In this document: positions 1 through 46,217 of the stretch, piece by piece
Layout of the letters: each line of letters starts with the position of its first letter
Numbering within the stretch: position 1 is the stretch's first letter
Source of the DNA: a virus
Length of the DNA stretch: 46,217 bases
Strand: one strand, 5' to 3'
IMG/VR virus record: IMGVR_UViG_3300045953_000189
Coordinates: 1-46,217 of that record
Made by a program: the position numbers and the translations under genes
The notes under the pieces: model-generated
Databases searched by the model: none
What the model was told of the DNA's origin: nothing
What the model saw: the letters and a program-made list of their open reading frames with translations, nothing else

Positions 1-25
1 GTCCTGTCCCCGAGTTGTCTACTTT
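1..25. other. left edge, no gene seen
   Basis: These bases follow the stop codon of the leftmost minus-strand gene. They are too short to identify. By usual phage gene order the packaging genes would come next, outside the window. Confidence 0.4.
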
Positions 26-430
26 TCACCCGCCCCCTCCACGGTTGTCCGCTGGTCTGGCCCTGATCGCTCGTCGCGTCATGGAGCTACGTCGCGCCGC
101 CGCACCTTCACGACCAGCCTTGATCTGCTGATGCCTGGCGCAGAGGCCACGCAGATTCGCGTAGGCATCGGTGCCGCCCAGATACTTCGGCACGATGTGA
201 TCGACGGTGGTCGATGGCGCCGCACAAGGCGCATCGCGTTCGTCGGCCAGACGTCCCCACTGGCAGATCCGGTCGTAGCTGAGAACCACGCGCCGCTTCC
301 GCTCCCAGTCGGGGTCGTACCCCCGCTCCTGCCTCGACCGCGTCTGCTGCCAGGGCTTGCGCGACGGGTGCGCGGGGCAGGGCTGCAGACGGCCGCACCG
401 CGCGCACGGGCGGCGTGGCGCCCAGGGCAT
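26..430 (-). CDS. HNH endonuclease
   Basis: A 134-residue HNH nuclease, probably a nicking or cutting enzyme helping DNA packaging or metabolism. The core is visible: Asp-His at residues 77-78, an Asn near 92, and a Cys-x-x-His at 97-100 followed by Lys 104. An N-terminal CxxC/CxxH cluster (residues 9-21) is likely zinc-binding. The start ATG overlaps the stop of the upstream initiator gene as TGATG. Small HNH proteins of this size commonly sit beside terminase genes, which would be the next genes beyond the left edge. That placement supports a packaging role but is inference. Confidence 0.85.
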   Translation of the reverse strand: MPWAPRRPCARCGRLQPCPAHPSRKPWQQTRSRQERGYDPDWERKRRVVLSYDRICQWGRLADERDAPCAAPSTTVDHIVPKYLGGTDAYANLRGLCARHQQIKAGREGAAARRSSMTRRAIRARPADNRGGGG

Positions 431-1194
431 CAGGCGCTGGCCCGGTGATGGGGGCACTGCTTCGGCTGGAAGCCCTGGGACGGATCGCCGAACTTCACGG
501 GCACCACGGGGTGGGACGCATCGGGGTGCTCGGCCAGGTAGGCCGACGACACGCACTGCTGCAGGCGCCAGCGCATTTCCGGGCAGTCAGTGTTCCAGAG
601 TTCCGGGTGGTAGGCCTGGGCGCCGTTGCCTCCGGTCGAAGCATCTGCCGAAGCACTCCCCGGAGGGGATATAGGGGAGGTTGTTCTGTACTGTACTGTT
701 ACTGGCTTGAGCACTTGCTTGGATTCTGCTTCATCAGATGCCCCAGCATGTGCTTGAGCAGATGCTTGACCACGTGCTTGAGCAGAACGCCGACCTCCAC
801 GTCGCCCAGCCTCCGCCTTGCGATGGGACAACCCCTCTCGCTCGGCGCGTGAGTAGTTCCAGACGGTGTAGTCGTGGACCTGGTAGCCGACGTCTGAGGC
901 TTCCCAGAGGCCAGCCGGCGAGGACGCTTTCCTGGCCCGAACGAGACCATCAGCGAGTCGCGTGGCCTTCGCCGGCGGCAGTCCGGTGAGCAGTGGAAGA
1001 AGATGTCGCGCGATCGCGCCGTCCGTGCCGTGGCGTGCGGTGTACGCGTTGGCCTTGGCCCAGAGGCCGACGGCGGCCAGGCGCTCGAGGGGGCTGAGTT
1101 CGGGGTCAGCAGCGAGTGCGGCGAACTTGGGGTGATCGACGACGCCGCCCGCAATCACGCCCCACGATTCTCCGAGCGTCGTGGCTTTGCGCAT
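430..1194 (-). CDS. phage replication initiation-like protein
   Basis: A 254-residue protein whose first 140 residues match the familiar N-terminal domain of phage replication organiser proteins: a DHPKF segment, a helical winged-helix-like stretch, a TDG motif, then GLWE and a VHDY-x-x-WN-x-SRAE segment followed by a basic Arg/Lys/Gly-rich tail. The second half is low in complexity (Ala, Gln, Ser) and ends with a CPHH cluster. It follows the DnaB-type helicase and the PD-(D/E)XK gene, so a role in opening the origin or loading the helicase is likely. The start overlaps the previous stop as TGATG. No Walker motif is present, so it is not a DnaC-type ATPase. Confidence 0.7.
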   Translation of the reverse strand: MRKATTLGESWGVIAGGVVDHPKFAALAADPELSPLERLAAVGLWAKANAYTARHGTDGAIARHLLPLLTGLPPAKATRLADGLVRARKASSPAGLWEASDVGYQVHDYTVWNYSRAEREGLSHRKAEAGRRGGRRSAQARGQASAQAHAGASDEAESKQVLKPVTVQYRTTSPISPPGSASADASTGGNGAQAYHPELWNTDCPEMRWRLQQCVSSAYLAEHPDASHPVVPVKFGDPSQGFQPKQCPHHRASA

Positions 1195-1721
1195 CAGCGT
1201 CTCCACTGTGTCCGGTTCTGCGCTTCGGCCCACCAGCGATCAAGTTCATGGAGATCTCCGATGTGGCCGTCGCCGTCGTAACACCAGCTGACGCGGCACC
1301 GATAGGACTGGACGGTGTGACAGAGTGAAGGGCGCCCGCAGTCGACGCATCGAAAGATCGCTGCTTCATCCCAGGACCATAGGAACTCTGGCGGGAAGTG
1401 TTCAGCCAGTAGCCCTAACACCGGGCGATTCCAGTAGGTGCCGGTGAGGAGACCCGAGCCGACGATCAGGGCCTCGTGCTGCCACCCGCTTGCCTCGATC
1501 TTGCCGGTGTGGGCGTGCATGGCCTTGATCGTCACGTCCGGCTTCACCTCGACGAGCAGGGGTGATGTGAACTGCAGCACGAAGTCGGGGATATAGCCGT
1601 GCAGGTCGAGCGGCTCATACTGCCAGGGCCACTCACAGAGATCAAAGAACGCCGCCCATCTGGCCTCAAGGCGACTACGAAACCGATAACCCTTGTACTC
1701 AGTGGGGATGCCTTCTGTCAT
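1194..1721 (-). CDS. PD-(D/E)XK-type nuclease with zinc cluster
   Basis: A 175-residue protein that begins with a conserved phage segment (YKGYRFRSRLEARWA) and continues to a YIPDF strand and an EVK strand near residues 44-60. Together these form the Glu, Asp, Glu-x-Lys signature of PD-(D/E)XK nucleases. A C-terminal CxxC plus two further Cys (about residues 125-147) may bind zinc. It lies three bases after the helicase stop and overlaps the replication initiator, so it probably acts on DNA during replication or recombination. The fold is inferred from motifs; the substrate cannot be told. Confidence 0.65.
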   Translation of the reverse strand: MTEGIPTEYKGYRFRSRLEARWAAFFDLCEWPWQYEPLDLHGYIPDFVLQFTSPLLVEVKPDVTIKAMHAHTGKIEASGWQHEALIVGSGLLTGTYWNRPVLGLLAEHFPPEFLWSWDEAAIFRCVDCGRPSLCHTVQSYRCRVSWCYDGDGHIGDLHELDRWWAEAQNRTQWRR

Positions 1722-1724
1722 GCT

Positions 1725-3029
1725 CTACACCTCCCGGAACCATAGGTACTGCGATGTGAACTCCAGGTTGACGGTGCCCGTGGCGTGGCTGCGGCCCTTG
1801 CCGACGATGAGCTCGAGGTCGCGCTTCTCGGGGTCGGGACGCCACAGCAGCAGGATCGTGTCGGCGTCTTCGGACGGCCCGCGGGACTCCTTCAGCGAGG
1901 CGGCCGAGGGCCGCTGGAACTTGCCCTTGCCATCCGGGACCAGGGTGATCTGCGAGAGGGCGAGGACCACGCAGTCATGGCGCTTGGCCATGCGCTTGAG
2001 GCCGCGGCTGATGGCGTTGATCTCGTGCCGCTTCTCGGCGGTCTGTGGCCCTTGCAGCAATTGCAGGTAGTCGATGATGACGAGATCGGGGCGGTGACGC
2101 CGGACCAGGCGGCGGATCTGGCCGAGTGTGTTGGCCTGGTCGTCGATGACGATGGGCAGGGCCTTGAGGGTGGGCATGGCGTCGTGCGCGCGGCCCCATT
2201 CCTCGGGCGTGAGATCGCCGGTGCGGAAGCTGTTCGCGCCGATCATGGCGCGCTGGGTGAGGATGCGGGCGGCGACGGCCTTCTTGGTCATCTCTGCGCT
2301 GATGACGAGCACGCGCTTGCCCCGCTGGGCGTTGAAGCCGGCCCACTCGAGCGCGATCCCAGTCTTCCCGGTGCCGAAACCTGCCGCGAGGTAGACGAGC
2401 TCGCCTCGGCGTGACCCGCCTCCGAGGATGTTCATAAGGCCGGCGAGTGGATAGGTGATGAAGTCTGGCAGGGACAGCGCCAGATCGGCCAGGAGCTGCT
2501 CGGCGATGTCGCCCAGCGGCTCGTCGGGCGCGCCCTCCTGCTCTGTGTCGGCGCGCTCGGCGAGTTTGGAGAGCATGTCGCCGAGCTCGACGGCGACGTC
2601 GAGCACGGGCTTGGCCGGCGCGTGGTCGTCGGAGCCGTACAGGTCGTCGATGGCCGTCGTCATCGCCTGGATCGCCTGTCGGCGGGCGGAGTGGCGCAGG
2701 ATGATCTCGACGGGGCGGCTCAGCAGGCCCGGGACCGTGCCGGACTCGCTGAGGGTGGCGAGGATGATCGGGCCACCGACGAGGGACAGCTCCCCGGCCT
2801 CGAGCAGCGAGTCCTGGAGCGCGTTCACCGTGATCGGCACGCCGGCGTCGTGGAGCTGGCACAGGTGTGTGTAGATGACGCGGTGGGCTTCCAGGAAGAA
2901 GTCTACGAAGGTCAGGCGCGCGACGGCGGGCCAGCTGGGCTCAGGCTCGATGAGCAGGCAACCGAGCACGGCGCGCTCGCTGTCGAGGTCGTGCGGCGGG
3001 ATCCGCGCGTTGACGGTCTGCGCCGTCAT
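1725..3029 (-). CDS. dnaB: DnaB-type replicative helicase
   Basis: A 434-residue replicative helicase. The N-terminal DnaB domain covers roughly residues 10-110 (IPPHDLDSERAVLGCLL is its usual opening) and a RecA-like motor follows. Walker A is AGFGTGKT at 216-223, Walker B is LVIID at 316-320, and further motifs include an Arg-rich ALSQ region and SRGPSEDAD. It should unwind the phage fork as a hexamer. The start ATG at 3029 was chosen because it opens the conserved domain; a GTG at 3068 would add 13 unconserved residues. About 160 bases upstream hold no clear gene. Confidence 0.92.
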   Translation of the reverse strand: MTAQTVNARIPPHDLDSERAVLGCLLIEPEPSWPAVARLTFVDFFLEAHRVIYTHLCQLHDAGVPITVNALQDSLLEAGELSLVGGPIILATLSESGTVPGLLSRPVEIILRHSARRQAIQAMTTAIDDLYGSDDHAPAKPVLDVAVELGDMLSKLAERADTEQEGAPDEPLGDIAEQLLADLALSLPDFITYPLAGLMNILGGGSRRGELVYLAAGFGTGKTGIALEWAGFNAQRGKRVLVISAEMTKKAVAARILTQRAMIGANSFRTGDLTPEEWGRAHDAMPTLKALPIVIDDQANTLGQIRRLVRRHRPDLVIIDYLQLLQGPQTAEKRHEINAISRGLKRMAKRHDCVVLALSQITLVPDGKGKFQRPSAASLKESRGPSEDADTILLLWRPDPEKRDLELIVGKGRSHATGTVNLEFTSQYLWFREV

Positions 3030-3188
3030 GCGGCGCCACCGACTCTGTAAAAGTTTTCCACACCCCACGCCGCCGAGACGCCGAGGGCGGAGGTGATCGT
3101 CGCCCTGGGCGCGGCCGGCGTGGCGGGGTGGATGGCAGGCGGTCCTCGGGTTACCTCGGCTTCCGGTTCACGCAGGGCTGCGGGAGTC
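3030..3188. other. gap before helicase gene
   Basis: About 160 bases between the 63-residue gene and the helicase. On the minus strand it holds only a 13-codon GTG frame right after the upstream stop and GC-rich sequence. A short AT-rich patch, AAAACTTTTAC, lies about 20 bases before the helicase start and might be part of a promoter, but no convincing -35/-10 pair is visible. Confidence 0.35.
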
Positions 3189-3380
3189 TCACGCGGGCAG
3201 CACCCGGTAGCACTGGCGGTTGGCCAGGGTCGCCCCGATGGTGACCAGGGCGAAGACGTACATGTTCCCGGTCGGGACCAGGACGATCGCTCCCGAGGCT
3301 GTCGTGGCCTCCAAGATCACGCCCGGCAGGAACTTGTATCCCCCCGCCGTGAACGGCTTGATGATCTCCACGCGGGTCAT
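3189..3380 (-). CDS. small hypothetical protein, 63 residues
   Basis: Not recognised. The protein is beta-rich and Val/Gly-rich (EIIKPFTAGGYKFLPGV near the start), with no Cys pair or membrane segment. It overlaps the upstream gene by ATGA. It resembles small single-domain SH3-like or beta-barrel phage proteins in composition only. Confidence 0.6.
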   Translation of the reverse strand: MTRVEIIKPFTAGGYKFLPGVILEATTASGAIVLVPTGNMYVFALVTIGATLANRQCYRVLPA

Positions 3381-3514
3381 CCCTGCTCTCCTCTCTGCTC
3401 GTCCTGGGCGGCGTCCTTGGCCGACTCCCATCCGCGCCCATCCACATAGCCAGCCCGATACGCGGTTATGACGATGAACAAGATCGCCAGCCCGATCAGG
3501 AAGTCTCCGCTCAT
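3377..3514 (-). CDS. small membrane protein with MSG start and DEQR-type tail
   Basis: A 45-residue frame with ATGA overlaps at both ends. Residues 5-18 are hydrophobic (FLIGLAILFIVITA), so it is probably a single-pass membrane peptide. Its start (MSG) and its tail (AAQDEQR) match those of neighbouring unrelated genes, and 19 bases (3393-3411) are identical to the end of the 117-bp repeat unit at 4124-4142. This marks it as part of the mosaic described under findings. Confidence 0.6.
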   Translation of the reverse strand: MSGDFLIGLAILFIVITAYRAGYVDGRGWESAKDAAQDEQRGEQG

Positions 3515-3771
3515 CGCTGCTCGTCCTGGGCGGGACGCAGGGCGGCGCGGGCCACAGCACGCACACCCATAGCCGTCCAGTCCTCACCGTTAGCAATCCA
3601 CTCCAGCGCCTCCCGCAGTCGGTCCCGCTCGGCCTGGGACGCACGCATCTCAGCGGAGACGAAATCGCGCATCCGGTAGCACTGGTCATCACACGCTTGC
3701 CCGTACCGTGTGTCGCACCCGAAGTGGTGCAGTCGGGCGATGTACCACTCCCACCCCCGCTCCCCGCTCAT
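3511..3771 (-). CDS. mosaic small protein A (MSGERG...DEQR)
   Basis: An 86-residue protein of unknown function. It shares its first six residues and its last 40 or so residues (ERDRLREALEWIANGEDWTA onward) with the 98-residue protein encoded at 4120-4416, while the middle is unrelated. The shared C-terminal part comes from a perfect 117-bp direct repeat. The middle has three Cys (residues 19, 27, 31) and an aromatic WEWY start. Both ends overlap neighbours by ATGA. The shared tail looks helical and charged, perhaps for self-association (inference). Confidence 0.75.
   Translation of the reverse strand: MSGERGWEWYIARLHHFGCDTRYGQACDDQCYRMRDFVSAEMRASQAERDRLREALEWIANGEDWTAMGVRAVARAALRPAQDEQR
3517..3633. 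repeat. 117-bp direct repeat, copy 1
   Basis: Identical base for base to 4126-4242 when read by eye. It encodes the common C-terminal segment of two neighbouring small genes. Confidence 0.9.
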
Positions 3772-3977
3772 GGCTGCGCGTCCCCGTCCGGATGCAGCGG
3801 CATCAAGCCCGTCGTGATGGCCACGTAGATGCGTCCGTCTGGATCGAGGTAGAGCGAGAGCTTGGCCTGCTCCTCTGGCGACTTCTTCTCGATCGCCTCG
3901 ATCGGCTGCATCGGGAAGGCGTGCATCAGCAACGCTGTCTGTCCGGTGATCGTGGTCGTCGCGCCCTTCGTGGCCAT
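3768..3977 (-). CDS. small protein ending in DAQP
   Basis: A 69-residue unrecognised protein with a mixed helical centre (residues 24-45, EAIEKKSPEEQAKLSLYL) and a C-terminal strand pair. Its last codons (GDAQP) and the overlapping ATGAGC of the next gene are repeated at two other gene junctions (4413 and 4706). A GGGAGG lies 12 bases before the start, farther than usual. Confidence 0.65.
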   Translation of the reverse strand: MATKGATTTITGQTALLMHAFPMQPIEAIEKKSPEEQAKLSLYLDPDGRIYVAITTGLMPLHPDGDAQP

Positions 3978-3994
3978 TCTGCTTATCTACCTCC

Positions 3995-4123
3995 CTACGG
4001 GTTAAAGGTCCCCTGCCTCGCCCTGCCTCGCCCGGCCTCGCCGGGCCACGCCATGCCCACGCCATGCCCTGCCTCGCCCGGCCTCGCCGGGCCAGGCCAC
4101 GCCTCGGCCGGTGCCCCGCTCAC
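3995..4123 (-). repeat. GC-rich repeat tract with possible 42-residue frame
   Basis: This stretch contains a 28-bp direct repeat (4021-4048 and 4067-4094, identical) made of GCCTCG/GCCGGG blocks. On the minus strand it is also open from a GTG at 4123, which overlaps the upstream stop as GTGA, to a TAG at 3995. The peptide would be repetitive (WPGEAG units). It may be a spacer that happens to stay open, or a real low-complexity peptide. Confidence 0.5.
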
Positions 4124-4416
4124 CTCTGCTCGTCCTGGGCGGGACGCAGGGCGGCGCGGGCCACAGCACGCACACCCATAGCCGTCCAGTCCTCACCGTT
4201 AGCAATCCACTCCAGCGCCTCCCGCAGTCGGTCCCGCTCGGCTATCAGCCGTCGATTTGTCCGCGCCAGATACGTGTTGGCGTGTGACTCGCGGACGCGC
4301 TGTGTCTGGGCATCTTCCAGCGCGGCATAAAGACCGGCCCTTTCCTTGATTGCTTCCGTCCTCGTAGCCTCCAGCAGATCGAGACAGTCGGCATGTATGC
4401 CCCGCTCCCCGCTCAT
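4120..4416 (-). CDS. mosaic small protein B (MSGERG...DEQR)
   Basis: A 98-residue relative of the gene at 3511-3771. The N-terminal six residues and the C-terminal 40 or so are the same, but the middle (residues 7-58) is different and looks like a long helix or coiled coil rich in Glu, Arg and Ala. The ATGA overlap with the upstream gene reuses a 29-base junction sequence (4400-4428, identical to 3755-3783). Function unknown. Confidence 0.75.
   Translation of the reverse strand: MSGERGIHADCLDLLEATRTEAIKERAGLYAALEDAQTQRVRESHANTYLARTNRRLIAERDRLREALEWIANGEDWTAMGVRAVARAALRPAQDEQR
4126..4242. repeat. 117-bp direct repeat, copy 2
   Basis: Perfect partner of 3517-3633 in the same orientation, 609 bp away. 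It lies inside the coding sequence of mosaic protein B. Confidence 0.9.
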
Positions 4417-4709
4417 GGCTGCGCGTCCTTTCCCCCGGCCCGAATGGCGGCGGCGATGTCCACGCCGCATACATGGCAGAACCCGTGCGCGATGATGGCA
4501 TCCCGCTCGCGCTGCTCCTCGCGGGCGCGGGCGAGGGCCTGGGCGACGTACTTCTCCAGTCGCGTCGGGATGCTCTCAGACTCCTCCCCGGTTGGTCGGT
4601 TGATAACGGGCGGGAACGTGATCTTGTTGCCGAGCCTCCGCCCGTAGGTTTCAGCGGCCACCAGGACGTACTCCACGATCTCCTTGGCCTGCGCGTCCGT
4701 CTGGCTCAT
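4413..4709 (-). CDS. mosaic small protein C (MSQTDAQ...DAQP)
   Basis: A 98-residue protein of unknown function. A helical first half is followed by a long charged helix (LEKYVAQALARAREEQRERD) and a CHVC pair with an upstream His, a possible half zinc site. The first 20 bases (4690-4709) are identical to the start of the gene at 4806-4991 (4972-4991), giving both proteins the opening MSQTDAQ. The last codons (KDAQP) repeat the junction seen at two other gene ends. Confidence 0.75.
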   Translation of the reverse strand: MSQTDAQAKEIVEYVLVAAETYGRRLGNKITFPPVINRPTGEESESIPTRLEKYVAQALARAREEQRERDAIIAHGFCHVCGVDIAAAIRAGGKDAQP

Positions 4710-4867
4710 GGCTGCGCGTCCGTCTTGCGTCGGGTTCGCTCAAGGCGCTCCACCGTCTCCATATGGTCGATGAGCACGTCCAGTTGGCGGCGGCATCCGG
4801 CGATCTCAGCCTTGGTGGACGTGGCGTAAAGCGTGATCTTGGTGAAGTAGTCCCAGCAGCACCTCAA
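4706..4867 (-). CDS. probable 3' part of a frameshifted gene (helical, ends KTDAQP)
   Basis: This frame encodes about 53 residues: two Cys, an aromatic WDYF, then a charged helix (RRQLDVLIDHMETVERLERT) and the common KTDAQP ending. Its only candidate start is a TTG at 4867 without a good ribosome site. The frame is one base off from the gene at 4806-4991, and the two overlap by 62 bases. The most natural reading is one helical protein of about 95 residues split by a one-base insertion near 4862-4866, so this is its second half. Confidence 0.5.
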   Translation of the reverse strand: MRCCWDYFTKITLYATSTKAEIAGCRRQLDVLIDHMETVERLERTRRKTDAQP

Positions 4868-4991
4868 TCCGCTTGATCAGGGCCTCGGCTTCGCTGTTGA
4901 AAAGAAGGAGGGCCTCCGCAAGCGGAGGCCCCATCGGGAGGCCGTCTAGTTCGACCGTCTCGACAATCTCCTGCGCGTCCGTCTGGCTCAT
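4806..4991 (-). CDS. mosaic small protein D (MSQTDAQ start), probably frameshifted
   Basis: A 61-residue frame opening with MSQTDAQEIVE, as in mosaic protein C. It overlaps the upstream frame as TGATG. The helical stretch SEAEALIKRIEV is sensible, but after it the frame yields an unconvincing tail, whereas the +1 frame continues helix-like to a DAQP ending at 4706. A one-base indel is therefore suspected. It could also be a real short protein. Confidence 0.5.
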   Translation of the reverse strand: MSQTDAQEIVETVELDGLPMGPPLAEALLLFNSEAEALIKRIEVLLGLLHQDHALRHVHQG

Positions 4992-5151
4992 CACGCCCCC
5001 TTGTGCCAGTGGCGATAGGGGCACGCGCTCCCGGCGATGACGTGGACCGGCCTCAGCCCCTCCCGCGTAAGGCGGCCCGACGAACGACGACAGGCAGAGC
5101 CCGCAGACGTAGGTAGTGCTCGGCCAGCCACCAGAACCGCTGTTCGTTCAT
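4991..5151 (-). pseudogene. decayed small zinc-ribbon gene
   Basis: A start at 5151, behind a G-rich site, gives 32 residues (MNEQRFWWLAEHY then an Arg-rich end, stop at 5053). A directly repeated CTACCTAC at the frame break (minus strand; GTAGGTAG at 5110-5117) suggests a 4-base duplication: removing one copy restores a CxxC (VCGLC) just after LAEHY. A third frame ends with CPYRHWHKGA and overlaps the next ATG as TGATG. Parts of a CxxC...CxxxH ribbon thus appear in different frames. A continuous 57-residue frame from 5164 also exists but has no ribosome site. Confidence 0.4.
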
Positions 5152-5174
5152 CGGCCCCCGTCATGCAGGTCGCA

Positions 5175-5669
5175 TCATCGTCGTGCGCCACTCGGCACGA
5201 TCTCCGAGAGCGCGTAGTGCAGGAGGCACACCGCGTCGCCCTGGTTGTCGTCGATCGGCCAGTGCCCCGGCTGATCCGCGAACCAGCCCCGGCGCTGACC
5301 AGCGAGCATCATGGCGTTCTTGTCCCCGCGCCCCGAGCCGGTGACCCATTTCTTCAACGTCGCCGAATGCACGGACTGGTACTCGATGGGGTGACACTGC
5401 GCCCGCGCGCAGAACTCGTGGACGCGCGTCTCCAGCCCCGCCAGCACAGTCGCCGCGGCCCCGCCGCGCAGGTGCGGCATCTCGTAGACGATGAGATCGA
5501 CCTGGGGCGTGTGCGTGACGTCCTGCAGCCAGCGATTGAATCGGAGGTAGCGCATCCCAGCGGACTCGCCCCGCTTCGGGGAGAAGTCCTGGACGCCGGA
5601 CTCGATACGCCCAGCTTCGGCGAGCGCCCAGCCTGTCCGCGTGCCGAGATCGAGAGCCAGGACGTTCAT
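5175..5669 (-). CDS. RuvC-like Holliday junction resolvase
   Basis: A 164-residue RNase H-fold nuclease of the RuvC type. The expected acidic residues are present: Asp 7 in ALDLGT, Glu 63 in IVYEMP, and Asp 141/Asp 145 in the DDNQGDA motif. The G/K-rich loop (KKWVTGSGRGDK) is also typical. It would cut branched DNA left by replication or recombination before packaging. It begins directly after the upstream TAG. Confidence 0.85.
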   Translation of the reverse strand: MNVLALDLGTRTGWALAEAGRIESGVQDFSPKRGESAGMRYLRFNRWLQDVTHTPQVDLIVYEMPHLRGGAAATVLAGLETRVHEFCARAQCHPIEYQSVHSATLKKWVTGSGRGDKNAMMLAGQRRGWFADQPGHWPIDDNQGDAVCLLHYALSEIVPSGARR

Positions 5670-5813
5670 CTACACGAACCAGCCCGAGCGGTCCTGCACC
5701 CGCCCATTCCGCAGCCGGCGCCAGCGGCGCAGCTCGGCTTCGCCCAGCAGGCCGACGGCGCCGAGGATGACGACGACGCTGAAGCTGGCGGCGACGACGA
5801 CGGCGGTCTTCAT
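5670..5813 (-). CDS. small single-pass membrane protein, 47 residues
   Basis: Residues 4-22 form a membrane helix (VVVAASFSVVVILGAVGLL). A basic segment follows (ELRRWRRLR), so the C-terminus probably stays in the cytoplasm. An AGGAG lies 7-8 bases before the ATG, and the start overlaps the upstream stop by ATGA. Function unknown. Confidence 0.7.
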   Translation of the reverse strand: MKTAVVVAASFSVVVILGAVGLLGEAELRRWRRLRNGRVQDRSGWFV

Positions 5814-5998
5814 AGGTGGGCTCCTGTCATCGCGCGGTAGAGCCGTCGTGCAATCCACTCGACGGTCGTGACTGTGACCGCGTTCCCCATCGCGCGGTAG
5901 CGTGGGGAGTCGGGGCATGTACACCTCCAGGCGTGCTCATCGAGGCGGAACATGCGCCAATCGGATCGCCGCCACGGAGATGAACGTCGGCGCGGCAC
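5810..5998 (-). CDS. C-terminal remnant of a C5-cytosine DNA methyltransferase
   Basis: A 62-residue frame whose centre (DSPRYRAMGNAVTV then EWIARRLYRAM) reads like the C-terminal conserved motif X of phage and bacterial C5-cytosine methyltransferases. The catalytic PCQ, ENV and SAM-binding motifs are absent, and the upstream gene is an unrelated membrane protein, so it cannot methylate DNA alone. It keeps a GTG start exactly after the upstream TGA and an ATGA overlap downstream. It may be a deletion remnant that stayed in frame, or a reused small protein. Confidence 0.6.
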   Translation of the reverse strand: MPRRRSSPWRRSDWRMFRLDEHAWRCTCPDSPRYRAMGNAVTVTTVEWIARRLYRAMTGAHL

Positions 5999-6142
5999 TC
6001 AACGATCCTCGCCCTCTCCCAGCTCATTCCGTCGCCGCGTGACCCAGAGCCCGAAGAGCAGGATCACCACCAGGCCGCCGCCGAGCAGGGCCAGCGCGGT
6101 GCCGAGGATCCACAGCATGGCAGTGGGGACGGTGACGGTCAT
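5999..6142 (-). CDS. small membrane protein, 47 residues
   Basis: One long hydrophobic helix (residues 8-30, MLWILGTALALLGGGLVVILLFG) followed by a basic VTRRRN stop-transfer and an acidic end. An AGGAGG sits five bases before the ATG, and the start overlaps the HNH gene by ATGA. Function unknown. Confidence 0.75.
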   Translation of the reverse strand: MTVTVPTAMLWILGTALALLGGGLVVILLFGLWVTRRRNELGEGEDR

Positions 6143-6648
6143 GGCAGCCTCCTGGTCCACGACGCCCTTTGCCTCACTCGGCATGCGCGGCATTGTCTAA
6201 TTCCGCTGCGCGGGTAGACATAGACGTTGTCTTCTGTCAGGGCATGCCCGTGCTCGCACTCAGTTCTGGCTGGCTTCGGCGGGCGACGACGACACGCCCT
6301 GCAGGTATTCGTTACACCGCTGCGATGGGACGGGGCCGGACTGAACTCCGTTTTGGGTTTAACCTGTTTGCATCGCGAGCAGATTCTGTCCTTGTCTGGA
6401 TCGCCGCCAGCACGGACAATTCTTGCCCTATAGTGGAGATATTTGTGGTACTCGGCGTCCGGACAAATAACTAGGTTGCTCGGACGGTTGTCGTTCCGCT
6501 GGCCGTTGACGTGATGGATCTCAATGGGCGGCAGGAGATAACGACCCGCAGCCTTCTCCGCAATGAGGATGTGTTCGTACACACAACCGTTCGCTCTGGC
6601 GCGAGGATGGTCCCTTCGGGGAATCTCGATATAACCAGTCGTAGCCAT
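6139..6648 (-). CDS. HNH homing-type endonuclease with zinc-finger tail
   Basis: A 169-residue HNH nuclease of the free-standing homing type. The core is clear: His-His at 45-46, Asn 54 and 58, His 68, in the usual context of EHILIAEKAAGR before it and LVICPDAEYHKYLH after it. The tail carries two Cys-rich modules (CxxC near 90-93 with CxxC near 116-119, and a second set near 131-156) that likely bind DNA through zinc. The DNA here is more AT-rich than the neighbours, consistent with a mobile insertion. Its start overlaps the TraR-like gene as TAATG. Confidence 0.88.
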   Translation of the reverse strand: MATTGYIEIPRRDHPRARANGCVYEHILIAEKAAGRYLLPPIEIHHVNGQRNDNRPSNLVICPDAEYHKYLHYRARIVRAGGDPDKDRICSRCKQVKPKTEFSPAPSHRSGVTNTCRACRRRPPKPARTECEHGHALTEDNVYVYPRSGIRQCRACRVRQRASWTRRLP

Positions 6649-7046
6649 TAGCAGCCGAAGTCTTCCTCGAGGTAATGGTTGACCGGTGCCGACCGATGCT
6701 CATTGGCGGCCTCACAACTTGTGCAGCGACTCGCTTCAGGAATGGCTTCCAGCCGAAGATCCTTGATGACTTCCCCGCATTCCACGCACTGCCCGTAGGT
6801 ACCGTCCGCGATCCTGGCCAGCGCGGCGTCGATCTCGCGCAGGCGGGCGACCAGCCGGCCACGGTGTACGAGGGCCGTCTCGGTGTGCTCGACGCGCACC
6901 ATCACGTCAGCGTCGTCGCCGACGTCGTGGCTCGCCGTGGGGCGCTGGACGCCATCGAGACGCTCGCGGAGCACCTCGCGGTCGGCCAGCAGGGCGCGCT
7001 TCGCGGCGGCGGGGGTCATGGCACCTGGAGCCGCTGCCAGTTGCAT
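6648..7046 (-). CDS. TraR/DksA-family zinc protein
   Basis: A 132-residue member of the DksA/TraR family. A long helical region (about 15-80) leads to the zinc module with Cys 87, 90, 108 and 111 (YGQCVECGEVI ... RCTSCE). Family members bind the RNA polymerase secondary channel and shift promoter choice, so this phage copy may change host transcription during infection. A GGGAGG is nine bases before the ATG. The start lies 31 bases inside the upstream gene. Confidence 0.85.
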   Translation of the reverse strand: MQLAAAPGAMTPAAAKRALLADREVLRERLDGVQRPTASHDVGDDADVMVRVEHTETALVHRGRLVARLREIDAALARIADGTYGQCVECGEVIKDLRLEAIPEASRCTSCEAANEHRSAPVNHYLEEDFGC

Positions 7047-7225
7047 GTCTCATGTCCTCCCTGGACGGGTTGATCGCAGGCCACGCAGATGGGCGCCGAG
7101 AGTCGAAGGCGCCTGCTGCGCCCGACTCGGCGCATGACCAGCCGGAATCGCGTGGAGCCGATGCCGACCGTCCGCTCGGAGACAAGCACGGTCGGTCCCT
7201 CGATGACGACGCCGTGGGCCGGCAC
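7016..7225 (-). CDS. small hypothetical protein with C-terminal CxxC
   Basis: A 69-residue protein starting at a GTG two bases after the upstream TAG. It is Val- and Arg-rich, with CVAC near residue 48 and a later His and Cys (GGHETC), a plausible four-ligand zinc site. Not recognised. Confidence 0.6.
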   Translation of the reverse strand: MPAHGVVIEGPTVLVSERTVGIGSTRFRLVMRRVGRSRRLRLSAPICVACDQPVQGGHETCNWQRLQVP

Positions 7226-7227
7226 TG

Positions 7228-7890
7228 CTACGCCTCGACCAGTTCTTCCAGCAGCTCGACCTTGACCTCGGCCCGCGCGAGCTGCTCCCGGAGCGTGCTG
7301 ACCTCGACCTTCGCCGCGGTCAGCTTGGAGGCGAGGTCCGGGCGGCCGTTCTTCTTCTTGACGGCGCGCTTGGCGGCCTTCGGGGCCGATCGCTTGGCGG
7401 CCTTCGTCCCCTCACCGCCGTGGCGTCCGCACTTCGTCGGGATGCCAGCCTTCCGGGTCATCCGAGCGCACACCTGGCAGTTGTCGGGGTCGGCCACCTT
7501 CTTGTTCGTGGGCATCGAGGCCTCCTGGCGCACGACGTTGATCGGGGTGACGGTGAAGCTCACAGCGGGTTGGCGGATCGGTGTGACAGAGGCGGTCACG
7601 ACCTGGCCCTCCGGCCGGTACCCCAGGCGCGCCGCCCGCTTCGCCGCCGAGCAGGATGGCTGGTGCTGGCCCACCGGTCGCCGGCAGACCTCGCAGCGGC
7701 CCGCCTCGTCTCGCCAGATCCCCGTGACGGCCTGGTGGGCCTCGCGCTCGGCCTGCTGCTGGCTCATGTGGTGCTCGCCCATCAGGTGGGCGCCGAGCAG
7801 CCCCTCGGTGGCGTAGACGGCCATGCAGCGCGGGCAGGGCGCGTGCCCCGCCGCGAGGGCGGTCATGCCGCGCCGGTCCATGTCCCTCAC
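7228..7890 (-). CDS. multi-zinc-finger protein, possibly two overlapping products
   Basis: A 220-residue frame from a GTG that overlaps the upstream stop as GTGA. It holds a C2H2 finger (CPRC then HLMGEH, residues 22-43), a CEVC...C cluster near 69-83, a third Cys cluster (CQVC...CGRH) near 140-160, a Lys-rich linker and a C-terminal coiled coil. An in-frame ATG at 7515 is preceded by AGGAGG at five bases, an ideal internal start for a 95-residue shorter product. Both products are likely DNA- or RNA-binding. Confidence 0.65.
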   Translation of the reverse strand: MRDMDRRGMTALAAGHAPCPRCMAVYATEGLLGAHLMGEHHMSQQQAEREAHQAVTGIWRDEAGRCEVCRRPVGQHQPSCSAAKRAARLGYRPEGQVVTASVTPIRQPAVSFTVTPINVVRQEASMPTNKKVADPDNCQVCARMTRKAGIPTKCGRHGGEGTKAAKRSAPKAAKRAVKKKNGRPDLASKLTAAKVEVSTLREQLARAEVKVELLEELVEA

Positions 7891-8192
7891 GCCGTGAACC
7901 CCGCCGCCCGGATCACGGCATCGAGCTCCGCGTCCGTCGGCAGCGCGCTCGGCGCCTCGCTCAGGGCCGCCACGCGGCTCAGGGCGCCGTTCCGCTTCAC
8001 CGGCAAGGGGTCGATGCCCAGACGCGCGCAGTCGCCCGGAGAAAGGCGCTCCTTGGCCAGCAGGCGAGCCGCCGCGAGCCTGGCCCGGGTCGCCGAGAAG
8101 CCGTGGACGCGGCGCAGGTGCGGCATCAGCGGCCCCACGTCCCCGCAGGTCGGGCAGGGCTCGCGGTTCTCGGGCGGCGGGATCCGGCTCAG
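7887..8192 (-). CDS. C2H2 zinc-finger protein with no clear start
   Basis: From the GTG at 8138 this gives 83 residues. However, the open frame extends upstream past that point, and the first two zinc ligands (EPCPTCGDVG) are encoded before it, matching HLRRVH after it to form a full C2H2 finger. No ATG, GTG or TTG exists upstream before a TAG; the first near-start is a CTG at 8192, used here as a provisional boundary. The gene is therefore either started unusually or has lost its 5' end next to the integrase gap. The C-terminal part is helical. Confidence 0.5.
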   Translation of the reverse strand: MSRIPPPENREPCPTCGDVGPLMPHLRRVHGFSATRARLAAARLLAKERLSPGDCARLGIDPLPVKRNGALSRVAALSEAPSALPTDAELDAVIRAAGFTA

Positions 8193-8396
8193 CTTTGTGC
8201 GGTGCGCCGGTCCTTCGAGGCGGTGCCCTGACTACGGAAGAACGGACTGCGGAAGTAGGGGATGCGGCGACGGCGCAGGGGCCGGGACAGCTCAGCGATA
8301 ACCCCGGGTTCTGATAACCCCCTCCGGGCATGAGGGGCGGCGGGCGACAAGTCCGCGTGAGTAGTGCGCGGAGTCGCACTATCCGGGGATGCGTGA
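8193..8396. other. integrase-adjacent gap, possible attP region
   Basis: About 200 bases downstream of the integrase stop, with no gene. It contains a direct repeat GATAACCCC (8297-8305 and 8313-8321, 16-bp period), a GGGTT/AACCC inverted repeat over 8306-8320, and a perfect 7-base hairpin TAGTGCG/CGCACTA (8362-8381, 6-base loop). A location beside the integrase and repeats of this kind fit an attachment site with arm-binding repeats, but the core cannot be recognised. Confidence 0.4.
8362..8381. terminator. hairpin after integrase
   Basis: TAGTGCG and CGCACTA pair perfectly around a six-base loop, just beyond the integrase stop. On the minus strand no T-run follows, so it is a weak terminator candidate and could instead belong to the attachment region. 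Confidence 0.35.
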
Positions 8397-9485
8397 TTAT
8401 ACGGTCCCTGTCGCATTGTCCTCGGTTTTCGCGGGTTCTAGAGGGTGCGCCGCATCGGTCGGTCCAGACACAGCAGAACCCATCGGCATAACCACCAGGC
8501 CGAACGAGGGCAGCCGGTTCACCGCCTCGGCCCGGCGCTTGTCGGACACCCGGAGGTAGATCGCGGTCGTGGCGAGGCTCTCGTGACCGAGGAGATCCTG
8601 GACCTGTCTCAGGTCCGCCCCGCTCTCGAGCAAGTCCGAGGCGAACGTGTGGCGAAGCGCATGGGCCGTGGCCCCCGGCACGTTGGCCGGCGCTCTCCAC
8701 TGGCGGAACCGGGCCTGCACCATGTCGCGCGTCCACGCCTCGCCGTTCGGCTTGGTGATGAGCCGGCTGTCCATCGGACGCTGGCCGAGCTGCTTGAGGT
8801 GGTCCTCGATGACCACCCAGAGCGCGGCGTGCATGTCGACGCTGCGTTCCTTGTCACCCTTGCCGCGCACCCGGATGGAGCCCGTCAGCACGGACCCGTC
8901 CGGCATGGCGTAGGGGGGCCGGATGTCACGCAGGCGGACGCTGATGGCCTCCGTCTCCCGCAGGCCGGCGAAGTAGAGCAGCGCGCGGAGGACCCGATCG
9001 GCGCCCGTTAGCGGCAGCGCCATGATCCGATCACGCTCCTCCGGGGTGAACGCCCTCGGGAGTGCCTTGCGGCGCTGGTAGACGGGGATCCGGGCCACCG
9101 TCTCGGCGCGCCAGTACCGCTTCCAGGTGCCCCACGCAGCGAACTGACGGAGCGCCACGCTCTCGGTGTGCACCGTGTTCGCGGACCGGGCCTCAGCGCG
9201 CTCGGCGAGAAACACCTGGGCGCGCTCGGCGGTGAAGTGCTCGACGTTGGGGATGCGATGCAGCGTGTAGGTGAGCCAGCCGATGAAGCCGGAGAGGTGC
9301 TGATTGTAGGAGCGCAGCGTGTTGGCGGGATACCGCTGCCTGCTGGCCGTCTCGTCCACACCGCGCTGCCGGTCAGAGATGAACTCGATCCGTGCCGTGT
9401 CCAGCCGCATGACATTCGCCCCCCTGGCCAGGAAGGCGTGACTCCGCCCCGTGGCGGGGCGGATCATCGGCCGGGGGGCGAGCAT
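8397..9485 (-). CDS. int: tyrosine recombinase integrase
   Basis: A 362-residue site-specific recombinase of the XerC/XerD-like phage integrase type. An N-terminal SAM-like core-binding domain covers about residues 45-135. The catalytic set is complete: Arg 176 (AGLRETEA), Lys 209 (RGKGDK), His 275 and Arg 278 (HALRH), His 301 (LGHESLATT) and the nucleophile Tyr 310. It should integrate the phage into the host chromosome. The start at 9485 lies two bases after the upstream stop. Later ATGs at 9467 and 9410 are possible, since the first 25 residues look unconserved. Confidence 0.93.
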   Translation of the reverse strand: MLAPRPMIRPATGRSHAFLARGANVMRLDTARIEFISDRQRGVDETASRQRYPANTLRSYNQHLSGFIGWLTYTLHRIPNVEHFTAERAQVFLAERAEARSANTVHTESVALRQFAAWGTWKRYWRAETVARIPVYQRRKALPRAFTPEERDRIMALPLTGADRVLRALLYFAGLRETEAISVRLRDIRPPYAMPDGSVLTGSIRVRGKGDKERSVDMHAALWVVIEDHLKQLGQRPMDSRLITKPNGEAWTRDMVQARFRQWRAPANVPGATAHALRHTFASDLLESGADLRQVQDLLGHESLATTAIYLRVSDKRRAEAVNRLPSFGLVVMPMGSAVSGPTDAAHPLEPAKTEDNATGTV

Positions 9486-9487
9486 GG

Positions 9488-9913
9488 TCAAGCCACCGGC
9501 TCCGGCACGCGCCGCCCGAAGTCCTGCTCGAGCCAGGCCAGGCACGCGGCCGTCCGCTGGGAGAGATGGTCGCGCGAGGCACGATTAGCGAGGACCCAGC
9601 GCAGCACGTCGTCGAGGTCGATCCGCTCCCAGGGCTCCAGGCGCTCGTTCTGGCCGCGCCGGTAGCCGTGGGGATGGCAGGGGCAGACGCGGTAGAGACT
9701 GAACGGGGGCTTCGTCTGCGCGTCGCGCAGCTCGTTGGCGTAGACCTCGGCGGCGCGCGCGCCGTGCAGCGCCCACCGGCCCGGGTGGCTCCATGCCGCC
9801 TGGACCTCGGCGACTTGAGCGGCGAGGAACGCGGCCATGCCGGCCTCGTCCCACTCGCCCGGGTGGTAGGGCGACAGCCCGTTGGCCATCGCCCAGGTGC
9901 GTGGGTCAGGCAT
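9488..9913 (-). CDS. hypothetical protein, 141 residues
   Basis: Not recognised. It is Trp- and Ala-rich with several helices and one CPCHPHGY cluster near residue 80 that could bind a metal. Its ATG overlaps the upstream stop by eight bases. It lies directly before the integrase, a place often held by excision or control genes, but it shows no helix-turn-helix. Confidence 0.65.
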   Translation of the reverse strand: MPDPRTWAMANGLSPYHPGEWDEAGMAAFLAAQVAEVQAAWSHPGRWALHGARAAEVYANELRDAQTKPPFSLYRVCPCHPHGYRRGQNERLEPWERIDLDDVLRWVLANRASRDHLSQRTAACLAWLEQDFGRRVPEPVA

Positions 9914-10034
9914 CGAGCAGCCAAATAGCGAGGGCCAGCCAGCCAGAGAATCCCAGCACGACGCCGATGCCGATCAGGGCATCTCGCCACCCGAGGCCGA
10001 TAACGAGCACGCCGATCGGGATCACAGCGACCAT
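9906..10034 (-). CDS. tiny membrane protein, 42 residues
   Basis: Almost entirely hydrophobic, with two likely membrane helices split by WRDALIG. No good ribosome site is seen before the ATG, and 28 bases separate it from the upstream stop. It is real mainly because the frame overlaps the next gene in the same style as its neighbours. Confidence 0.5.
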   Translation of the reverse strand: MVAVIPIGVLVIGLGWRDALIGIGVVLGFSGWLALAIWLLDA

Positions 10035-10062
10035 CGCCGCACCGAAACGAGGCGCCGCATGC

Positions 10063-11043
10063 CTAGACTCTCCGGCCCTCGCGATCGAGGACCTCGGGCT
10101 CCCCGCCCCCGGCCTCGTGCTCGTCACCCGCCTCCTCGACCTTGATGCCGCGCTTCGCCATCTGGGCCTCAAAAACCGCCCGGAGCTCGGCCGCCTGCTT
10201 CATCTCCGGGAACTGCATCCGGCGACCGATCCGGAGGGTCAGGGCCTTGAACTCCACGCCGCCCCCGCTGGTCGCCTTGGTGAGGCCGAAGATCGTGGTC
10301 ACGGCGAGCAGCGAGCTGCGGGCCTGGCGGAGCTGGACGGCGTAGTCCGCGAAGGTGCGCAGGGCGCTGGGCGGCAGCGACACCAGCGTCGGCACGTCCT
10401 GGCCGGAGCGCAGCAGGAAGGTGTTCAGGCGCTTCTTGCACGCCTGGCCGCGGCCGTCCTTGCCCGAGCCCCACTGTGCGTGGGGGCAGGCGGCGCACGT
10501 CTTGGCCTGCTGATGATCGCCCGGAACCGGCGTCACGGCGTCCAGCGACGAGCAGGCCGGCGGGTTCTTGCCGGGCTCCTGGTCGAGGGGCCAGTAGGCG
10601 CGGACCGCCTGCTTGAAGACGACCACGCCCTCCAGTTCTCGGATGGCCTCGGCCTCGCCGCTAGCGGTCGGCACCTCCCAGAACGAGGCGCCGGCCGTGG
10701 GGTACTTGACCCGGGGGAAGTTGATCTCCAGCCCCTCGGTGGTCGAGCGCATCTCGTCCAGCAGGAACTCGATCGCGCTCACGCGCTGGGGGCGCGACAT
10801 CGGCGCCCACTCCTCCTGGGAGAAGTACTCCGCGAGCTGGGCCGGGACCTTCTCGCTGCTGACCATGGCTTCCATCGCGGCCGGGTTGGTGAGCGCCAGG
10901 GCTGTCTCGGGCATCGTCGTCTCCTTCGGGGTGAGCCGGGCGGCCGTCTCCTCGTTCGTCTCCATGATCACGTCGCTGATCGGGCGCGATGGATCGTCGA
11001 TCACGGCTGTCGGGCGTGGGCGCGCCGGCCGCCTGGCCATCAC
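10063..11043 (-). CDS. conserved phage protein with CxxCP...GKxC motif
   Basis: A 326-residue protein. The N-terminal 45 residues are disordered-looking; a mixed alpha/beta region follows. The centre carries CAACPHAQWGSGKDGRGQAC, a four-Cys pattern seen in a family of early phage proteins of unclear role near replication and recombination genes. PTLVSLPPSALRTFADY follows it. The acidic C-terminal tail (EEAGDEHEAGGGEPE) is like that of ssDNA-binding proteins, so a ssDNA-binding or recombination role is possible (inference only). It begins in an ATGATG that overlaps the upstream stop. Confidence 0.6.
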   Translation of the reverse strand: MMARRPARPRPTAVIDDPSRPISDVIMETNEETAARLTPKETTMPETALALTNPAAMEAMVSSEKVPAQLAEYFSQEEWAPMSRPQRVSAIEFLLDEMRSTTEGLEINFPRVKYPTAGASFWEVPTASGEAEAIRELEGVVVFKQAVRAYWPLDQEPGKNPPACSSLDAVTPVPGDHQQAKTCAACPHAQWGSGKDGRGQACKKRLNTFLLRSGQDVPTLVSLPPSALRTFADYAVQLRQARSSLLAVTTIFGLTKATSGGGVEFKALTLRIGRRMQFPEMKQAAELRAVFEAQMAKRGIKVEEAGDEHEAGGGEPEVLDREGRRV

Positions 11044-11435
11044 CGGCCCGCCGTGAGTAACTGGACCTCGGCCACCAGGGCGTCGAGGTAGGTCCGCCAG
11101 GCGCGCTGCTCGTCCTCGCGCCGGCGCACGTCCATCTCGGCGTTCATCACGACCGCCTCGGCGTCGTCCACGGCCCGCGTGAGCCGCCGGATCTCGGCGT
11201 CGTCCCGCAGGCGCGCTGCCGTGGCCGCCTTGCGGGCCTCGACGTTCTTCAGGTCGCGGTCACCGGCCACCAGCGAGGCGATCTCCGCCTCCCGGTCCTT
11301 GAGCTCGGCGGTCGCAGCCTTGAGGGCCTTGCGAGCCTCGCCGTGTGCCCGCCGCGCCGCGTCCAGAGCATCGGGCTGCTTGAGCGCGATGTCTTTCACG
11401 CGCGCGACCTGGGCGAGTTGCTGGGCGTAGGTCAC
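11040..11435 (-). CDS. coiled-coil protein, 131 residues
   Basis: Nearly all helical and rich in Ala, Glu, Arg and Lys, with heptad-like spacing from residue 25 to 115. The GTG start overlaps the upstream stop as GTGA. It precedes the CxxCP protein and probably works with it. No family recognised. Confidence 0.65.
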   Translation of the reverse strand: MTYAQQLAQVARVKDIALKQPDALDAARRAHGEARKALKAATAELKDREAEIASLVAGDRDLKNVEARKAATAARLRDDAEIRRLTRAVDDAEAVVMNAEMDVRRREDEQRAWRTYLDALVAEVQLLTAGR

Positions 11436-11674
11436 TGCAGCCACCCGCGCATCCAGGCCGACAGCAGCGAATACGCCGCGCTCAGGAAGATCGTCAGGCA
11501 CGCGACCGATATGCCGTAGAGCAAATCGGGCTCGTTCATGCTCGGCATCGAGGAGGCCTCAGCGACGCAGGATTCCGTCGCTACGGGCTGAGGAGGATTT
11601 CCCCCCCCGACGCCGGGCTCGTAATCTGTGCGGTACATCGGGGGGCGATGGCCGTATGTGACCCCGCGGATCAT
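11432..11674 (-). CDS. membrane-anchored small protein, 80 residues
   Basis: A flexible Pro/Gly-rich N-terminal half leads to one membrane helix near residues 53-74 (YGISVACLTIFLSAAYSLLSAW). The ATGA overlap with the upstream gene fits the operon pattern. Function unknown. Confidence 0.65.
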   Translation of the reverse strand: MIRGVTYGHRPPMYRTDYEPGVGGGNPPQPVATESCVAEASSMPSMNEPDLLYGISVACLTIFLSAAYSLLSAWMRGWLQ

Positions 11675-11838
11675 GAAGGCAGCCGCCGATGCTCGAGGCT
11701 CTCCACGTAGACCTCGATCGCGCCCTGGATCATCTGGGCGAGCATGTCGACCTCTTGCTCGTGCTCGGCGTGACTGAGCCGGTAGTCGGAGAGCACCGCC
11801 CCGGCGAGCGCCCTGACGCGGGCGTCGTAGGCTTTCAC
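11671..11838 (-). CDS. small helical protein, 55 residues
   Basis: A GTG start overlaps the upstream stop as GTGA. The protein is one or two helices with an acidic, amphipathic character (SHAEHEQEVDMLAQMIQG). Not recognised. Confidence 0.6.
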   Translation of the reverse strand: MKAYDARVRALAGAVLSDYRLSHAEHEQEVDMLAQMIQGAIEVYVESLEHRRLPS

Positions 11839-12017
11839 CGGCGCCGCCCCCGGATCCGGCGCTCGAATTCCTCGGCGACCCGGATGTCCGCGAGCAGCCG
11901 GCAGCGCGAGCACATCAGGTCGAGGCCCATGTCGCCGCAGATCGTGCAGGGCAACCTCCGGTCGCGCTCGCCACCCTGATTCAGCGCACACGCCTCGATC
12001 ATCGGCACGCTCGTCAT
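11835..12017 (-). CDS. small zinc-ribbon protein, 60 residues
   Basis: Two CxxC pairs (CTIC near residue 24, CSRC near 36) separated by eight residues make a compact zinc ribbon, followed by a basic helix. The ATGA overlap supports the start. Likely nucleic-acid binding (inference). Confidence 0.65.
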   Translation of the reverse strand: MTSVPMIEACALNQGGERDRRLPCTICGDMGLDLMCSRCRLLADIRVAEEFERRIRGRRR

Positions 12018-12208
12018 GCGGTCCGCCTGACCGAGAGATGCCAGGCCCCGCAGTAGCCGCATCGGTAGGGCTTCGCGGCCTCGCCGACGACGGTGCCCTC
12101 GACGACGCGCTGGGCGTCGGGGGCCAGCGCCAGCTCGGCTTCACGGCGCGTCTGGTAGGACGCCTTGGCGCATTCGCCGGGGAGCGCGGTGCTGCGACGG
12201 GTGTTCAC
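12014..12208 (-). CDS. small zinc-finger protein with YRCGYCxxWH end
   Basis: A 64-residue protein with a GTG start overlapping the upstream stop. The C-terminal YRCGYCGAWHLS is a CxxC-x-x-WH motif common in small phage proteins. A basic helix with ARG/GLU repeats precedes it. Role unknown. Confidence 0.7.
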   Translation of the reverse strand: MNTRRSTALPGECAKASYQTRREAELALAPDAQRVVEGTVVGEAAKPYRCGYCGAWHLSVRRTA

Positions 12209-12363
12209 TTCGCCACCCGGTCCAGCCACGACGCGAGCGGCCACATGGCCGTGGAGCCGCAGTCAGGGCAGTTGCGCGCGTTGCGCGATACGCGGTCGCA
12301 GTTGATGCAGAGAAAGGCCGCGCGCAGCGGGATGGTCTGCTCCAGCGTGGCCACTTTCATCAT
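12205..12363 (-). CDS. small zinc-ribbon protein, 52 residues
   Basis: CINC and CPDC pairs about ten residues apart form a rubredoxin-like zinc knuckle. Start at the first ATG of ATGATG, overlapping the upstream stop. It is the third consecutive zinc microprotein in this operon. Confidence 0.7.
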   Translation of the reverse strand: MMKVATLEQTIPLRAAFLCINCDRVSRNARNCPDCGSTAMWPLASWLDRVAK

Positions 12364-12500
12364 CGCCCGCTCCGCAGGCGCGCCCACCGCTTGAGCGCGA
12401 CTCGATTCCGGAGGTTACGCGAGTCGTGGACCGCCTTGCGCGCCCGTTGCATCAGGAAGGTCCACGTCAGCCGGGTATTGAGATAGGCCTCGCGGCTCAT
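12360..12500 (-). CDS. small basic protein, 46 residues
   Basis: A strongly basic helical peptide (LMQRARKAVHDSRNLRNRVALKRWARLRSGR pattern of Arg/Lys every 3-4 residues) with no Cys. It may bind nucleic acid. The ATG at 12500 lies 14 bases after the upstream stop behind a G-rich run. Confidence 0.55.
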   Translation of the reverse strand: MSREAYLNTRLTWTFLMQRARKAVHDSRNLRNRVALKRWARLRSGR

Positions 12501-12514
12501 AGGAGCCCCCCCCC

Positions 12515-12721
12515 TCAGTTCATTCCGGCGAACGCCCCGCGATAGCGCAGGCCGTCCGTCAACCCGACGGAGTAGTACTCGTACCGCGCCGTCCTCACGG
12601 CGATCACTTCGCCGTAGGCCAGCCGCGCGTAGCACGGTGGGATCTCGCCGCTGGGCGGCTTCGCCCAGTAGACGCGGTGGTACAGGGCCAGCAGGATTCG
12701 CGTGTCGCTGGAGGAGAGCAT
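12515..12721 (-). CDS. hypothetical protein, 68 residues
   Basis: A beta-rich small protein with many Tyr residues (YHRVYW, YARLAYGEV, RYEYYSV). It overlaps the upstream gene as TGATG. Not recognised; the pattern resembles a small SH3-like barrel. Confidence 0.65.
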   Translation of the reverse strand: MLSSSDTRILLALYHRVYWAKPPSGEIPPCYARLAYGEVIAVRTARYEYYSVGLTDGLRYRGAFAGMN

Positions 12722-13083
12722 CAGCGGCCGGTCGCCTTCGCCGGGGGCTTCCGACCATTCGCGGCCTCGACTTCCCGGCTGGGAATCACCTTCCCGGCTG
12801 GGACGGGGAGCGGCTCGTCGCTGACCGACTTCCCAGCCGGGACACTGAGCCCGAGGAGCTGCTCAAGTGCGGCGTGGACCTCGCGGTACCGGCCCGCCAT
12901 GATGCCCGCCGTGAGCACGCTATTCAGCGCGCCGAGCACGACCTGGTCGCCGATGTCCTGGTACGTGGCCCTTTCCCGGTCGAGGATCTCCGCGATCATC
13001 GGCCAGAGCCGGACCTTCTCCGCCCCCGGCAAGCCGGTGAACCGCTGGACGCTGCGGGACTGTGACCGGAACGCATTGGCCAT
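12721..13083 (-). CDS. hypothetical early protein, 120 residues
   Basis: The first 90 residues are helical (RFTGLPGAEKVRLWPMIAEI region); the rest is a flexible Pro/Lys tail with repeated VPAGK units. The DNA for this tail carries three copies of a near-palindrome (see findings). The ATG at 13083 begins the conserved-looking part; 52 bases upstream hold only a possible 20-codon leader frame starting within the Cro-like stop. Position, second in the early operon, suggests a regulator or replication accessory role. Confidence 0.6.
   Translation of the reverse strand: MANAFRSQSRSVQRFTGLPGAEKVRLWPMIAEILDRERATYQDIGDQVVLGALNSVLTAGIMAGRYREVHAALEQLLGLSVPAGKSVSDEPLPVPAGKVIPSREVEAANGRKPPAKATGR
12772..12842. 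repeat. three copies of a quasi-palindrome TTCCCRGCYGGGA
   Basis: Copies at 12772-12784, 12791-12803 and, reverse-matching, 12830-12842. Start spacings are 19 and 39 bp. They lie inside the 3' part of a coding frame and encode repeated PAGK units. Confidence 0.6.
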
Positions 13084-13135
13084 CAATGACCCGAGGCGCG
13101 GGGCTCCCTTGTGGGTGGCGTGGCGTGGGCGCAGG

Positions 13136-13375
13136 TCATGAGGCGGTCCGGTTCGCGCGCGCCACAATCGTCACGGCGTCGTGGGCGGCCTGCACGCGCT
13201 GACTCGTCCGCAGGCCGCGATACCAGAGGTAGACCATGCTCTCGGAGACCTTGGCGAACCGCTGGACCGCCGCCTTGGTGGCCCCGCTCTCGCGTAGCTC
13301 GCGATGGCGCCGCCTCCCGAGGGCCGCCCGCTGCCGCTGTTTCCGCTCTTTGACAGCCTGGGTATCCGGCTTCAT
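13136..13375 (-). CDS. Cro-like helix-turn-helix protein
   Basis: A 79-residue basic DNA-binding protein. After an Arg/Lys-rich N-terminus, residues 31-60 (ATKAAVQRFAKVSESMVYLWYRG) read as a helix-turn-helix: helix, a short turn, and a recognition helix ending in W-x-x-G. It is the first gene of the leftward early operon and faces the plus-strand repressor candidate, as Cro does. A TTG at 13381 would add two residues. No clear ribosome site precedes the ATG, so the message may have a very short leader. Confidence 0.7.
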   Translation of the reverse strand: MKPDTQAVKERKQRQRAALGRRRHRELRESGATKAAVQRFAKVSESMVYLWYRGLRTSQRVQAAHDAVTIVARANRTAS

Positions 13376-13389
13376 AGTCAAGGTCTAGG

Positions 13390-13947
13390 TTGGGAGACTA
13401 CTTCAAAGTCTTTGTAGTCGTCAACAGGAATTTTCAAGGAGTTTGTACGGCTAAGAAGTCGCGTACTTACGGGGAGCGACTACCGTGGACGGATGCCGAA
13501 AAGGTGTTCGATCTCGCCGAAATGAAACGTATTGCCGTCACGGATCAAAGCCTGTCGAATTGGCGGCGGACCGGTGTTCCATCGCACGCCATCGTGAAGA
13601 TTCTTCGCGCGCGCGGTACAGTCACCGGCACGCCGCCGAGCGAGGTAACGGCACGTCCAGAGCACCTGCGACGGGAGTTTCAGCGCACGCATAGCTTCTC
13701 GCTGATCGTCCAGGCTATGTGGGACCTGGAGCAACGCAGCGACGATGGCGACAAAGAGGCCGCGCGCCGTCTCCGGGCGATTTGGGACCTCATGCACGGG
13801 GTTCGCGAGGTCGTGAGCCAGGTTGCCGGTTGGACCGACGAGGACTGGAAGCGCCTGATTGGCGTAGACTACTGGCGACGCATTACGAGGAAGGCAGAAA
13901 GCAGCATCGACGAGGTGTTGACGGAGTTGCTGCGCAGCGAACGCTGA
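13390..13947 (+). CDS. phage repressor candidate (helix-turn-helix)
   Basis: One of only two plus-strand genes. The frame gives up to 185 residues from a TTG at 13390. Residues 36-75 (AEKVFDLAEMKRIAVTDQSL then NWRRTGVPSHAIVKIL) form a helix-turn-helix of the CI/Cro type; the C-terminal half is helical and probably forms dimers. It lacks a visible LexA-like protease motif, so induction may not work by RecA cleavage. The start is uncertain: the TTG lies inside the candidate operator, and an AAGGAG at 13436 has no standard in-frame start after it. It would keep the phage dormant by binding the facing operator. Confidence 0.65.
   Translation: MGDYFKVFVVVNRNFQGVCTAKKSRTYGERLPWTDAEKVFDLAEMKRIAVTDQSLSNWRRTGVPSHAIVKILRARGTVTGTPPSEVTARPEHLRREFQRTHSFSLIVQAMWDLEQRSDDGDKEAARRLRAIWDLMHGVREVVSQVAGWTDEDWKRLIGVDYWRRITRKAESSIDEVLTELLRSER
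13395..13424 (-). promoter_or_regulatory. candidate early promoter with embedded operator
   Basis: On the minus strand a TTGACG (13419-13424) and a TAGTCT (13395-13400) are 18 bases apart, a plausible -35/-10 pair. Between and over them lies an interrupted inverted repeat GACTAC..CAAAG-T-CTTTG-TAGTC (13396-13419), whose centre CAAAGTCTTTG is perfect. A protein bound here would block the promoter of the Cro-like gene. Confidence 0.5.
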
Positions 13948-13967
13948 TCCAGAGGGGGGAGACCCGG

Positions 13968-14342
13968 ATGCGCGGTAGCCTGGTTCTGCTGGCGCCGCTG
14001 CTACTGGCTGGCTGTACTGTGGTGACCGGCCCGCTCCCAGGGGTTCCGCCGGGAGGCGATGGTGCTGTCTACCGGCATCCGACGAGCGGGGAATTCAGTC
14101 ACTGTGCGGACCGCCGAGTGCGAGGCTTTGTGATCGGCGGGATTCCCGGGGCCATCGGCGCGACGTCGGCTCTCGAGGACTGCCAGGAGGCCATGGAGGC
14201 GGCTGGGTATATCCGGCAGGGGTGGGGCACCCGCTGGGACGCCGCTGGCGAGCGCGTCGGCTCTCCGATGCGCCAGGCCTTCTGCCGCGAGAATGGGGGC
14301 AGGAATGGCATCCCCCCGTACGAGGAATGCGTGAAGTTATGA
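13968..14342 (+). CDS. lipoprotein expressed with the repressor
   Basis: A 124-residue protein with a type II signal peptide: positive start, hydrophobic run, and lipobox LLAGC at residues 12-16, so Cys 16 would be lipid-modified. The mature part contains Cys residues at about 42, 69, 105 and 118 that could form disulfides. A GGGGGGAG lies about eight bases before the ATG. It sits 20 bases behind the repressor in the same direction, so it is likely made in the lysogen, where small lipoproteins can block superinfection or alter the cell surface (inference). Confidence 0.75.
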   Translation: MRGSLVLLAPLLLAGCTVVTGPLPGVPPGGDGAVYRHPTSGEFSHCADRRVRGFVIGGIPGAIGATSALEDCQEAMEAAGYIRQGWGTRWDAAGERVGSPMRQAFCRENGGRNGIPPYEECVKL

Positions 14343-14355
14343 CCCCGGTGGTCGC

Positions 14356-14601
14356 CTAGCGCGGCCCCTCGATCGTGACCTTCATCCCCTCGCACTCGGC
14401 CGTGACCTTCCCGACGACCCCCTTATCGGCATTGGCCCACAGGACCACGCCGTTCCCGTAGGGTGAGCCGATCCGCGTGCAGCCGACGTGGGCGTCCTTC
14501 ACCTTGGCGAACTCGTGGAGCTGCTCGGGCGTCATCTGCGCGGCGGTCAGCGTGCAGCCGGCCAGGAGCAGGGCCGCGAGGAGGAGAGGCAGCGGGCTCA
14601 T
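14356..14601 (-). CDS. small lipoprotein, possible outer-membrane spanin
   Basis: An 81-residue lipoprotein with lipobox LLAGC (residues 12-16). The mature part is short, with Cys pair C41/C70. It overlaps the holin-like gene by ATGA and ends the late operon, 13 bases from the converging plus-strand lipoprotein gene. A small lipoprotein beside lysis genes fits an o-spanin, but the Pro-rich sequence common in o-spanins is missing. Confidence 0.65.
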   Translation of the reverse strand: MSPLPLLLAALLLAGCTLTAAQMTPEQLHEFAKVKDAHVGCTRIGSPYGNGVVLWANADKGVVGKVTAECEGMKVTIEGPR

Positions 14602-14795
14602 AGCTTCGCCGGCTGCGACAGGTACGACTGGACCTTGAGCCAGCCCGCCGCGACGCTGCCGATCGCGGCCACGATCATCGGCCAGGCGGCCGGGAACTTG
14701 GCCCCGTTCTCGGCGGTCAGCGTAGCCGCTGCGGTCGCCGCGGCCACGAAGAAGCCCGTCAGGAATTCGAACACCACGCGAGCGGTCTGGTTCAT
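14598..14795 (-). CDS. holin-like membrane protein
   Basis: A 65-residue protein with two membrane helices (about residues 9-26 and 38-56) and short ends, a common class II holin layout. A GGGAG lies just before the ATG, which overlaps the dNMP kinase stop by ATGA. It sits between kinase and lipoprotein, about 4 kb from the lysozyme, so an unrelated membrane role is possible. Confidence 0.6.
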   Translation of the reverse strand: MNQTARVVFEFLTGFFVAAATAAATLTAENGAKFPAAWPMIVAAIGSVAAGWLKVQSYLSQPAKL

Positions 14796-15358
14796 GTCTC
14801 CCTCCTGTTTGCCATCAGCGCATCGACCTGGGCGCGGAGGTCTCCGACGGTGCCGTCGTTGACCAGCAGCGCGTCCCATGCCGGGAATCCGTCGAGCGTC
14901 GTCTCGCTCGCGTGATCACCGGTGGCTTCGTAGCCGGGTCGCACCACCCGCCAGAGGCGCCCACCGAGCCGCTGCACGGTGTCGGCCTCGTTCTGGAAGC
15001 GCGTGTCCGGCACGACCACCTTGGGCGGTAGGTCGCGCGCCCAGGCCTTCACCCAATAGTCCGGGTCGTCCGCCCGCCGCAGCTCCGTCCCCCACTCTTG
15101 GAGCAGCGCCCGCGTGACATGATCCCGATGGACCCAGAGCAGGTCATGGATGATCGTCTCGACCGGCTCGCTGTGGAGCCGGCCGGGGTAGCCGTAGCGG
15201 ACGTAGGCCTCCAGGGTGCGCGGCAGGCGCGCGGCCACCTCGAGCTTCAGCGCGTCGGCCCAGCCACGGCGGACGTAGCCGTATCGCTCGACCAGGTGGG
15301 CGGCGATGACGTCTTTCCCGCTCCCGATCTTCCCCGAGATGCTGACGATCTCAGGCAC
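14792..15358 (-). CDS. deoxynucleoside monophosphate kinase
   Basis: A 188-residue P-loop kinase. The loop SGKIGSGKD spans residues 8-16, as in phage dNMP kinases, and a late VPDTRFQNEAD segment with several Arg residues matches their lid/acceptor region. It would phosphorylate dNMPs from degraded host DNA for phage replication. The GTG at 15358 (second of GTGTG, with GGAGG four bases before) was chosen because it directly opens the first beta strand; the longer frame upstream is a shadow. Confidence 0.85.
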   Translation of the reverse strand: MPEIVSISGKIGSGKDVIAAHLVERYGYVRRGWADALKLEVAARLPRTLEAYVRYGYPGRLHSEPVETIIHDLLWVHRDHVTRALLQEWGTELRRADDPDYWVKAWARDLPPKVVVPDTRFQNEADTVQRLGGRLWRVVRPGYEATGDHASETTLDGFPAWDALLVNDGTVGDLRAQVDALMANRRET

Positions 15359-15527
15359 ACGGCCTCCGCATGAGCATCGAGCTCGGGTAGCGGGGATCGC
15401 GCACTGGCACCCCGTCGCGCAGCACGTGCTCGTACCCCATGTACTTGAGCTCCTCCACATGGGGCATCGAGTGCGCGCCCGCCGTCGTCGCCCAGCGGTA
15501 CTCGTAGCCGGCGATGTCGGCGCTCAC
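15351..15527 (-). CDS. small hypothetical protein, 58 residues
   Basis: A frame from a GTG that overlaps the upstream metallophosphoesterase stop as GTGA, ending eight bases inside the kinase gene. It is Tyr- and Met-rich (YEYRW, KYMGYEHVLRDGVPV) and contains no motif I recognise. The tight overlaps argue that it is translated. Confidence 0.65.
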   Translation of the reverse strand: MSADIAGYEYRWATTAGAHSMPHVEELKYMGYEHVLRDGVPVRDPRYPSSMLMRRPCA

Positions 15528-16618
15528 CAGCCTTCCCCCGCTCGGTCCTGCACGAACACGGGTGCGCTGAAGGTGATCCCGTGCTCCGGGGTGGTGATCC
15601 AGAGGGCCTGCTGCGGCGGCTCAGGCTCGAAGTTCGACACGAAGGCCCACTCGTCGTACCCCTTGAGACAAGGGCCGACGATCAGCGCCCGGGACGGCAG
15701 GAAGAGGTGCTGGTGCCAGTGCCCCATGACCATGTAGTCGTAGGGCTTCCCGGCGGCCGCCTGGCGGCGCGTCTTGCGATGGGAGCCGAGCATCAGAGGC
15801 GCGAGCGCGCCGGAGATCCCTGACCCGCCGCGGAACTGGTCTCCATGAGTCAGCAGATAGCGCGTCGAGTAAACGGTCACGTGCGCGTCGGCTGAGGTCG
15901 GCACGTCCCAGGTGACCCGCTGGTCACGCGCGCGCACGAAGTCGCGCGCCATCCAGCGATAGAAGAGCCAGTCGAGGTTGTCGGCCGCGCGTTGCTTGGC
16001 GATGGGCTTGCGGCTCATCCGGCCGTGGTTGCCAGGGACGCCGACCACGTGAATCCTCTTGAACTCGTCGGCCAGCGTCCCGATGGCGGCCTCCATCGGG
16101 CCGAGCCAGTGCTCGAGCGAGCCGAAGAGCGTGTCCTCGTTGGTCCGGGCCAGCTCCTCGTGGATGTTGCCGGAGAAGATGTCCCCGCCGAGGAACAGCG
16201 TCACGCCGTCGTACTTCACCCCGCCGAGGTAGTCGCGGGCCAGCATCACGGCGTGCTCGACGCAGCGACGCAGTCGGAGCTCGGCGATCTCGCGGTTGTA
16301 GCAGTTGAGCCCGTCGATCTGGTCAGGGTCGACCACCTCGTCGAAGTGGGTATCGGTGATGAGCAGACAGAGCGTGGCCCGGTTGTCCGAGCCCTTCTTC
16401 TTCGACGGCAGCGCCCAGACCGGCCGCTCGACGTTCGCTCGGTCCAGCGACTCGATGACGCCGAGCTGCTCGACGAACCGAGCCCGCTCCCTGGTGAGCA
16501 CCGCGACCTTGGCCCGGAGGCTCGCCGCCTCCCGCTGCGCCTTGTCAGCCGCATCCCGGTATGGCTGGACCGCAGCCTCGATCTTCAGATCCTCCTTCAG
16601 CGCAGGCACGTGGCACAC
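15524..16618 (-). CDS. calcineurin-like metallophosphoesterase
   Basis: A 364-residue protein with an N-terminal coiled coil (about 10-60) and a metallophosphoesterase domain. The metal ligands are in order: TDTH (88-91), GGD (144-146), GNH (near 196), THGDQ and GHWHQH. Phages often carry this gene next to the small helix-turn-helix gene seen just upstream. The substrate is unknown; 2',3'-cyclic nucleotide, DNA-end or protein targets occur in the family. The GTG at 16618 overlaps the upstream gene; a GTG at 16609 has equal support. Confidence 0.88.
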   Translation of the reverse strand: MCHVPALKEDLKIEAAVQPYRDAADKAQREAASLRAKVAVLTRERARFVEQLGVIESLDRANVERPVWALPSKKKGSDNRATLCLLITDTHFDEVVDPDQIDGLNCYNREIAELRLRRCVEHAVMLARDYLGGVKYDGVTLFLGGDIFSGNIHEELARTNEDTLFGSLEHWLGPMEAAIGTLADEFKRIHVVGVPGNHGRMSRKPIAKQRAADNLDWLFYRWMARDFVRARDQRVTWDVPTSADAHVTVYSTRYLLTHGDQFRGGSGISGALAPLMLGSHRKTRRQAAAGKPYDYMVMGHWHQHLFLPSRALIVGPCLKGYDEWAFVSNFEPEPPQQALWITTPEHGITFSAPVFVQDRAGEGW

Positions 16619-16860
16619 TTCCCGCGGCGATGGCGGGTGATGACCTGCTCGCCCCTGGCCCAGCCGTAGCGGGCCTTCAAGACTCTTTGGATGGCGGTCG
16701 CCTGGATGCTGGCGTCCTCGATGGCGGCCTTGATGGTGGCCGCGTCAGCGGGCGTCAGGCCCTTCAGGAAGTCCGCCAGCGTGCAGGTATGGCCGGAGGT
16801 GTCGGCGTTGGCGGCCCGGAAGACGTCGAGGCTGAGGGCGGGCGGCTTAGGCTTCTTCAT
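16597..16860 (-). CDS. small helix-turn-helix protein with RHRRGxC end
   Basis: An 87-residue protein. The segment from residue 46 (IEDASIQATAIQRVLKARYG) to 80 (VITRHRRGKC) is a helix-turn-helix pattern common in small phage proteins that precede a metallophosphoesterase gene. It ends with KCATC. GGAGG sits eight bases before the ATG, which overlaps the upstream stop by ATGA. It probably binds DNA. Confidence 0.75.
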   Translation of the reverse strand: MKKPKPPALSLDVFRAANADTSGHTCTLADFLKGLTPADAATIKAAIEDASIQATAIQRVLKARYGWARGEQVITRHRRGKCATCLR

Positions 16861-16979
16861 CGCCGCGGCCTCCGATGCCGATCGGCCCGGCTGCGGCAGT
16901 GACATATATGTGGCGGGCGCATGAACCTTGGTTCCACGCACGCCGGACACGTCTCCGTCTCGGTGTCGTCCTCCACCAT
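16857..16979 (-). CDS. 40-residue zinc microprotein
   Basis: Acidic start (MVEDDTETET), then CPAC, a hydrophobic link, and CHC followed by an Arg/His-rich tail. Four Cys/His ligands could hold one zinc. The support is strong for such a short gene: GGGGGAGG lies five bases before the ATG, and the stop overlaps the next ATG as ATGA. Confidence 0.65.
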   Translation of the reverse strand: MVEDDTETETCPACVEPRFMRPPHICHCRSRADRHRRPRR

Positions 16980-17042
16980 ACGGCCCTCCCCCGCGTGCTA
17001 CCTGATTGGGGCCAGATTCGCCCACCTGATTTGAGGCGAGAT
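16980..17042. repeat. short tandem repeat before the zinc microprotein gene
   Basis: The bases from 17001 to 17045 hold two imperfect units (24 and 21 bp) beginning CCTGAT, and a third start at 17046 (plus-strand reading). They fill most of the gap between two minus-strand genes and could be a regulatory site. Confidence 0.4.
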
Positions 17043-17213
17043 TCACCTAATGGGCGCGAGGAATTCGACCACGCCGCCGCCCATCGCCCAGAACGCATAG
17101 CGCGCGTACCACGGACCGAGCAGCATCCCGACCGCGAGCCACCACACCCAGGAGGGGATTGACCGTACCCTTTGTGGGACTCTTGCTACCCGGCCGGAGA
17201 TCCTCAGACTCAC
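17043..17213 (-). CDS. small membrane protein, 56 residues
   Basis: A GTG start overlaps the nuclease stop as GTGA. After a basic 18-residue start the protein is a Trp-rich hydrophobic stretch (WVWWLAVGMLLG and AFWAMGGGVVEFL), likely one or two membrane helices. It may belong to the lysis functions. Confidence 0.6.
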   Translation of the reverse strand: MSLRISGRVARVPQRVRSIPSWVWWLAVGMLLGPWYARYAFWAMGGGVVEFLAPIR

Positions 17214-17572
17214 CGCTTGACTCCGTAGCCGCCGGCCAGCAGGTCGGTCGTCAGGTTCGCGCCGTCGCGCGCCCGATGCACCGTGGCCAGCACGCGCCCG
17301 AACGCATCCCGGCTGCAGACGTGCAGACGGAGCTCGGCGCCGTCGAGCCAGGTGGCGGTGAAGCCGCGCGCCGCCTCGCCGGCTTCGCGCGTCGGCCCCT
17401 TCATCTCGGGCGTGTTGACGCCGAGCACGCGCACCGTCTCGCGGTTCGTCTGGCCCATGAAGATCCTCAAGTCGGCGACGAAACTATCGCCGTCTATGGT
17501 TCTGACCGGCGTGGCCATGACCGACCAGCAGAGGAACGTGATGGAGACGACGCTAGTCGCCGAGGACGCCAT
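17210..17572 (-). CDS. exported staphylococcal-nuclease-like (SNase) enzyme
   Basis: A 120-residue SNase (thermonuclease) domain. The active-site residues can be placed: Asp in TIDGDSF (27, 29), Arg 48 in VRVLGV, Glu 56 in NTPEM, and Arg 93 in AFGRVLA. The first 20 residues are hydrophobic and end in SVMA, so it probably carries a cleavable signal and cuts nucleic acid outside the cytoplasm. It begins 20 bases inside the preceding exported-protein gene. Possible uses are digestion of released DNA after lysis or defence against other phages (inference). Confidence 0.82.
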   Translation of the reverse strand: MASSATSVVSITFLCWSVMATPVRTIDGDSFVADLRIFMGQTNRETVRVLGVNTPEMKGPTREAGEAARGFTATWLDGAELRLHVCSRDAFGRVLATVHRARDGANLTTDLLAGGYGVKR

Positions 17573-17810
17573 AGACCGGCTCTCCGTTGACCACGGGCAC
17601 GGACTTGCACTGCGTGGTCACCTGCCCGGCGCCGTACCACGTGATCCAGCCGCGCTGGCCCTCGCACTCTTCCCGGGTGGCGTGGACGGCGGTGGACGTC
17701 TGGATGCCGGGCGAGGTCTGAAGGCTGGCCTGACACTGCGTCACCGCTTCCCCCGCCCAGGTGAACGTGGCACAGGTGACCATCCAGATGACGAACGCGA
17801 TCGTCTCCAT
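17553..17810 (-). CDS. small exported protein with paired cysteines
   Basis: An 85-residue protein. The first 20 residues (METIAFVIWMVTCATFTWAG) form a signal peptide or membrane helix; the rest has three further Cys (about residues 26, 49 and 68) suited to disulfides in the periplasm. GGAGG lies five bases before the ATG at 17810; a GTG one codon earlier would overlap the upstream stop. It overlaps the SNase gene, so the two may work together. Confidence 0.65.
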   Translation of the reverse strand: METIAFVIWMVTCATFTWAGEAVTQCQASLQTSPGIQTSTAVHATREECEGQRGWITWYGAGQVTTQCKSVPVVNGEPVYGVLGD

Positions 17811-18085
17811 CACGCCCTCCTCCGAGTTGATCGGACGGCGGCGGCAGTCACGGCTGCCTGCGGCCCGGCCTCACCAGCCAACGACACCCGGGATTGAGCG
17901 TCCGGCGAGGTAACGAAAGAGCGCGCCGCCCGACACACGCACCGGCAACGAACTGGCTTCCCGCCACGCGTGCTCAGCGCCCGGTAGACCTTCTGACAGC
18001 GCCCGCACGCGCCGCGCTTGCAGGGCTGGCACGTCGGCAGCGGCCGTGTCGCCGACTGGCCGTGCTGCCAGGGGCGCTCCTTCAC
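17810..18085 (-). CDS. cysteine-rich zinc protein, 91 residues
   Basis: A GTG start overlaps the upstream stop. Residues 15-57 contain seven Cys in the pattern CQPC, ACGRC, then CRCVC, likely two zinc sites, with a basic, helical tail ending in Arg residues. Not recognised; nucleic-acid binding is likely. Confidence 0.65.
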   Translation of the reverse strand: MKERPWQHGQSATRPLPTCQPCKRGACGRCQKVYRALSTRGGKPVRCRCVCRAARSFVTSPDAQSRVSLAGEAGPQAAVTAAAVRSTRRRA

Positions 18086-18327
18086 GCCGGCCTCCGGTGA
18101 ATCGCGGCGCACCAAAGACGGTTGTCGGAGCCGCCCGCTTCGCTCGCGCCCGACAGATAGGCCAGCGCCTGCACACGCTCGTCCTCGCTGCCACGCGGAT
18201 AGGCGTTGTCGTTGTGATTCGGGCACCAGCGGACGTCGAGGATCTCGCGGATGGGGTCCGCCTCCGGCTCGCAGCCCGGGCAGTAGATCCGGGCCATGTT
18301 CGGGGTGTCCATCGTGTAGTCGGTCAC
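18082..18327 (-). CDS. hypothetical protein, 81 residues, CPGC motif
   Basis: Starts at a GTG overlapping the upstream stop as GTGA with a G-rich ribosome site. CPGCE near residue 16, a later CPNH and a further Cys suggest a metal site. Otherwise unrecognised. Confidence 0.65.
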   Translation of the reverse strand: MTDYTMDTPNMARIYCPGCEPEADPIREILDVRWCPNHNDNAYPRGSEDERVQALAYLSGASEAGGSDNRLWCAAIHRRPA

Positions 18328-18533
18328 GTCTCCCGCTCCAGGTCCTCGGCGGTGTAGAGGCTGAGGCTGGCACGGAGCCGCGTGACCAGATCCTCGGCCA
18401 GCATGGCGGGTGCGACACCGTCAGGATGCCGGTTCGCGGCCAGGTGATCAGCGATGTACCGCGTCACTATATTGATGAGATGCGCCTCCGTGGCCGGCGA
18501 GATCGCGAAGTGGAAGTCGCGGTGGTCGGCCAT
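18324..18533 (-). CDS. small helical protein, 69 residues
   Basis: Helical, with His at regular places in the first 30 residues and an acidic end. It overlaps the phospholipase-like gene as TAATG. Not recognised. Confidence 0.6.
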   Translation of the reverse strand: MADHRDFHFAISPATEAHLINIVTRYIADHLAANRHPDGVAPAMLAEDLVTRLRASLSLYTAEDLERET

Positions 18534-18832
18534 TACGGAGCCTCGGTCGTAGCCGGAGGCTGCAGCGGCAGCGCGCCGCCGTGATCGCCGCCGCTCCAGT
18601 GCGGGCCACCGTACATGCGGACCTGGAAGTAATACTGCTCCACCATGTCCGGGTCCATCTCCGCGGCCAGGAGCTCCTGCGCGAACAGCAGATCGACAGC
18701 GAGCCGGAGCCGCCGGCTGCCGCCCATCTCGTATCGTTCATCGTGTCGGCGGCAGCACTCCTGCTGCGCGGGCGTCTCGAGCGGGATGATGGCTCTCAAC
18801 CAGGGCGGCACGGAGCAGGGTGAGTCGCTCAC
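18533..18832 (-). CDS. phospholipase A2-like protein
   Basis: A 99-residue protein. Residues 26-34 are CCRRHDERY, the CCxxHDxxY signature of the phospholipase A2 active-site helix, and 13 residues after that Tyr the helix AVDLLFAQEL supplies the partner Asp (47). Residues near 20 (PLETPAQQ) could form a calcium loop, although the usual Gly-rich loop is not seen. The enzyme would split membrane phospholipids and help lysis. The GTG overlaps the upstream stop as GTGA. The tail is Pro/Gly-rich. Catalysis is inferred from motif only. Confidence 0.6.
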   Translation of the reverse strand: MSDSPCSVPPWLRAIIPLETPAQQECCRRHDERYEMGGSRRLRLAVDLLFAQELLAAEMDPDMVEQYYFQVRMYGGPHWSGGDHGGALPLQPPATTEAP

Positions 18833-18948
18833 CGCTCTCTCCAGTGCGCAAGGGCTGATGCTCCGTGGAACGCCATCGCGAGGAGATACGCCACGGTGAA
18901 GCCCAAGTGGAACCACGCCGCCGCTCGGTGCCCCACCGGATGCGTCAT
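18829..18948 (-). CDS. 39-residue membrane peptide next to lysozyme
   Basis: The peptide MTHPVGHRAAAWF continues into a hydrophobic helix (FTVAYLLAMAFHGASAL) and ends HWRER. It overlaps the lysozyme stop by ATGA and the phospholipase-like start by GTGA, which supports translation. A holin, antiholin or small spanin-like role is possible. Confidence 0.6.
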   Translation of the reverse strand: MTHPVGHRAAAWFHLGFTVAYLLAMAFHGASALAHWRER

Positions 18949-19397
18949 GCGTCCACACCTGTAAGGAACTGCTCAGCCAGTCGGCGAGCTCGCGAGGGTG
19001 AGTCCTCTTCCGCCCATGTGCTGTCGAGCATCTGATACTTGGCCTCCGCCCAGTCACCCGCCTGCGCGGCGGCCAGGAACTTGTGGAAGCCCAGCAGCCC
19101 ACCGATCCCCATCTGGAAGGCCATCTGCACCAGCACGCCCAGCCGCACGGGGCTCAGCTCGCGCACCGTCCAGGGCAGGCGCCCGACGACCGCGTTCACC
19201 GCCCGGGTCATGTCGTTGGACAGCATCGCCTCGCCCTCGTCCTCCGAGACGGGGACATCGTCGAGGTTCCGACCCCAGCCGACCGTGAGCTTCCCCTTCT
19301 CCTCGCAGACGCACTGCCGCCAGGGCTTCCCGCAGCAGTCGAGATACGGGAACTCCCGGAAGCCCTCGTCGGCCTTGAGCTGATCGCGGACCGTCAC
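18945..19397 (-). CDS. GH24 (T4-type) lysozyme endolysin
   Basis: A 150-residue muramidase that should break the peptidoglycan glycan strands at lysis. The catalytic Glu 11 (ADEGFR) and Asp 20 (YLD) fall at the same numbers as in T4 lysozyme, and the Thr follows in LTVGWG (38). The Thr is about 12 residues later than in T4, because of a Cys-rich insertion (Cys 21, 22, 29, 31) between Asp and Thr. No signal peptide is present, so a holin is needed. A GAGGAAG site precedes the GTG, which overlaps the upstream stop. Confidence 0.9.
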   Translation of the reverse strand: MTVRDQLKADEGFREFPYLDCCGKPWRQCVCEEKGKLTVGWGRNLDDVPVSEDEGEAMLSNDMTRAVNAVVGRLPWTVRELSPVRLGVLVQMAFQMGIGGLLGFHKFLAAAQAGDWAEAKYQMLDSTWAEEDSPSRARRLAEQFLTGVDA

Positions 19398-19813
19398 TTG
19401 ATCTTCCTCAGCAGCTCGTCCAGCTTCTTGTTCGTCTCCTTCGCCGACTCCTGCTGCTCCTTCATGCGGTCCTCGATGACGCGCAGCCGTTCCTTGATGA
19501 CGGCGATGTCGGAGGCCTGGGTGCTCGTGTTCTTCGATGCCTCGTCCAGCTTGCTGTCCACGCGGTTGACCTGGGCCTGCATCGACGTCGCCCAGGCGCC
19601 GCCCGCGATGACGAGCACGCCGACGAGGACCCCCACCAGCCACTTCCAGGTCACCCCCCCCTGGCCGCGCTCTGTCATGTGGTCGTCTCCCGGCGGGTCC
19701 GTGCGACGTCGCCCGCGCGCCGCCGCCTCGCGCTGGATCGTGAGGGTGTGCAGCGCCGTGCGGAGCCGCTGCTCCAGCTCCGCGCGAGGCAGCCCGCTGA
19801 GGTCGTCGCTCAT
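19394..19813 (-). CDS. membrane-anchored coiled-coil protein, spanin-like
   Basis: A 139-residue protein: a charged N-terminal part, one membrane helix (about residues 57-75, WLVGVLVGVLVIAGGAWA), then a long coiled coil to the end (DSKLDEASKNT to LDELLRKIK). This layout fits an inner-membrane spanin or an XhlA-type lysis accessory. It lies directly before the lysozyme. A start at residue 46 (MTERG) is possible and would give a more usual short cytoplasmic end. Confidence 0.65.
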   Translation of the reverse strand: MSDDLSGLPRAELEQRLRTALHTLTIQREAAARGRRRTDPPGDDHMTERGQGGVTWKWLVGVLVGVLVIAGGAWATSMQAQVNRVDSKLDEASKNTSTQASDIAVIKERLRVIEDRMKEQQESAKETNKKLDELLRKIK

Positions 19814-19817
19814 GCCC

Positions 19818-20144
19818 CTATTGCTTCGTGAGCGTGACGCTGCCCATCTGCAGCGCCTTGGCGCACTTGGCCCACTTCACGCGCACCTTGCCCGCTGGAT
19901 AGTCGATCGTCACCGGCCCGCACATCGGGACGATCGACGCTGAGAACGACGTCGTCTCGCCGGTCGGCAGCGAGGCGCTCCCCGCGGCGCTGTAGCGGCT
20001 CACGCCGTCGTAGGGTGTCTCGACGACGCAGTCCTTCGTGACGCCGTCGGCGTTGTCGGTGCAGACCAGGGTGAGTGTGGTCGTCTGCGCCTCCGCGACC
20101 ACCGCCAGCCCCAGGATGAGCAGCCCCGCCAGGATCGTTCTCAT
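19818..20144 (-). CDS. small exported protein, 108 residues
   Basis: A clear signal peptide (MRTILAGLLILGLAVVAEAQ, cleavage after AEA) is followed by a beta-rich domain with Cys 29, 40, 77 and 95 that may form two disulfides. It overlaps the 449-residue exported gene by ATGA. Not recognised. It is the last of four consecutive exported proteins. Confidence 0.7.
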   Translation of the reverse strand: MRTILAGLLILGLAVVAEAQTTTLTLVCTDNADGVTKDCVVETPYDGVSRYSAAGSASLPTGETTSFSASIVPMCGPVTIDYPAGKVRVKWAKCAKALQMGSVTLTKQ

Positions 20145-21490
20145 TTTCCAAACCCCCTCATGGATCGCCGGCCACTGCCCCCGCCCCCGCCGACGACGAT
20201 CTCGCCGACGTTCCAGGTCCAGAAGAAGCTCTGCGCCGGGTCGGTGTCCGTCATCTGGTAGGTGATGCCGTCGCTGTCGAACGACTTGGTCTTCATCGCG
20301 CCTTCGAGCGCGTCGGAGGTGGAGAGGTTGCAGTACACGTCCGTCGCGCGGTAGCCGAGCGCCGTCTCCGTGTTGGCGTCGGAGGACTTGTCTTCGTCCA
20401 GGGCACAGAACGCCACTCCGGTATCGGCAGCCGTGGAGGCGCCGATGGACATCTCGGCGTGGTCCTGGGCCGTCCCGGCGCTGCTCTGGGACGTGGCGTG
20501 CGAGAACACCATCGCCAGGCGCGGCGTAAAGCCGAAGCTCGTGGTGACGATGTCGTTGCTATCGGTGCGAGTGAGAGAGTCGACGATCTTGTACTTCCCG
20601 CCCTTGATGGCGATCCAGTTGAACCAGCGAGAGGCTGCCGGGTTGGCCGTGCAGTCGATGTCGAACCCGTCGGACTGCCACGCCGACACCCCGCACCGGG
20701 CCTGGAAGGTCCCCAGGCGGTTCATCGTGACCAGGCTCTCGTTGGCCCCCGTGCGCCCGTACCGCTTCGTGTTCGGCGGGTTCGGGTCGGCCTCCGCGTT
20801 GTCCGAGCCGAGACACGTCACCGCGTTGACGATGGAACCATTCGGGCCAGCGGCCGCCCCGATGCACAGGGCGGCCTCGCTGCCGATGGCCGCCGCGGTC
20901 CGGTCGCCCGAGGACGCGAAGATCACCGTATCCGGCTGGAACCCCACACCGGTCACGCTGAACGGATCGGTCGTGCCGGTGTTCTGCCCGCCCGTCTTGA
21001 CGTTGGTGACATCGCTGCCACCGACGGCCACGTAGCCGATGGTGTAGTCCGACCCGAGCTGGTCCGTGATGGTGACCGTGAAGCCGTCCGAGTCCAGCGT
21101 GCAGGACGCCCCGCCGTCGTCGGCGTTCGCGCCGGTCATCACCGTGACGCATTCAGTCGCCAGGACCCCGCCGCCCGTGCTGGTCGTGGCGACGTTGTCC
21201 TGCGAGGCCACGGTCATCATGCGGAAGTCGGACGAGGAGGCGACGAAGCCGATGCCGGGACCGCGCATATGCCCGCCCGCGGCGGTGTCCGTCGTGGCGG
21301 TGGTACCGTTCCAGAACAGCAGGACGTACTTCGGGGTGAAGCCGAAACCCGACACGGAGACGTTCGCCCCGATGCTGCCCGTGCCCAGCTTGAACGTCCC
21401 GACCTTGACGCCGAGGTCGGCCTCGACCGGAGCGACCCAGAGGCCGACGACCAGGAGCAGCGCGAGGAGGAGGCGGCTGATCGTAGTCAT
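20141..21490 (-). CDS. exported repeat protein, 449 residues
   Basis: The first 25 residues are a strong signal peptide (LLLALLLVVGLWVAPVEA). Three related segments follow, each marked by a G(F/V)GF(T/Q)P core and a hydrophobic strand (GFGFTPKYVLLFW, GVGFQPDTVIFAS, SFGFTPRLAMVFS), about 130 residues apart, with the look of beta-sandwich fibre domains. The C-terminus is Gly/Arg-rich (GGGGGSGRRS). The content is that of a tail-fibre-like or adhesive protein, but the export signal is unusual for a virion part. It starts three bases after the upstream stop. Confidence 0.7.
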   Translation of the reverse strand: MTTISRLLLALLLVVGLWVAPVEADLGVKVGTFKLGTGSIGANVSVSGFGFTPKYVLLFWNGTTATTDTAAGGHMRGPGIGFVASSSDFRMMTVASQDNVATTSTGGGVLATECVTVMTGANADDGGASCTLDSDGFTVTITDQLGSDYTIGYVAVGGSDVTNVKTGGQNTGTTDPFSVTGVGFQPDTVIFASSGDRTAAAIGSEAALCIGAAAGPNGSIVNAVTCLGSDNAEADPNPPNTKRYGRTGANESLVTMNRLGTFQARCGVSAWQSDGFDIDCTANPAASRWFNWIAIKGGKYKIVDSLTRTDSNDIVTTSFGFTPRLAMVFSHATSQSSAGTAQDHAEMSIGASTAADTGVAFCALDEDKSSDANTETALGYRATDVYCNLSTSDALEGAMKTKSFDSDGITYQMTDTDPAQSFFWTWNVGEIVVGGGGGSGRRSMRGFGK

Positions 21491-21493
21491 GGG

Positions 21494-22864
21494 CTACGGC
21501 CCCCGATGGACGGCCAGCGCGGTCGTCCCAGCCAGCCCCGTCCGGGCCTGGACCGGAGCGTTCCGCGCCCGGGAGGGGGACGCGCAGCCGGTCCGCACAC
21601 ACTGGAGCATCGAGCGGCCTGCTGAGATCGCATCCGCGTGATGATGGGCGATGTGGAGCCATCCCATCCCGATCACGCCGTTGTCCCAGGGGGGGCGGGT
21701 CCGGAAGTGGTGGTTCGCCCCGTCGACGTAGTTGGTGAAGCGCGGGAGTGTCGTCGAGCGATCCCAGATGACGAAGCCCAGGAGCCGGGCCAGCTTCGGG
21801 GCGTGCTGCTCCAGCGTGGAGCCGGTCGGCGTCATGTTCACCAGCGACGAGTAGCCCATATCGACCGCGCGCTGAATCGTGTGGGGGATCCGGTTCTCAT
21901 GCTCCGTGTCGCCGCTGCAGGGGGAGACGGTGTTCGGCGCGTCCCCGCAGAAGGTCGCGCCGGTGTAGCCCTTGTAGTGATGCAGCTCCGCGCCCGCCGT
22001 GGCGATGGGTCCCGACGGGGCCGACACGGTGGCCAGGTACGAGTTGAGCAGGACGACGATGCCCTGCTGGTACGTCATCGTGGTGCGGAAGATCGTGTTC
22101 GTCAGCCCGGCCCGGCCCAGCCCCAGCATGATGTTGGCGAGCAGGTAGGGCTTGTCGCTCGTCGGCGTCGTCGACAGGAAGCCCCACTGGTCACGCGCCA
22201 TCCACTTGCGGACCACGTGGTCATGCACGAAGTCCCGGACCGCGGTCGCTCGGCTCCCATACGTCGCCGTGAGGCCCGCGTCGGAGAGAATGATCCCCGC
22301 CACCCACGCCATCTCCGTCGCGCCCTGGAACTCGTTGAGCAGGAAGCCGGCGTTCGTCCAGGTGCAACCGCCCACCGTGGCCGAATAGGAGCCCGGCCAG
22401 GACTTGAAGCCACAGGAGTCCGTGTTCGTGGCCTTGGTGATCATCGTCTCCGCGTAGCCGAGCACCCGCTCGAGGTACGTCGTGCCTCCGTAGACGTCGT
22501 GGGCGGCGTTCCAGCCCTGCAGCGCCCACTGCATGAAGTAATACTGGTTCGCCGCGCCGCCCGCGTCGTTGCCGCCGCCGGAGTTGATCGCGCTGTTGAA
22601 GAACGACTGGTTCGTCGTCCACTCCGAGTCGATGTAGGTCTTGATGTCGGCGAGGATGGCCGCCTTGCCGGAGTCCGGCGGAGGCGGCGCTGGCGGCTGC
22701 GGCGTGGTCGAGGGCGGCGAGGCCGGGATCGACGGACGGTCCACGACGGCCGGACGGTCCACGACGAACGGCGGGGGCGACGGCAGCGGCGTGACCGGCA
22801 CCACCTGGCCCAGCCCCAGGAGCGGGGTGAGGACGACGAGGACGAGCGCGAGCAGGGCTCTCAT
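21494..22864 (-). CDS. exported alpha/alpha-barrel-like protein, possible glycan-active
   Basis: A 456-residue protein: signal peptide (ALLALVLVVLTPLLGLG), a Pro-rich linker (residues 22-62, with repeated VDRP and PPP), then a helical domain with many aromatics. The segments DTEHENRIPHTIQRAVDMGY and HHFRTRPPWDNGVIGMGW look like the ridge of helical-barrel polysaccharide lyases or hydrolases. Catalytic residues cannot be assigned, so enzyme activity is a guess. The upstream 76 residues of the longer frame are a shadow; the ATG at 22864 lies four bases after the upstream stop. Confidence 0.6.
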   Translation of the reverse strand: MRALLALVLVVLTPLLGLGQVVPVTPLPSPPPFVVDRPAVVDRPSIPASPPSTTPQPPAPPPPDSGKAAILADIKTYIDSEWTTNQSFFNSAINSGGGNDAGGAANQYYFMQWALQGWNAAHDVYGGTTYLERVLGYAETMITKATNTDSCGFKSWPGSYSATVGGCTWTNAGFLLNEFQGATEMAWVAGIILSDAGLTATYGSRATAVRDFVHDHVVRKWMARDQWGFLSTTPTSDKPYLLANIMLGLGRAGLTNTIFRTTMTYQQGIVVLLNSYLATVSAPSGPIATAGAELHHYKGYTGATFCGDAPNTVSPCSGDTEHENRIPHTIQRAVDMGYSSLVNMTPTGSTLEQHAPKLARLLGFVIWDRSTTLPRFTNYVDGANHHFRTRPPWDNGVIGMGWLHIAHHHADAISAGRSMLQCVRTGCASPSRARNAPVQARTGLAGTTALAVHRGP

Positions 22865-22868
22865 CGGC

Positions 22869-24572
22869 TCAGAACCTCGCGTAGGAGACGATGCCGTTGA
22901 CCTGGACGCTGCCGCTCGTCTGCACGCACACGTGGCGGTTGAGGCCGGTCGCCTTGTAGAGGATCCCGCCGGGGGCCGCGGTGTTCGTCCAGCCGGTCTG
23001 CGCCGTGAGGCGATGGTTCGCGCTGATGGTGGCCGACGAGGCGCACGTGCTGGAGGTGCCGTCCACGAGCTTGAGCTGCGTCGTGCCGTCACTGCTGGCC
23101 TCGACCGAGCAGATGTAGATCAGCTCGTCGGCCACGGCGGCGATCAGCTGGACCGGCGTCGTGGCGGCCGCGGTGTCGAACGTCGCCGTCTCGGTGCAGT
23201 GGATCTGCGTCGGGTGCAGGCCGTTCGACGCGAGCGAGGCCTGGAGGTGGAAGTCGACCTGGCCGGCCGACATGGAGGACGTCCGCACCCGCACCGACTT
23301 CCAGCCCGTGCCCTTGAACCACCCCCGGTAGGCGTTGGACGTTGTGACGTTCGTCAGCGAGGAGATGATCTTCCCGTGGCTCGTGGTGGTCGTCGCCGTG
23401 TCGGTCTGGAGCACGACCGGCACCCGGAACCAGACGCTGTCGTCGAAGGTCGCCTCGAAGACGACGACGCAGGTGCAGCTTGTGTCCACCACGATCGAGA
23501 AGGCGATGGAGCCCGCGCCACGGACGTCGAGGGTGAGGTTCGTCGCCGTCGTGACGTTCAGGAGCGCCTGCTCGCGGTTGTAGCCCTGGACGCTGACGAC
23601 CGTCGTCGGGCTGACCTCGAGCCCGTTGGCCGTCATGGCCGCCGTGCCGTCCGGCTTGACGGGGTACACGTGAACGTCCCGGTTGGCGTTCATCCGGGCC
23701 GCGCCCACTTTGCCGTCATCCGGGGCCGTCGGCGTCGCGTCGAAGACGAAGCCGGCCGGGGTGACGTTCGTCGTACCGTACACCCAGACCGTGTTGTCGA
23801 CGGCGCTCGTACCACCCGTCCCGGAGCAGCCGGAGACGCAGCGGAACAGGGCCGCCATCTCGTCGCCCGCGGCGGACGAGCCCTTGAACGTCAGGGACTG
23901 GAGACCGCCACCGCCAACCTCGGCCCCGGTAACGAACACCTGCGGGGCCGTGACCGTGGCGACCACAGTCCCGTTCGCCGTCCCCGAGGTGTAGGCGCTC
24001 ACGCGCACGCGCGCGTTCTTGAACGCCCCCGGGTAGACGATGAGCCGATTCGTCTGGCCGTTGGGATTGGTGACGACCAGTGTCCCCGCGGTCAATCCGG
24101 TCGACGGGTCGGCGAAGACGGCCGCGACGTAGTTGGTCCCGTCGACTGAGACCTCCGGGACCAGCGTCCCTTCCAGCGAGCCCGAGGCGAGCGCGAAGCT
24201 GGCTCCCTGCCTGCCCGCGAGCGCCACGGTGACCGCTGCGTTCAGCGCGCCGAGGGCGGACGGCCCGGCCGTCTGGTCGGTCGCCGTCGCGCAGCCCGTA
24301 ACGCAGTTGACATCCGCGGTCCCGGCCGGGCGCGTGACGAGCCCGCGGGCGCTGCCGCCGGGCGCGCTGGTGGCGGACTCGACGCAGAGAGTCGAGTTGT
24401 CGTCGCAGATCACCAGCTCCTGGCGATGGACAAGGCCAGCGCCCGTGTTGAGCGTCTTCGTGCCGATCGCCTTGCCGGCGTCCGGCGTGGTGATGCTGGA
24501 GTCGGCGGCCCAGGCGGAGACGGGCGGCAGGAGGGTCAGGGTCAGGAGGAGCAGCCCCGCGAATCTCAGCAT
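22869..24572 (-). CDS. large exported protein, 567 residues
   Basis: A signal peptide (MLRFAGLLLLTLTLLPPVSAWA, cleavage AWA|A) is followed by a beta-rich protein with Ser/Thr/Val/Gly-rich strands and scattered Cys pairs (for example CVTGC near 90). The two halves share short strand-like blocks (VSVDGTNYVAA, VVFEATFDDSVWFRVP) as in jelly-roll fibre domains. AGGGAG precedes the ATG by six bases. It is the first of four exported genes after the tail-tip genes. Function unknown. Confidence 0.7.
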   Translation of the reverse strand: MLRFAGLLLLTLTLLPPVSAWAADSSITTPDAGKAIGTKTLNTGAGLVHRQELVICDDNSTLCVESATSAPGGSARGLVTRPAGTADVNCVTGCATATDQTAGPSALGALNAAVTVALAGRQGASFALASGSLEGTLVPEVSVDGTNYVAAVFADPSTGLTAGTLVVTNPNGQTNRLIVYPGAFKNARVRVSAYTSGTANGTVVATVTAPQVFVTGAEVGGGGLQSLTFKGSSAAGDEMAALFRCVSGCSGTGGTSAVDNTVWVYGTTNVTPAGFVFDATPTAPDDGKVGAARMNANRDVHVYPVKPDGTAAMTANGLEVSPTTVVSVQGYNREQALLNVTTATNLTLDVRGAGSIAFSIVVDTSCTCVVVFEATFDDSVWFRVPVVLQTDTATTTTSHGKIISSLTNVTTSNAYRGWFKGTGWKSVRVRTSSMSAGQVDFHLQASLASNGLHPTQIHCTETATFDTAAATTPVQLIAAVADELIYICSVEASSDGTTQLKLVDGTSSTCASSATISANHRLTAQTGWTNTAAPGGILYKATGLNRHVCVQTSGSVQVNGIVSYARF

Positions 24573-24649
24573 CCCAAGTCTCCCTGGTTGCTGGGCCGCG
24601 AGGGCCGCTGGGTGTCGGAGGGCCGCGAGGGCCGCGAATGACCGCTATT
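24573..24649. repeat. short direct repeats before the exported-protein block
   Basis: The 77-base gap contains two copies of GCGGCCCTCGCGGCCC (minus strand; within 24593-24637), separated by about 11 bases. It is one of the few gaps in the late operon and could be an RNA processing or regulatory site. Confidence 0.4.
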
Positions 24650-24817
24650 TTAGCGCGTTGCCGTGTCCGCCGTCATCCGGATCTCGTTCCGGTGCCCGCA
24701 GTGGCGGCAGATCCGGACGAAGATCGCGTAGCCGTCCGCGATGGCATTGACGTAGTCCCCCAGCCGCTTGTTACAGCGGGCGCAGCGCATCTGCACCAGG
24801 GGCTGATCAGTGCTCAT
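24650..24817 (-). CDS. Com-like zinc-ribbon protein, 55 residues
   Basis: CARC (Cys 12, 15) and CRHC (Cys 37, 40), separated by a short hydrophobic segment, make a zinc ribbon resembling Mu Com, which binds mRNA and switches on translation of a modification gene. It overlaps the upstream gene by 11 bases. Com-like proteins are usually beside mom-type DNA modification genes; none is obvious here, so this may be a general zinc ribbon. Confidence 0.6.
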   Translation of the reverse strand: MSTDQPLVQMRCARCNKRLGDYVNAIADGYAIFVRICRHCGHRNEIRMTADTATR

Positions 24818-25109
24818 GGATCGTCAGGCTGAGCTCGTCTTCAAGGGTGTTTCCGGCTGAGGTTGTGACCCGAAACTGGACGATGTGCCGGGTACCAGAG
24901 GCGCCCTGGTGGACCTTCTGCGTCACCACCCCGCTCGCCGCAGAAGGAGACCCGCTGAGGACGGTCCCAGAAGTGTCCGCCCCCGACGTGGCGTCCTTCG
25001 CCGTCACGGTCGGCGTGGCGAGCGTCTCCCCCACCCCGAGGCGGGCGGCAAAGCTGATTCCGATCACGAACGCCTCGTTCGGCTGCTTCTCGACGCCGCC
25101 GACGATCAT
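24807..25109 (-). CDS. Ig-like small tail protein, 100 residues
   Basis: Begins directly after the stop of the repeat-rich protein. The sequence is a single beta-sandwich (TATPTVTAKDATSG, then HIVQFRVTTSAGNTLEDELSLTI), as in Ig-like adaptor or fibre-attachment proteins of tailed phages. No Cys or membrane segment. Likely a tail-tip accessory. Confidence 0.65.
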   Translation of the reverse strand: MIVGGVEKQPNEAFVIGISFAARLGVGETLATPTVTAKDATSGADTSGTVLSGSPSAASGVVTQKVHQGASGTRHIVQFRVTTSAGNTLEDELSLTIHEH

Positions 25110-27422
25110 CTAGGCCCCCCGCTTCGGTGACGTGAACAGCGTGGTTCGGACCACCGACGGAAACTCCGTCGGCCGCACGGACGCGAACCGGGTCGTCCGA
25201 GACGGTGCCGGGAAGACGACCGTCCGGCTGACCCCGGTGCCCGGCAAGTTGACGGTCGGCGCGGCGCCGATGAGACTCATGCTCCCGGCGGGGGGCTCGA
25301 TCCGGAACTCGGCGAGCGGGGCCGGGACTTGGCCGGTGAGCGTCAGCGTGCCGGCTAGAGGCGTGACCAGCGTCGCCAGGGCCACCGTCGGGGGCTGACC
25401 GACCGCGGCGAGGCTGCCAGGTGAGGGCGTGACTTTCGCCTCGAGCATGACGATCGGCGCATGCCCGGCCAGCGCGACAGTGCCAGCGGGCGGTGTGACG
25501 TTCGTGTTCCCGGGGCTGTCGAGCTGGACCGTCGGCGCGAAGCCCGTCAACGCGGCCGCGGCGCCCCCTGGAGTGACGCGCGCCTCCAGCCGGGGCGTCG
25601 GGGTGGCCCCCGCGAGGACCAAGGCACCGGCAGGCGGCGTAACGAGGGTATCCGTGACGAGGGTCGGCGCGGCACCCGTGAGGGCGAGGCTCCCGGCAGG
25701 AGGCGTGACCCGTACCTCGGTGACGACTGTCGGCGCCGCCCCAGCAAGAGCCAGCGAGCCGGCAGGCGGTATGACCCGGTGCTCCGTCGTGAGCGTAGGA
25801 GCCGCGCCCGTGAGGGCCAGGGTGCCAGCCGGGGGCGTGACGGTGGTCTCGCTCCCCCCGCCTCCACCGTCCACCTGGACCGTCGGCGCGTGCCCCGTAA
25901 GGGCCAGCGAGCCGGCAGGAGGAGTGACCACCGTGGTGACCACCACGGTCGGGGCCAGCCCCGTCAGGCTGAGCCCCCCGGCCGGAGGCGTGACCTCCGT
26001 GTTCTGGACCTGCCGGAACGTCGCGATGGCGCCCATGACGTCGGCGGCGGTCGTCCAAGACGCCGTGGTCGAGTAGGTGCCAACCTCTCCGAGGATCCGC
26101 TGGCCGGTGACGAGCTCGTTCGTCGCTACCGTCGTGACTTCCAGGTTGTGCTCGAGCGTGAACCCGCTATTCAGCGAGGGGCTGCTGATGTTCTGGCGGT
26201 AGCCGAACGCCGCGAACGCGATCTCGTCGGCAACCTCGATCGTCCCCGTCGTGCCGGAGGACAGCGAGGTGACCCCCGTGGTGTACGCGGTCGAGGTCGC
26301 CTGATCAAGCGCGAGCTGGATGCCAGCGGGATCCGGGACGGCGACCTCATACATAGCCGCGCAGGAGAGCTCGTTCGCCGGAGTGGTGAAGGCCGCCGCC
26401 GTCTCACCGCCAGCCGCTACCTTGTAGGCGATCCGGAGGTGGTCGTTGTTGGTGGCGTTCAGGACGTCGATCGCCGTCGTCCACCCGGTCGGATTCCCCA
26501 GGGGGTCGCCCCGGGTCATGATCAGGGCCACGAGCAGATTGCCCTTCGCGGCTGACGACCCGAACACGGGCGTGACGTTGTCGTCCGGGCCTGCGGTGTC
26601 CGTCGCCCGCTGAATGATCGAGATCCGGCTGGCGTGCGGTACCTGTCCGGTGAGGCTGAGCGAGCCTGCAGGCGGCGTGACCACAGTCGCCATGGCCACG
26701 GTCGCCGCCAACCCCACGGCAGCGAGCGCGGCCGCGGCGGGTTGCACGAACGTCGTCATGATGACGGTCGGGACCAGCCCCGTCAGACTGAGCCCGCCAG
26801 CCGGGGGTGTCCGGGTGGGCGTGAAGTCGGCGGTGACGATCCGCGTCCCGGCCGAGGTCGAGGAGCCCGTGCGCCAGTTGACGTCGGCCGTCGACATCGT
26901 GGCCGCGCCCGTGCGCTCCCAGGCGACCTGCACGAACAGGTACTGATTGTCGATCGAGAACGCGCCCGGGTTGAACGTGAGCGTCGAGTCCTCGTCCGTC
27001 CCGCTGTCCACATCCGTGATCAGTGAGCCCTGCTGCTGGCTCCCGGTGATCTCGACCGCATTCCCGCCGTTTGCGTCCGCCTTGAAGAGCCGGAACCGGA
27101 TCCGTCCATCCTGCCCCGTCGTGGATGTCACGGATCGCACGACGAAGTGGAACTCCCAGTTGCCGGACGCGAAGGTGCCGGTGTACGGATTCTCGGATCG
27201 GAAGGCGTCGAAGTTCGTCGTGTCGAGTGAGCCGTCCGGCGGGTTCGTGTCGGCGAAGGTCGATGCCGCGCGCTCGACGCCGACGAAGTACGCCGAGTGG
27301 TTCGTGCTGCCCGTGCCGACCACCCAGCCGTCGTTGATGGTCGCGGCGGTCTGAGTGCTCTCGCTCAGTCGACGCCAGCTATCCGACGTCGCGTTCGCGA
27401 GATAGAGATTGATCGCGGCCAT
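25110..27422 (-). CDS. tail fibre-like protein with 14 repeats
   Basis: A 770-residue protein. An N-terminal beta-rich domain (about 1-215) is followed by three repeats, a second domain (about 280-465), and then eleven more repeats to near the end. Each repeat is about 22 residues with the core TPPAGSLALTG-APTV. The first repeat is next to the start of a domain of the kind found in many fibres, so the repeats look like an elongated stalk. It starts one base after the upstream stop. A receptor-binding or structural tail role is likely. Confidence 0.75.
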   Translation of the reverse strand: MAAINLYLANATSDSWRRLSESTQTAATINDGWVVGTGSTNHSAYFVGVERAASTFADTNPPDGSLDTTNFDAFRSENPYTGTFASGNWEFHFVVRSVTSTTGQDGRIRFRLFKADANGGNAVEITGSQQQGSLITDVDSGTDEDSTLTFNPGAFSIDNQYLFVQVAWERTGAATMSTADVNWRTGSSTSAGTRIVTADFTPTRTPPAGGLSLTGLVPTVIMTTFVQPAAAALAAVGLAATVAMATVVTPPAGSLSLTGQVPHASRISIIQRATDTAGPDDNVTPVFGSSAAKGNLLVALIMTRGDPLGNPTGWTTAIDVLNATNNDHLRIAYKVAAGGETAAAFTTPANELSCAAMYEVAVPDPAGIQLALDQATSTAYTTGVTSLSSGTTGTIEVADEIAFAAFGYRQNISSPSLNSGFTLEHNLEVTTVATNELVTGQRILGEVGTYSTTASWTTAADVMGAIATFRQVQNTEVTPPAGGLSLTGLAPTVVVTTVVTPPAGSLALTGHAPTVQVDGGGGGSETTVTPPAGTLALTGAAPTLTTEHRVIPPAGSLALAGAAPTVVTEVRVTPPAGSLALTGAAPTLVTDTLVTPPAGALVLAGATPTPRLEARVTPGGAAAALTGFAPTVQLDSPGNTNVTPPAGTVALAGHAPIVMLEAKVTPSPGSLAAVGQPPTVALATLVTPLAGTLTLTGQVPAPLAEFRIEPPAGSMSLIGAAPTVNLPGTGVSRTVVFPAPSRTTRFASVRPTEFPSVVRTTLFTSPKRGA
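25230..26000. repeat. imperfect 66-bp tandem repeats, eleven units
   Basis: In-frame coding repeats inside the fibre-like gene, each containing a GCCGGNGGNGTGAC block in plus orientation. Three more units lie near 26640-26815. Unit sequences differ by many silent and replacement changes, so they are old and selected as protein. Confidence 0.8.
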
Positions 27423-27423
27423 G

Positions 27424-27612
27424 TCAGCCGGTCAGATAGAAGCTCGTGATCGGAGCGGTGAACCCCTCCGCCTCGTACTGACGACGCCGATCCTCGGGCA
27501 GCGACATCCACCAGACCTGGTCCCACAGTCTGGCCAGGTGGACCTCGAGTAGCTGCACCCGCCGCTCGAGCGGCAGGGCCGGGCTGTCCTGGATCGGATG
27601 CCGATCATTCAT
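27424..27612 (-). CDS. small helical protein, 62 residues
   Basis: Helical, Trp-containing (VHLARLWDQVWWMSLPEDRR) with an ATGA overlap to the upstream gene and a one-base gap to the fibre-like gene. Similar short helical proteins sit among tail-tip genes as assembly helpers. Not recognised. Confidence 0.65.
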   Translation of the reverse strand: MNDRHPIQDSPALPLERRVQLLEVHLARLWDQVWWMSLPEDRRRQYEAEGFTAPITSFYLTG

Positions 27613-28051
27613 GCCAGCGTGAAGACCCCGCTCGAGTGCGGCAAGATCGTTAGAATATTCGGGCTCGTCAGGTTCCTGGCCGTGCCCGTCAGCGAGCAGT
27701 AGCAGATCGGGAAGCCGGAGGTCGTCGAGCCGGACGACTTCCGGATCAGGGCATAGCGGATGCTTTGGATCGTGGTGCCCGACGCGGTGAAGGCCAGACC
27801 GCCCGTCGAGTACGAGAACCGGAACTGCAGGGCCGAGGCGCCCTGCGTCCAGGTCGCCGCCGGGAGTGCCCGCCCGCCGGCTGCGTAGCCGCCGACCGCG
27901 CTCACCTCGCCCACGATGGACGAGAAGATCGAGATGGCCGACAGCGACGTGATCGTGGCCGACGCGCTGTTGCGATGCAGCGACATCTGATCTCGCCGCG
28001 TCCGATTTTGCGCTTCGCGGCGGCGTACAACTTCCAGGCTTGGGCGGCCAT
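27609..28051 (-). pseudogene. small tail-associated beta protein, frameshifted near its start
   Basis: From the ATG at 27986 the frame gives 125 residues matching the body of a common small tail-fibre-linked family (TITSLSAISIFSSIVGEV, GGYAAGGRALPAATW, SGTTIQSIRYALI and a VFTLA end). The usual opening of that family (AWKLYAAAKRKIGRGEI) is present upstream from an ATG at 28051 with a strong GGAGGAGG, but in another frame that stops at 27902. The joining residues (about ten, normally DLDTDTFKIAL-like) are missing. A short deletion or an error in the reads explains this; the shorter product might still be made. Confidence 0.6.
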
Positions 28052-28055
28052 GTCG

Positions 28056-29492
28056 TTACCCCTCCTCCGTCGTGATGGATGCTCCCGTGTTCAGAATGTG
28101 CGCGAGCAGGCCGTCGCCGTAGACGGCGAGCTCGACGACGTCGCCGTACAGGCGGATGAGGTCCAGCCACTCCTGCGCCTGACTGATCATCCAGGGATGG
28201 CAGTAGAAGATCCGCCCGCCGGGATTCGTGACGACCGGCAGCACGTGCGCACCGTCGTTCTCGCGCTGCGCGTACGCATGATGCTCGTCGCCCATGAGGC
28301 AGGAGTCCGCCCCGTAGAGATGGAAGCGACGGAAACCGAGCATCCGGAACAGCGGGATGGCGCGCAGGAGCACCGTCGAGCCGCCCGGAACCGCGTGCCA
28401 CGTCCCGCCGTAGTGGGCGTCCAGCAGATCCTTCACCAGACCTGCCATCGTGTGGAACAGGTACGTCCGGTCCTTCGGGAGCCCCTCGAGCACGGACGGA
28501 TCACACTGTGAGCCGATGAAGTACTTGCACCCGTCCACGACCGGCTTCGTAAAGCGCGCGTTGAACGGCCGGATGTCGACGATGACCTGGGCCGACGGCG
28601 TGAGGCCGTGATCGAGCGCCCAGTTGTACGCACCGTTCAGCGTGATCAGCGGCATTCCGTCCAGACGACGGTGCCGGATCTCCTTCTCGTACTCGAGCAT
28701 CGACGGACCGCCGCCGAGGATCATGACCTCGGTGTCGTTGGTCGGAAACGGGTGGATCTGCTCCCAGCCCTGCGCAATGTTGAAGGCCACGTTCTCGCGA
28801 GCCTTCGACTCCTCCGCGTTCAGCACCCCCGACTTGACCACCTCCCGCCCCGGACGCCAGGCCGAGACGTAGAACAGGCAACGGTTCTCTTCCTCCGCTG
28901 ACCAGTGGATGACGCAGTCCCGGTCGGCGAGCTTCCGGAGCCACCAGGTGTACGACTCCACGGTCAGGTGGAGCTGCTCGCCGATGAGCGCACCGCAGTT
29001 GTCCTTCACGGTCGCGATCGAGAAGAAGACGTGCTGCGCCGCGCGAAGGATGTTGTTCAGCACCTTGTCGACGCGGTCCGGCGGGATATGCTCCATGACG
29101 TCGATGCAGAAGCCGTAGGGGGCTGCCACCGATAGCGGCTGCTCGAGATCGGCCTTCACGAACCGGAGCGCGTGCGCCTGCGTCGTGAGCGCGTCCTGGA
29201 TCTCCGGATCGAGACTATTCCTGACGAAGTCCACCATCGTGACCTTGAGGTTCCCGAGGAGGGCCAGCATCAGGGCCCCGCGACCCGTGCCGCAGCCGAA
29301 GTCGATCACCTCAGCGCCGGAACGAGGCCGAGCCTGCGCTAGGAAGGTCTGCGCGAGCAGCTCCCCCGGAGAGTCCTTCCTGTACTCCGGCATCGCCCAG
29401 AGGCGACCGTACTTCAGGGCCTCCGGGTTCCCCGGCTGGACGGCCACTATGGGGGCCTGCCCGATGATCCCGACCTTCGCGGGCGACGTCAT
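28056..29492 (-). CDS. methyltransferase fused to a DUF115 domain
   Basis: A 478-residue protein with two enzymes in a row. Residues 45-210 are a class I SAM-dependent methyltransferase (motif I IDFGCGTGR at 63-71, DVMEHIPPD near 130). Residues 240-430 match DUF115, the MptE-like family found in pterin-diphosphate kinases and flagellin-glycosylation proteins: MILGGGPSM, LITLNGAYNWAL, VIVDIRPFN, HLYGADSC. The likely job is to add and modify a small group, perhaps on a sugar or virion protein (inference). It overlaps a small gene by ATGA. Confidence 0.8.
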   Translation of the reverse strand: MTSPAKVGIIGQAPIVAVQPGNPEALKYGRLWAMPEYRKDSPGELLAQTFLAQARPRSGAEVIDFGCGTGRGALMLALLGNLKVTMVDFVRNSLDPEIQDALTTQAHALRFVKADLEQPLSVAAPYGFCIDVMEHIPPDRVDKVLNNILRAAQHVFFSIATVKDNCGALIGEQLHLTVESYTWWLRKLADRDCVIHWSAEEENRCLFYVSAWRPGREVVKSGVLNAEESKARENVAFNIAQGWEQIHPFPTNDTEVMILGGGPSMLEYEKEIRHRRLDGMPLITLNGAYNWALDHGLTPSAQVIVDIRPFNARFTKPVVDGCKYFIGSQCDPSVLEGLPKDRTYLFHTMAGLVKDLLDAHYGGTWHAVPGGSTVLLRAIPLFRMLGFRRFHLYGADSCLMGDEHHAYAQRENDGAHVLPVVTNPGGRIFYCHPWMISQAQEWLDLIRLYGDVVELAVYGDGLLAHILNTGASITTEEG

Positions 29493-29812
29493 GCGATCTC
29501 CTCCTGGGCCGCTGGGGCCTCTCCTGACAACACCTCAAGCTCGACGCCGCCGAGCACCGGCGTGTACGACACGGGCTGATCGCCCTGCAGCGCCACGCTC
29601 ACCTCGACGACCTTCATGCGGCTGCCTTCGGGCAGCGCCGCCACCTTCGCCAGCGCCTCCGCCTGAGTCGCGTAGAACTTCACGTCCTTGACCGGGGCTC
29701 GCTCCGGGTGGACGAAGACGCTGGTGACCCCGTCGTCGTAGACGAGCACCGGTGGCTTGATCGCACTCCCCCCGTGCTCGTCAGTGTGGCCGGTGATGAT
29801 GAATGCCATCAT
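29489..29812 (-). CDS. hypothetical protein, 107 residues
   Basis: Mixed alpha/beta, with a YATQAEALAKVAALPEG helix and a beta-rich C-terminal half. It is joined by ATGA overlaps to the acetyltransferase upstream and to the methyltransferase-DUF115 gene downstream, so it belongs to the same cassette. Not recognised. Confidence 0.7.
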   Translation of the reverse strand: MMAFIITGHTDEHGGSAIKPPVLVYDDGVTSVFVHPERAPVKDVKFYATQAEALAKVAALPEGSRMKVVEVSVALQGDQPVSYTPVLGGVELEVLSGEAPAAQEEIA

Positions 29813-30318
29813 CGGACTCCGTGGAGGTCAGAGCACTCCCGCCGGATCCCCGTCACGAGCTCCGCGTCTTCGCGCAGCAGGGTGAAGAACGTCTGGCCTG
29901 GGGTAGGACGCCAGACCCGCCCGCTCGGCTGCCAAGGCGAGCCCAACGAGGCCTCCCGATGGCAGCGGGCCAGGTGCGCGTCGTTCGTGTCCAGGACGAC
30001 CAGCGTGACGGCCTCGGCCCCGCGCGCGAAGGCCTCCCGGCAGAGGTGCCGCCGGATGGCCTGCCGGTACCCCTTGGCTTGGTAGGCCGGGAAGATCCCG
30101 CTGGCATGCCAGTACGTGGCCGTGGTGGGGTCCTTGATGATCGACCCCCAGCCGATGAGCTCCTGGTCGTCCATGTACCCCCAGACGGTCTCCCCCGGCC
30201 GGGTCTCACACGGCGGCTCGGGCCAGCCGTAGCAGGCCAAGAGCGCCTCGCTCCCGATCGCGGCAGCGAAGGCGCGCCACACCGGCCCGGGATGATGACG
30301 CTGGACGGGGACGATCAC
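29809..30318 (-). CDS. GNAT-family acetyltransferase
   Basis: A 169-residue N-acetyltransferase. The acetyl-CoA-binding motif A is visible as GIFPAYQAKGYRQAI (Q-x-x-G-x region) followed by a helix and a VTLVVLDTNDAHL strand. The GTG at 30318 overlaps the upstream stop as GTGA and is preceded by AGGAGG at seven bases, which sets the start. The acceptor is unknown; the neighbours suggest a glycan or protein amine. Confidence 0.82.
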   Translation of the reverse strand: MIVPVQRHHPGPVWRAFAAAIGSEALLACYGWPEPPCETRPGETVWGYMDDQELIGWGSIIKDPTTATYWHASGIFPAYQAKGYRQAIRRHLCREAFARGAEAVTLVVLDTNDAHLARCHREASLGSPWQPSGRVWRPTPGQTFFTLLREDAELVTGIRRECSDLHGVR

Positions 30319-30905
30319 GCGACGGCCTCCTGCTCGGCCAACCACTTCCAGGCGGCCGCGTTCTGGCGGCTCAGGATGGTCGGGTAGACCGCGGCCGCGT
30401 AGTCGTAGCAGCGGCTGACCATCCGCTCGAGCGTCGGCTGGTCGCGCTCCAGGCGCGCCCAGACGGCCAGCGCCCAGGCCACGTGCCCGCGCTCCTCGCC
30501 GACGAGCTGGTGGTAGTCCGCGGCCACGTCAGGGTGCAGCCGGCGCAGGAGCCCCTCGACGTACTCGGCCCGCCGGAGCGTGTTCGCCTCGTTCCAGTGG
30601 ACGACCGCGAACGAGTGCGCGAACCGCGCCGGGTCCGGGAGCTGCGCGGCCAGCGCGCAGTCCCGCTGAGTCATCGCAGCCCACGGTGGCGGCGTCGGGC
30701 GCGGGCCGAACAGGGCGCGCCCCCAGCCCGTCATCATCTCCTCGTGGCCGATCTCCTCCGGACGCATCCGCTCGGCGACGAAACGCTTCTCGTCGTCCGT
30801 CAGGTAGGGCGAGCGGAGCCACAGCGAGCTGGTGACGATGGCCGCCGTCTCGACGCCGGCGACCTCGTAGAGCAGCCGGCCGAGCTTCCGGGTCACGGCG
30901 CTCAT
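30315..30905 (-). CDS. ferritin-like diiron protein
   Basis: A 196-residue helical protein with the ligand pattern of a four-helix diiron carboxylate fold: Glu 19 on helix A, E51-x-x-H54 on helix B (EEIGHE), Glu 106 on helix C (WNEAN), and E138-x-x-H141 on helix D (EERGH). Such proteins use oxygen to hydroxylate or oxidise small molecules or tRNA. It overlaps both neighbours by ATGA/GTGA. In a phage late operon it is unusual. The fold is inferred from spacing only. Confidence 0.65.
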   Translation of the reverse strand: MSAVTRKLGRLLYEVAGVETAAIVTSSLWLRSPYLTDDEKRFVAERMRPEEIGHEEMMTGWGRALFGPRPTPPPWAAMTQRDCALAAQLPDPARFAHSFAVVHWNEANTLRRAEYVEGLLRRLHPDVAADYHQLVGEERGHVAWALAVWARLERDQPTLERMVSRCYDYAAAVYPTILSRQNAAAWKWLAEQEAVA

Positions 30906-32221
30906 ACCGGGATCTCCAGTTCGCGCACGCCGCCGCGGTGGCTGACCGTGGCCGCCCCGATGCCGCCGAGGACCTGCTGCACGCGCGGGTGCGCCCACTG
31001 CTCGTCCGTGATGAACGTCGTCGCCCGCTGGTAGCCCGCGGCCTGGTGCCAGGCGCGCACCCCCTGCCAGACCTCGAGCGCCTCGGCGCGCGCCGAGAAC
31101 GGCGTCACGCCGGCCACCGACGACACGGTCGGCCGGCGCTCGCGCACGAGGCGGACGTGACGGATCTCGCCCTCCGCGAGGCCGACGATCGGCGTAGCGG
31201 CGTCGAGGGCCATCCAGTCGTCGAAGATCTGGAGCGCCCGCTCGGCGCCCGGCACGAGACGCCAGAGCCCGGCGACGGTGTCCCGTAGCGTCACGATCTC
31301 CTCCGGCGTCGCCTCACGGATCGTCAGCAGCGGCGTCTGATACGACCAGCCGGGGGCGGCCGTCCGCATCGTCGGGAACCCCTGACTCTTCGCCAGGGTG
31401 GCATCGACGCCGTAGAGCAGCGTCGCCCACTGCGCGTCGCCGCCGATCCGCGACGCCCCGTACGTCTCGATCAGCCCCTGCAAGTACTCCGGCCGGTCGG
31501 CCCGGACGCGGCTATGGACGGTCATCACGCCGAGCTCGTGCAGCCGCTGGAACATCGGCGTGAACACCTCGCGCCAGAAGCGATAGGTCCGGTCGCGCTG
31601 CAGCCGGACGTTGAAGCCCACGCGGACCTCGGCCGGGCGCTGCGGCGTGAAGTGGTAGGTCTCGAAGCTCAGATTGCGCCCCTGCCAGGACACCGTCATC
31701 GGCCAGCACTGCGGGTCGTCGAACCAGACCGCCGCCCGCGCCCGGCTCTCGTCCTCGGGCTCGTCGTAGATGCCGGCGCCGACGAGCTGGTCAGCGAACG
31801 CCACGGCCTCGGCGGCCGTCATCTCGCGGATCCAGAGACCGGGGCGAACCTCGACCGACGGCGTCGGGTGAACCCGGACGATCGGCGGCGGCGGCACCAT
31901 GTCGTCCGGGGGCGGCGCCAGGCAGGCCAGTTGCCCGCCAAGCGAGCGGCAGAGCGTCCGCTGGTGCTTCTCGGCCTCCAGGCGGTCCTCCCAGGCGAGG
32001 CCGCGCTTTCGCGCCCGCACGTGCGCCTCCGGCATCGCGTGCCAGCCGATCCGCTCGTCGTGGCGCGCCCCGTGGCCGACGAACTTCAACGCCCGCTCCT
32101 GCTCGCGCGTGATCTTCAGCAGCCGCCAGCCAGGCGGCAGCGGGTGCGCGGCGGCAGAGCGCGCGTCCATCTCCAGCACGCCCTCGTTCAGCCCTTCGGC
32201 GTTCACGCAGGCGTACCTCAT
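30902..32221 (-). CDS. protein with two acetyltransferase-like halves
   Basis: A 439-residue protein. After an unrecognised 110-residue lead, residues 125-270 and 285-439 each read like a GNAT-type alpha/beta domain: a long helix before a VMTVHSRVRAD strand and a following ETYGA turn in the first, and WHQAAGYQRATTFITDE plus GIGAATV in the second. The acetyl-CoA loop is not clear in either half, so one or both may be inactive. ATGA overlaps tie it to the diiron gene and the tail-hub gene. Confidence 0.55.
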   Translation of the reverse strand: MRYACVNAEGLNEGVLEMDARSAAAHPLPPGWRLLKITREQERALKFVGHGARHDERIGWHAMPEAHVRARKRGLAWEDRLEAEKHQRTLCRSLGGQLACLAPPPDDMVPPPPIVRVHPTPSVEVRPGLWIREMTAAEAVAFADQLVGAGIYDEPEDESRARAAVWFDDPQCWPMTVSWQGRNLSFETYHFTPQRPAEVRVGFNVRLQRDRTYRFWREVFTPMFQRLHELGVMTVHSRVRADRPEYLQGLIETYGASRIGGDAQWATLLYGVDATLAKSQGFPTMRTAAPGWSYQTPLLTIREATPEEIVTLRDTVAGLWRLVPGAERALQIFDDWMALDAATPIVGLAEGEIRHVRLVRERRPTVSSVAGVTPFSARAEALEVWQGVRAWHQAAGYQRATTFITDEQWAHPRVQQVLGGIGAATVSHRGGVRELEIPV

Positions 32222-34437
32222 GGCCGGCGCACCGTCACCGTCAGCGCCCGGTCGCGCGCGGCCCCGTTGGCGATCGCGGCGAGGCCGGTCATCAGGATGG
32301 TGATCGGCCCCGTCGTCTGCGGGCTGTAGAGCACGTCGTGCTTGACGATGCCGCGCCGGGCGAAGGTGTCGCTCCCACCCTTCGTCGCCGCCGTCGCGTG
32401 GAGGAACGACTGCGGCATGATGCCGTCAAGGAGCTCGCCGGTGAGCGTGCCCACGCGGATGCGGCTCGTCACGTCACGCGGCGACGAGGCGGCCGCCGAG
32501 CTGATGTACTGACGGCCGGTGATGTGTAGCGTGTCCCCGATCGACGTCAGCGTCACCGTCACGGACGCGGTCAGGGTTTCCTCGTCCAGCGTGAGCACAA
32601 CGGAGTCGGAGTTGAAGAACGCCGCGCGCTGGATCACGAGGTCGGTCCGTGCGAGTTCAATCGGGTCGCCGATGGGCTCGTCGATCGTCTCGCGGCCGAC
32701 TTGCAGCAGCGTCATGACGACCTTGCCCTCCGCCCCGAACAGTGGCCGGATGTCGCGCACCTGGAACCGTGATGTGACGAGGCCGCGCATCCCCGACTGG
32801 ACGTCCGGGATGCGTTTATGCGTGACCGCCACCGTCTCGCCGACATCGACGACGTGGTTACCGTACCGGACGACGAGTTGCAGGCGCGGCGGCGGCTCGC
32901 TGAACCGCTGGAACGTCTCGAAGGCCCAACGGTCAAGCTCCGTCTGGACGTCAAGGTCGGTATGGAGCCCCTTGGAATCCATCTTCAGCGGCGGCTTACG
33001 GCCGTACTTCTCGATGGACGCCAGCGCCGAGTACCGCTGCCGGAGGCCGAAGGAGTTGGGCGCCTCGTCCTCGTTCCAGTCGTACTGCACCTCGACCTGG
33101 TTGATGATCCGGTCCTCACCGCCCTGCCAGGCCCAGCCGATGATCTGGTCCTCGTCCAACGTCACGACCGGCGTGCTCGTCCGCCCCTCGCTGACCTTGG
33201 CTGAGTAGGCGCCTGTCTGCGTCACGAATGGGAAGAGGTTCAACGGTTTGAAGATTTCCCGCTCGATGAACTCCTTGCCGTCCTCCGGCGCATTGAGCCG
33301 GAAGTGCATCTCCGTGTCAGGGAACCGTCCGTCACGCAGCGCCTCGATCCCCGCGATGTCGACGAACGGTGCCGGGGCGACCACGGACCACGAACGGTTG
33401 AACACGTCGTACCGGCCAGCGATCCCGGCGCGTCGGTATCCCAGGCCTACGGCGGAGTCCGCGTCAATCGGCTCGACGGTATAGAGTCTGGTGCTCGACT
33501 CCACGGACGCCACCGTGAGAACGCGATCATCAGCGGTGAAGGGAGCGACGACGAGGATCTCACCGGAACGGATGAACGACAGAAACTCCGTACCGATCCC
33601 GACCACGACGTTCGGCCGCTTCATCTGAACGGTCCCGGTGGACACAGCCGCCGTTCCGGTTGACAGGAGCATCCGGAGCGCGATGTCGAGCGGGTGCCCC
33701 TGGATCTCGATGATGGCCTCCTGCGTGGCCGGAAACACGACCTGCCGCAGGAACCGCTGGAAGTCAGCCGCGCTGATCGTATACGTCACCGCGTCGTTCG
33801 AGAGGCCGACGCCGGTGATCTCCATGCGTGCGAACGCCAGAAAGCTCGACTCCGGGAGATCCCGGTAGCCGGCCAGGAGCTGGATACGCTGGCCCGCTCG
33901 AAGCTGCTCGCCGTTGTGGATCACTGTGTTGAGCCCGTGCCCCTGCGGCGCGGTGCCATCGACCGCCCACTCGAGATCGACGAAGCGGTTCGTCGTGTCG
34001 TCGCGGCGACGGTACCGGATACGCTCCGGCCCGATCTGGAGCGTGCCCACGGCCGGGTATCCGGCGATGCTCGTCTGTCCCTGGATGTACGCTGGCCGGA
34101 GCGCCAGCGAGCCGGACAGCTCGTGCGCGAGCGCGACCCTAGGATCGGACAGGTACCGGAGGATCTCGCCATCGCTGTCCTGCAACGGCAGCGTGAAGCT
34201 CCCGATCGTCGACCGGCCCTCCTCGGGCTCCACCGTCTGCGTATTGCCGCTCGGCCGCCCGAGAACCTCCAGGTAACCGCGCGTGGCCCCCTGGATCGCG
34301 CCGGACGCGAAGCCGCGCGTGAACGGCCACTCGGTCGGCAGGCCGGCGCGCGTGACGTGGTACGGCTGCGCGATGTAGACCGGCCGGTGCGCCAGGCGCG
34401 CCCGCGCGACCGCGTATTCAGGAGATTCGACCTTCAA
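32218..34437 (-). CDS. large tail-tip (hub-like) protein
   Basis: A 739-residue beta-rich protein with no signal or membrane segment. Its place after the tape measure and two tail proteins is that of a central tail-tip or hub protein. The TTG at 34437 overlaps the upstream stop and has GAGGAG six bases before it, a better start than a GTG at 34473. Short segments (RSTIGSFTLPLQDSDGEI, GRYDVFNRSW) suggest several beta domains. No lytic or peptidase motif is visible. Confidence 0.7.
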   Translation of the reverse strand: MKVESPEYAVARARLAHRPVYIAQPYHVTRAGLPTEWPFTRGFASGAIQGATRGYLEVLGRPSGNTQTVEPEEGRSTIGSFTLPLQDSDGEILRYLSDPRVALAHELSGSLALRPAYIQGQTSIAGYPAVGTLQIGPERIRYRRRDDTTNRFVDLEWAVDGTAPQGHGLNTVIHNGEQLRAGQRIQLLAGYRDLPESSFLAFARMEITGVGLSNDAVTYTISAADFQRFLRQVVFPATQEAIIEIQGHPLDIALRMLLSTGTAAVSTGTVQMKRPNVVVGIGTEFLSFIRSGEILVVAPFTADDRVLTVASVESSTRLYTVEPIDADSAVGLGYRRAGIAGRYDVFNRSWSVVAPAPFVDIAGIEALRDGRFPDTEMHFRLNAPEDGKEFIEREIFKPLNLFPFVTQTGAYSAKVSEGRTSTPVVTLDEDQIIGWAWQGGEDRIINQVEVQYDWNEDEAPNSFGLRQRYSALASIEKYGRKPPLKMDSKGLHTDLDVQTELDRWAFETFQRFSEPPPRLQLVVRYGNHVVDVGETVAVTHKRIPDVQSGMRGLVTSRFQVRDIRPLFGAEGKVVMTLLQVGRETIDEPIGDPIELARTDLVIQRAAFFNSDSVVLTLDEETLTASVTVTLTSIGDTLHITGRQYISSAAASSPRDVTSRIRVGTLTGELLDGIMPQSFLHATAATKGGSDTFARRGIVKHDVLYSPQTTGPITILMTGLAAIANGAARDRALTVTVRRP

Positions 34438-35990
34438 GGAATCTCCTCGTACCGGATCGACGCCCGCACCCACCGGCTCCCGACCGTCGCGCTCGTGACC
34501 GACTTGAAGCTCATCACGTCACCGGAGGCGAACTCTACCTCGTCAGTGACGTTCTCAGCGTCGCGGCCCTCCGCATTCCCGTGGGTGACAGAAAGGGCCG
34601 AGTCATCTGTCTCGTTGCTCCGGATGGTCACGGTCACCGTCTGGCCGGCCGTCGGCGTCGTGTCCAGGAGCGTGTGCAGTCGACTCGCCACGCCTTTGTA
34701 CGGCACCCGGAACGAGGTCTGAGTCTCGGTCAGGCTGTTGCCGCCGGGTCCGAGATAGTGCGTAGTCGCTTGGGCTTGGGCGGAGCCGACCCCCACCATA
34801 ATGTTGCAGCGGCGACCTTGCCACGCGCCCGGGATGTAGTCCTGAACCGACGCGCCCATGACGAGCGTGGCCCCGTCGAACTGCACGGTGGTGTCGAGGA
34901 TCAGCTCGCACCGCATCTCGACGGTCGTCGCAGCGGCGTCGATCGTCCGCGTGACCTGGAGCCACTCGAAGTTACCGCTGCCGGTGTGCGACGACGACGT
35001 CGTCGAACCGATCCCGTCGTGAATCGTCAGGCGCGCGGCGCTCGCGACGCTCGCCCGCACCCAGCATCCAAACGTAACAACCTTGCCACGCCAGCGCGTC
35101 GCCGGGCCGTGGAAGCCCGCGATGTCCTGCCCGAGGTAGCAGTTTGTCCCGGACCGCGTGAGGTTGGCCGAGGCGGACCCGACCTTGACATTCGATGAGT
35201 TCTTCGCGCTCGTCGCTCCAGAGCCCGTCAGCACCCATCGGGTCGGCTGCGTAACGCCGAACCCGGCCGGCTGGCCCCACAGCTCGAAGTCGCCGTTGAA
35301 CGCCCATGACGTCGCGCCGGCGTTACCGACCGGCAAGTCAAACTGCCACTGCGCGAGCACGCGCGAGGCCTCGTCGAGTCGAGCGAAGTCGAGAATCCCA
35401 GAGACGAACTCCGGGATGCCAGCGCCAAGAACCAGGGTCGCGCCGTCGAACTGCACGGTGGTGTTGCCGGTATCAACGGCGAGCCGAATCTCGACCTGTG
35501 TCGCCGCGTTGTCGATGGTCCGCGTGACGGTGATCCACTCCCACAGGCCCGTGCCGGTGTGGTACTCCGACGCCGAGGAACCGACGCCGTCGTGAATATG
35601 GAGCCGCGCCCGGCTCCCGGCCGTCGCCCGAACCCATGCGCCGAACGTAACCTGACGGTTCTGCCACCAGGCCGCCGGCCCGAAGGACGTCACCGCGTTC
35701 TGCGCGAGGTAGCAGTCGTTGCCGACGCGCGTCAGAGCTGCGGCGAACGTCCCGATCTTGAAGTTCGTACCGTCGCGGGCGACCGTCGCCCCGGAGCCCG
35801 TCAGCGTCCAGTTCGTCGGGGCGACCGCCGTCCCGGCCAGCCACGTCTCCAGGTTGCCGTTCCGGGCGAAGCTGACGCCGCCGGGCGTGCCGATCGCCTT
35901 CGTGAACTTCCACGCCCCGGTGATGACGTCATCGGACGTCTTGTCAGGGACGTGCGCGACGTCGAGAGCGGTCACGCCATCAGTAGCCAT
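34434..35990 (-). CDS. tail protein with duplicated carbohydrate-binding-like domain
   Basis: A 518-residue protein. Two copies of a 145-residue domain (about 44-189 and 231-375) share many residues: the NG(N/D)(L/F)E opening, WTLTGSGAT, the ITVTRTID/LQVTRTID strand and the closing TTVQFDGATLV. The pattern resembles CBM4/9-like jelly rolls that bind glycans. A third beta-rich part completes the C-terminus. The ATG at 35990 is one base after the upstream stop with a GGGAG site. A receptor- or glycan-binding fibre role is likely. Confidence 0.75.
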   Translation of the reverse strand: MATDGVTALDVAHVPDKTSDDVITGAWKFTKAIGTPGGVSFARNGNLETWLAGTAVAPTNWTLTGSGATVARDGTNFKIGTFAAALTRVGNDCYLAQNAVTSFGPAAWWQNRQVTFGAWVRATAGSRARLHIHDGVGSSASEYHTGTGLWEWITVTRTIDNAATQVEIRLAVDTGNTTVQFDGATLVLGAGIPEFVSGILDFARLDEASRVLAQWQFDLPVGNAGATSWAFNGDFELWGQPAGFGVTQPTRWVLTGSGATSAKNSSNVKVGSASANLTRSGTNCYLGQDIAGFHGPATRWRGKVVTFGCWVRASVASAARLTIHDGIGSTTSSSHTGSGNFEWLQVTRTIDAAATTVEMRCELILDTTVQFDGATLVMGASVQDYIPGAWQGRRCNIMVGVGSAQAQATTHYLGPGGNSLTETQTSFRVPYKGVASRLHTLLDTTPTAGQTVTVTIRSNETDDSALSVTHGNAEGRDAENVTDEVEFASGDVMSFKSVTSATVGSRWVRASIRYEEIP

Positions 35991-35991
35991 G

Positions 35992-37221
35992 TCATCTCCC
36001 GTCCCGGATGCGGAGGGTGTAGTAGTAGTGCTCCGCGCCCGGCTGCGCTCGGATCGGGCGGAACACGGCGTCGATGAACTCACCCCGCGGGTAGTACGTC
36101 CGCATCGGGTGGGCGTAACGCTCCAGCACGGACGGCAGGCCGTACGCGACGCTGTAGAGCGACAGCGCGCCGAAGGCGCCCGAGAACCGCCCGGCCGTCT
36201 GCGCCAGGTCAGTCCCGAGCATGACCGCCGTCGGGCTCCCGGCCATGACCTGCTCGGCGCCGGACGGTGTGCCGCTCTTGTCGCCGTACTTCAGGCCATC
36301 GCCGTACTTTCGCGTACTCCCGTACCTGTGGTAGTAGTTGACGCCCGCCAGCAGGACACCATCGAGCTTCGCGCTCAGGCTCGTCAGGTCGGCACCCCAC
36401 TGCACCATCAGGACATGCTCGGTATCGGCCGCCCAGGTGACGAGCTGCTCGAGCGCCGTGGCTCCGCTGTTCGCGCCGTAGTGAATGACGTGCAGGAAGT
36501 TATCGGCGCGCTTCTTAACCAGGAGCCGGTTCCGACCGATGTCCCCACCCCACGCGGCGCAGTCGATCAGGATGTGCTCGCCGCCGTCGTTACCAGCGAA
36601 CCCAGCACGGAACGCGAGGACCAGGGTCCCTCCGGTCGGAGAGAAGAAGAAGTTCCCCGACCCGCCCGGGAGCGCCGAGATCAGCGAGGCGCGCAGCGGG
36701 CCGGTCGTCGGCATCGTGACGCCACTGCCGTGGGTCCCTTCCTGGTACGCGAGCGCCTCGACCGAGCTGAACACGTTGCCTCGGTTGTTGTCGTAGGCGT
36801 CGCCAGCCTCGAAGCCCCAGTACGCGCGCAGCGTCCGGTCGATGTAGACCTCGGCCTGCTCGCCGCGCCCGCCCCATTCGCGGAGCATGCGCCGCAGGCG
36901 GTCGAACATCTCCGGGACCGTCGGTTGCATCGTGAGGATGCAGACCTCCTCGTCGCGCTCGTGCATCACCTCGCGCTTCCCAGACGCCGTCACGTTCGCC
37001 CCGACGATCGGCGTATCCTCGTACCCGATCGACGTGAGAGGGTCCGGCATATCGACGGTCCTGCCGTTGTAAACCACCCGCAGATACCGAGAGGTCGCGA
37101 TGAGGTGCTCTGTCCCGTCGCCCCATGACGCATTCTTGGGCGTGATCCCTGCAGGCGGTGGCGTCGTCGGCGCGTCATCGAAGAACAGCGCGCCGGTGCC
37201 GAAGATCCCCGCAGGCGCCAT
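35992..37221 (-). CDS. distal-tail-like protein with LamG-like domain
   Basis: A 409-residue protein directly after the tape measure, overlapping it as TGATG. The N-terminal 130 residues have the beta-rich style of distal tail proteins (RYLRVVYNGRTVD...). Residues 150-375 look like a concanavalin/LamG jelly roll with repeated YDNNRGNV, LVLAFRAGF and HYGANSG strands. Likely sits at the end of the tail tube and joins the tip. Confidence 0.65.
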   Translation of the reverse strand: MAPAGIFGTGALFFDDAPTTPPPAGITPKNASWGDGTEHLIATSRYLRVVYNGRTVDMPDPLTSIGYEDTPIVGANVTASGKREVMHERDEEVCILTMQPTVPEMFDRLRRMLREWGGRGEQAEVYIDRTLRAYWGFEAGDAYDNNRGNVFSSVEALAYQEGTHGSGVTMPTTGPLRASLISALPGGSGNFFFSPTGGTLVLAFRAGFAGNDGGEHILIDCAAWGGDIGRNRLLVKKRADNFLHVIHYGANSGATALEQLVTWAADTEHVLMVQWGADLTSLSAKLDGVLLAGVNYYHRYGSTRKYGDGLKYGDKSGTPSGAEQVMAGSPTAVMLGTDLAQTAGRFSGAFGALSLYSVAYGLPSVLERYAHPMRTYYPRGEFIDAVFRPIRAQPGAEHYYYTLRIRDGR

Positions 37222-40200
37222 CAGAAGATCAGGTGCTCGGCGTCGATCGCGCCGAGGTTGCGGTCACGGTCCACGCGGGCGATGCGTCGGATGAGCGCCT
37301 CGATCTGATCGTCGGTGAGGCCTGCGAGCGCCCCCTGGTCGGTGGAGAACAAGAGATCGCGGCCCCGCGCCCCGACCTCGTCCACGCGCACTTGCGGGAA
37401 CGAAGTGAGCCTGGAGACGGTGGTCCCAGGCACACCGGGCGCGTCGAACGTGTCCTCGAAGGCGAGCAGCGCGCCGATCTCCGCCTGACGCAGCTCGGCC
37501 ACCTTGCGCTGGACGGCCACCGTCGCCGCGTCGTTGATCTGCGCGAGCTGGTCCTCGGCGACGCCTGCCTGGATCCGGGCGACGAACGTCTCAATGTCGC
37601 CACCGATGCCCCACTCGACGAACACGTCACGGTTGGCGATCCGCATCGACAGGTGCTGGCCGCGCCAGGGATCCGTCCGCGCCACGGCGTGGCGGTCGCC
37701 CTCATGGACGAACGTGAAAACGAAGCCGGCTCGTCCAGGACCGCGGTCGCTGGCGTTGATGAAACGGTCCATCTCGGCGAAGGAGATTTCGCCGCGCCTG
37801 TAGCGGTCGAGCAGGATCGCCGGGTCTGACGTCTGCGGGTCGAGTCGCCCCTTCTCCCCGCCATAGCTGGCGGGCGTGTATTCCAGCAACGCGTCGTACA
37901 GGTCCTCGAGCGTCGTCGCACTGGCCACGCGCGACTCGAAACCTTCGACCGACTGCGCGACCCGCTTCAGCTCCTTCGCCTCGCGCTGGGCGTGCGACTT
38001 CCCCTTGCTCTTGCTCTTCCCCGCCGCACCAGCCCCGGCTCCGATGGCGGCGCCCGCAATCGCACCGATGGCGGTCCCGATGCCAGGGAAAATCGCCGAA
38101 CCCGCCAGAGCGCCAGATGCCGCCCCGCTCGCCGCCCCGGTCAGCGCGGCATACTTGTCACCCGAACGGCCGGCCTGGAAGGCGCTATAGGCCGACAGGC
38201 CGACACCGACCACGCCGCCGACGAAGCTGAACGCCTGCGAGGCCACCAGGCCGGCCCCCTGGGCCGCGGAGGGCGCCACCGCGAACGCATCCGCGCCGAT
38301 CGCCCCGAGCTCGGCCGCGCCATACCCGCCGACGGTCGTCGAGATGAACTCACCGCCGACCACGACCGCCTGGCCGCTCTGCAGCGCCGCCACGCCCTGG
38401 AAGCCCGCCGCCTGGTAGGCGATAGCCGCGTCGTACACGCTGACGCTCGGGCCGAAGAAACCAGAGAAGAACCCGCCGCCCGGAAGGCCGGGGCCGCCAC
38501 CGCCGGCAATGGCGACGTTCCCGCCAGCACCGTAGGCCACGTTCCCCGCCGTGCTCGTGACGGGCTGGACGGTGCCGGTCGCCGACACGATGCCTGTCCC
38601 GCCGCTTGGGAGTCCGATCGGCGTCCCCGCCCCAGCCGTAGCCGGCGCGACGACAGCCCCCGCCACGCCCACCGACGCGACACTGCGAACCCCTCCGCCG
38701 AACAGGCTGTTCACGCCCGAGAACAGGGACCCCGTCGCGCGCGTCGTGAACTGCTCGACCAGGCCCCGAAGGATCGACTCGCCCATCCGACGTCCGATCT
38801 CGCCGATCTTCCCCGCTTGGCCCGTCAGCCCGGCGACCACGATGTCCGCGAAGCCGCGGTTCACGTCGTGAAACGACCGGATGAGCGAGTCACGCAACCG
38901 CTCGCCCTCGGACCCGACGTACTCCGAGACTTCGCGGAACCCGGCCTGGAGCCCGGCATACGGGTCCTTGCGCTCGATCTCGGCGCGGATCACAGAGGTC
39001 GCGCGGACCTGCGCCTCCAGGTTCGCGAGCTGCTCCTTCTCGACGTCGCCCTGGGCCAGCGCGAGCTTGAGCCGCTTGTCGGCCTCGATCGTCGCGAGTT
39101 GGAGTGCCGCCTGCTCCTCGCGCGTCAGGCCGTGGAGCTGCGTCGCGACCTGGAGCCGCTCGGCGTCCAGTCGGAGCGCCTCGACGCGCTCCTTGTTCCC
39201 GCGTTCCAGCCCGGCAGTGATCTCGGCCTGTGTCGGGCCGACGCCGACCTGCTCCAGCCCGGCGCCCTCTAGCCCGCCGCCCAGGAAGCTCTGACGCAGC
39301 GCCTCCAAGCCTTCGGCCTCACGGCGCGCGATCCCGGCGTCACGCAACTCGTTCGACACACCGCCGTAGAGCGCGCCCTCAAACCCGGCGAAGTCCGCGG
39401 CGTCGCGGACCGTCTGCGGCCCGAGGATCTCACCGGCGTACCGGAACCTACGGCGCTGCGGTATCAGAGCGCGGAGTCTCCCTGCCGCGTCGAGGTCGAC
39501 CGTCCCGCCCACGCCGCGCTCGAAGTCGAGCGCCTGGCGCTCCAGCGCCGCCGACTCGGCGTCGATCCCTTCGAGCCGGTAGTCATAGAGGCCGCGCTGG
39601 CTCAGCCCGGTCGTAAAGCGTGCCCTGGCGTCGCGCTGACGGACTGCCTCGAAATCCTCGTATCCGGGCTCGACGAGACTCCGCGCGAACCGCTCGGCGG
39701 CCCGCAGCTCCGTCGCGCGCGTTGCCTCCGTCCCGATGTCGCGCTCAGCGCGAGCCCGAAAGAGGTTCGAGATAATGTTGAGCGGGTCGCCCGTGGTGAA
39801 CGACTGCGCCCAGGCGGAGTAGCTGCGAGCCTCGCGGTTCAACTCCTCGAACCGAGTCGTGACCTTCTTGAGCTCGCCGCCGATCTGGTCGCCGTTGAAC
39901 GATGACAGCGCGGCCTTGAAGTCGAGCGCGTTCTGGCGCGCCTCCAGCAGCCGGCCGATGACCTCGCGACCGAGAATGCTGGCGAGCTGGACCGCCGCGA
40001 CGCCTGCCGCCGCGAAGCCACCGGCCAGGGCCGCCGTCGCCACGGTCGAGGACACGGTTGCCGGCAGGAGGTCCTGCGTGAGCGCCGACGCGGCACCGCG
40101 CACGGCGTCGCGCGCGCGGCTGGCACTGTTGCTGAGCCCGTTGACGGCGGTCTCGGAACGCTGCGCAGAGGCCGCGAGCGAGTCCGCCGTCGGGGTGAAC

Positions 40201-40292
40201 TGCGTGAGGGCCGTCCGGAGCTTCTCGACGACCGGCGAGGCGAGATCCCTTGCCGTGAGGGTGATCTCGACGACGTTTCTGTCGTTCGCCAT
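37221..40292 (-). CDS. tape measure protein
   Basis: A 1,023-residue tail-length protein. The first 480 residues are mostly helical and coiled-coil, rich in Ala, Glu and Arg. A Gly/Ala-rich, hydrophobic stretch follows around 690-790 (SGALAGSAIFPGIGTAIGAIA), as is usual for the channel-forming part of tape measures. At about 1.5 angstroms per residue it predicts a tail near 150 nm (inference). It overlaps the upstream gene by TGATG and the downstream gene by TGATG. Confidence 0.9.
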   Translation of the reverse strand: MANDRNVVEITLTARDLASPVVEKLRTALTQFTPTADSLAASAQRSETAVNGLSNSASRARDAVRGAASALTQDLLPATVSSTVATAALAGGFAAAGVAAVQLASILGREVIGRLLEARQNALDFKAALSSFNGDQIGGELKKVTTRFEELNREARSYSAWAQSFTTGDPLNIISNLFRARAERDIGTEATRATELRAAERFARSLVEPGYEDFEAVRQRDARARFTTGLSQRGLYDYRLEGIDAESAALERQALDFERGVGGTVDLDAAGRLRALIPQRRRFRYAGEILGPQTVRDAADFAGFEGALYGGVSNELRDAGIARREAEGLEALRQSFLGGGLEGAGLEQVGVGPTQAEITAGLERGNKERVEALRLDAERLQVATQLHGLTREEQAALQLATIEADKRLKLALAQGDVEKEQLANLEAQVRATSVIRAEIERKDPYAGLQAGFREVSEYVGSEGERLRDSLIRSFHDVNRGFADIVVAGLTGQAGKIGEIGRRMGESILRGLVEQFTTRATGSLFSGVNSLFGGGVRSVASVGVAGAVVAPATAGAGTPIGLPSGGTGIVSATGTVQPVTSTAGNVAYGAGGNVAIAGGGGPGLPGGGFFSGFFGPSVSVYDAAIAYQAAGFQGVAALQSGQAVVVGGEFISTTVGGYGAAELGAIGADAFAVAPSAAQGAGLVASQAFSFVGGVVGVGLSAYSAFQAGRSGDKYAALTGAASGAASGALAGSAIFPGIGTAIGAIAGAAIGAGAGAAGKSKSKGKSHAQREAKELKRVAQSVEGFESRVASATTLEDLYDALLEYTPASYGGEKGRLDPQTSDPAILLDRYRRGEISFAEMDRFINASDRGPGRAGFVFTFVHEGDRHAVARTDPWRGQHLSMRIANRDVFVEWGIGGDIETFVARIQAGVAEDQLAQINDAATVAVQRKVAELRQAEIGALLAFEDTFDAPGVPGTTVSRLTSFPQVRVDEVGARGRDLLFSTDQGALAGLTDDQIEALIRRIARVDRDRNLGAIDAEHLIF

Positions 40293-40942
40293 CAGCTCAC
40301 GCCGATCATCGCCATCTCAGGTGGCAGGGCCGACGCACCGGCCTTCTTCTCGTTCTCGCGCTTCAGCTCGGCCTCGAGGCTGACGCGCCAGGTCCAGACG
40401 AAGTCGCTGATGGCCCACGACCGCCAGACGCGGTGCGCGCTCGCCCCGGCCCGCGAAGCGACCTCCTTCACCGCCCAGAGGACGTTCTTGCCCGGGATGC
40501 GCGTCAGCGCCCTACGGCGCTCAATCTCCGCGAGCGGGTCAATCTGAACGACGGACGCCGGTAGGGTCGGCGCATCGCTCTCGACGAACCCGTCCTGCCC
40601 AGGGAGAATCCAGCCGACGCCGCTGAAGTAGCTCCGGACCAGATGCTCGCCAGGCGCGCCGTCGTCGGTCCCGCCAAGCCGCTGAACCAGCTCGCGCGTC
40701 ATTGACACCCACCGGTCGTCGAGGCGGACGTAGACGCCGCGCGTGAGGATCGCGGCGTGCCACTCCTCTTGCTGGCGCACCAGGCGCAGCCGCTCGGCCG
40801 CGCTCTGCGCCTTCCAGCAGTCGGTCAGCGGCATGTCGTCCGGGAAGCCGTGGAAGAACCACCCGGTCGGGATGTCGCACGCCAGGAACGCGAGATCCTG
40901 GTCGCGGAACCTCAGCGCGATCGGAAAACTACGCTTCGGCAT
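40292..40942 (-). CDS. hypothetical tail-assembly gene, 216 residues
   Basis: Located between the probable chaperone and the tape measure. The protein is rich in Trp (GWFFHGFP, VWRSWAISDFVWTW) and Arg, with an alpha-helical middle. It begins 14 bases inside the previous gene with no slippery sequence, so it looks like a separate gene and not a frameshift product. Position suggests tail-assembly help. Confidence 0.6.
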   Translation of the reverse strand: MPKRSFPIALRFRDQDLAFLACDIPTGWFFHGFPDDMPLTDCWKAQSAAERLRLVRQQEEWHAAILTRGVYVRLDDRWVSMTRELVQRLGGTDDGAPGEHLVRSYFSGVGWILPGQDGFVESDAPTLPASVVQIDPLAEIERRRALTRIPGKNVLWAVKEVASRAGASAHRVWRSWAISDFVWTWRVSLEAELKRENEKKAGASALPPEMAMIGVS

Positions 40943-41399
40943 CCTTCACGAGCCCCGAGAACCTGAGGATGCCGATGTAGACATCGGTCGCCGCGTCGCC
41001 GAGCCGCTCGGCCTGCTCGGAGGTCAGCCGCGGCTCGATGGCGGCCAGCGCGATCGTGTGGAACTTCACCCGCTCCAGCGCGAGCCGGTACGCGATCCGC
41101 TCGGCCTCCGGCGCCGTCCGCATCCAGTGCTGCTCGCGCGCCCGGTAGGCGTCGCTCCGGCGCTTCGCCTCGGCCTCGCGCTCCTCCTTGGACAGCGTCG
41201 AGGGGATCGGCGGCTCGTCGCCGATGACCTCGTCGGGCGGGAGCGGGAAGAGGACCGTGTGACTGCCGCTGTCGATCGTCCGGACGATGATCGTGTCGCG
41301 GCTCAGGAGCGCCTTCGCGCGGTCGGACAGCGGCAGTTCCGTCTGCGTGGCGGCCATCAGACCGTTGAGCGTGGCCAGTGTCAGTGTCGCGGGCTGCAT
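40929..41399 (-). CDS. probable tail assembly chaperone, 156 residues
   Basis: Helical and acidic, in the usual slot between tail tube and tape measure. It has a charged EEREAEAKRRSDAYRAREQ helix and no known motif. Tail chaperones coat the tape measure; the role here is from position only. Confidence 0.55.
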   Translation of the reverse strand: MQPATLTLATLNGLMAATQTELPLSDRAKALLSRDTIIVRTIDSGSHTVLFPLPPDEVIGDEPPIPSTLSKEEREAEAKRRSDAYRAREQHWMRTAPEAERIAYRLALERVKFHTIALAAIEPRLTSEQAERLGDAATDVYIGILRFSGLVKDAEA

Positions 41400-41430
41400 A
41401 GAGCCTCCCTATGGCGACGTAGGTTGTGGA

Positions 41431-42456
41431 TCAATCGGCGAGAATCGCCCAGTCACTATTCGCGCCGCCGGCGATGGTCGGCAGCAAGTCGATCTGGAAG
41501 ACCGGCACGTCCTCGACGACGTCGAGCTGTTTGGTGATGACCTCGAGCGCCGACGCCGCCCCATCGCCTGCGTACTGGAACTTGAGCCTGTTCGTATGGA
41601 CCGTGTTGAGCTGGAACGTGCAGTCGAGCAGCGTGCCGTCGCGCATCGCTGCCCACCAGCCGGAGTTCGCGTCGCGGTCAACCTCAGCGACGATCGAGAG
41701 CAGCGGCCGGCGGTCGACGGTCTTGAAGCCTTCGATACCGGTCGCCGCGTTGATGTACCGGCGCGGGACGAACCGGTTGCCCTGAGAAAACCGGAAGCTC
41801 CTGACCTTGGCCGCGTAATTCGAGCCACCGATCTGAAACAACGCACCAGCCAGGAGCGGGTACGTCGGCGATCCGACCAGCGTCCCGGCGACGAAGGCGA
41901 TGTCCTTGTCTTCCTCCCACGCCCCGGCGAAGCTGAAGTCGAAGAAGACCGGCCCGGCCGCCTCGCCCGACACCACGAACGTCCCGACGCACCCGACGAA
42001 CTGGCGACTCCAGGCGTTGCCGCCGGGCACCGGGTAGACGCAGTAAATCGTCTGCGTCAGGTCAGTGTCGCTCGGCGTATACTTGATGCTGCTGCTGCCG
42101 GCCCCTGGGTTCGTGAACGTCGCCGTCAGACCACATCCGAGCAGAGCCCGGTGCGACTCCGGCGCCACGAGCGGCGTGTCGTCATACTCGGCAGCGGCCG
42201 CGCTGCCGCGCCACGGCATCCGAAAGTCGACCCGGCCAAGGCGCGGCCCCTTCAACGACGGCGCCCGCCCCTTCGACCCCATCGTGATCAGGTTCTCGAT
42301 CTCGTTGGGATCGGCAACGGCCCGAATCGTCCGGTAATCGACCGGCTGGACGTCGCCTGCGACGTAGGTGTCCGCGAACACGTCCGTGCCGGCCGTCGCT
42401 TCCTGCTTCATCGCCACGACGGTCCGGCTCGCCACCGGCATGCTGATCTCGGCCAT
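41431..42456 (-). CDS. major tail tube protein
   Basis: A 341-residue beta-rich protein in the tube position, opening VASRTVVAMKQEATAGTDVF with further segments typical of phage tube proteins (IENLITMGSKGRAPSLKGPRLGRV, and a closing VFQIDLLPTIAGG). It would form stacked hexamers along the tape measure. The C-terminal half may carry an outward Ig-like domain, judging by length. No close overlap with the neighbour upstream (15-base gap). Confidence 0.8.
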   Translation of the reverse strand: MAEISMPVASRTVVAMKQEATAGTDVFADTYVAGDVQPVDYRTIRAVADPNEIENLITMGSKGRAPSLKGPRLGRVDFRMPWRGSAAAAEYDDTPLVAPESHRALLGCGLTATFTNPGAGSSSIKYTPSDTDLTQTIYCVYPVPGGNAWSRQFVGCVGTFVVSGEAAGPVFFDFSFAGAWEEDKDIAFVAGTLVGSPTYPLLAGALFQIGGSNYAAKVRSFRFSQGNRFVPRRYINAATGIEGFKTVDRRPLLSIVAEVDRDANSGWWAAMRDGTLLDCTFQLNTVHTNRLKFQYAGDGAASALEVITKQLDVVEDVPVFQIDLLPTIAGGANSDWAILAD

Positions 42457-42471
42457 CGCTCTTCTCCTTGG

Positions 42472-42966
42472 CTAGGCGCCCGGGGCCACGGTGATCGCGC
42501 GCTGGAGCGTCGCGGTGACGATCAACTCGAACTCAGCAGTCTGCGCGACGGCAGCGGTAGCCCCAGCGGGCTGAAAGAACTCCGGCGACGCCAGCGCCAG
42601 ACGATGACAGACACCGCCCAGGGCATGATTGGCGTAGAGCGTGCGGGTGACGTCCTCGCTGAGCCGGATCGCCCACTCGAGCGAGGTGAAGTCGGCCGTC
42701 GCGTCCGCGTAGCCTACGACAAGGAACTCGTACGGCACGAGCTGCGACACCATGTCGCCAACGGACGCCGCCGGCTCCGGCTCGGCCTGGTTCTGGATCA
42801 GAACACAGACGTGCGGAAACCTCGAGACCTGCGCCAGCGCACGATAGGTCCGCTCCACGGTCGGCACGTTGCGATACGGCGCGCCGAAGAACCGTTCCCC
42901 GGTCATCCCGGCAATCAGCGCCGAGATCCGCTGGCCCGCGAGGACGCCGAGCGCCTCCTCAGCCAC
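42472..42966 (-). CDS. tail-completion/terminator-like protein
   Basis: A 164-residue protein starting at a GTG with GGGAGG before it and eight-base overlap with the upstream stop. Mixed alpha/beta, with VCVLIQNQAEPEPAAS and a long strand set, as in tail terminators that cap the tube. A longer frame from 43101 is a shadow. Role inferred from position. Confidence 0.65.
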   Translation of the reverse strand: MAEEALGVLAGQRISALIAGMTGERFFGAPYRNVPTVERTYRALAQVSRFPHVCVLIQNQAEPEPAASVGDMVSQLVPYEFLVVGYADATADFTSLEWAIRLSEDVTRTLYANHALGGVCHRLALASPEFFQPAGATAAVAQTAEFELIVTATLQRAITVAPGA

Positions 42967-43414
42967 CGAGGCCCTCCCGGATACGGCGCTCGATCTGCGC
43001 CTGCGCCGCCGGGATGCCGGCCCGGACACCGCGCGTGAACCAGAACGTCGCGCGCTGCCCCGGGTGCTTGACATGGGGCCGGAACAGGGTTTGACCGCCA
43101 ACCGTGAACTTCATGACGCGGCGGCCGTGCTCGCGGAGACGACCGCTGATCGGATGCGCCCGCGTGCCCCCCTCGAGCCAGTGCGCGTCGAACCGCGGCG
43201 TACCGATCGTCGCCTGGAGCCCGGCTGGACCGACGCTGACCTTCTCCCGCAGGCCTGATCCCTTGCGCGAACCACCGACCGCCAGGCGGAATTGCTGATC
43301 GGCGCGCTGACGGATGATCGCCACACCTTCTCGGAAACCGATCTCGGCCGACTTGCGGAGGCGGCCGACGTCGAGCTTGACATCCCGGCGGACGTGCGCC
43401 GACGGGGCGATCAT
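42959..43414 (-). CDS. HK97 gp10-like neck/minor tail protein
   Basis: A 151-residue protein with a helical start and a beta-rich centre (VSVGPAGLQATIGTPRFDAHWLEGGTR). The WLEGGTRAHPI segment is the family mark of HK97 gp10-like proteins. It helps join head to tail. The ATGA overlap supports the start. Confidence 0.75.
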   Translation of the reverse strand: MIAPSAHVRRDVKLDVGRLRKSAEIGFREGVAIIRQRADQQFRLAVGGSRKGSGLREKVSVGPAGLQATIGTPRFDAHWLEGGTRAHPISGRLREHGRRVMKFTVGGQTLFRPHVKHPGQRATFWFTRGVRAGIPAAQAQIERRIREGLGG

Positions 43415-44070
43415 CCGACCGTCCAGCGCCGGTAGCGCGCGTCGAGGATCGCTCGAGACTCGGACGGCATCCAGCGGTCGAACAGCGTCACACCGCCACC
43501 AGGCGTGTTGACCGTGATGACATCCGAGAGGCCCTTCTGCTGGGCGTCGAACATCTTGCGGACCATCAGCAGCGCGGCGTCCTTCAGGTCCTCGGGGACT
43601 GCCGTCAGGGCGCCGTAATAGCTGAGGGCCACCCCGCCGATGCGGCTCGTCGCCCAGCCAGACCGCCTGAAGAGCATGTCGGGAACGAACAGCCCACGCT
43701 CCGGCTTCCCCGGCTGGAACGCATCGTCGGCCAGATAGCCGACGACGACGTCGAGGAGGTCCGGATCACCATCCGCGTCCTTCCGCCAGACCGTCTGCGC
43801 TGTCCCATCGAACGTCACCGTGACCGCCTGAGTCACGTCGATGGGTCCGGCGACGACCTGGAGCAGCTGGGAGTCCTTCGCGCTCAGCCGGACCGTGGCC
43901 GGCGCGTACGGACCGCTGGTCCCGCGCTTCAGGGGGCGGTCACAGTAGGCCTCGATGAGCTCCGTCGCCCTGTTGATGACCTCCTCGAGAATGTCGTCCT
44001 GCGTGGCAGCCGCGCCGGTATAGGCCCGCGCTTCCTGCAGCGACACGAGCGCGTTCAGCGCGAGCGGCAT
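43411..44070 (-). CDS. HK97 gp6-like head-tail connector
   Basis: A 219-residue protein opening SLQEARAYTGAAATQDDILEEVINRATELIEAYCDR, the typical helical start of the gp6 adaptor family, with a beta-rich middle and a C-terminal arm. It forms a ring below the portal. Followed by overlapping gp10-like gene. Confidence 0.85.
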   Translation of the reverse strand: MPLALNALVSLQEARAYTGAAATQDDILEEVINRATELIEAYCDRPLKRGTSGPYAPATVRLSAKDSQLLQVVAGPIDVTQAVTVTFDGTAQTVWRKDADGDPDLLDVVVGYLADDAFQPGKPERGLFVPDMLFRRSGWATSRIGGVALSYYGALTAVPEDLKDAALLMVRKMFDAQQKGLSDVITVNTPGGGVTLFDRWMPSESRAILDARYRRWTVG

Positions 44071-44074
44071 CGGC

Positions 44075-44485
44075 CTACTTCACCATCCCGACGATCTTGA
44101 TCGACGTCGCGCCGGCATAGGTCCCCGTCGTCGTGTACTTCACGCGGAACATCCCGCCGAGGAAGCCGTTGACGGCCGTATCGTCGGCCGTCGTCCCGTC
44201 GGCCGGGGTGGCCGGCGAGGTGACCGCGATGACCGTGAGATTGACCAGGCGTCGCTTCGCCGCGGTGGTGACGGCGAAGCAGAAGATGTCCATCCAGCTC
44301 GCGCCGTGATCGAACGACGTCTGCACCCAGAACTTCCCAGTCGTGCCGCCGGAGCCATACGCGAACGTGCAGTCGAGCGTCAGCTCGCGGACCTGATCGA
44401 CCATGAACGCGAGCGGGTCGCTGACGACCGCCGAGACGGCACCTGCGATAGGGACGTTCAGCAGCTCCTTCGACTCTGCCGGCAT
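44075..44485 (-). CDS. structural protein of unknown role, 136 residues
   Basis: A beta-sandwich-like protein (VRELTLDCTFAYGSGG, KFWVQTSFDHGASWM) sitting between capsid-linked gene and connector. A decoration or head-completion role is possible. Not recognised. A 71-base gap upstream carries a hairpin. Confidence 0.6.
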   Translation of the reverse strand: MPAESKELLNVPIAGAVSAVVSDPLAFMVDQVRELTLDCTFAYGSGGTTGKFWVQTSFDHGASWMDIFCFAVTTAAKRRLVNLTVIAVTSPATPADGTTADDTAVNGFLGGMFRVKYTTTGTYAGATSIKIVGMVK

Positions 44486-44506
44486 CGCGGCGTCCTTTCA
44501 TACGTC

Positions 44507-44538
44507 CGCCGGGGAGTCCTAACAGGCACCCCCCGGCG
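44507..44538. terminator. hairpin between two head genes
   Basis: CGCCGGGG (44507-44514) pairs perfectly with CCCCGGCG (44531-44538) around a 16-base loop. On the minus strand no T-run follows, so it may slow or partially end transcription, or protect the message end. Confidence 0.5.
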
Positions 44539-44556
44539 TCCGTGGTGACTACGCGA

Positions 44557-45024
44557 TTACGAGGTCGGCACCGCCGTCGGAGCCGGGCGATACCGGCCAC
44601 CGCTGATGATGGCGACGGCCGAGATGAACTGTGCCGTGCCGGACGCGAGGGCGAACGTCACCCACGTGTGATCGTCGGGCAGATCCGCCGCATCGACATG
44701 GATGACGACGACGCGGTGGTCGTGACCCGTTGCGGAGAGCGTGAGGATCCCGTCCGACTCCGCGGTCTCGGCACCGTACGTGTCGGCGGCCGCAGCCTTG
44801 AAGTCGGCAGCACTCAGGCGATACGTGAAGGGCAGCGCGGTCGTCTTCGCACCCGCCGTTGCCCCGCTAAAGAGCGACAGCGCGCCCGGCACCGTGAGCA
44901 CACCGAACGAGAAGACGATGTCGGCGTGCGCGCCGACGAGCTGGAACGTCTCGCTGTCGGCCCCGGCCGCCAGGTCGATCGGCTCGTACATCGGGATGAT
45001 TCCGACCTCTTCGACAAGTCGCAT
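44557..45024 (-). CDS. head decoration-like protein, 155 residues
   Basis: Directly after the capsid gene in reading order. Beta-rich and Ala/Gly-rich (AGADSETFQLVGAHADIVFSF), with no Cys or membrane segment. The position and size fit a capsid decoration protein, but the family is not recognised. Confidence 0.55.
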   Translation of the reverse strand: MRLVEEVGIIPMYEPIDLAAGADSETFQLVGAHADIVFSFGVLTVPGALSLFSGATAGAKTTALPFTYRLSAADFKAAAADTYGAETAESDGILTLSATGHDHRVVVIHVDAADLPDDHTWVTFALASGTAQFISAVAIISGGRYRPAPTAVPTS

Positions 45025-45045
45025 GGTCGTCTCTTCCTCCCTGGC

Positions 45046-46217
45046 TCAGTCGCGGTCGGCGAGGCCGATGAAGGGGCTCATATCGCTGGCGCCCTTGTAC
45101 GGCGTCAGCTTGATCCGCCACGTGGGCTGGCCGTTGATCCGGAAGACCCAGCGGAAGGTGGACTCGTTGTTGAGGAAGCGGACGTGCATCGAGGTGTCGT
45201 AGCGCAGGCCCTCGGCGGCCTTGGTGATCGTCACGTACTCGTTCAGGTTGACGAGCATGATGTCGCCCGCCTTGCCGAGCTCGTTGGACTGCTCCAGCTC
45301 GATGACCGGTCTGCCGAGCAGCAGGCCCGCAGGGGCATCCTTGAGGTTCCCCGACGGCGGCAGCCAGACCGGCTGGTTACCGATCGACATCTGCGGCAGC
45401 TGGGTCATGACGTCCGGATGGATGAGCCACGCGGCACCGGCCTTCAGGCGGCTGGGCATCCGCGCGTACATCTTCAGGATGTTGCCGACGACGACGGTGT
45501 CGGCCACCTGCGACCCCTCCTTGGCGACCTCGACGTAGGCGGGGTGACCGAAGAATCCGAGCGGCTTGCCGACACCGTTGCCGCGGAAGATCGCGTCGTC
45601 GACCTGGAAGGCCACCTCCGACTCGAACGACGAGCCGAGCAGCCCCTCGAGCGCGCTGGCGTCACGGACCAGACGATCCGTGGCGTAGGCCAGGCCCATG
45701 ATCTCCTCGAGCTTCAGCTCGCCCTTGCCGATCTTGGGCTTCTTGGCCGTGACCGTGTCCGCCTCGGCCACCCAGAAGACCTGCACGCCGCCCCAGCGCG
45801 AGCCGGTCGCGCGGCTGGACTCGTCCACGTACGGGTACTCCAGCGAATCGAAGTCCCCGCCGACCTGGATGTTCCGGGTCCGGGGCAGCAGGACCGCCTG
45901 CTCGCGCGCCCGATCCAGCATGGCGGACGACCAGTCCTTGCGGACCAGGAAGCCGCCGTCGCTGGGCACCCCGACCGACGTCCCGGAGACCGCCTGGTAG
46001 GCGGTCAGCTTGTTCATGAGCTCGTCGGCCCGGCTGGCCCCGAACCGCGAGCGCCAAAGCGAATCCGACGCGCACACGATGGCCTGCAGGAACTCCCCCA
46101 TGCCGCTGAACTCGTGCGTCCCGGGCAGCGGGCTGCCAGCGGGGGCCAGGCGCATGATCTGCGCCTTGTCGTGCTCGGCCAGGCGGGCCTCGGCCTGGAT
46201 CTCGGTCTCCAGCGCCT
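45046..46217 (-). CDS. major capsid protein, HK97 fold (partial, cut by edge)
   Basis: The frame is open to the right edge; its visible part has about 390 residues. The N-terminal end is acidic and helical, like the scaffold-like delta domain of HK97 gp5, and the protease cut site probably lies near residues 40-70 of the visible part. Later segments are typical: MGLAYATDRLVRD, FESEVAFQVDDAIFRGNG, GKPLGFF. Its true start is outside the window; the ATG at 46155 is only an internal codon. Portal and protease genes should lie just beyond the edge. Confidence 0.9.
   Translation of the reverse strand, partial: ALETEIQAEARLAEHDKAQIMRLAPAGSPLPGTHEFSGMGEFLQAIVCASDSLWRSRFGASRADELMNKLTAYQAVSGTSVGVPSDGGFLVRKDWSSAMLDRAREQAVLLPRTRNIQVGGDFDSLEYPYVDESSRATGSRWGGVQVFWVAEADTVTAKKPKIGKGELKLEEIMGLAYATDRLVRDASALEGLLGSSFESEVAFQVDDAIFRGNGVGKPLGFFGHPAYVEVAKEGSQVADTVVVGNILKMYARMPSRLKAGAAWLIHPDVMTQLPQMSIGNQPVWLPPSGNLKDAPAGLLLGRPVIELEQSNELGKAGDIMLVNLNEYVTITKAAEGLRYDTSMHVRFLNNESTFRWVFRINGQPTWRIKLTPYKGASDMSPFIGLADRD

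Follow-up and report, generated by a model that had tools for sequence, protein, structure and literature searches.

Phage genomes are rich in small early genes without known function. In mosaic phage genomes, conserved boundary sequences, short stretches of identical DNA at the borders of unrelated genes, have been described together with homologous recombination (PMC3029335), and for phage Red and Rad52-like recombinases, joining of modules has been documented where the homology is short or diverged (PMC2327257, PMC3945230). The Ea22 proteins of lambdoid phages are small early coiled-coil proteins with mosaic, exchangeable parts and a common +GE tripeptide end (PMC10834534, PMC7093339). Short repeats are also found in cluster K mycobacteriophages, where 13-bp start-associated sequences (SAS, GGGATAGGAGCCC) have a putative role in translation initiation (PMC3203893).

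The DNA analysed here (the window), 46,217 bases long with a G+C content of 68.5%, is a virus record of IMG/VR and the incomplete contig of an uncultured tailed phage. The locus under study is a run of small overlapping genes, all on the minus strand, flanked by a RuvC-like gene (5669-5175) and a DnaB-like helicase gene (3068-1725); these are early genes of the phage. They are read in the order MSQTDAQ ORF (4991-4806), gene D, gene C, an array of GGCNN pentamers, gene B, gene A and a membrane-like gene (Table 1), with ATGA overlaps between D and C, between B and A, and between A and the membrane-like gene. Three genes of the locus had been described as ending in DAQP. All three endings can be read, but the third belongs to a second frame (4867-4706) that would have to start at TTG and that overlaps the MSQTDAQ ORF, out of frame, over the latter's 3' part; a frameshift may have split a single gene into these two frames. 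The region 4706-4991 is possibly a frameshifted copy with the ends of gene D, i.e. a second start-and-end pair. Within the MSQTDAQ frame, a terminator-like element on the minus strand (4909-4932) combines a perfect G+C-rich hairpin of 10 bp with a T-rich stretch downstream. The GGCNN array (4011-4111, minus strand) between genes C and B consists of two runs of 9 pentamers with a strong predicted hairpin (z -2.6), and it was not seen in the other loci fetched. Far from the locus, the minus-strand gene 34434-36083 contains a 230-nt direct repeat of 74% identity (34852-35078 and 35422-35651), a duplicated domain.

Table 1. Features of the small-gene locus, in window coordinates.
Feature	Coordinates	Strand	Description
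Gene C	4120..4416	-	MSGERG start, head IHADCLDLLEATRTEAI..., tail RLREALEWIANGEDWTAMGVRAVARAALRPAQDEQR; ATGA overlap with the upstream stop
Gene A	3511..3771	-	Start and tail as gene C, different head (WEWYIARLHHFGCDTRYGQACDDQCYRMRDFVSAEMRAS); ATGA overlap with both neighbours
Gene D	4413..4709	-	MSQTDAQ...DAQP; ends inside the junction preceding gene C; third-position G+C fits coding
Gene B	3768..3977	-	MATKGA...DAQP; ends inside the junction preceding gene A; third-position G+C fits coding
MSQTDAQ...DAQP region, two frames (4991-4806 and 4867-4706)	4706..4991	-	Frameshifted single gene or two overlapping genes
Small membrane-like gene	3377..3514	-	MSGDFL...AQDEQRGEQG; starts at the ATGA of the gene A stop; 17-19 nt copy of the tail end
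MSGAPAE ORF	3995..4123	-	GTG start, 42 aa; in the GGCNN pentamer array, directly 3' of gene C; may be non-coding
Tail-coding repeat, copy 1	4126..4242	-	117 nt exact; tail profile match E 7e-13
Tail-coding repeat, copy 2	3517..3633	-	117 nt exact, 609 nt from copy 1; tail profile match E 7e-13
Start junction, copy 1	4400..4428	-	29 nt, GGACGCGCAGCCATGAGCGGGGAGCGGGG
Start junction, copy 2	3755..3783	-	29 nt, 645 nt from copy 1
Partial junction copy	4704..4721	-	18 nt; between the DAQP end of 4867-4706 and the gene D start
Middle of gene C	4243..4399	-	157 nt; similarity to the gene A middle not above shuffles
Middle of gene A	3634..3754	-	121 nt; similarity to the gene C middle not above shuffles

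The initial annotation had singled out genes C and A as two MSGERG genes with an identical 117-nt 3' end and unrelated middles, and this holds exactly. The 117-nt end is the longest exact repeat of the window and grows to 127 nt with 2 mismatches (3507-3633/4116-4242; E 5e-59 in a window-versus-self BLAST search). The start junction is exact over 29 nt and is the joint second-longest repeat of the window (E 7e-8), and its reported partial recurrence over 18 nt is equally exact. Between these borders, the local DNA score of the two middles was 12.0 against a shuffle mean of 11.8, with 46% of shuffles equal or better. The remaining resemblances needed correction in detail: the repeat at the two MSQTDAQ starts is present but spans 22 nt (4688-4709 and 4970-4991), not 20, and the membrane-like gene, which was said to share an AQDEQR tail, has 17-19 nt in common with the other two genes but reads ...AAQDEQRGEQG, with AQDEQR only near its end.

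The two tail copies differ at 0 of 117 positions, with 39 codons lacking a single synonymous change, which bounds their divergence at no more than about 2.6% (95% bound). Such identity beside middles without residual similarity rules out a single duplication followed by drift, the simple alternative named in the initial annotation, and at least one of the two middles was, judging from the sequences, brought in by recombination. A version in which one gene was duplicated in tandem and its middle drifted while the ends were held by selection, the start through translational coupling and the tail through protein function, is improbable as well. It would fit two copies in the same orientation, 609 nt apart and with the same start junction, and a tail that is a conserved protein motif elsewhere, but it is strongly contradicted by the silent sites, because protein-level selection does not hold synonymous positions beside unalignable middles of unequal length.

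The short repeats span ATGA overlaps, and start-associated sequences of 13 bp are known from cluster K mycobacteriophages (PMC3203893), so the junctions could be purely regulatory, serving as start-associated or translational-coupling signals without a role in recombination. We hold this to be quite unlikely, since it leaves unexplained both the 117-nt identical coding end and the 22-nt MSQTDAQ start, which lies inside the coding part.

The initial annotation had also proposed a cassette-shuffling site driven by recombination at gene junctions. Conserved borders around unrelated interiors are indeed present, and other viruses carry the same tail under other heads, once with 127 nt identical within one genome; a dedicated site, in contrast, is unsupported. 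In a dedicated diversification system, the borders would be recognised DNA sites for active exchange of heads by the phage or its host, comparable to phase-variable shufflons. The core GGACGMGCAG has 11 copies in the window (1.1 expected, maximum of 5 in 100 shuffles), 8 of which lie at gene ends or starts in 3395-4980. When the tail pair or the junction pair is recombined in silico, 609 or 645 nt are lost and the genes stay intact, so that the locus as it stands could pass into states with a single gene. Both observations suit such a system. Against it, the shared copies are direct rather than inverted, no invertase was found in the vicinity of the locus (the single integrase is at 8397-9545), and neither a reverse transcriptase nor silent cassettes were seen. 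No annealing recombinase, reverse transcriptase or invertase was recognised among the scanned proteins of this incomplete contig, and the host could supply a recombinase. A dedicated system thus seems hardly probable to us.

A C-terminal tail module is encoded by the 117-nt end and is composed of a coiled helix, the motif RLREALExIA, a variable loop, ARAAL and a short charged end. Since IMG/VR yielded no relatives of gene C itself, the tail core RLREALExIA was searched there as a degenerate DNA pattern; the estimate of breadth comes from this single motif-based scan. It returned 72 stretches with 75 ORFs, in 70 of which the ORF ends within 66 aa of the motif. AxxA[LI], which lies outside the search pattern, follows the motif in 83% of the ORFs versus 6% in shuffled tails, and the parts preceding the motif are diverse, with 67 heads falling into 63 unrelated clusters. 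The same pattern run against bacterial genomes gave 101 stretches, and the 80 loci examined encode mostly ordinary proteins; the tail architecture is found in 59 of the 75 viral ORFs versus 3 of the 80 bacterial loci (Fisher P 6e-24). Those three, in Paenibacillus brevis (L112), Sphingorhabdus (L149) and Sulfobacillus harzensis (L173), are possibly prophage, and the head of the first resembles the LexA-type heads of two viral loci (L032 and L051).

A tail profile of 56 sequences, the window tail among them, matches both window copies at E 7e-13 each and nothing else in the window; C-terminal position and ARAAL after the loop are likewise found in both. In the alignment (A3), the invariance of the motif is due to the search pattern, and the A..AL positions lie outside that pattern but in rows selected for having them. 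Among 61 tail-bearing proteins, any one family of Pfam, PHROGs or NCBIfam matches 3 at most, and the matches that exist concern heads (e.g. LexA-type; a few are LexA or winged-helix) or generic coiled coils. In an AlphaFold model of the tail (mean pLDDT 83), a turn connects a long helix (residues 2-36) to a short one (residues 42-53), so that the tail is predicted to form a helical hairpin. Searches of solved structures and with Foldseek gave nothing significant for the tail, and a description of it was not found in open-access papers. A tblastn search of INPHARED with 39-44 aa of tail gave no match even at E 10, which we attribute to the shortness and low complexity of the queries rather than to absence of the tail. 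Our best guess, given the modelled helical hairpin and the coiled heads, is that the tail would serve as an oligomerisation or docking module.

Tails of distant phages resemble one another mostly at the protein level, and part of this resemblance could have arisen by convergence of short coiled helices. Their DNA similarity over the 30-nt motif core was disregarded as evidence, since the search pattern itself favours such similarity. Conservation of the tail across viruses as a protein motif indicates that the shared border is due in part to selection on the protein. Recombination at gene junctions is therefore not its sole driver, as had been assumed.

In several viruses, the tail DNA stays alike where the heads differ. 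The clearest case is IMGVR_UViG_3300032677_000056, in which an identical stretch of 127 nt (58 before the motif and 69 into the tail) stands under two different heads: the contig opens with this stretch, which recurs near the other end. This length is probably the word length of the assembler, and the true repeat may consequently be longer. In L028, L046, L072, L087 and L092, five places on four contigs, the tail DNA under differing heads has a similarity of 78-84% that sets in about 10-16 nt ahead of the motif. Apart from the 127-nt pair, no alignment runs in register upstream of these tails, and the heads show short out-of-register matches as well; at two of the places (L028 and L046) the ORF extends past the tail. 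At least six loci (L023, L040, L045, L059, L063 and L093) have tail-bearing genes next to one another. Within such loci, adjacent tails usually resemble each other no more than tails of different phages do, so the recent copy in the window is not the rule, and local tail duplication was not supported as a general one. A whole tail-bearing gene is present twice in L030 (3647-4039 and 5376-5768), with an identical protein, 1.7 kb apart.

These contigs also bear on an assembly artefact, in which alternative strain versions of one gene would have been strung in tandem. The locus comes from a single metagenome contig, and assemblers do stumble at the tail: a contig from another sample begins exactly at the 127-nt tail repeat, and two contigs of one sample (L048 and L070) meet in 127 identical nt that include the tail, which is what assembly does at a repeat. 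The exact repeat of the window, however, is with 117 nt shorter than the 127-nt word suggested by those assemblies, and its copies differ in both flanks (gene D and the pentamer array for one, gene B and the MSGDFL gene for the other) within a coherent overlapping order. There is thus little likelihood of such an artefact here.

Relatives of the locus itself were sought in IMG/VR with genes C and A, the DnaB-like and RuvC-like genes, the DRLREALEWIA pattern and the junction, and no usable one was found; of 62 pattern matches from an initial genome scan with A1, none was confirmed as a relative. A capsid query retrieved the same virus from a second sample (L004, IMGVR_UViG_3300045975_000157), identical at 100% over 41671-46217. 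That contig covers a further 3.6 kb past the right end of the window and stops short of the locus. Other capsid relatives did not detectably encode the DnaB-like helicase or the tail. No relative with a different middle between the same borders was found in these scans, and exchange at the locus was not observed directly; different segments at the same tail border are seen in the other phages described above.

Head-tail shuffling is a well-supported history for genes A and C as far as their sequences can tell, and the two would be recombinant chimeras. More specifically, each has the shared junction and the shared tail module around a different head, and we consider it fairly probable that the heads were joined by recombination at the borders. 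Most likely, different heads would have been attached to the tail through homology-directed recombination at short identical borders, with the start junction on one side and the tail on the other, and duplication of the unit would have followed or accompanied their joining. We infer that the joins were made by homologous or annealing-type recombination, and head swapping may continue. More tentatively, the tail may be a portable C-terminal adaptor of early phage proteins, which would place unrelated effector or DNA-binding heads under a common oligomerisation or docking hairpin through recombination at the tail-coding DNA; that DNA would then be both a part of the protein and the homology for in-frame head swaps.

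Compared with the systems described, a diversity-generating retroelement or a shufflon does not fit, given direct repeats and scanned proteins without a recognised reverse transcriptase or invertase. SAS are alike in being short repeats at the starts of small genes within one phage genome, but they have another sequence and lack a shared coding end. Ea22 shares with genes A and C the character of small early phage proteins with coiled coils and exchangeable parts. It keeps its N-terminal part, however, and varies the C-terminal domain (PMC10834534), whereas genes A and C have the C-terminal tail in common and differ in the head; the Ead_Ea22 model (PF13935) matches neither gene A nor gene C, and 1 of the 61 tail-bearing proteins. 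The process at the locus belongs with boundary-sequence mosaicism, with which it has in common identical borders, here of 29 and 117 nt, around dissimilar middles. It differs in that one border lies inside the genes, as a coding tail, in that both versions stand side by side in one genome, and in that a Red or Rad52-like recombinase was not recognised among the scanned proteins. Mosaicism at short homology is already known in phages; the part that seems new is the tail as a module shared by unrelated phage proteins, which automated annotation misses because no Pfam, PHROGs or NCBIfam model covers it. The tail ties together many otherwise unrelated small early phage proteins and offers a handle for finding a common partner, and it provides a tangible example of a module whose own coding sequence may act as the border for recombination.

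What the first reader, a model, noticed from the sequence alone, without database searches (positions are those of the whole stretch)
19818..24572. Four consecutive late genes encode exported proteins in a fibre-like block
Proteins of 567, 456, 449 and 108 residues each open with a Sec-type signal peptide and follow each other with gaps of only 3-4 bases or an ATGA overlap, between tail-tip and lysis genes. Virion parts are assembled in the cytoplasm, so signal peptides on fibre-like beta proteins are unexpected. They may be exported during infection or lysogeny to change, coat or digest the cell surface. The 456-residue member looks like a helical-barrel glycan-active protein. This is the strongest candidate for an undescribed system here.
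Basis: partly seen in the sequence, partly recalled or inferred. Interest (0 to 1): 0.8.

Follow-up and report, generated by a model that had tools for sequence, protein, structure and literature searches.

The report
Phage cassette of exported fibre-like proteins
A tailed phage, like at least 40 others found here, carries a run of late genes for fibre-like proteins that bear export signals and paired cysteines, so they probably leave the cytoplasm and form disulfide bonds instead of being built into the virus inside the cell as fibres normally are.

Summary
Genes of 567, 456, 449 and 108 codons lie head to tail on the minus strand, between fibre and spanin/lysozyme genes. They are the only four of about 58 window genes that pass a home-made Sec signal-peptide test. 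Their cysteine counts are all even (12, 6, 8, 4), three times the density of the head and tail genes.

It is not a one-off. The 567-residue protein ends in a roughly 104-residue beta domain found in over 50 other viral contigs. There 43 of 49 intact carriers have signal peptides, as do 55% of adjacent genes against 8.5% of distant ones. Exported carriers have even cysteine counts in 46 of 47 cases. A second hallmark is a C-terminal tag (Gly-rich, then R-x-L-x-x-G-V-G) on a gene one or two downstream; it is present on the 449-residue protein. The tag also occurs on non-exported versions, so it is not an export signal. Partner genes include lectin and polysaccharide-cleaving families.

Best reading: an adhesin/glycan-acting cassette sent through Sec, disulfide-bonded in the periplasm and released at lysis. 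Export is well supported; function, and any docking on virions, is inferred. I found no description of it in the papers searched.

The parts
22869..24572 (-). Gene 1 (567 aa): signal peptide, beta modules, C-terminal domain; 12 Cys
   Evidence: relatives
24507..24572 (-). Predicted Sec signal peptide of gene 1 (aa 1-22)
   Evidence: home-made test
23667..23843 (-). Repeat module (aa 244-302) with a CxxxC pair, shared with a Manatee Spring phage protein and others
22878..23171 (-). Conserved C-terminal domain (aa 468-565), eight-strand jelly-roll-like model
   Evidence: hmmsearch E 2.8e-16; AF2 mean pLDDT 81
21494..22864 (-). Gene 2 (456 aa): signal peptide, Pro-rich linker, helical body, 6 Cys; no family match
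20141..21490 (-). Gene 3 (449 aa): signal peptide, three GF-x-P repeats, 8 Cys, C-terminal tag
20144..20191 (-). C-terminal tag of gene 3 (GGGGGSGRRSMRGFGK)
   Evidence: tag tested on held-out loci
19818..20144 (-). Gene 4 (108 aa): signal peptide and 4 Cys
24807..25109 (-). Context: gp77-like fibre-tail adaptor (Pfam PF23148), no signal peptide, 0 Cys
25110..27422 (-). Context: 770-aa fibre-like protein with PPAG repeats, no signal peptide, 1 Cys
19394..19813 (-). Context: Rz-like spanin (points to a diderm host)
18945..19397 (-). Context: phage lysozyme

Best explanation
The block is an exported adhesin cassette. In the late phase the host Sec machinery moves four fibre-like proteins into the periplasm, where their paired cysteines are oxidised (the most strongly supported step). 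They are released with the progeny when the neighbouring spanin and lysozyme genes lyse the cell (inferred from gene order). Outside, they bind or cut surface glycans of the host, neighbouring cells or debris (inferred from lectin, polysaccharide-lyase and glycosidase domains in equivalent genes of other phages). They may act free or docked on virions; the C-terminal tag, which also occurs on non-exported versions, could be such a docking or partner-binding peptide (speculative).
For: Export in the window: four of four genes have signal peptides and no others pass. Cys counts are 12/6/8/4, all even, at 1.90 per 100 aa against 0.60 in head/tail genes. Survey: 43/49 intact domain genes carry signal peptides, and neighbours do in 53/97 cases against 21/246 at six or more genes away. 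Adjacent exported pairs number 89 against 41.1 +/- 4.7 shuffled. Cys parity is even in 46/47 exported domain proteins and in 121/146 Cys-containing block proteins against 89/202 non-exported proteins. Proteins sharing the same repeat module have 1.38 Cys/100 aa with a signal peptide and 0.37 without. Glycan-acting partners: apiosidase-like PF13204, PL14, Polysacc_lyase, PF12708/GH28 and Laminin_G_3. Neighbours are head, tail or terminase genes.
Against: No experiment shows cleavage, oxidation or location. Most partners have no family match. The domain fold is generic, so it does not name a ligand. The host of the window is unknown. Gene position varies between phages (after tail genes, between head and tail genes, next to terminase), so timing by lysis is not a fixed rule.
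Confidence: 0.55

Rival explanations
1. Late-docking virion parts: the proteins fold and form disulfides in the periplasm and attach to finished virions when lysis mixes the compartments, acting as ordinary fibres or decorations.
For: The C-terminal domain model resembles the trimeric cement protein of Helicobacter phages KHP40/KHP30 (Foldseek prob 1.00, TM 0.58 and 0.55) and many viral beta domains. The same gene pair (module protein, then tag protein) exists without signal peptides in other phages (L117, L123, L124, L129, L136), so exported and cytoplasmic forms may end at the same place. The block sits where fibre genes usually sit in the window.
Against: The core of the exported 786-aa protein of Synechococcus phage Ssp-JY42 recurs in PQ867845 ORF51, at the fibre position but with a different, non-signal N-terminus, which hints that a virion anchor was swapped for a signal peptide. 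The fold matches are weak (no E <= 0.001 in PDB).
Confidence: 0.25
2. Surface modifiers acting before lysis: the proteins stay in the periplasm or reach the cell surface to block receptors, exclude superinfection or coat the cell, possibly also in lysogeny (the phage has an integrase).
For: Signal peptides would be needed for this; an integrase is present.
Against: The genes lie within the late fibre/lysis gene run on the same strand, not as a separate unit; no outer-membrane anchor was recognised (they do not pass the lipobox test); most relatives lie among head/tail genes.
Confidence: 0.12
3. Ordinary cytoplasmic virion proteins whose hydrophobic start is an uncleaved anchor or a membrane-penetration segment, not an export signal.
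For: Signal peptides were judged with a home-made test only.
Against: It does not explain the even cysteine counts (46/47; 121/146 against 89/202) or the cysteine gap between exported and non-exported proteins that share a module.
Confidence: 0.05

Closest known systems
Tail fibres, tailspikes and capsular depolymerases of tailed phages
   Same: Late-gene position in the window, beta-rich repeats, lectin-like and polysaccharide-cleaving domains among the partners, hypervariable sequences
   Different: Those are made and assembled in the cytoplasm without signal peptides; here signal peptides and even cysteine counts are the rule
Cement proteins of Helicobacter phages KHP30/KHP40
   Same: Best Foldseek match of the C-terminal domain model
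   Different: Match is weak and shares no clear sequence; here the domain ends larger exported proteins and has conserved cysteines
Ena disulfide-linked endospore appendages of Bacillus
   Same: Top VIA-align match of the domain, Z 9.1, rmsd 3.7 over 94 residues; both are small beta domains with cysteines
   Different: Z is barely above the 7-8 expected without a true relative; no evidence of polymerisation here
WceF of Pantoea stewartii (PMC7949094)
   Same: Tailspike-like glycan-cutting protein with an export signal
   Different: Encoded by the bacterium, uses a Tat signal, single gene
Exported and SAR endolysins (reviewed in PMC6116005)
   Same: Phage proteins sent through Sec during the late phase
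   Different: Those are lysis enzymes; the window's lysozyme is a separate gene without such a signal

Membership tests
Exported cassette defined here (signal peptide + C-terminal domain gene + tagged gene) | C-terminal domain on a signal-peptide protein | tested here: met
   Gene 1: E 2.8e-16 with the profile, signal peptide
Exported cassette defined here (signal peptide + C-terminal domain gene + tagged gene) | Tagged gene one or two places downstream | tested here: met
   Gene 3 is at +2 and ends in RRSMRGFGK; rule 28/98 against 5/1039, held-out 6/31 against 4/323
Exported cassette defined here (signal peptide + C-terminal domain gene + tagged gene) | Even number of cysteines in mature proteins | tested here: met
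   12, 6, 8, 4
Sec-secreted proteins | Basic n-region, hydrophobic core, c-region | tested here: met
   home-made test; site of gene 2 weak
Sec-secreted proteins | Cleavage and location outside the cytoplasm | not testable with these tools
   Needs mass spectrometry or reporter fusions
Tail fibre or tailspike of the virion | Made in the cytoplasm without an export signal | tested here: not met
   All four carry signal peptides
Tail fibre or tailspike of the virion | Recognised virion-attachment domain | tested here: inconclusive
   No Pfam or PHROG match of use; absence from libraries does not exclude one
Tail fibre or tailspike of the virion | Present in purified virions | not testable with these tools
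   No proteomics
Helical-barrel glycan-active enzymes (gene 2) | Recognised catalytic family or fold | tested here: inconclusive
   No match in Pfam, NCBIfam, PHROGs or PDB sequences; model pLDDT 42
Known C-terminal sorting signals (PEP-CTERM, GlyGly-CTERM and similar) | Motif followed by a transmembrane helix and basic tail | tested here: not met
   Tag is at the very C-terminus with no helix after it; no NCBIfam hit
Phage capsid cement proteins | Cement fold bound to capsid | tested here: inconclusive
   Weak fold match; binding not testable
Ena disulfide-linked pili | Jelly-roll subunits joined by disulfides | tested here: inconclusive
   VIA Z 9.1, near the background level for such models

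The most novel reading that the evidence does not exclude
Tailed phages have a second route for their outer appendages: fibre- or pilus-like proteins are exported by Sec, cross-linked by disulfides outside the cytoplasm, and then coat virions or form free fibres at lysis, with the C-terminal tag as the docking peptide. That would be assembly of phage parts outside the cytoplasm in a tailed phage.
Probability: 0.25. Interest if true: 0.92.

Novelty: new variant of a known kind. Interest (0 to 1): 0.77.

Why it matters
Textbook tailed phages build every fibre in the cytoplasm. A widespread cassette that sends fibre-like, lectin-like and polysaccharide-cutting proteins through Sec, with cysteine content adjusted to an oxidising compartment, would mean that many phages secrete tools that act outside the cell, or assemble appendages after export. 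It also gives simple marks (domain, tag, cysteine parity) for finding such genes in unannotated viral sequence, and isolates on which it can be tested: Synechococcus phage Yong-M4-211, listed with the laboratory strain PCC 7002 as host, carries such a pair.

Tried and rejected
Direct relatives: pattern scans with genes 1-3 in viral contigs and with genes 2 and 3 in genome contigs found nothing; tblastn in phage and plasmid records found only gene 1's module in MW202554. The major-capsid relatives (L003-L021) share almost nothing else with the window, and gene 2 is absent from the nine searched. PHROGs, Pfam and NCBIfam give no useful family for genes 1-4. Gene 2's single-sequence model was too poor to search with. 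Alignments of the whole domain family were too diverse for a pattern scan; subsets worked. Idea that the tag is an export or sorting signal: rejected, because it also ends non-exported proteins. Idea that the four signal peptides are chance hydrophobic starts: rejected by contiguity, by the low internal false-positive rate and by cysteine parity. Idea that the repeat module marks export: rejected, since most module proteins in the held-out scan are not exported. Literature: nine searches and reading in six papers found no description of such a block; the library lacks most subscription journals, so this is weak evidence of novelty.

Full report
What was claimed and whether it is there. The window is an IMG/VR contig of 46,217 bases from a tailed phage with an HK97-type capsid gene, tail tube, tape-measure-like protein and integrase. 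The four genes are at the given coordinates, on the minus strand, and follow each other with gaps of 4 and 3 bases and an ATGA overlap. Codon position 3 is 92-94% G+C, and a codon-usage gene finder that I wrote picks all four. Upstream lie a 770-residue fibre-like gene and a gp77-like fibre-tail adaptor; downstream lie an Rz-like spanin and a lysozyme.

Are they exported? SignalP was not available. I used a simple test (positive start, hydrophobic core, small residues at -3 and -1). It fires on 31 of 4278 internal methionines. In the window it fires on exactly these four genes out of about 58; four random genes of 58 would be contiguous with probability 1.3e-4. A lipoprotein-like ORF at 14356 is missed by the test, so it is not complete. 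The cleavage site of the 456-residue protein is weak.

An independent mark of export: cysteines. Periplasmic proteins tend to have paired cysteines, cytoplasmic virion proteins few. The four proteins have 12, 6, 8 and 4 cysteines, all even, 1.90 per 100 residues, against 0.60 in the head and tail genes of the same phage. Many lie in close pairs (56/63, 90/94, 245/249, 366/368 in gene 1; 28/39 and 75/94 in gene 4).

Does the block recur? Direct searches with genes 1-3 found nothing close, except that a module of gene 1 matches a protein of a Manatee Spring podovirus, MW202554.1. That protein also starts with a signal peptide, and so does a gene after it. A scan with it gave 37 viral contigs, and a scan with an alignment of its C-terminal domain gave 48. 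Gene 1 of the window carries this domain (hmmsearch E 2.8e-16). In 56 loci after removing near-duplicates, 43 of 49 domain genes with an intact start have a signal peptide. Of the six others, L033 and L095 have a signal-like segment inside a longer ORF and 8 and 6 cysteines after it, L089 and L111 show one at another start, L108 is cut off near the contig end, and L077 is unclear.

The neighbours are exported too: 53 of 97 immediate neighbours against 21 of 246 genes six or more places away. Adjacent exported pairs number 89 against 41.1 +/- 4.7 in shuffles within loci. Runs reach seven genes. Whole contigs of four phages chosen by capsid similarity show two or three scattered positives and no such runs. 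Among block proteins with any cysteine, 121 of 146 have an even number, against 89 of 202 non-exported proteins. Among exported proteins with the domain it is 46 of 47. Caveat: these loci were chosen for sharing the domain and are related, so the p-values overstate independence; the contrasts between gene classes within the same loci are the stronger point.

A second hallmark. Looking at protein ends, I saw that the gene one or two places downstream of the domain gene often ends in a Gly-rich stretch followed by R-x-[LM]-x-x-G-[VAF]-G and up to three residues: 28 of 98 such genes against 5 of 1039 others. Gene 3 of the window, at +2, ends GGGGGSGRRSMRGFGK. Because the pattern was drawn from these data, I tested it on 27 fresh loci found with a different module: 6 of 31 genes at +1/+2 of a module gene against 4 of 323 others. 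Several of these tagged genes are not exported, nor are their partners, so the tag is not an export signal. It belongs to a two-gene fibre-like unit that exists in an exported and a non-exported form.

Exported and plain versions compared. Proteins with the same repeat module have 1.38 cysteines per 100 residues and even counts in 12 of 13 when they have a signal peptide, and 0.37 with even counts in 4 of 16 when they do not (the second group includes L033 and L056, whose export segments the test missed). Many exported copies of the module carry a CxxxC or CxxC pair that the plain copies lack. The exported 786-residue protein of Synechococcus phages Ssp-JY42 and Yong-M4-211 has a distant relative in PQ867845.1 that sits beside a tail fibre gene and starts with a different N-terminus, no signal peptide.

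What the proteins might do. The C-terminal domain model (pLDDT 81) is an eight-strand beta domain. Foldseek's best PDB match is the cement protein of Helicobacter phage KHP40 (prob 1.00, TM 0.58, E 8.6e-3). VIA-align puts Bacillus Ena disulfide-linked pili first (Z 9.1), only slightly above the background for such models. These are leads. Among partner genes, Pfam finds an apiosidase-like hydrolase, two polysaccharide lyases (one below its cut-off, one weak), pectate-lyase-like/GH28 and beta-helix proteins and a laminin-G lectin domain; most partners have no match. Neighbouring genes are terminase, head protease/capsid, tape measure and other virion genes. Gene 2 could not be assigned.

Mechanism. 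Shown by sequence: signal peptides, even cysteines, late-gene context, recurrence with two hallmarks. Inferred: Sec export, oxidation, release at lysis, action on glycans. Open: free factor or late-docking virion part. I put 0.55 on the exported adhesin cassette acting outside after release, 0.25 on docking to virions, 0.12 on surface modification before lysis, and 0.05 on uncleaved virion proteins.

Novelty. The pieces (fibres, lectins, depolymerases, cement folds) are known kinds; the export route as a rule for a multi-gene block in tailed phages is, as far as the searchable papers show, undescribed. Exported endolysins (PMC6116005) and the bacterial tailspike-like WceF with a Tat signal (PMC7949094) are the nearest precedents found. 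I therefore call it a new variant of a known kind.

Noticed in passing
window 14356-14601 (-): 81-residue ORF starting MSPLPLLLAALLLAGC, looks like a lipoprotein; missed by the signal test because it lacks a basic residue.
   Followed up: no
window 17210-17572 and 17553-17813 (-): Two small ORFs with hydrophobic N-termini after the lysis genes; the first reads like a staphylococcal-nuclease-type protein (from sequence only, not searched).
   Followed up: no
window 28056-29492 and 29809-30345 (-): Methyltransferase fused to an MptE-like (PF01973) domain, and a GNAT acetyltransferase two genes upstream, inside the tail region; possibly modify virion or surface glycans.
   Followed up: partly
window 25110-27422 (-): Fibre-like protein with many PPAG-type repeats; the repeat region matches L043 9691-10980.
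   Followed up: partly
window 24650-24817 (-): 55-residue Cys-rich zinc-ribbon-like ORF just before the block, resembling Com-type regulators (from sequence only).
   Followed up: no
L003: 8.2-kb viral contig whose capsid and neighbouring proteins are 100% identical to the window's.
   Followed up: no
L074 784-13548: Run of six exported genes with 7 to 28 cysteines each, the most extreme block seen.
   Followed up: partly
L104 4646-5962: The tag (IRTLMGVGC) lies inside the protein, followed by a further domain.
   Followed up: no
L033 5356-7281 and L095 9080-10330: Exported-type proteins apparently fused behind a cytoplasmic segment with the signal-like stretch in the middle.
   Followed up: partly
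L115 and L118 (Synechococcus phages Ssp-JY42, Yong-M4-211): Cultured cyanophages with a 138-aa signal-peptide-plus-domain gene and a 786-aa exported neighbour shortly before the endolysin gene; all annotated hypothetical.
   Followed up: yes

Follow-up and report, generated by a model that had tools for sequence, protein, structure and literature searches.

A Maf-like protein paired with a small tail-region protein in uncultured tailed phages

Do five overlapping genes in a phage tail operon form a single enzyme pathway, or does only part of the set belong to a conserved unit? The locus in question lies in a window of 46,217 nucleotides (the whole stretch of DNA analyzed, from IMG/VR virus record IMGVR_UViG_3300045953_000189). 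Five minus-strand genes, designated A to E, span positions 32221 to 28056 and are joined by consecutive 4-base ATGA or GTGA overlaps. A sequence-only reading had described this chain and had proposed that the genes make up a concerted enzyme cassette in the tail region. The chain was as described and extended further, as the stop codon of the upstream tail gene overlapped the start of A (ATGA), which joins the tail gene to the chain. The tail-region setting was also confirmed, with genes for an HK97-type capsid (PF05065) and a tail tube (PF18906) located upstream. All five reading frames were open, and the GC fraction was 0.87 to 0.96 at codon position 3 versus 0.42 to 0.55 at position 2; thus, A to E are real genes. 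The features of the locus are listed in Table 1.

Table 1. Features of the tail region and the basis for each assignment
Feature	Position	Strand	Length (aa)	Assignment or basis
HK97-type capsid	45046-46155			PF05065; upstream of A-E
Tail tube	41431-42456			PF18906; upstream of A-E
Upstream tail protein	32218..34473	-	751	weak PHROG tail fibre match (0.002)
Gene A	30902..32221	-	439	no assigned function; no family match
Gene B	30315..30905	-	196	ferritin-like diiron ligand pattern (E19, E51xxH, E106, E138xxH)
Gene C	29809..30318	-	169	GNAT acetyltransferase (PF00583); GTG start
Gene D	29489..29812	-	107	no assigned function; coding by codon-position GC
Gene E	28056..29492	-	478	SAM methyltransferase + Maf_flag10/DUF115 (PF01973); family and fold searches
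F1	27609..28051	-		small protein of the tail region, rich in Ser/Thr; constant neighbour of E
F2	25110..27422	-	770	fibre-like, repeats of type TPPAGSLALTGxAPTV; read from sequence
Downstream small protein	24807..25109	-		relative of L004 F21

The genes on either side of the chain had relatives in other E-bearing loci. The upstream tail protein was 37 to 41% identical to proteins in loci L004 and L008 and in the record of L002, and a peptide-pattern search of IMG/VR returned no relatives of it. The L004 relative of the downstream small protein matched Gp77 (PF23148), a family of fibre-tail adaptors from podophages. Among the window genes scanned, none was recognized as a gene for sugar-donor biosynthesis.

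Gene A had been read as two acetyltransferase-like halves, and this assignment was not confirmed. Specifically, A matched no family at E≤1 in Pfam, PHROGs, or NCBIfam, did not match the GNAT protein encoded by C, and gave a single-sequence AlphaFold model (pLDDT 43) that was not interpretable beyond about residues 1 to 50. No relatives of A were found by IMG/VR peptide patterns, in phages, or in 95 E-bearing loci, and comparison of A and B with PDB sequences yielded chance-level matches only. In the case of gene B, the proposed ferritin-like diiron protein, the ligand pattern was present with the spacing E19...E51xxH54...E106...E138xxH141; a match in Pfam, PHROGs, or NCBIfam was not found, nor was any relative, the IMG/VR peptide-pattern search included. 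Among sequences of 150 aa or longer, the pattern occurred in none of the 797 proteins from related loci and in 3 of the 88 ORFs in the window, a total that includes B's own ORF; it also arose in 147 of 20,000 shuffles of B. Because the motif spacing is present but has this background in shuffles and ORFs and no family match, the diiron reading of B is plausible but not proven. Gene C was a GNAT acetyltransferase as anticipated, since the protein searched, read from a start at 30345, matched Acetyltransf_1 (PF00583; 3.6e-8) with 34.1 bits against a cut-off of 20.7. Gene D had no meaningful match in Pfam, PHROGs, or NCBIfam.

The gene neighbourhoods of related phages provided the linkage test that the sequence-only reading had itself set for the cassette. 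Genes A, B, C, and D were each absent from all 95 E-bearing related loci (a set from which duplicates L039 and L041 and the eight loci L020 to L027, with short methyltransferase segments only, had been removed), as well as from the F1 and F4 locus sets described below. Genes A and B were also absent from 29 whole related viral records, and in close relatives other genes occupied the position of A to D. The proposed five-gene unit therefore failed the test, but a linkage that the sequence-only reading had not seen, between E, F1, and F2, passed it strongly. By these sequence comparisons, A to E are not one conserved cassette; E belongs to the core of a tail module that is widespread, and the best reading of A to D is that they are lineage-specific additions.

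Gene E was predicted to be a methyltransferase fused to an MptE-like DUF115 domain, and the family searches agreed. The methyltransferase (PF13649; 9.2e-9) covered about residues 22 to 214, and the glycosyltransferase-like PF01973 domain (2e-12, above its cut-off) covered about residues 230 to 472. PF01973 was also above cut-off in 8 of 8 viral records, and 15 of 15 domain sequences matched the family. The SAM motif GCGTGRG was kept in all 82 E proteins of at least 400 aa and was absent from 13 of the 14 shorter homologues, and the DUF115-only group lacked the N-terminal domain. Thus, the methyltransferase is optional, present in some lineages and missing from others. Polar motifs were widely kept among the homologues (for example, GGST in 95/96 and R-x-FN-x-RF in 94/96). 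The sequence CHPW was rejected as a catalytic motif, as it was exact in only 24/96.

Structure-based searches placed the flagellin glycosyltransferase Maf nearest to the model of E. A PDB profile search matched Maf 5mu5 at 3.2e-5 versus 0.15 for MptE 8sd5, and Maf 5mu5 was the best Foldseek match (3.6e-11) of the E model (pLDDT 83). As in E, PF01973 in 5mu5 is preceded by a Rossmann-type domain, and a VIA-align superposition covered both domains (Z 20.8, 329 residues, model residues 22 to 472); the rmsd was 11.2, which indicated that the two domains are packed differently in the E model. For the L014 homologue of E, the NCBIfam flagellin modification model PseD gave a match (7.2e-4) that fell short of the curated cut-off. 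E also differed from Maf in several respects. The N-terminal domain of Maf is a degenerate Rossmann fold with weak methyltransferase motifs, according to PMC11339370, whereas E has an intact methyltransferase motif or, in some homologues, no N-terminal domain. The helical, chaperone-like C-terminal domain of Maf is absent from E, which ends at residue 478, and the alignment stops at model residue 472 and chain residue 502. In addition, Maf is encoded in a flagellin locus and E in a phage tail operon. The same paper reports a structural likeness of Maf PF01973 to the sialyltransferase Cst-II. No Cst-II chain was found in our sequence search up to E 10 or among the best 50 matches of each PDB fold search, which were filled by methyltransferase-type folds. 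Two BFVD models from uncultured Caudovirales (A0A6J7XC21 and A0A6J5L5C1), annotated as MptE-like by domain name only, shared the domain fold of E (rmsd 2.3 to 2.7 over about 256 columns, 27 to 30% identity).

The constant neighbour of E was F1. It directly followed E in 91 of the 95 loci, and the remaining four contigs ended within 65 bases of the E match, so the two genes are paired in every examined locus with room for both. Relatives of F2 lay beside E in 83 of the 95. Conversely, when F1 loci were retrieved with queries from E-adjacent F1s, the DUF115 domain was carried by 80 of 80 (best 80 of 259 relatives) and, in a second set, by 80 of 80 (best 80 of 116 relatives), together 113 distinct contigs. 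The F1 paralogue F4 occurred without E in 74 of 80 loci, with DUF115 in the other 6. Controlling for two neighbouring phage genes, the distance correlation was 0.61 for E and F1 versus 0.31 for E and F4 (bootstrap difference, 0.04 to 0.49). Ser/Thr content was rejected as a sign of an acceptor, as the 24% of F1 was not distinctive among tail proteins (F4, 28%; others, median 15% and 95th percentile 27.5%). In the window, the N-terminal codons of F1 (ATG at 28051) and the rest of its ORF (27986-27609) lie in different frames; the putative acceptor may thus be defective in the present phage, or the assembly may be wrong.

The E-F1 pair occurred across unrelated capsid and portal types, and throughout the 95 loci the neighbourhood of E consisted of tail and fibre genes, not flagellin or motility genes. 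Some E regions also encoded a GT25, a DXD glycosyltransferase, a sulfotransferase, a GT2, or 2OG oxygenases, in searches that included a scan of 111 of 124 candidate neighbouring proteins (13 that looked like shadow frames, end fragments, or uninformative sequences were dropped). Gene E was not represented among 50,697 phage records.

The suggestion that the DUF115 domain points to flagellin-type glycosylation, perhaps of tail proteins, held up well for E, given the closest structure and the pairing with F1. We put at about even chances the proposal that E works as an O-glycosyltransferase of the Maf type on F1 or on fibre proteins nearby, with an optional methyltransferase and lineage-specific A to D. 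We infer the catalysis, donor, and acceptor of E, and any role of A to D, as follows. The PF01973 domain would attach an activated sugar, perhaps a nonulosonic acid of host origin, to Ser/Thr residues of a tail protein of the virion while it is being assembled in the cytoplasm. F1, whose gene comes directly after E, or the repeat fibre F2 next to it would be the likeliest acceptor, and the N-terminal domain would probably methylate the sugar or the acceptor. The GNAT protein C, the possible diiron protein B, and A and D may further tailor the sugar or may have an unrelated role. A broader version is possible but doubtful: a mobile module in which the Maf-like enzyme and a dedicated acceptor, F1, arisen as a duplicate of the common F4, glycosylate tail tips and move together from one tailed phage to another that is unrelated; a fused methyltransferase would be optional and, here, extra GNAT and diiron tailoring would diversify the glycan.

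Other readings of the locus were weighed against these. One is that A to E jointly build one unusual sugar or small molecule; in its favour, sugars are commonly tailored by GNAT and methyltransferase activities, carried here by C and E, and all five genes are translationally coupled by their overlaps. That pathway is rather unlikely, however, given that A to D are missing from the 95 related loci and the F1 and F4 sets and A and B from the whole records, that A carries no enzyme signature, and that the position is filled by other genes in close relatives. It is also unlikely that E alters a host surface glycan for receptor masking or superinfection exclusion, with F1 linked merely through a shared host-recognition module. 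Enzymes that alter receptors can move along with fibre genes, and the E module switches phage background as host-recognition modules do, but the nearest fold to E is a protein O-glycosyltransferase, E lies inside a late structural operon flanked by structural genes, and no F1 locus among those examined (best 80 of 259 and best 80 of 116) lacked E.

The E-F1 linkage could reflect co-assembly or chaperoning instead of modification. A catalytically dead E that serves as scaffold or chaperone for F1 assembly would fit the strict pairing, and Maf1 can bind directly to its acceptor when no sugar is present (PMC4065374); we nevertheless consider this improbable because the SAM, GGST, and R-x-FN-x-RF motifs are kept. 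Least probable of all is an MptE-type pterin pyrophosphokinase that supplies a modified pterin. The Pfam title of PF01973 and the MptE-like labels of phage homologues in databases speak for it, and MptE 8sd5, a 6-hydroxymethyl-dihydropterin pyrophosphokinase, shares this family with E. MptE is nonetheless a far weaker profile match than Maf, has no methyltransferase fusion, and comes from an unrelated context, whereas the fusion in E fits the two-domain layout of Maf and E sits among tail genes.

A precedent is offered by the glycosylated virions of mycobacteriophages Che8 and Rita (Freeman 2023, as cited in PMC11256854), for which it has been proposed or reported that phage-encoded glycosyltransferases modify virion proteins, as proposed here for E. 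In those phages the proteins reported to be glycosylated are capsid proteins, whereas the PF01973 enzyme of the present uncultured phages has a small tail-region protein as its partner. A literature search by title, with subscription papers outside its reach, found no paper that deals with Maf or DUF115 enzymes in the tail modules of phages; a printed description may exist. The Maf-like E and its constant neighbour F1 in many uncultured phages suggest that tail decoration may be carried out by phages themselves. If this is true, a large environmental group of tailed phages glycosylates a tail-region protein with a relative of flagellin glycosyltransferases, and phage proteins presently labelled pterin kinases would have a rationale for renaming. 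It would also connect phage virion glycosylation to bacterial flagellin glycosylation and offer a system in which the reasons for decorating phage adsorption structures could be tested.

The window was a linear virus record from IMG/VR (46,217 bases; 68.5% GC), and its structural-region genes were located on the minus strand. Gene E was the last in a run of five genes, A to E, in the tail region. The genes of this run were described in the sequence-only reading as joined by ATGA/GTGA overlaps, and every junction was indeed a 4-base overlap (ATGA, ATGA, GTGA, ATGA, and ATGA from the upstream tail gene through E). Codon-position GC indicated that all five genes were coding.

The same reading proposed enzymatic functions, and two of these assignments were solid: C matched the GNAT family (PF00583; 3.6e-8), and E matched a methyltransferase and the DUF115 domain (PF01973; 2e-12). 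The predicted GNAT activity of C would fit with sugar tailoring. In the case of B, the diiron assignment was plausible; no family match was found in Pfam, PHROGs, or NCBIfam, but the protein contained E19, E51xxH54, E106, and E138xxH141. The order E/ExxH/E/ExxH is that of the ligands in ferritin-like diiron proteins. This pattern appeared in 147 of 20,000 shuffles, 0 of 797 other proteins, and 3 of the 88 window ORFs (B's own ORF included), which made for a moderate control. Searches of the three databases yielded no informative match for A or D, and the predicted model of A was too poor for its fold to be judged, leaving its two acetyltransferase-like halves unconfirmed.

Coordinates of features in the window and in related loci
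Locus	Feature	Coordinates	Strand	Detail
Window	HK97-type capsid			5' of A-E; PF05065, 1e-35
Window	Tail tube			5' of A-E; PF18906, 1.6e-11
Window	Gene A	32221-30902	minus	
Window	Gene B	30905-30315	minus	
Window	Gene C	30318-29809	minus	
Window	Gene D	29812-29489	minus	
Window	Gene E	29492-28056	minus	
Window	F1	28051-27609		ATG at 28051; remainder 27986-27609
Window	F2	25110-27422		fibre-like
L002	Group I intron	6877-7101		RF00028; adjoining/inside F1
L004	Group I intron	12175-12407		RF00028; adjoining/inside F1
L038	Group I intron	10107-10405		RF00028; adjoining/inside F1
L004	Slot gene	6078-6500		reads like a lysozyme
L014	Candidate island, fibre region	14983-20543		sulfotransferase-TPR, tail chaperone, GT25, APS-kinase-like, DXD glycosyltransferase, DUF6445/2OG oxygenase
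L038	Short GT2-like glycosyltransferase(s)	5358-5987		one or two copies, capsid-region genes to E
L040	Short GT2-like glycosyltransferase(s)	5397-7113		one or two copies, capsid-region genes to E

The conserved unit was E and the small gene 3' of it, F1, rather than A-E. Relatives of E were collected with a peptide-pattern scan (26 IMG/VR loci, 18 with DUF115) and a profile scan (290 stretches, 80 retained), and the joint set comprised 95 loci, all containing E by design. A, B, C, and D were each found in none of the 95, and the proposed five-gene cassette was thus not borne out. F1 was located 3' of E in 91 of the 95; in the other four (L015, L059, L095, and L108), the contig stopped 1 to 65 bases past the E match. 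Relatives of the repeat protein F2 and of F4 were found in 83 and 82 loci, respectively. Of the E-family ORFs, 82 of 94 had an F4-type gene directly 5'. An F1-type gene was directly 3' of 81 of 92, and seven more were separated from it by an HNH endonuclease gene. F1 and F4 aligned as one sequence family (G0). Among the relatives whose tail gene was homologous to that of the window, L004 and L008 were the nearest; there, the space occupied in the window by A-D contained other genes, including one that reads like a lysozyme, a Gp77-type adaptor, and two proteins with no Pfam match. The sole genome_contigs match for E, L116 (JAHRHE010000198.1; 5.5 kb), was binned in a Nitrospirae-labelled MAG and is possibly a phage contig that hints at the host.

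With F1 as the query, DUF115 was found in the flanks of 80/80 loci (best 80 of 259 relatives) and of 80/80 in a second, more distant set (best 80 of 116); the sets overlapped, giving 113 distinct contigs. In contrast, E was present in only 6 of the best 80 of at least 594 F4 relatives, and F1 was found in 0 of the 74 E-less F4 loci, 14 of which had <1.5 kb beyond F4. These counts are biased in that the queries were E-adjacent genes and only best matches were retained. From the contrast between the F1 and F4 counts, we concluded that F4 is a common tail-region protein and that F1 is a paralogue so far found only alongside E. In the E-less loci L297, L305-L307, L309, L312, and L314, the gene 3' of F4 encoded a different conserved protein of 190-200 aa (MEHSKAxDSxTAG...), which may fill the same slot in place of F1. 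When the adaptor gene and one further neighbour were controlled for, the partial r of the distance correlation was 0.61 for E-F1 and 0.31 for E-F4, and the difference exceeded zero in 98.8% of 500 bootstraps (42 dereplicated loci of 58). The raw E-adaptor correlation was also high (0.91); shared descent thus accounts for much of the correlation.

The pair crossed phage types: it was found with an HK97-type capsid (window), Phage_capsid_4 (L038), a P22-like portal and Phage_capsid_3 (L065), a Mu-type portal (L043), a minor tail protein (PhageMin_Tail; L006), and SU10-type adaptors (L014 group). The seven HNH genes and the group I introns indicated that mobile elements target this gene pair. At intron-bearing loci, HNH/NUMOD3 endonuclease genes were located between E and F1.

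The E model (pLDDT 83; 30 aligned input sequences) had the solved Maf flagellin glycosyltransferase 5mu5 as its top PDB match in Foldseek (3.6e-11) and VIA-align (Z 20.8; 329 residues; model 22-472). The remaining VIA-align matches listed were methyltransferase-type or similar Rossmann folds covering only the N-terminal half. The sequence profile of the DUF115 half also favored 5mu5 (3.2e-5) over MptE (0.15). According to PMC11339370, the PF01973 domain of Maf resembles the sialyltransferase Cst-II, its N-terminal domain is a degenerate Rossmann fold in which methyltransferase motifs are weak, and its C-terminal domain is helical. Relative to that description, E shares PF01973 but has an intact methyltransferase in front of it and lacks the helical domain. 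The SAM motif was retained in 82/82 long E forms, whereas the methyltransferase part was undetectable in 47 of 80 loci in the first F1 set (best 80 of 259); thus, the methyltransferase is optional and DUF115 is the core. The model and profile matches support a glycosyltransferase-like role for E, although a shared fold is no proof of function.

By analogy with Maf, which binds flagellin directly and modifies it in the cytoplasm (PMC4065374), the most economical reading is that F1 would be the acceptor modified by E. The Ser/Thr content of F1, compared with that of tail proteins, did not help to name the acceptor. In the window, the first codons of F1 were out of frame with the remainder and a short stretch found in relatives was missing; either the frame is genuinely broken or the assembly is wrong at this point. 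F2 and its relatives carried TPPAGSLALTGxAPTV-type repeats and varied in length among phages. Some E-F1 regions contained other tailoring enzymes: a sulfotransferase, GT25, a DXD glycosyltransferase, and a 2OG-type oxygenase in L014; GT2-like enzymes in L038 and L040; and 2OG oxygenases (PF13640) among the neighbour proteins scanned (8 of 111). The L014 region is a candidate glycan or sulfation island.

Structure databases already include DUF115 proteins from uncultured phages, where they are labelled MptE-like. Among 50,697 phage records, E had 10 matches, all via residues 24-223 on the methyltransferase side; no match was obtained for F1 or for the form with DUF115 alone. Neither the pairing of E with F1 nor its interpretation as Maf-like turned up in the literature searched, as judged mainly from titles. 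Virion glycosylation in phages is known, as in the Che8 and Rita capsids (PMC11256854); what seems new is a putative Maf-like enzyme in phages that has a partner protein of its own.
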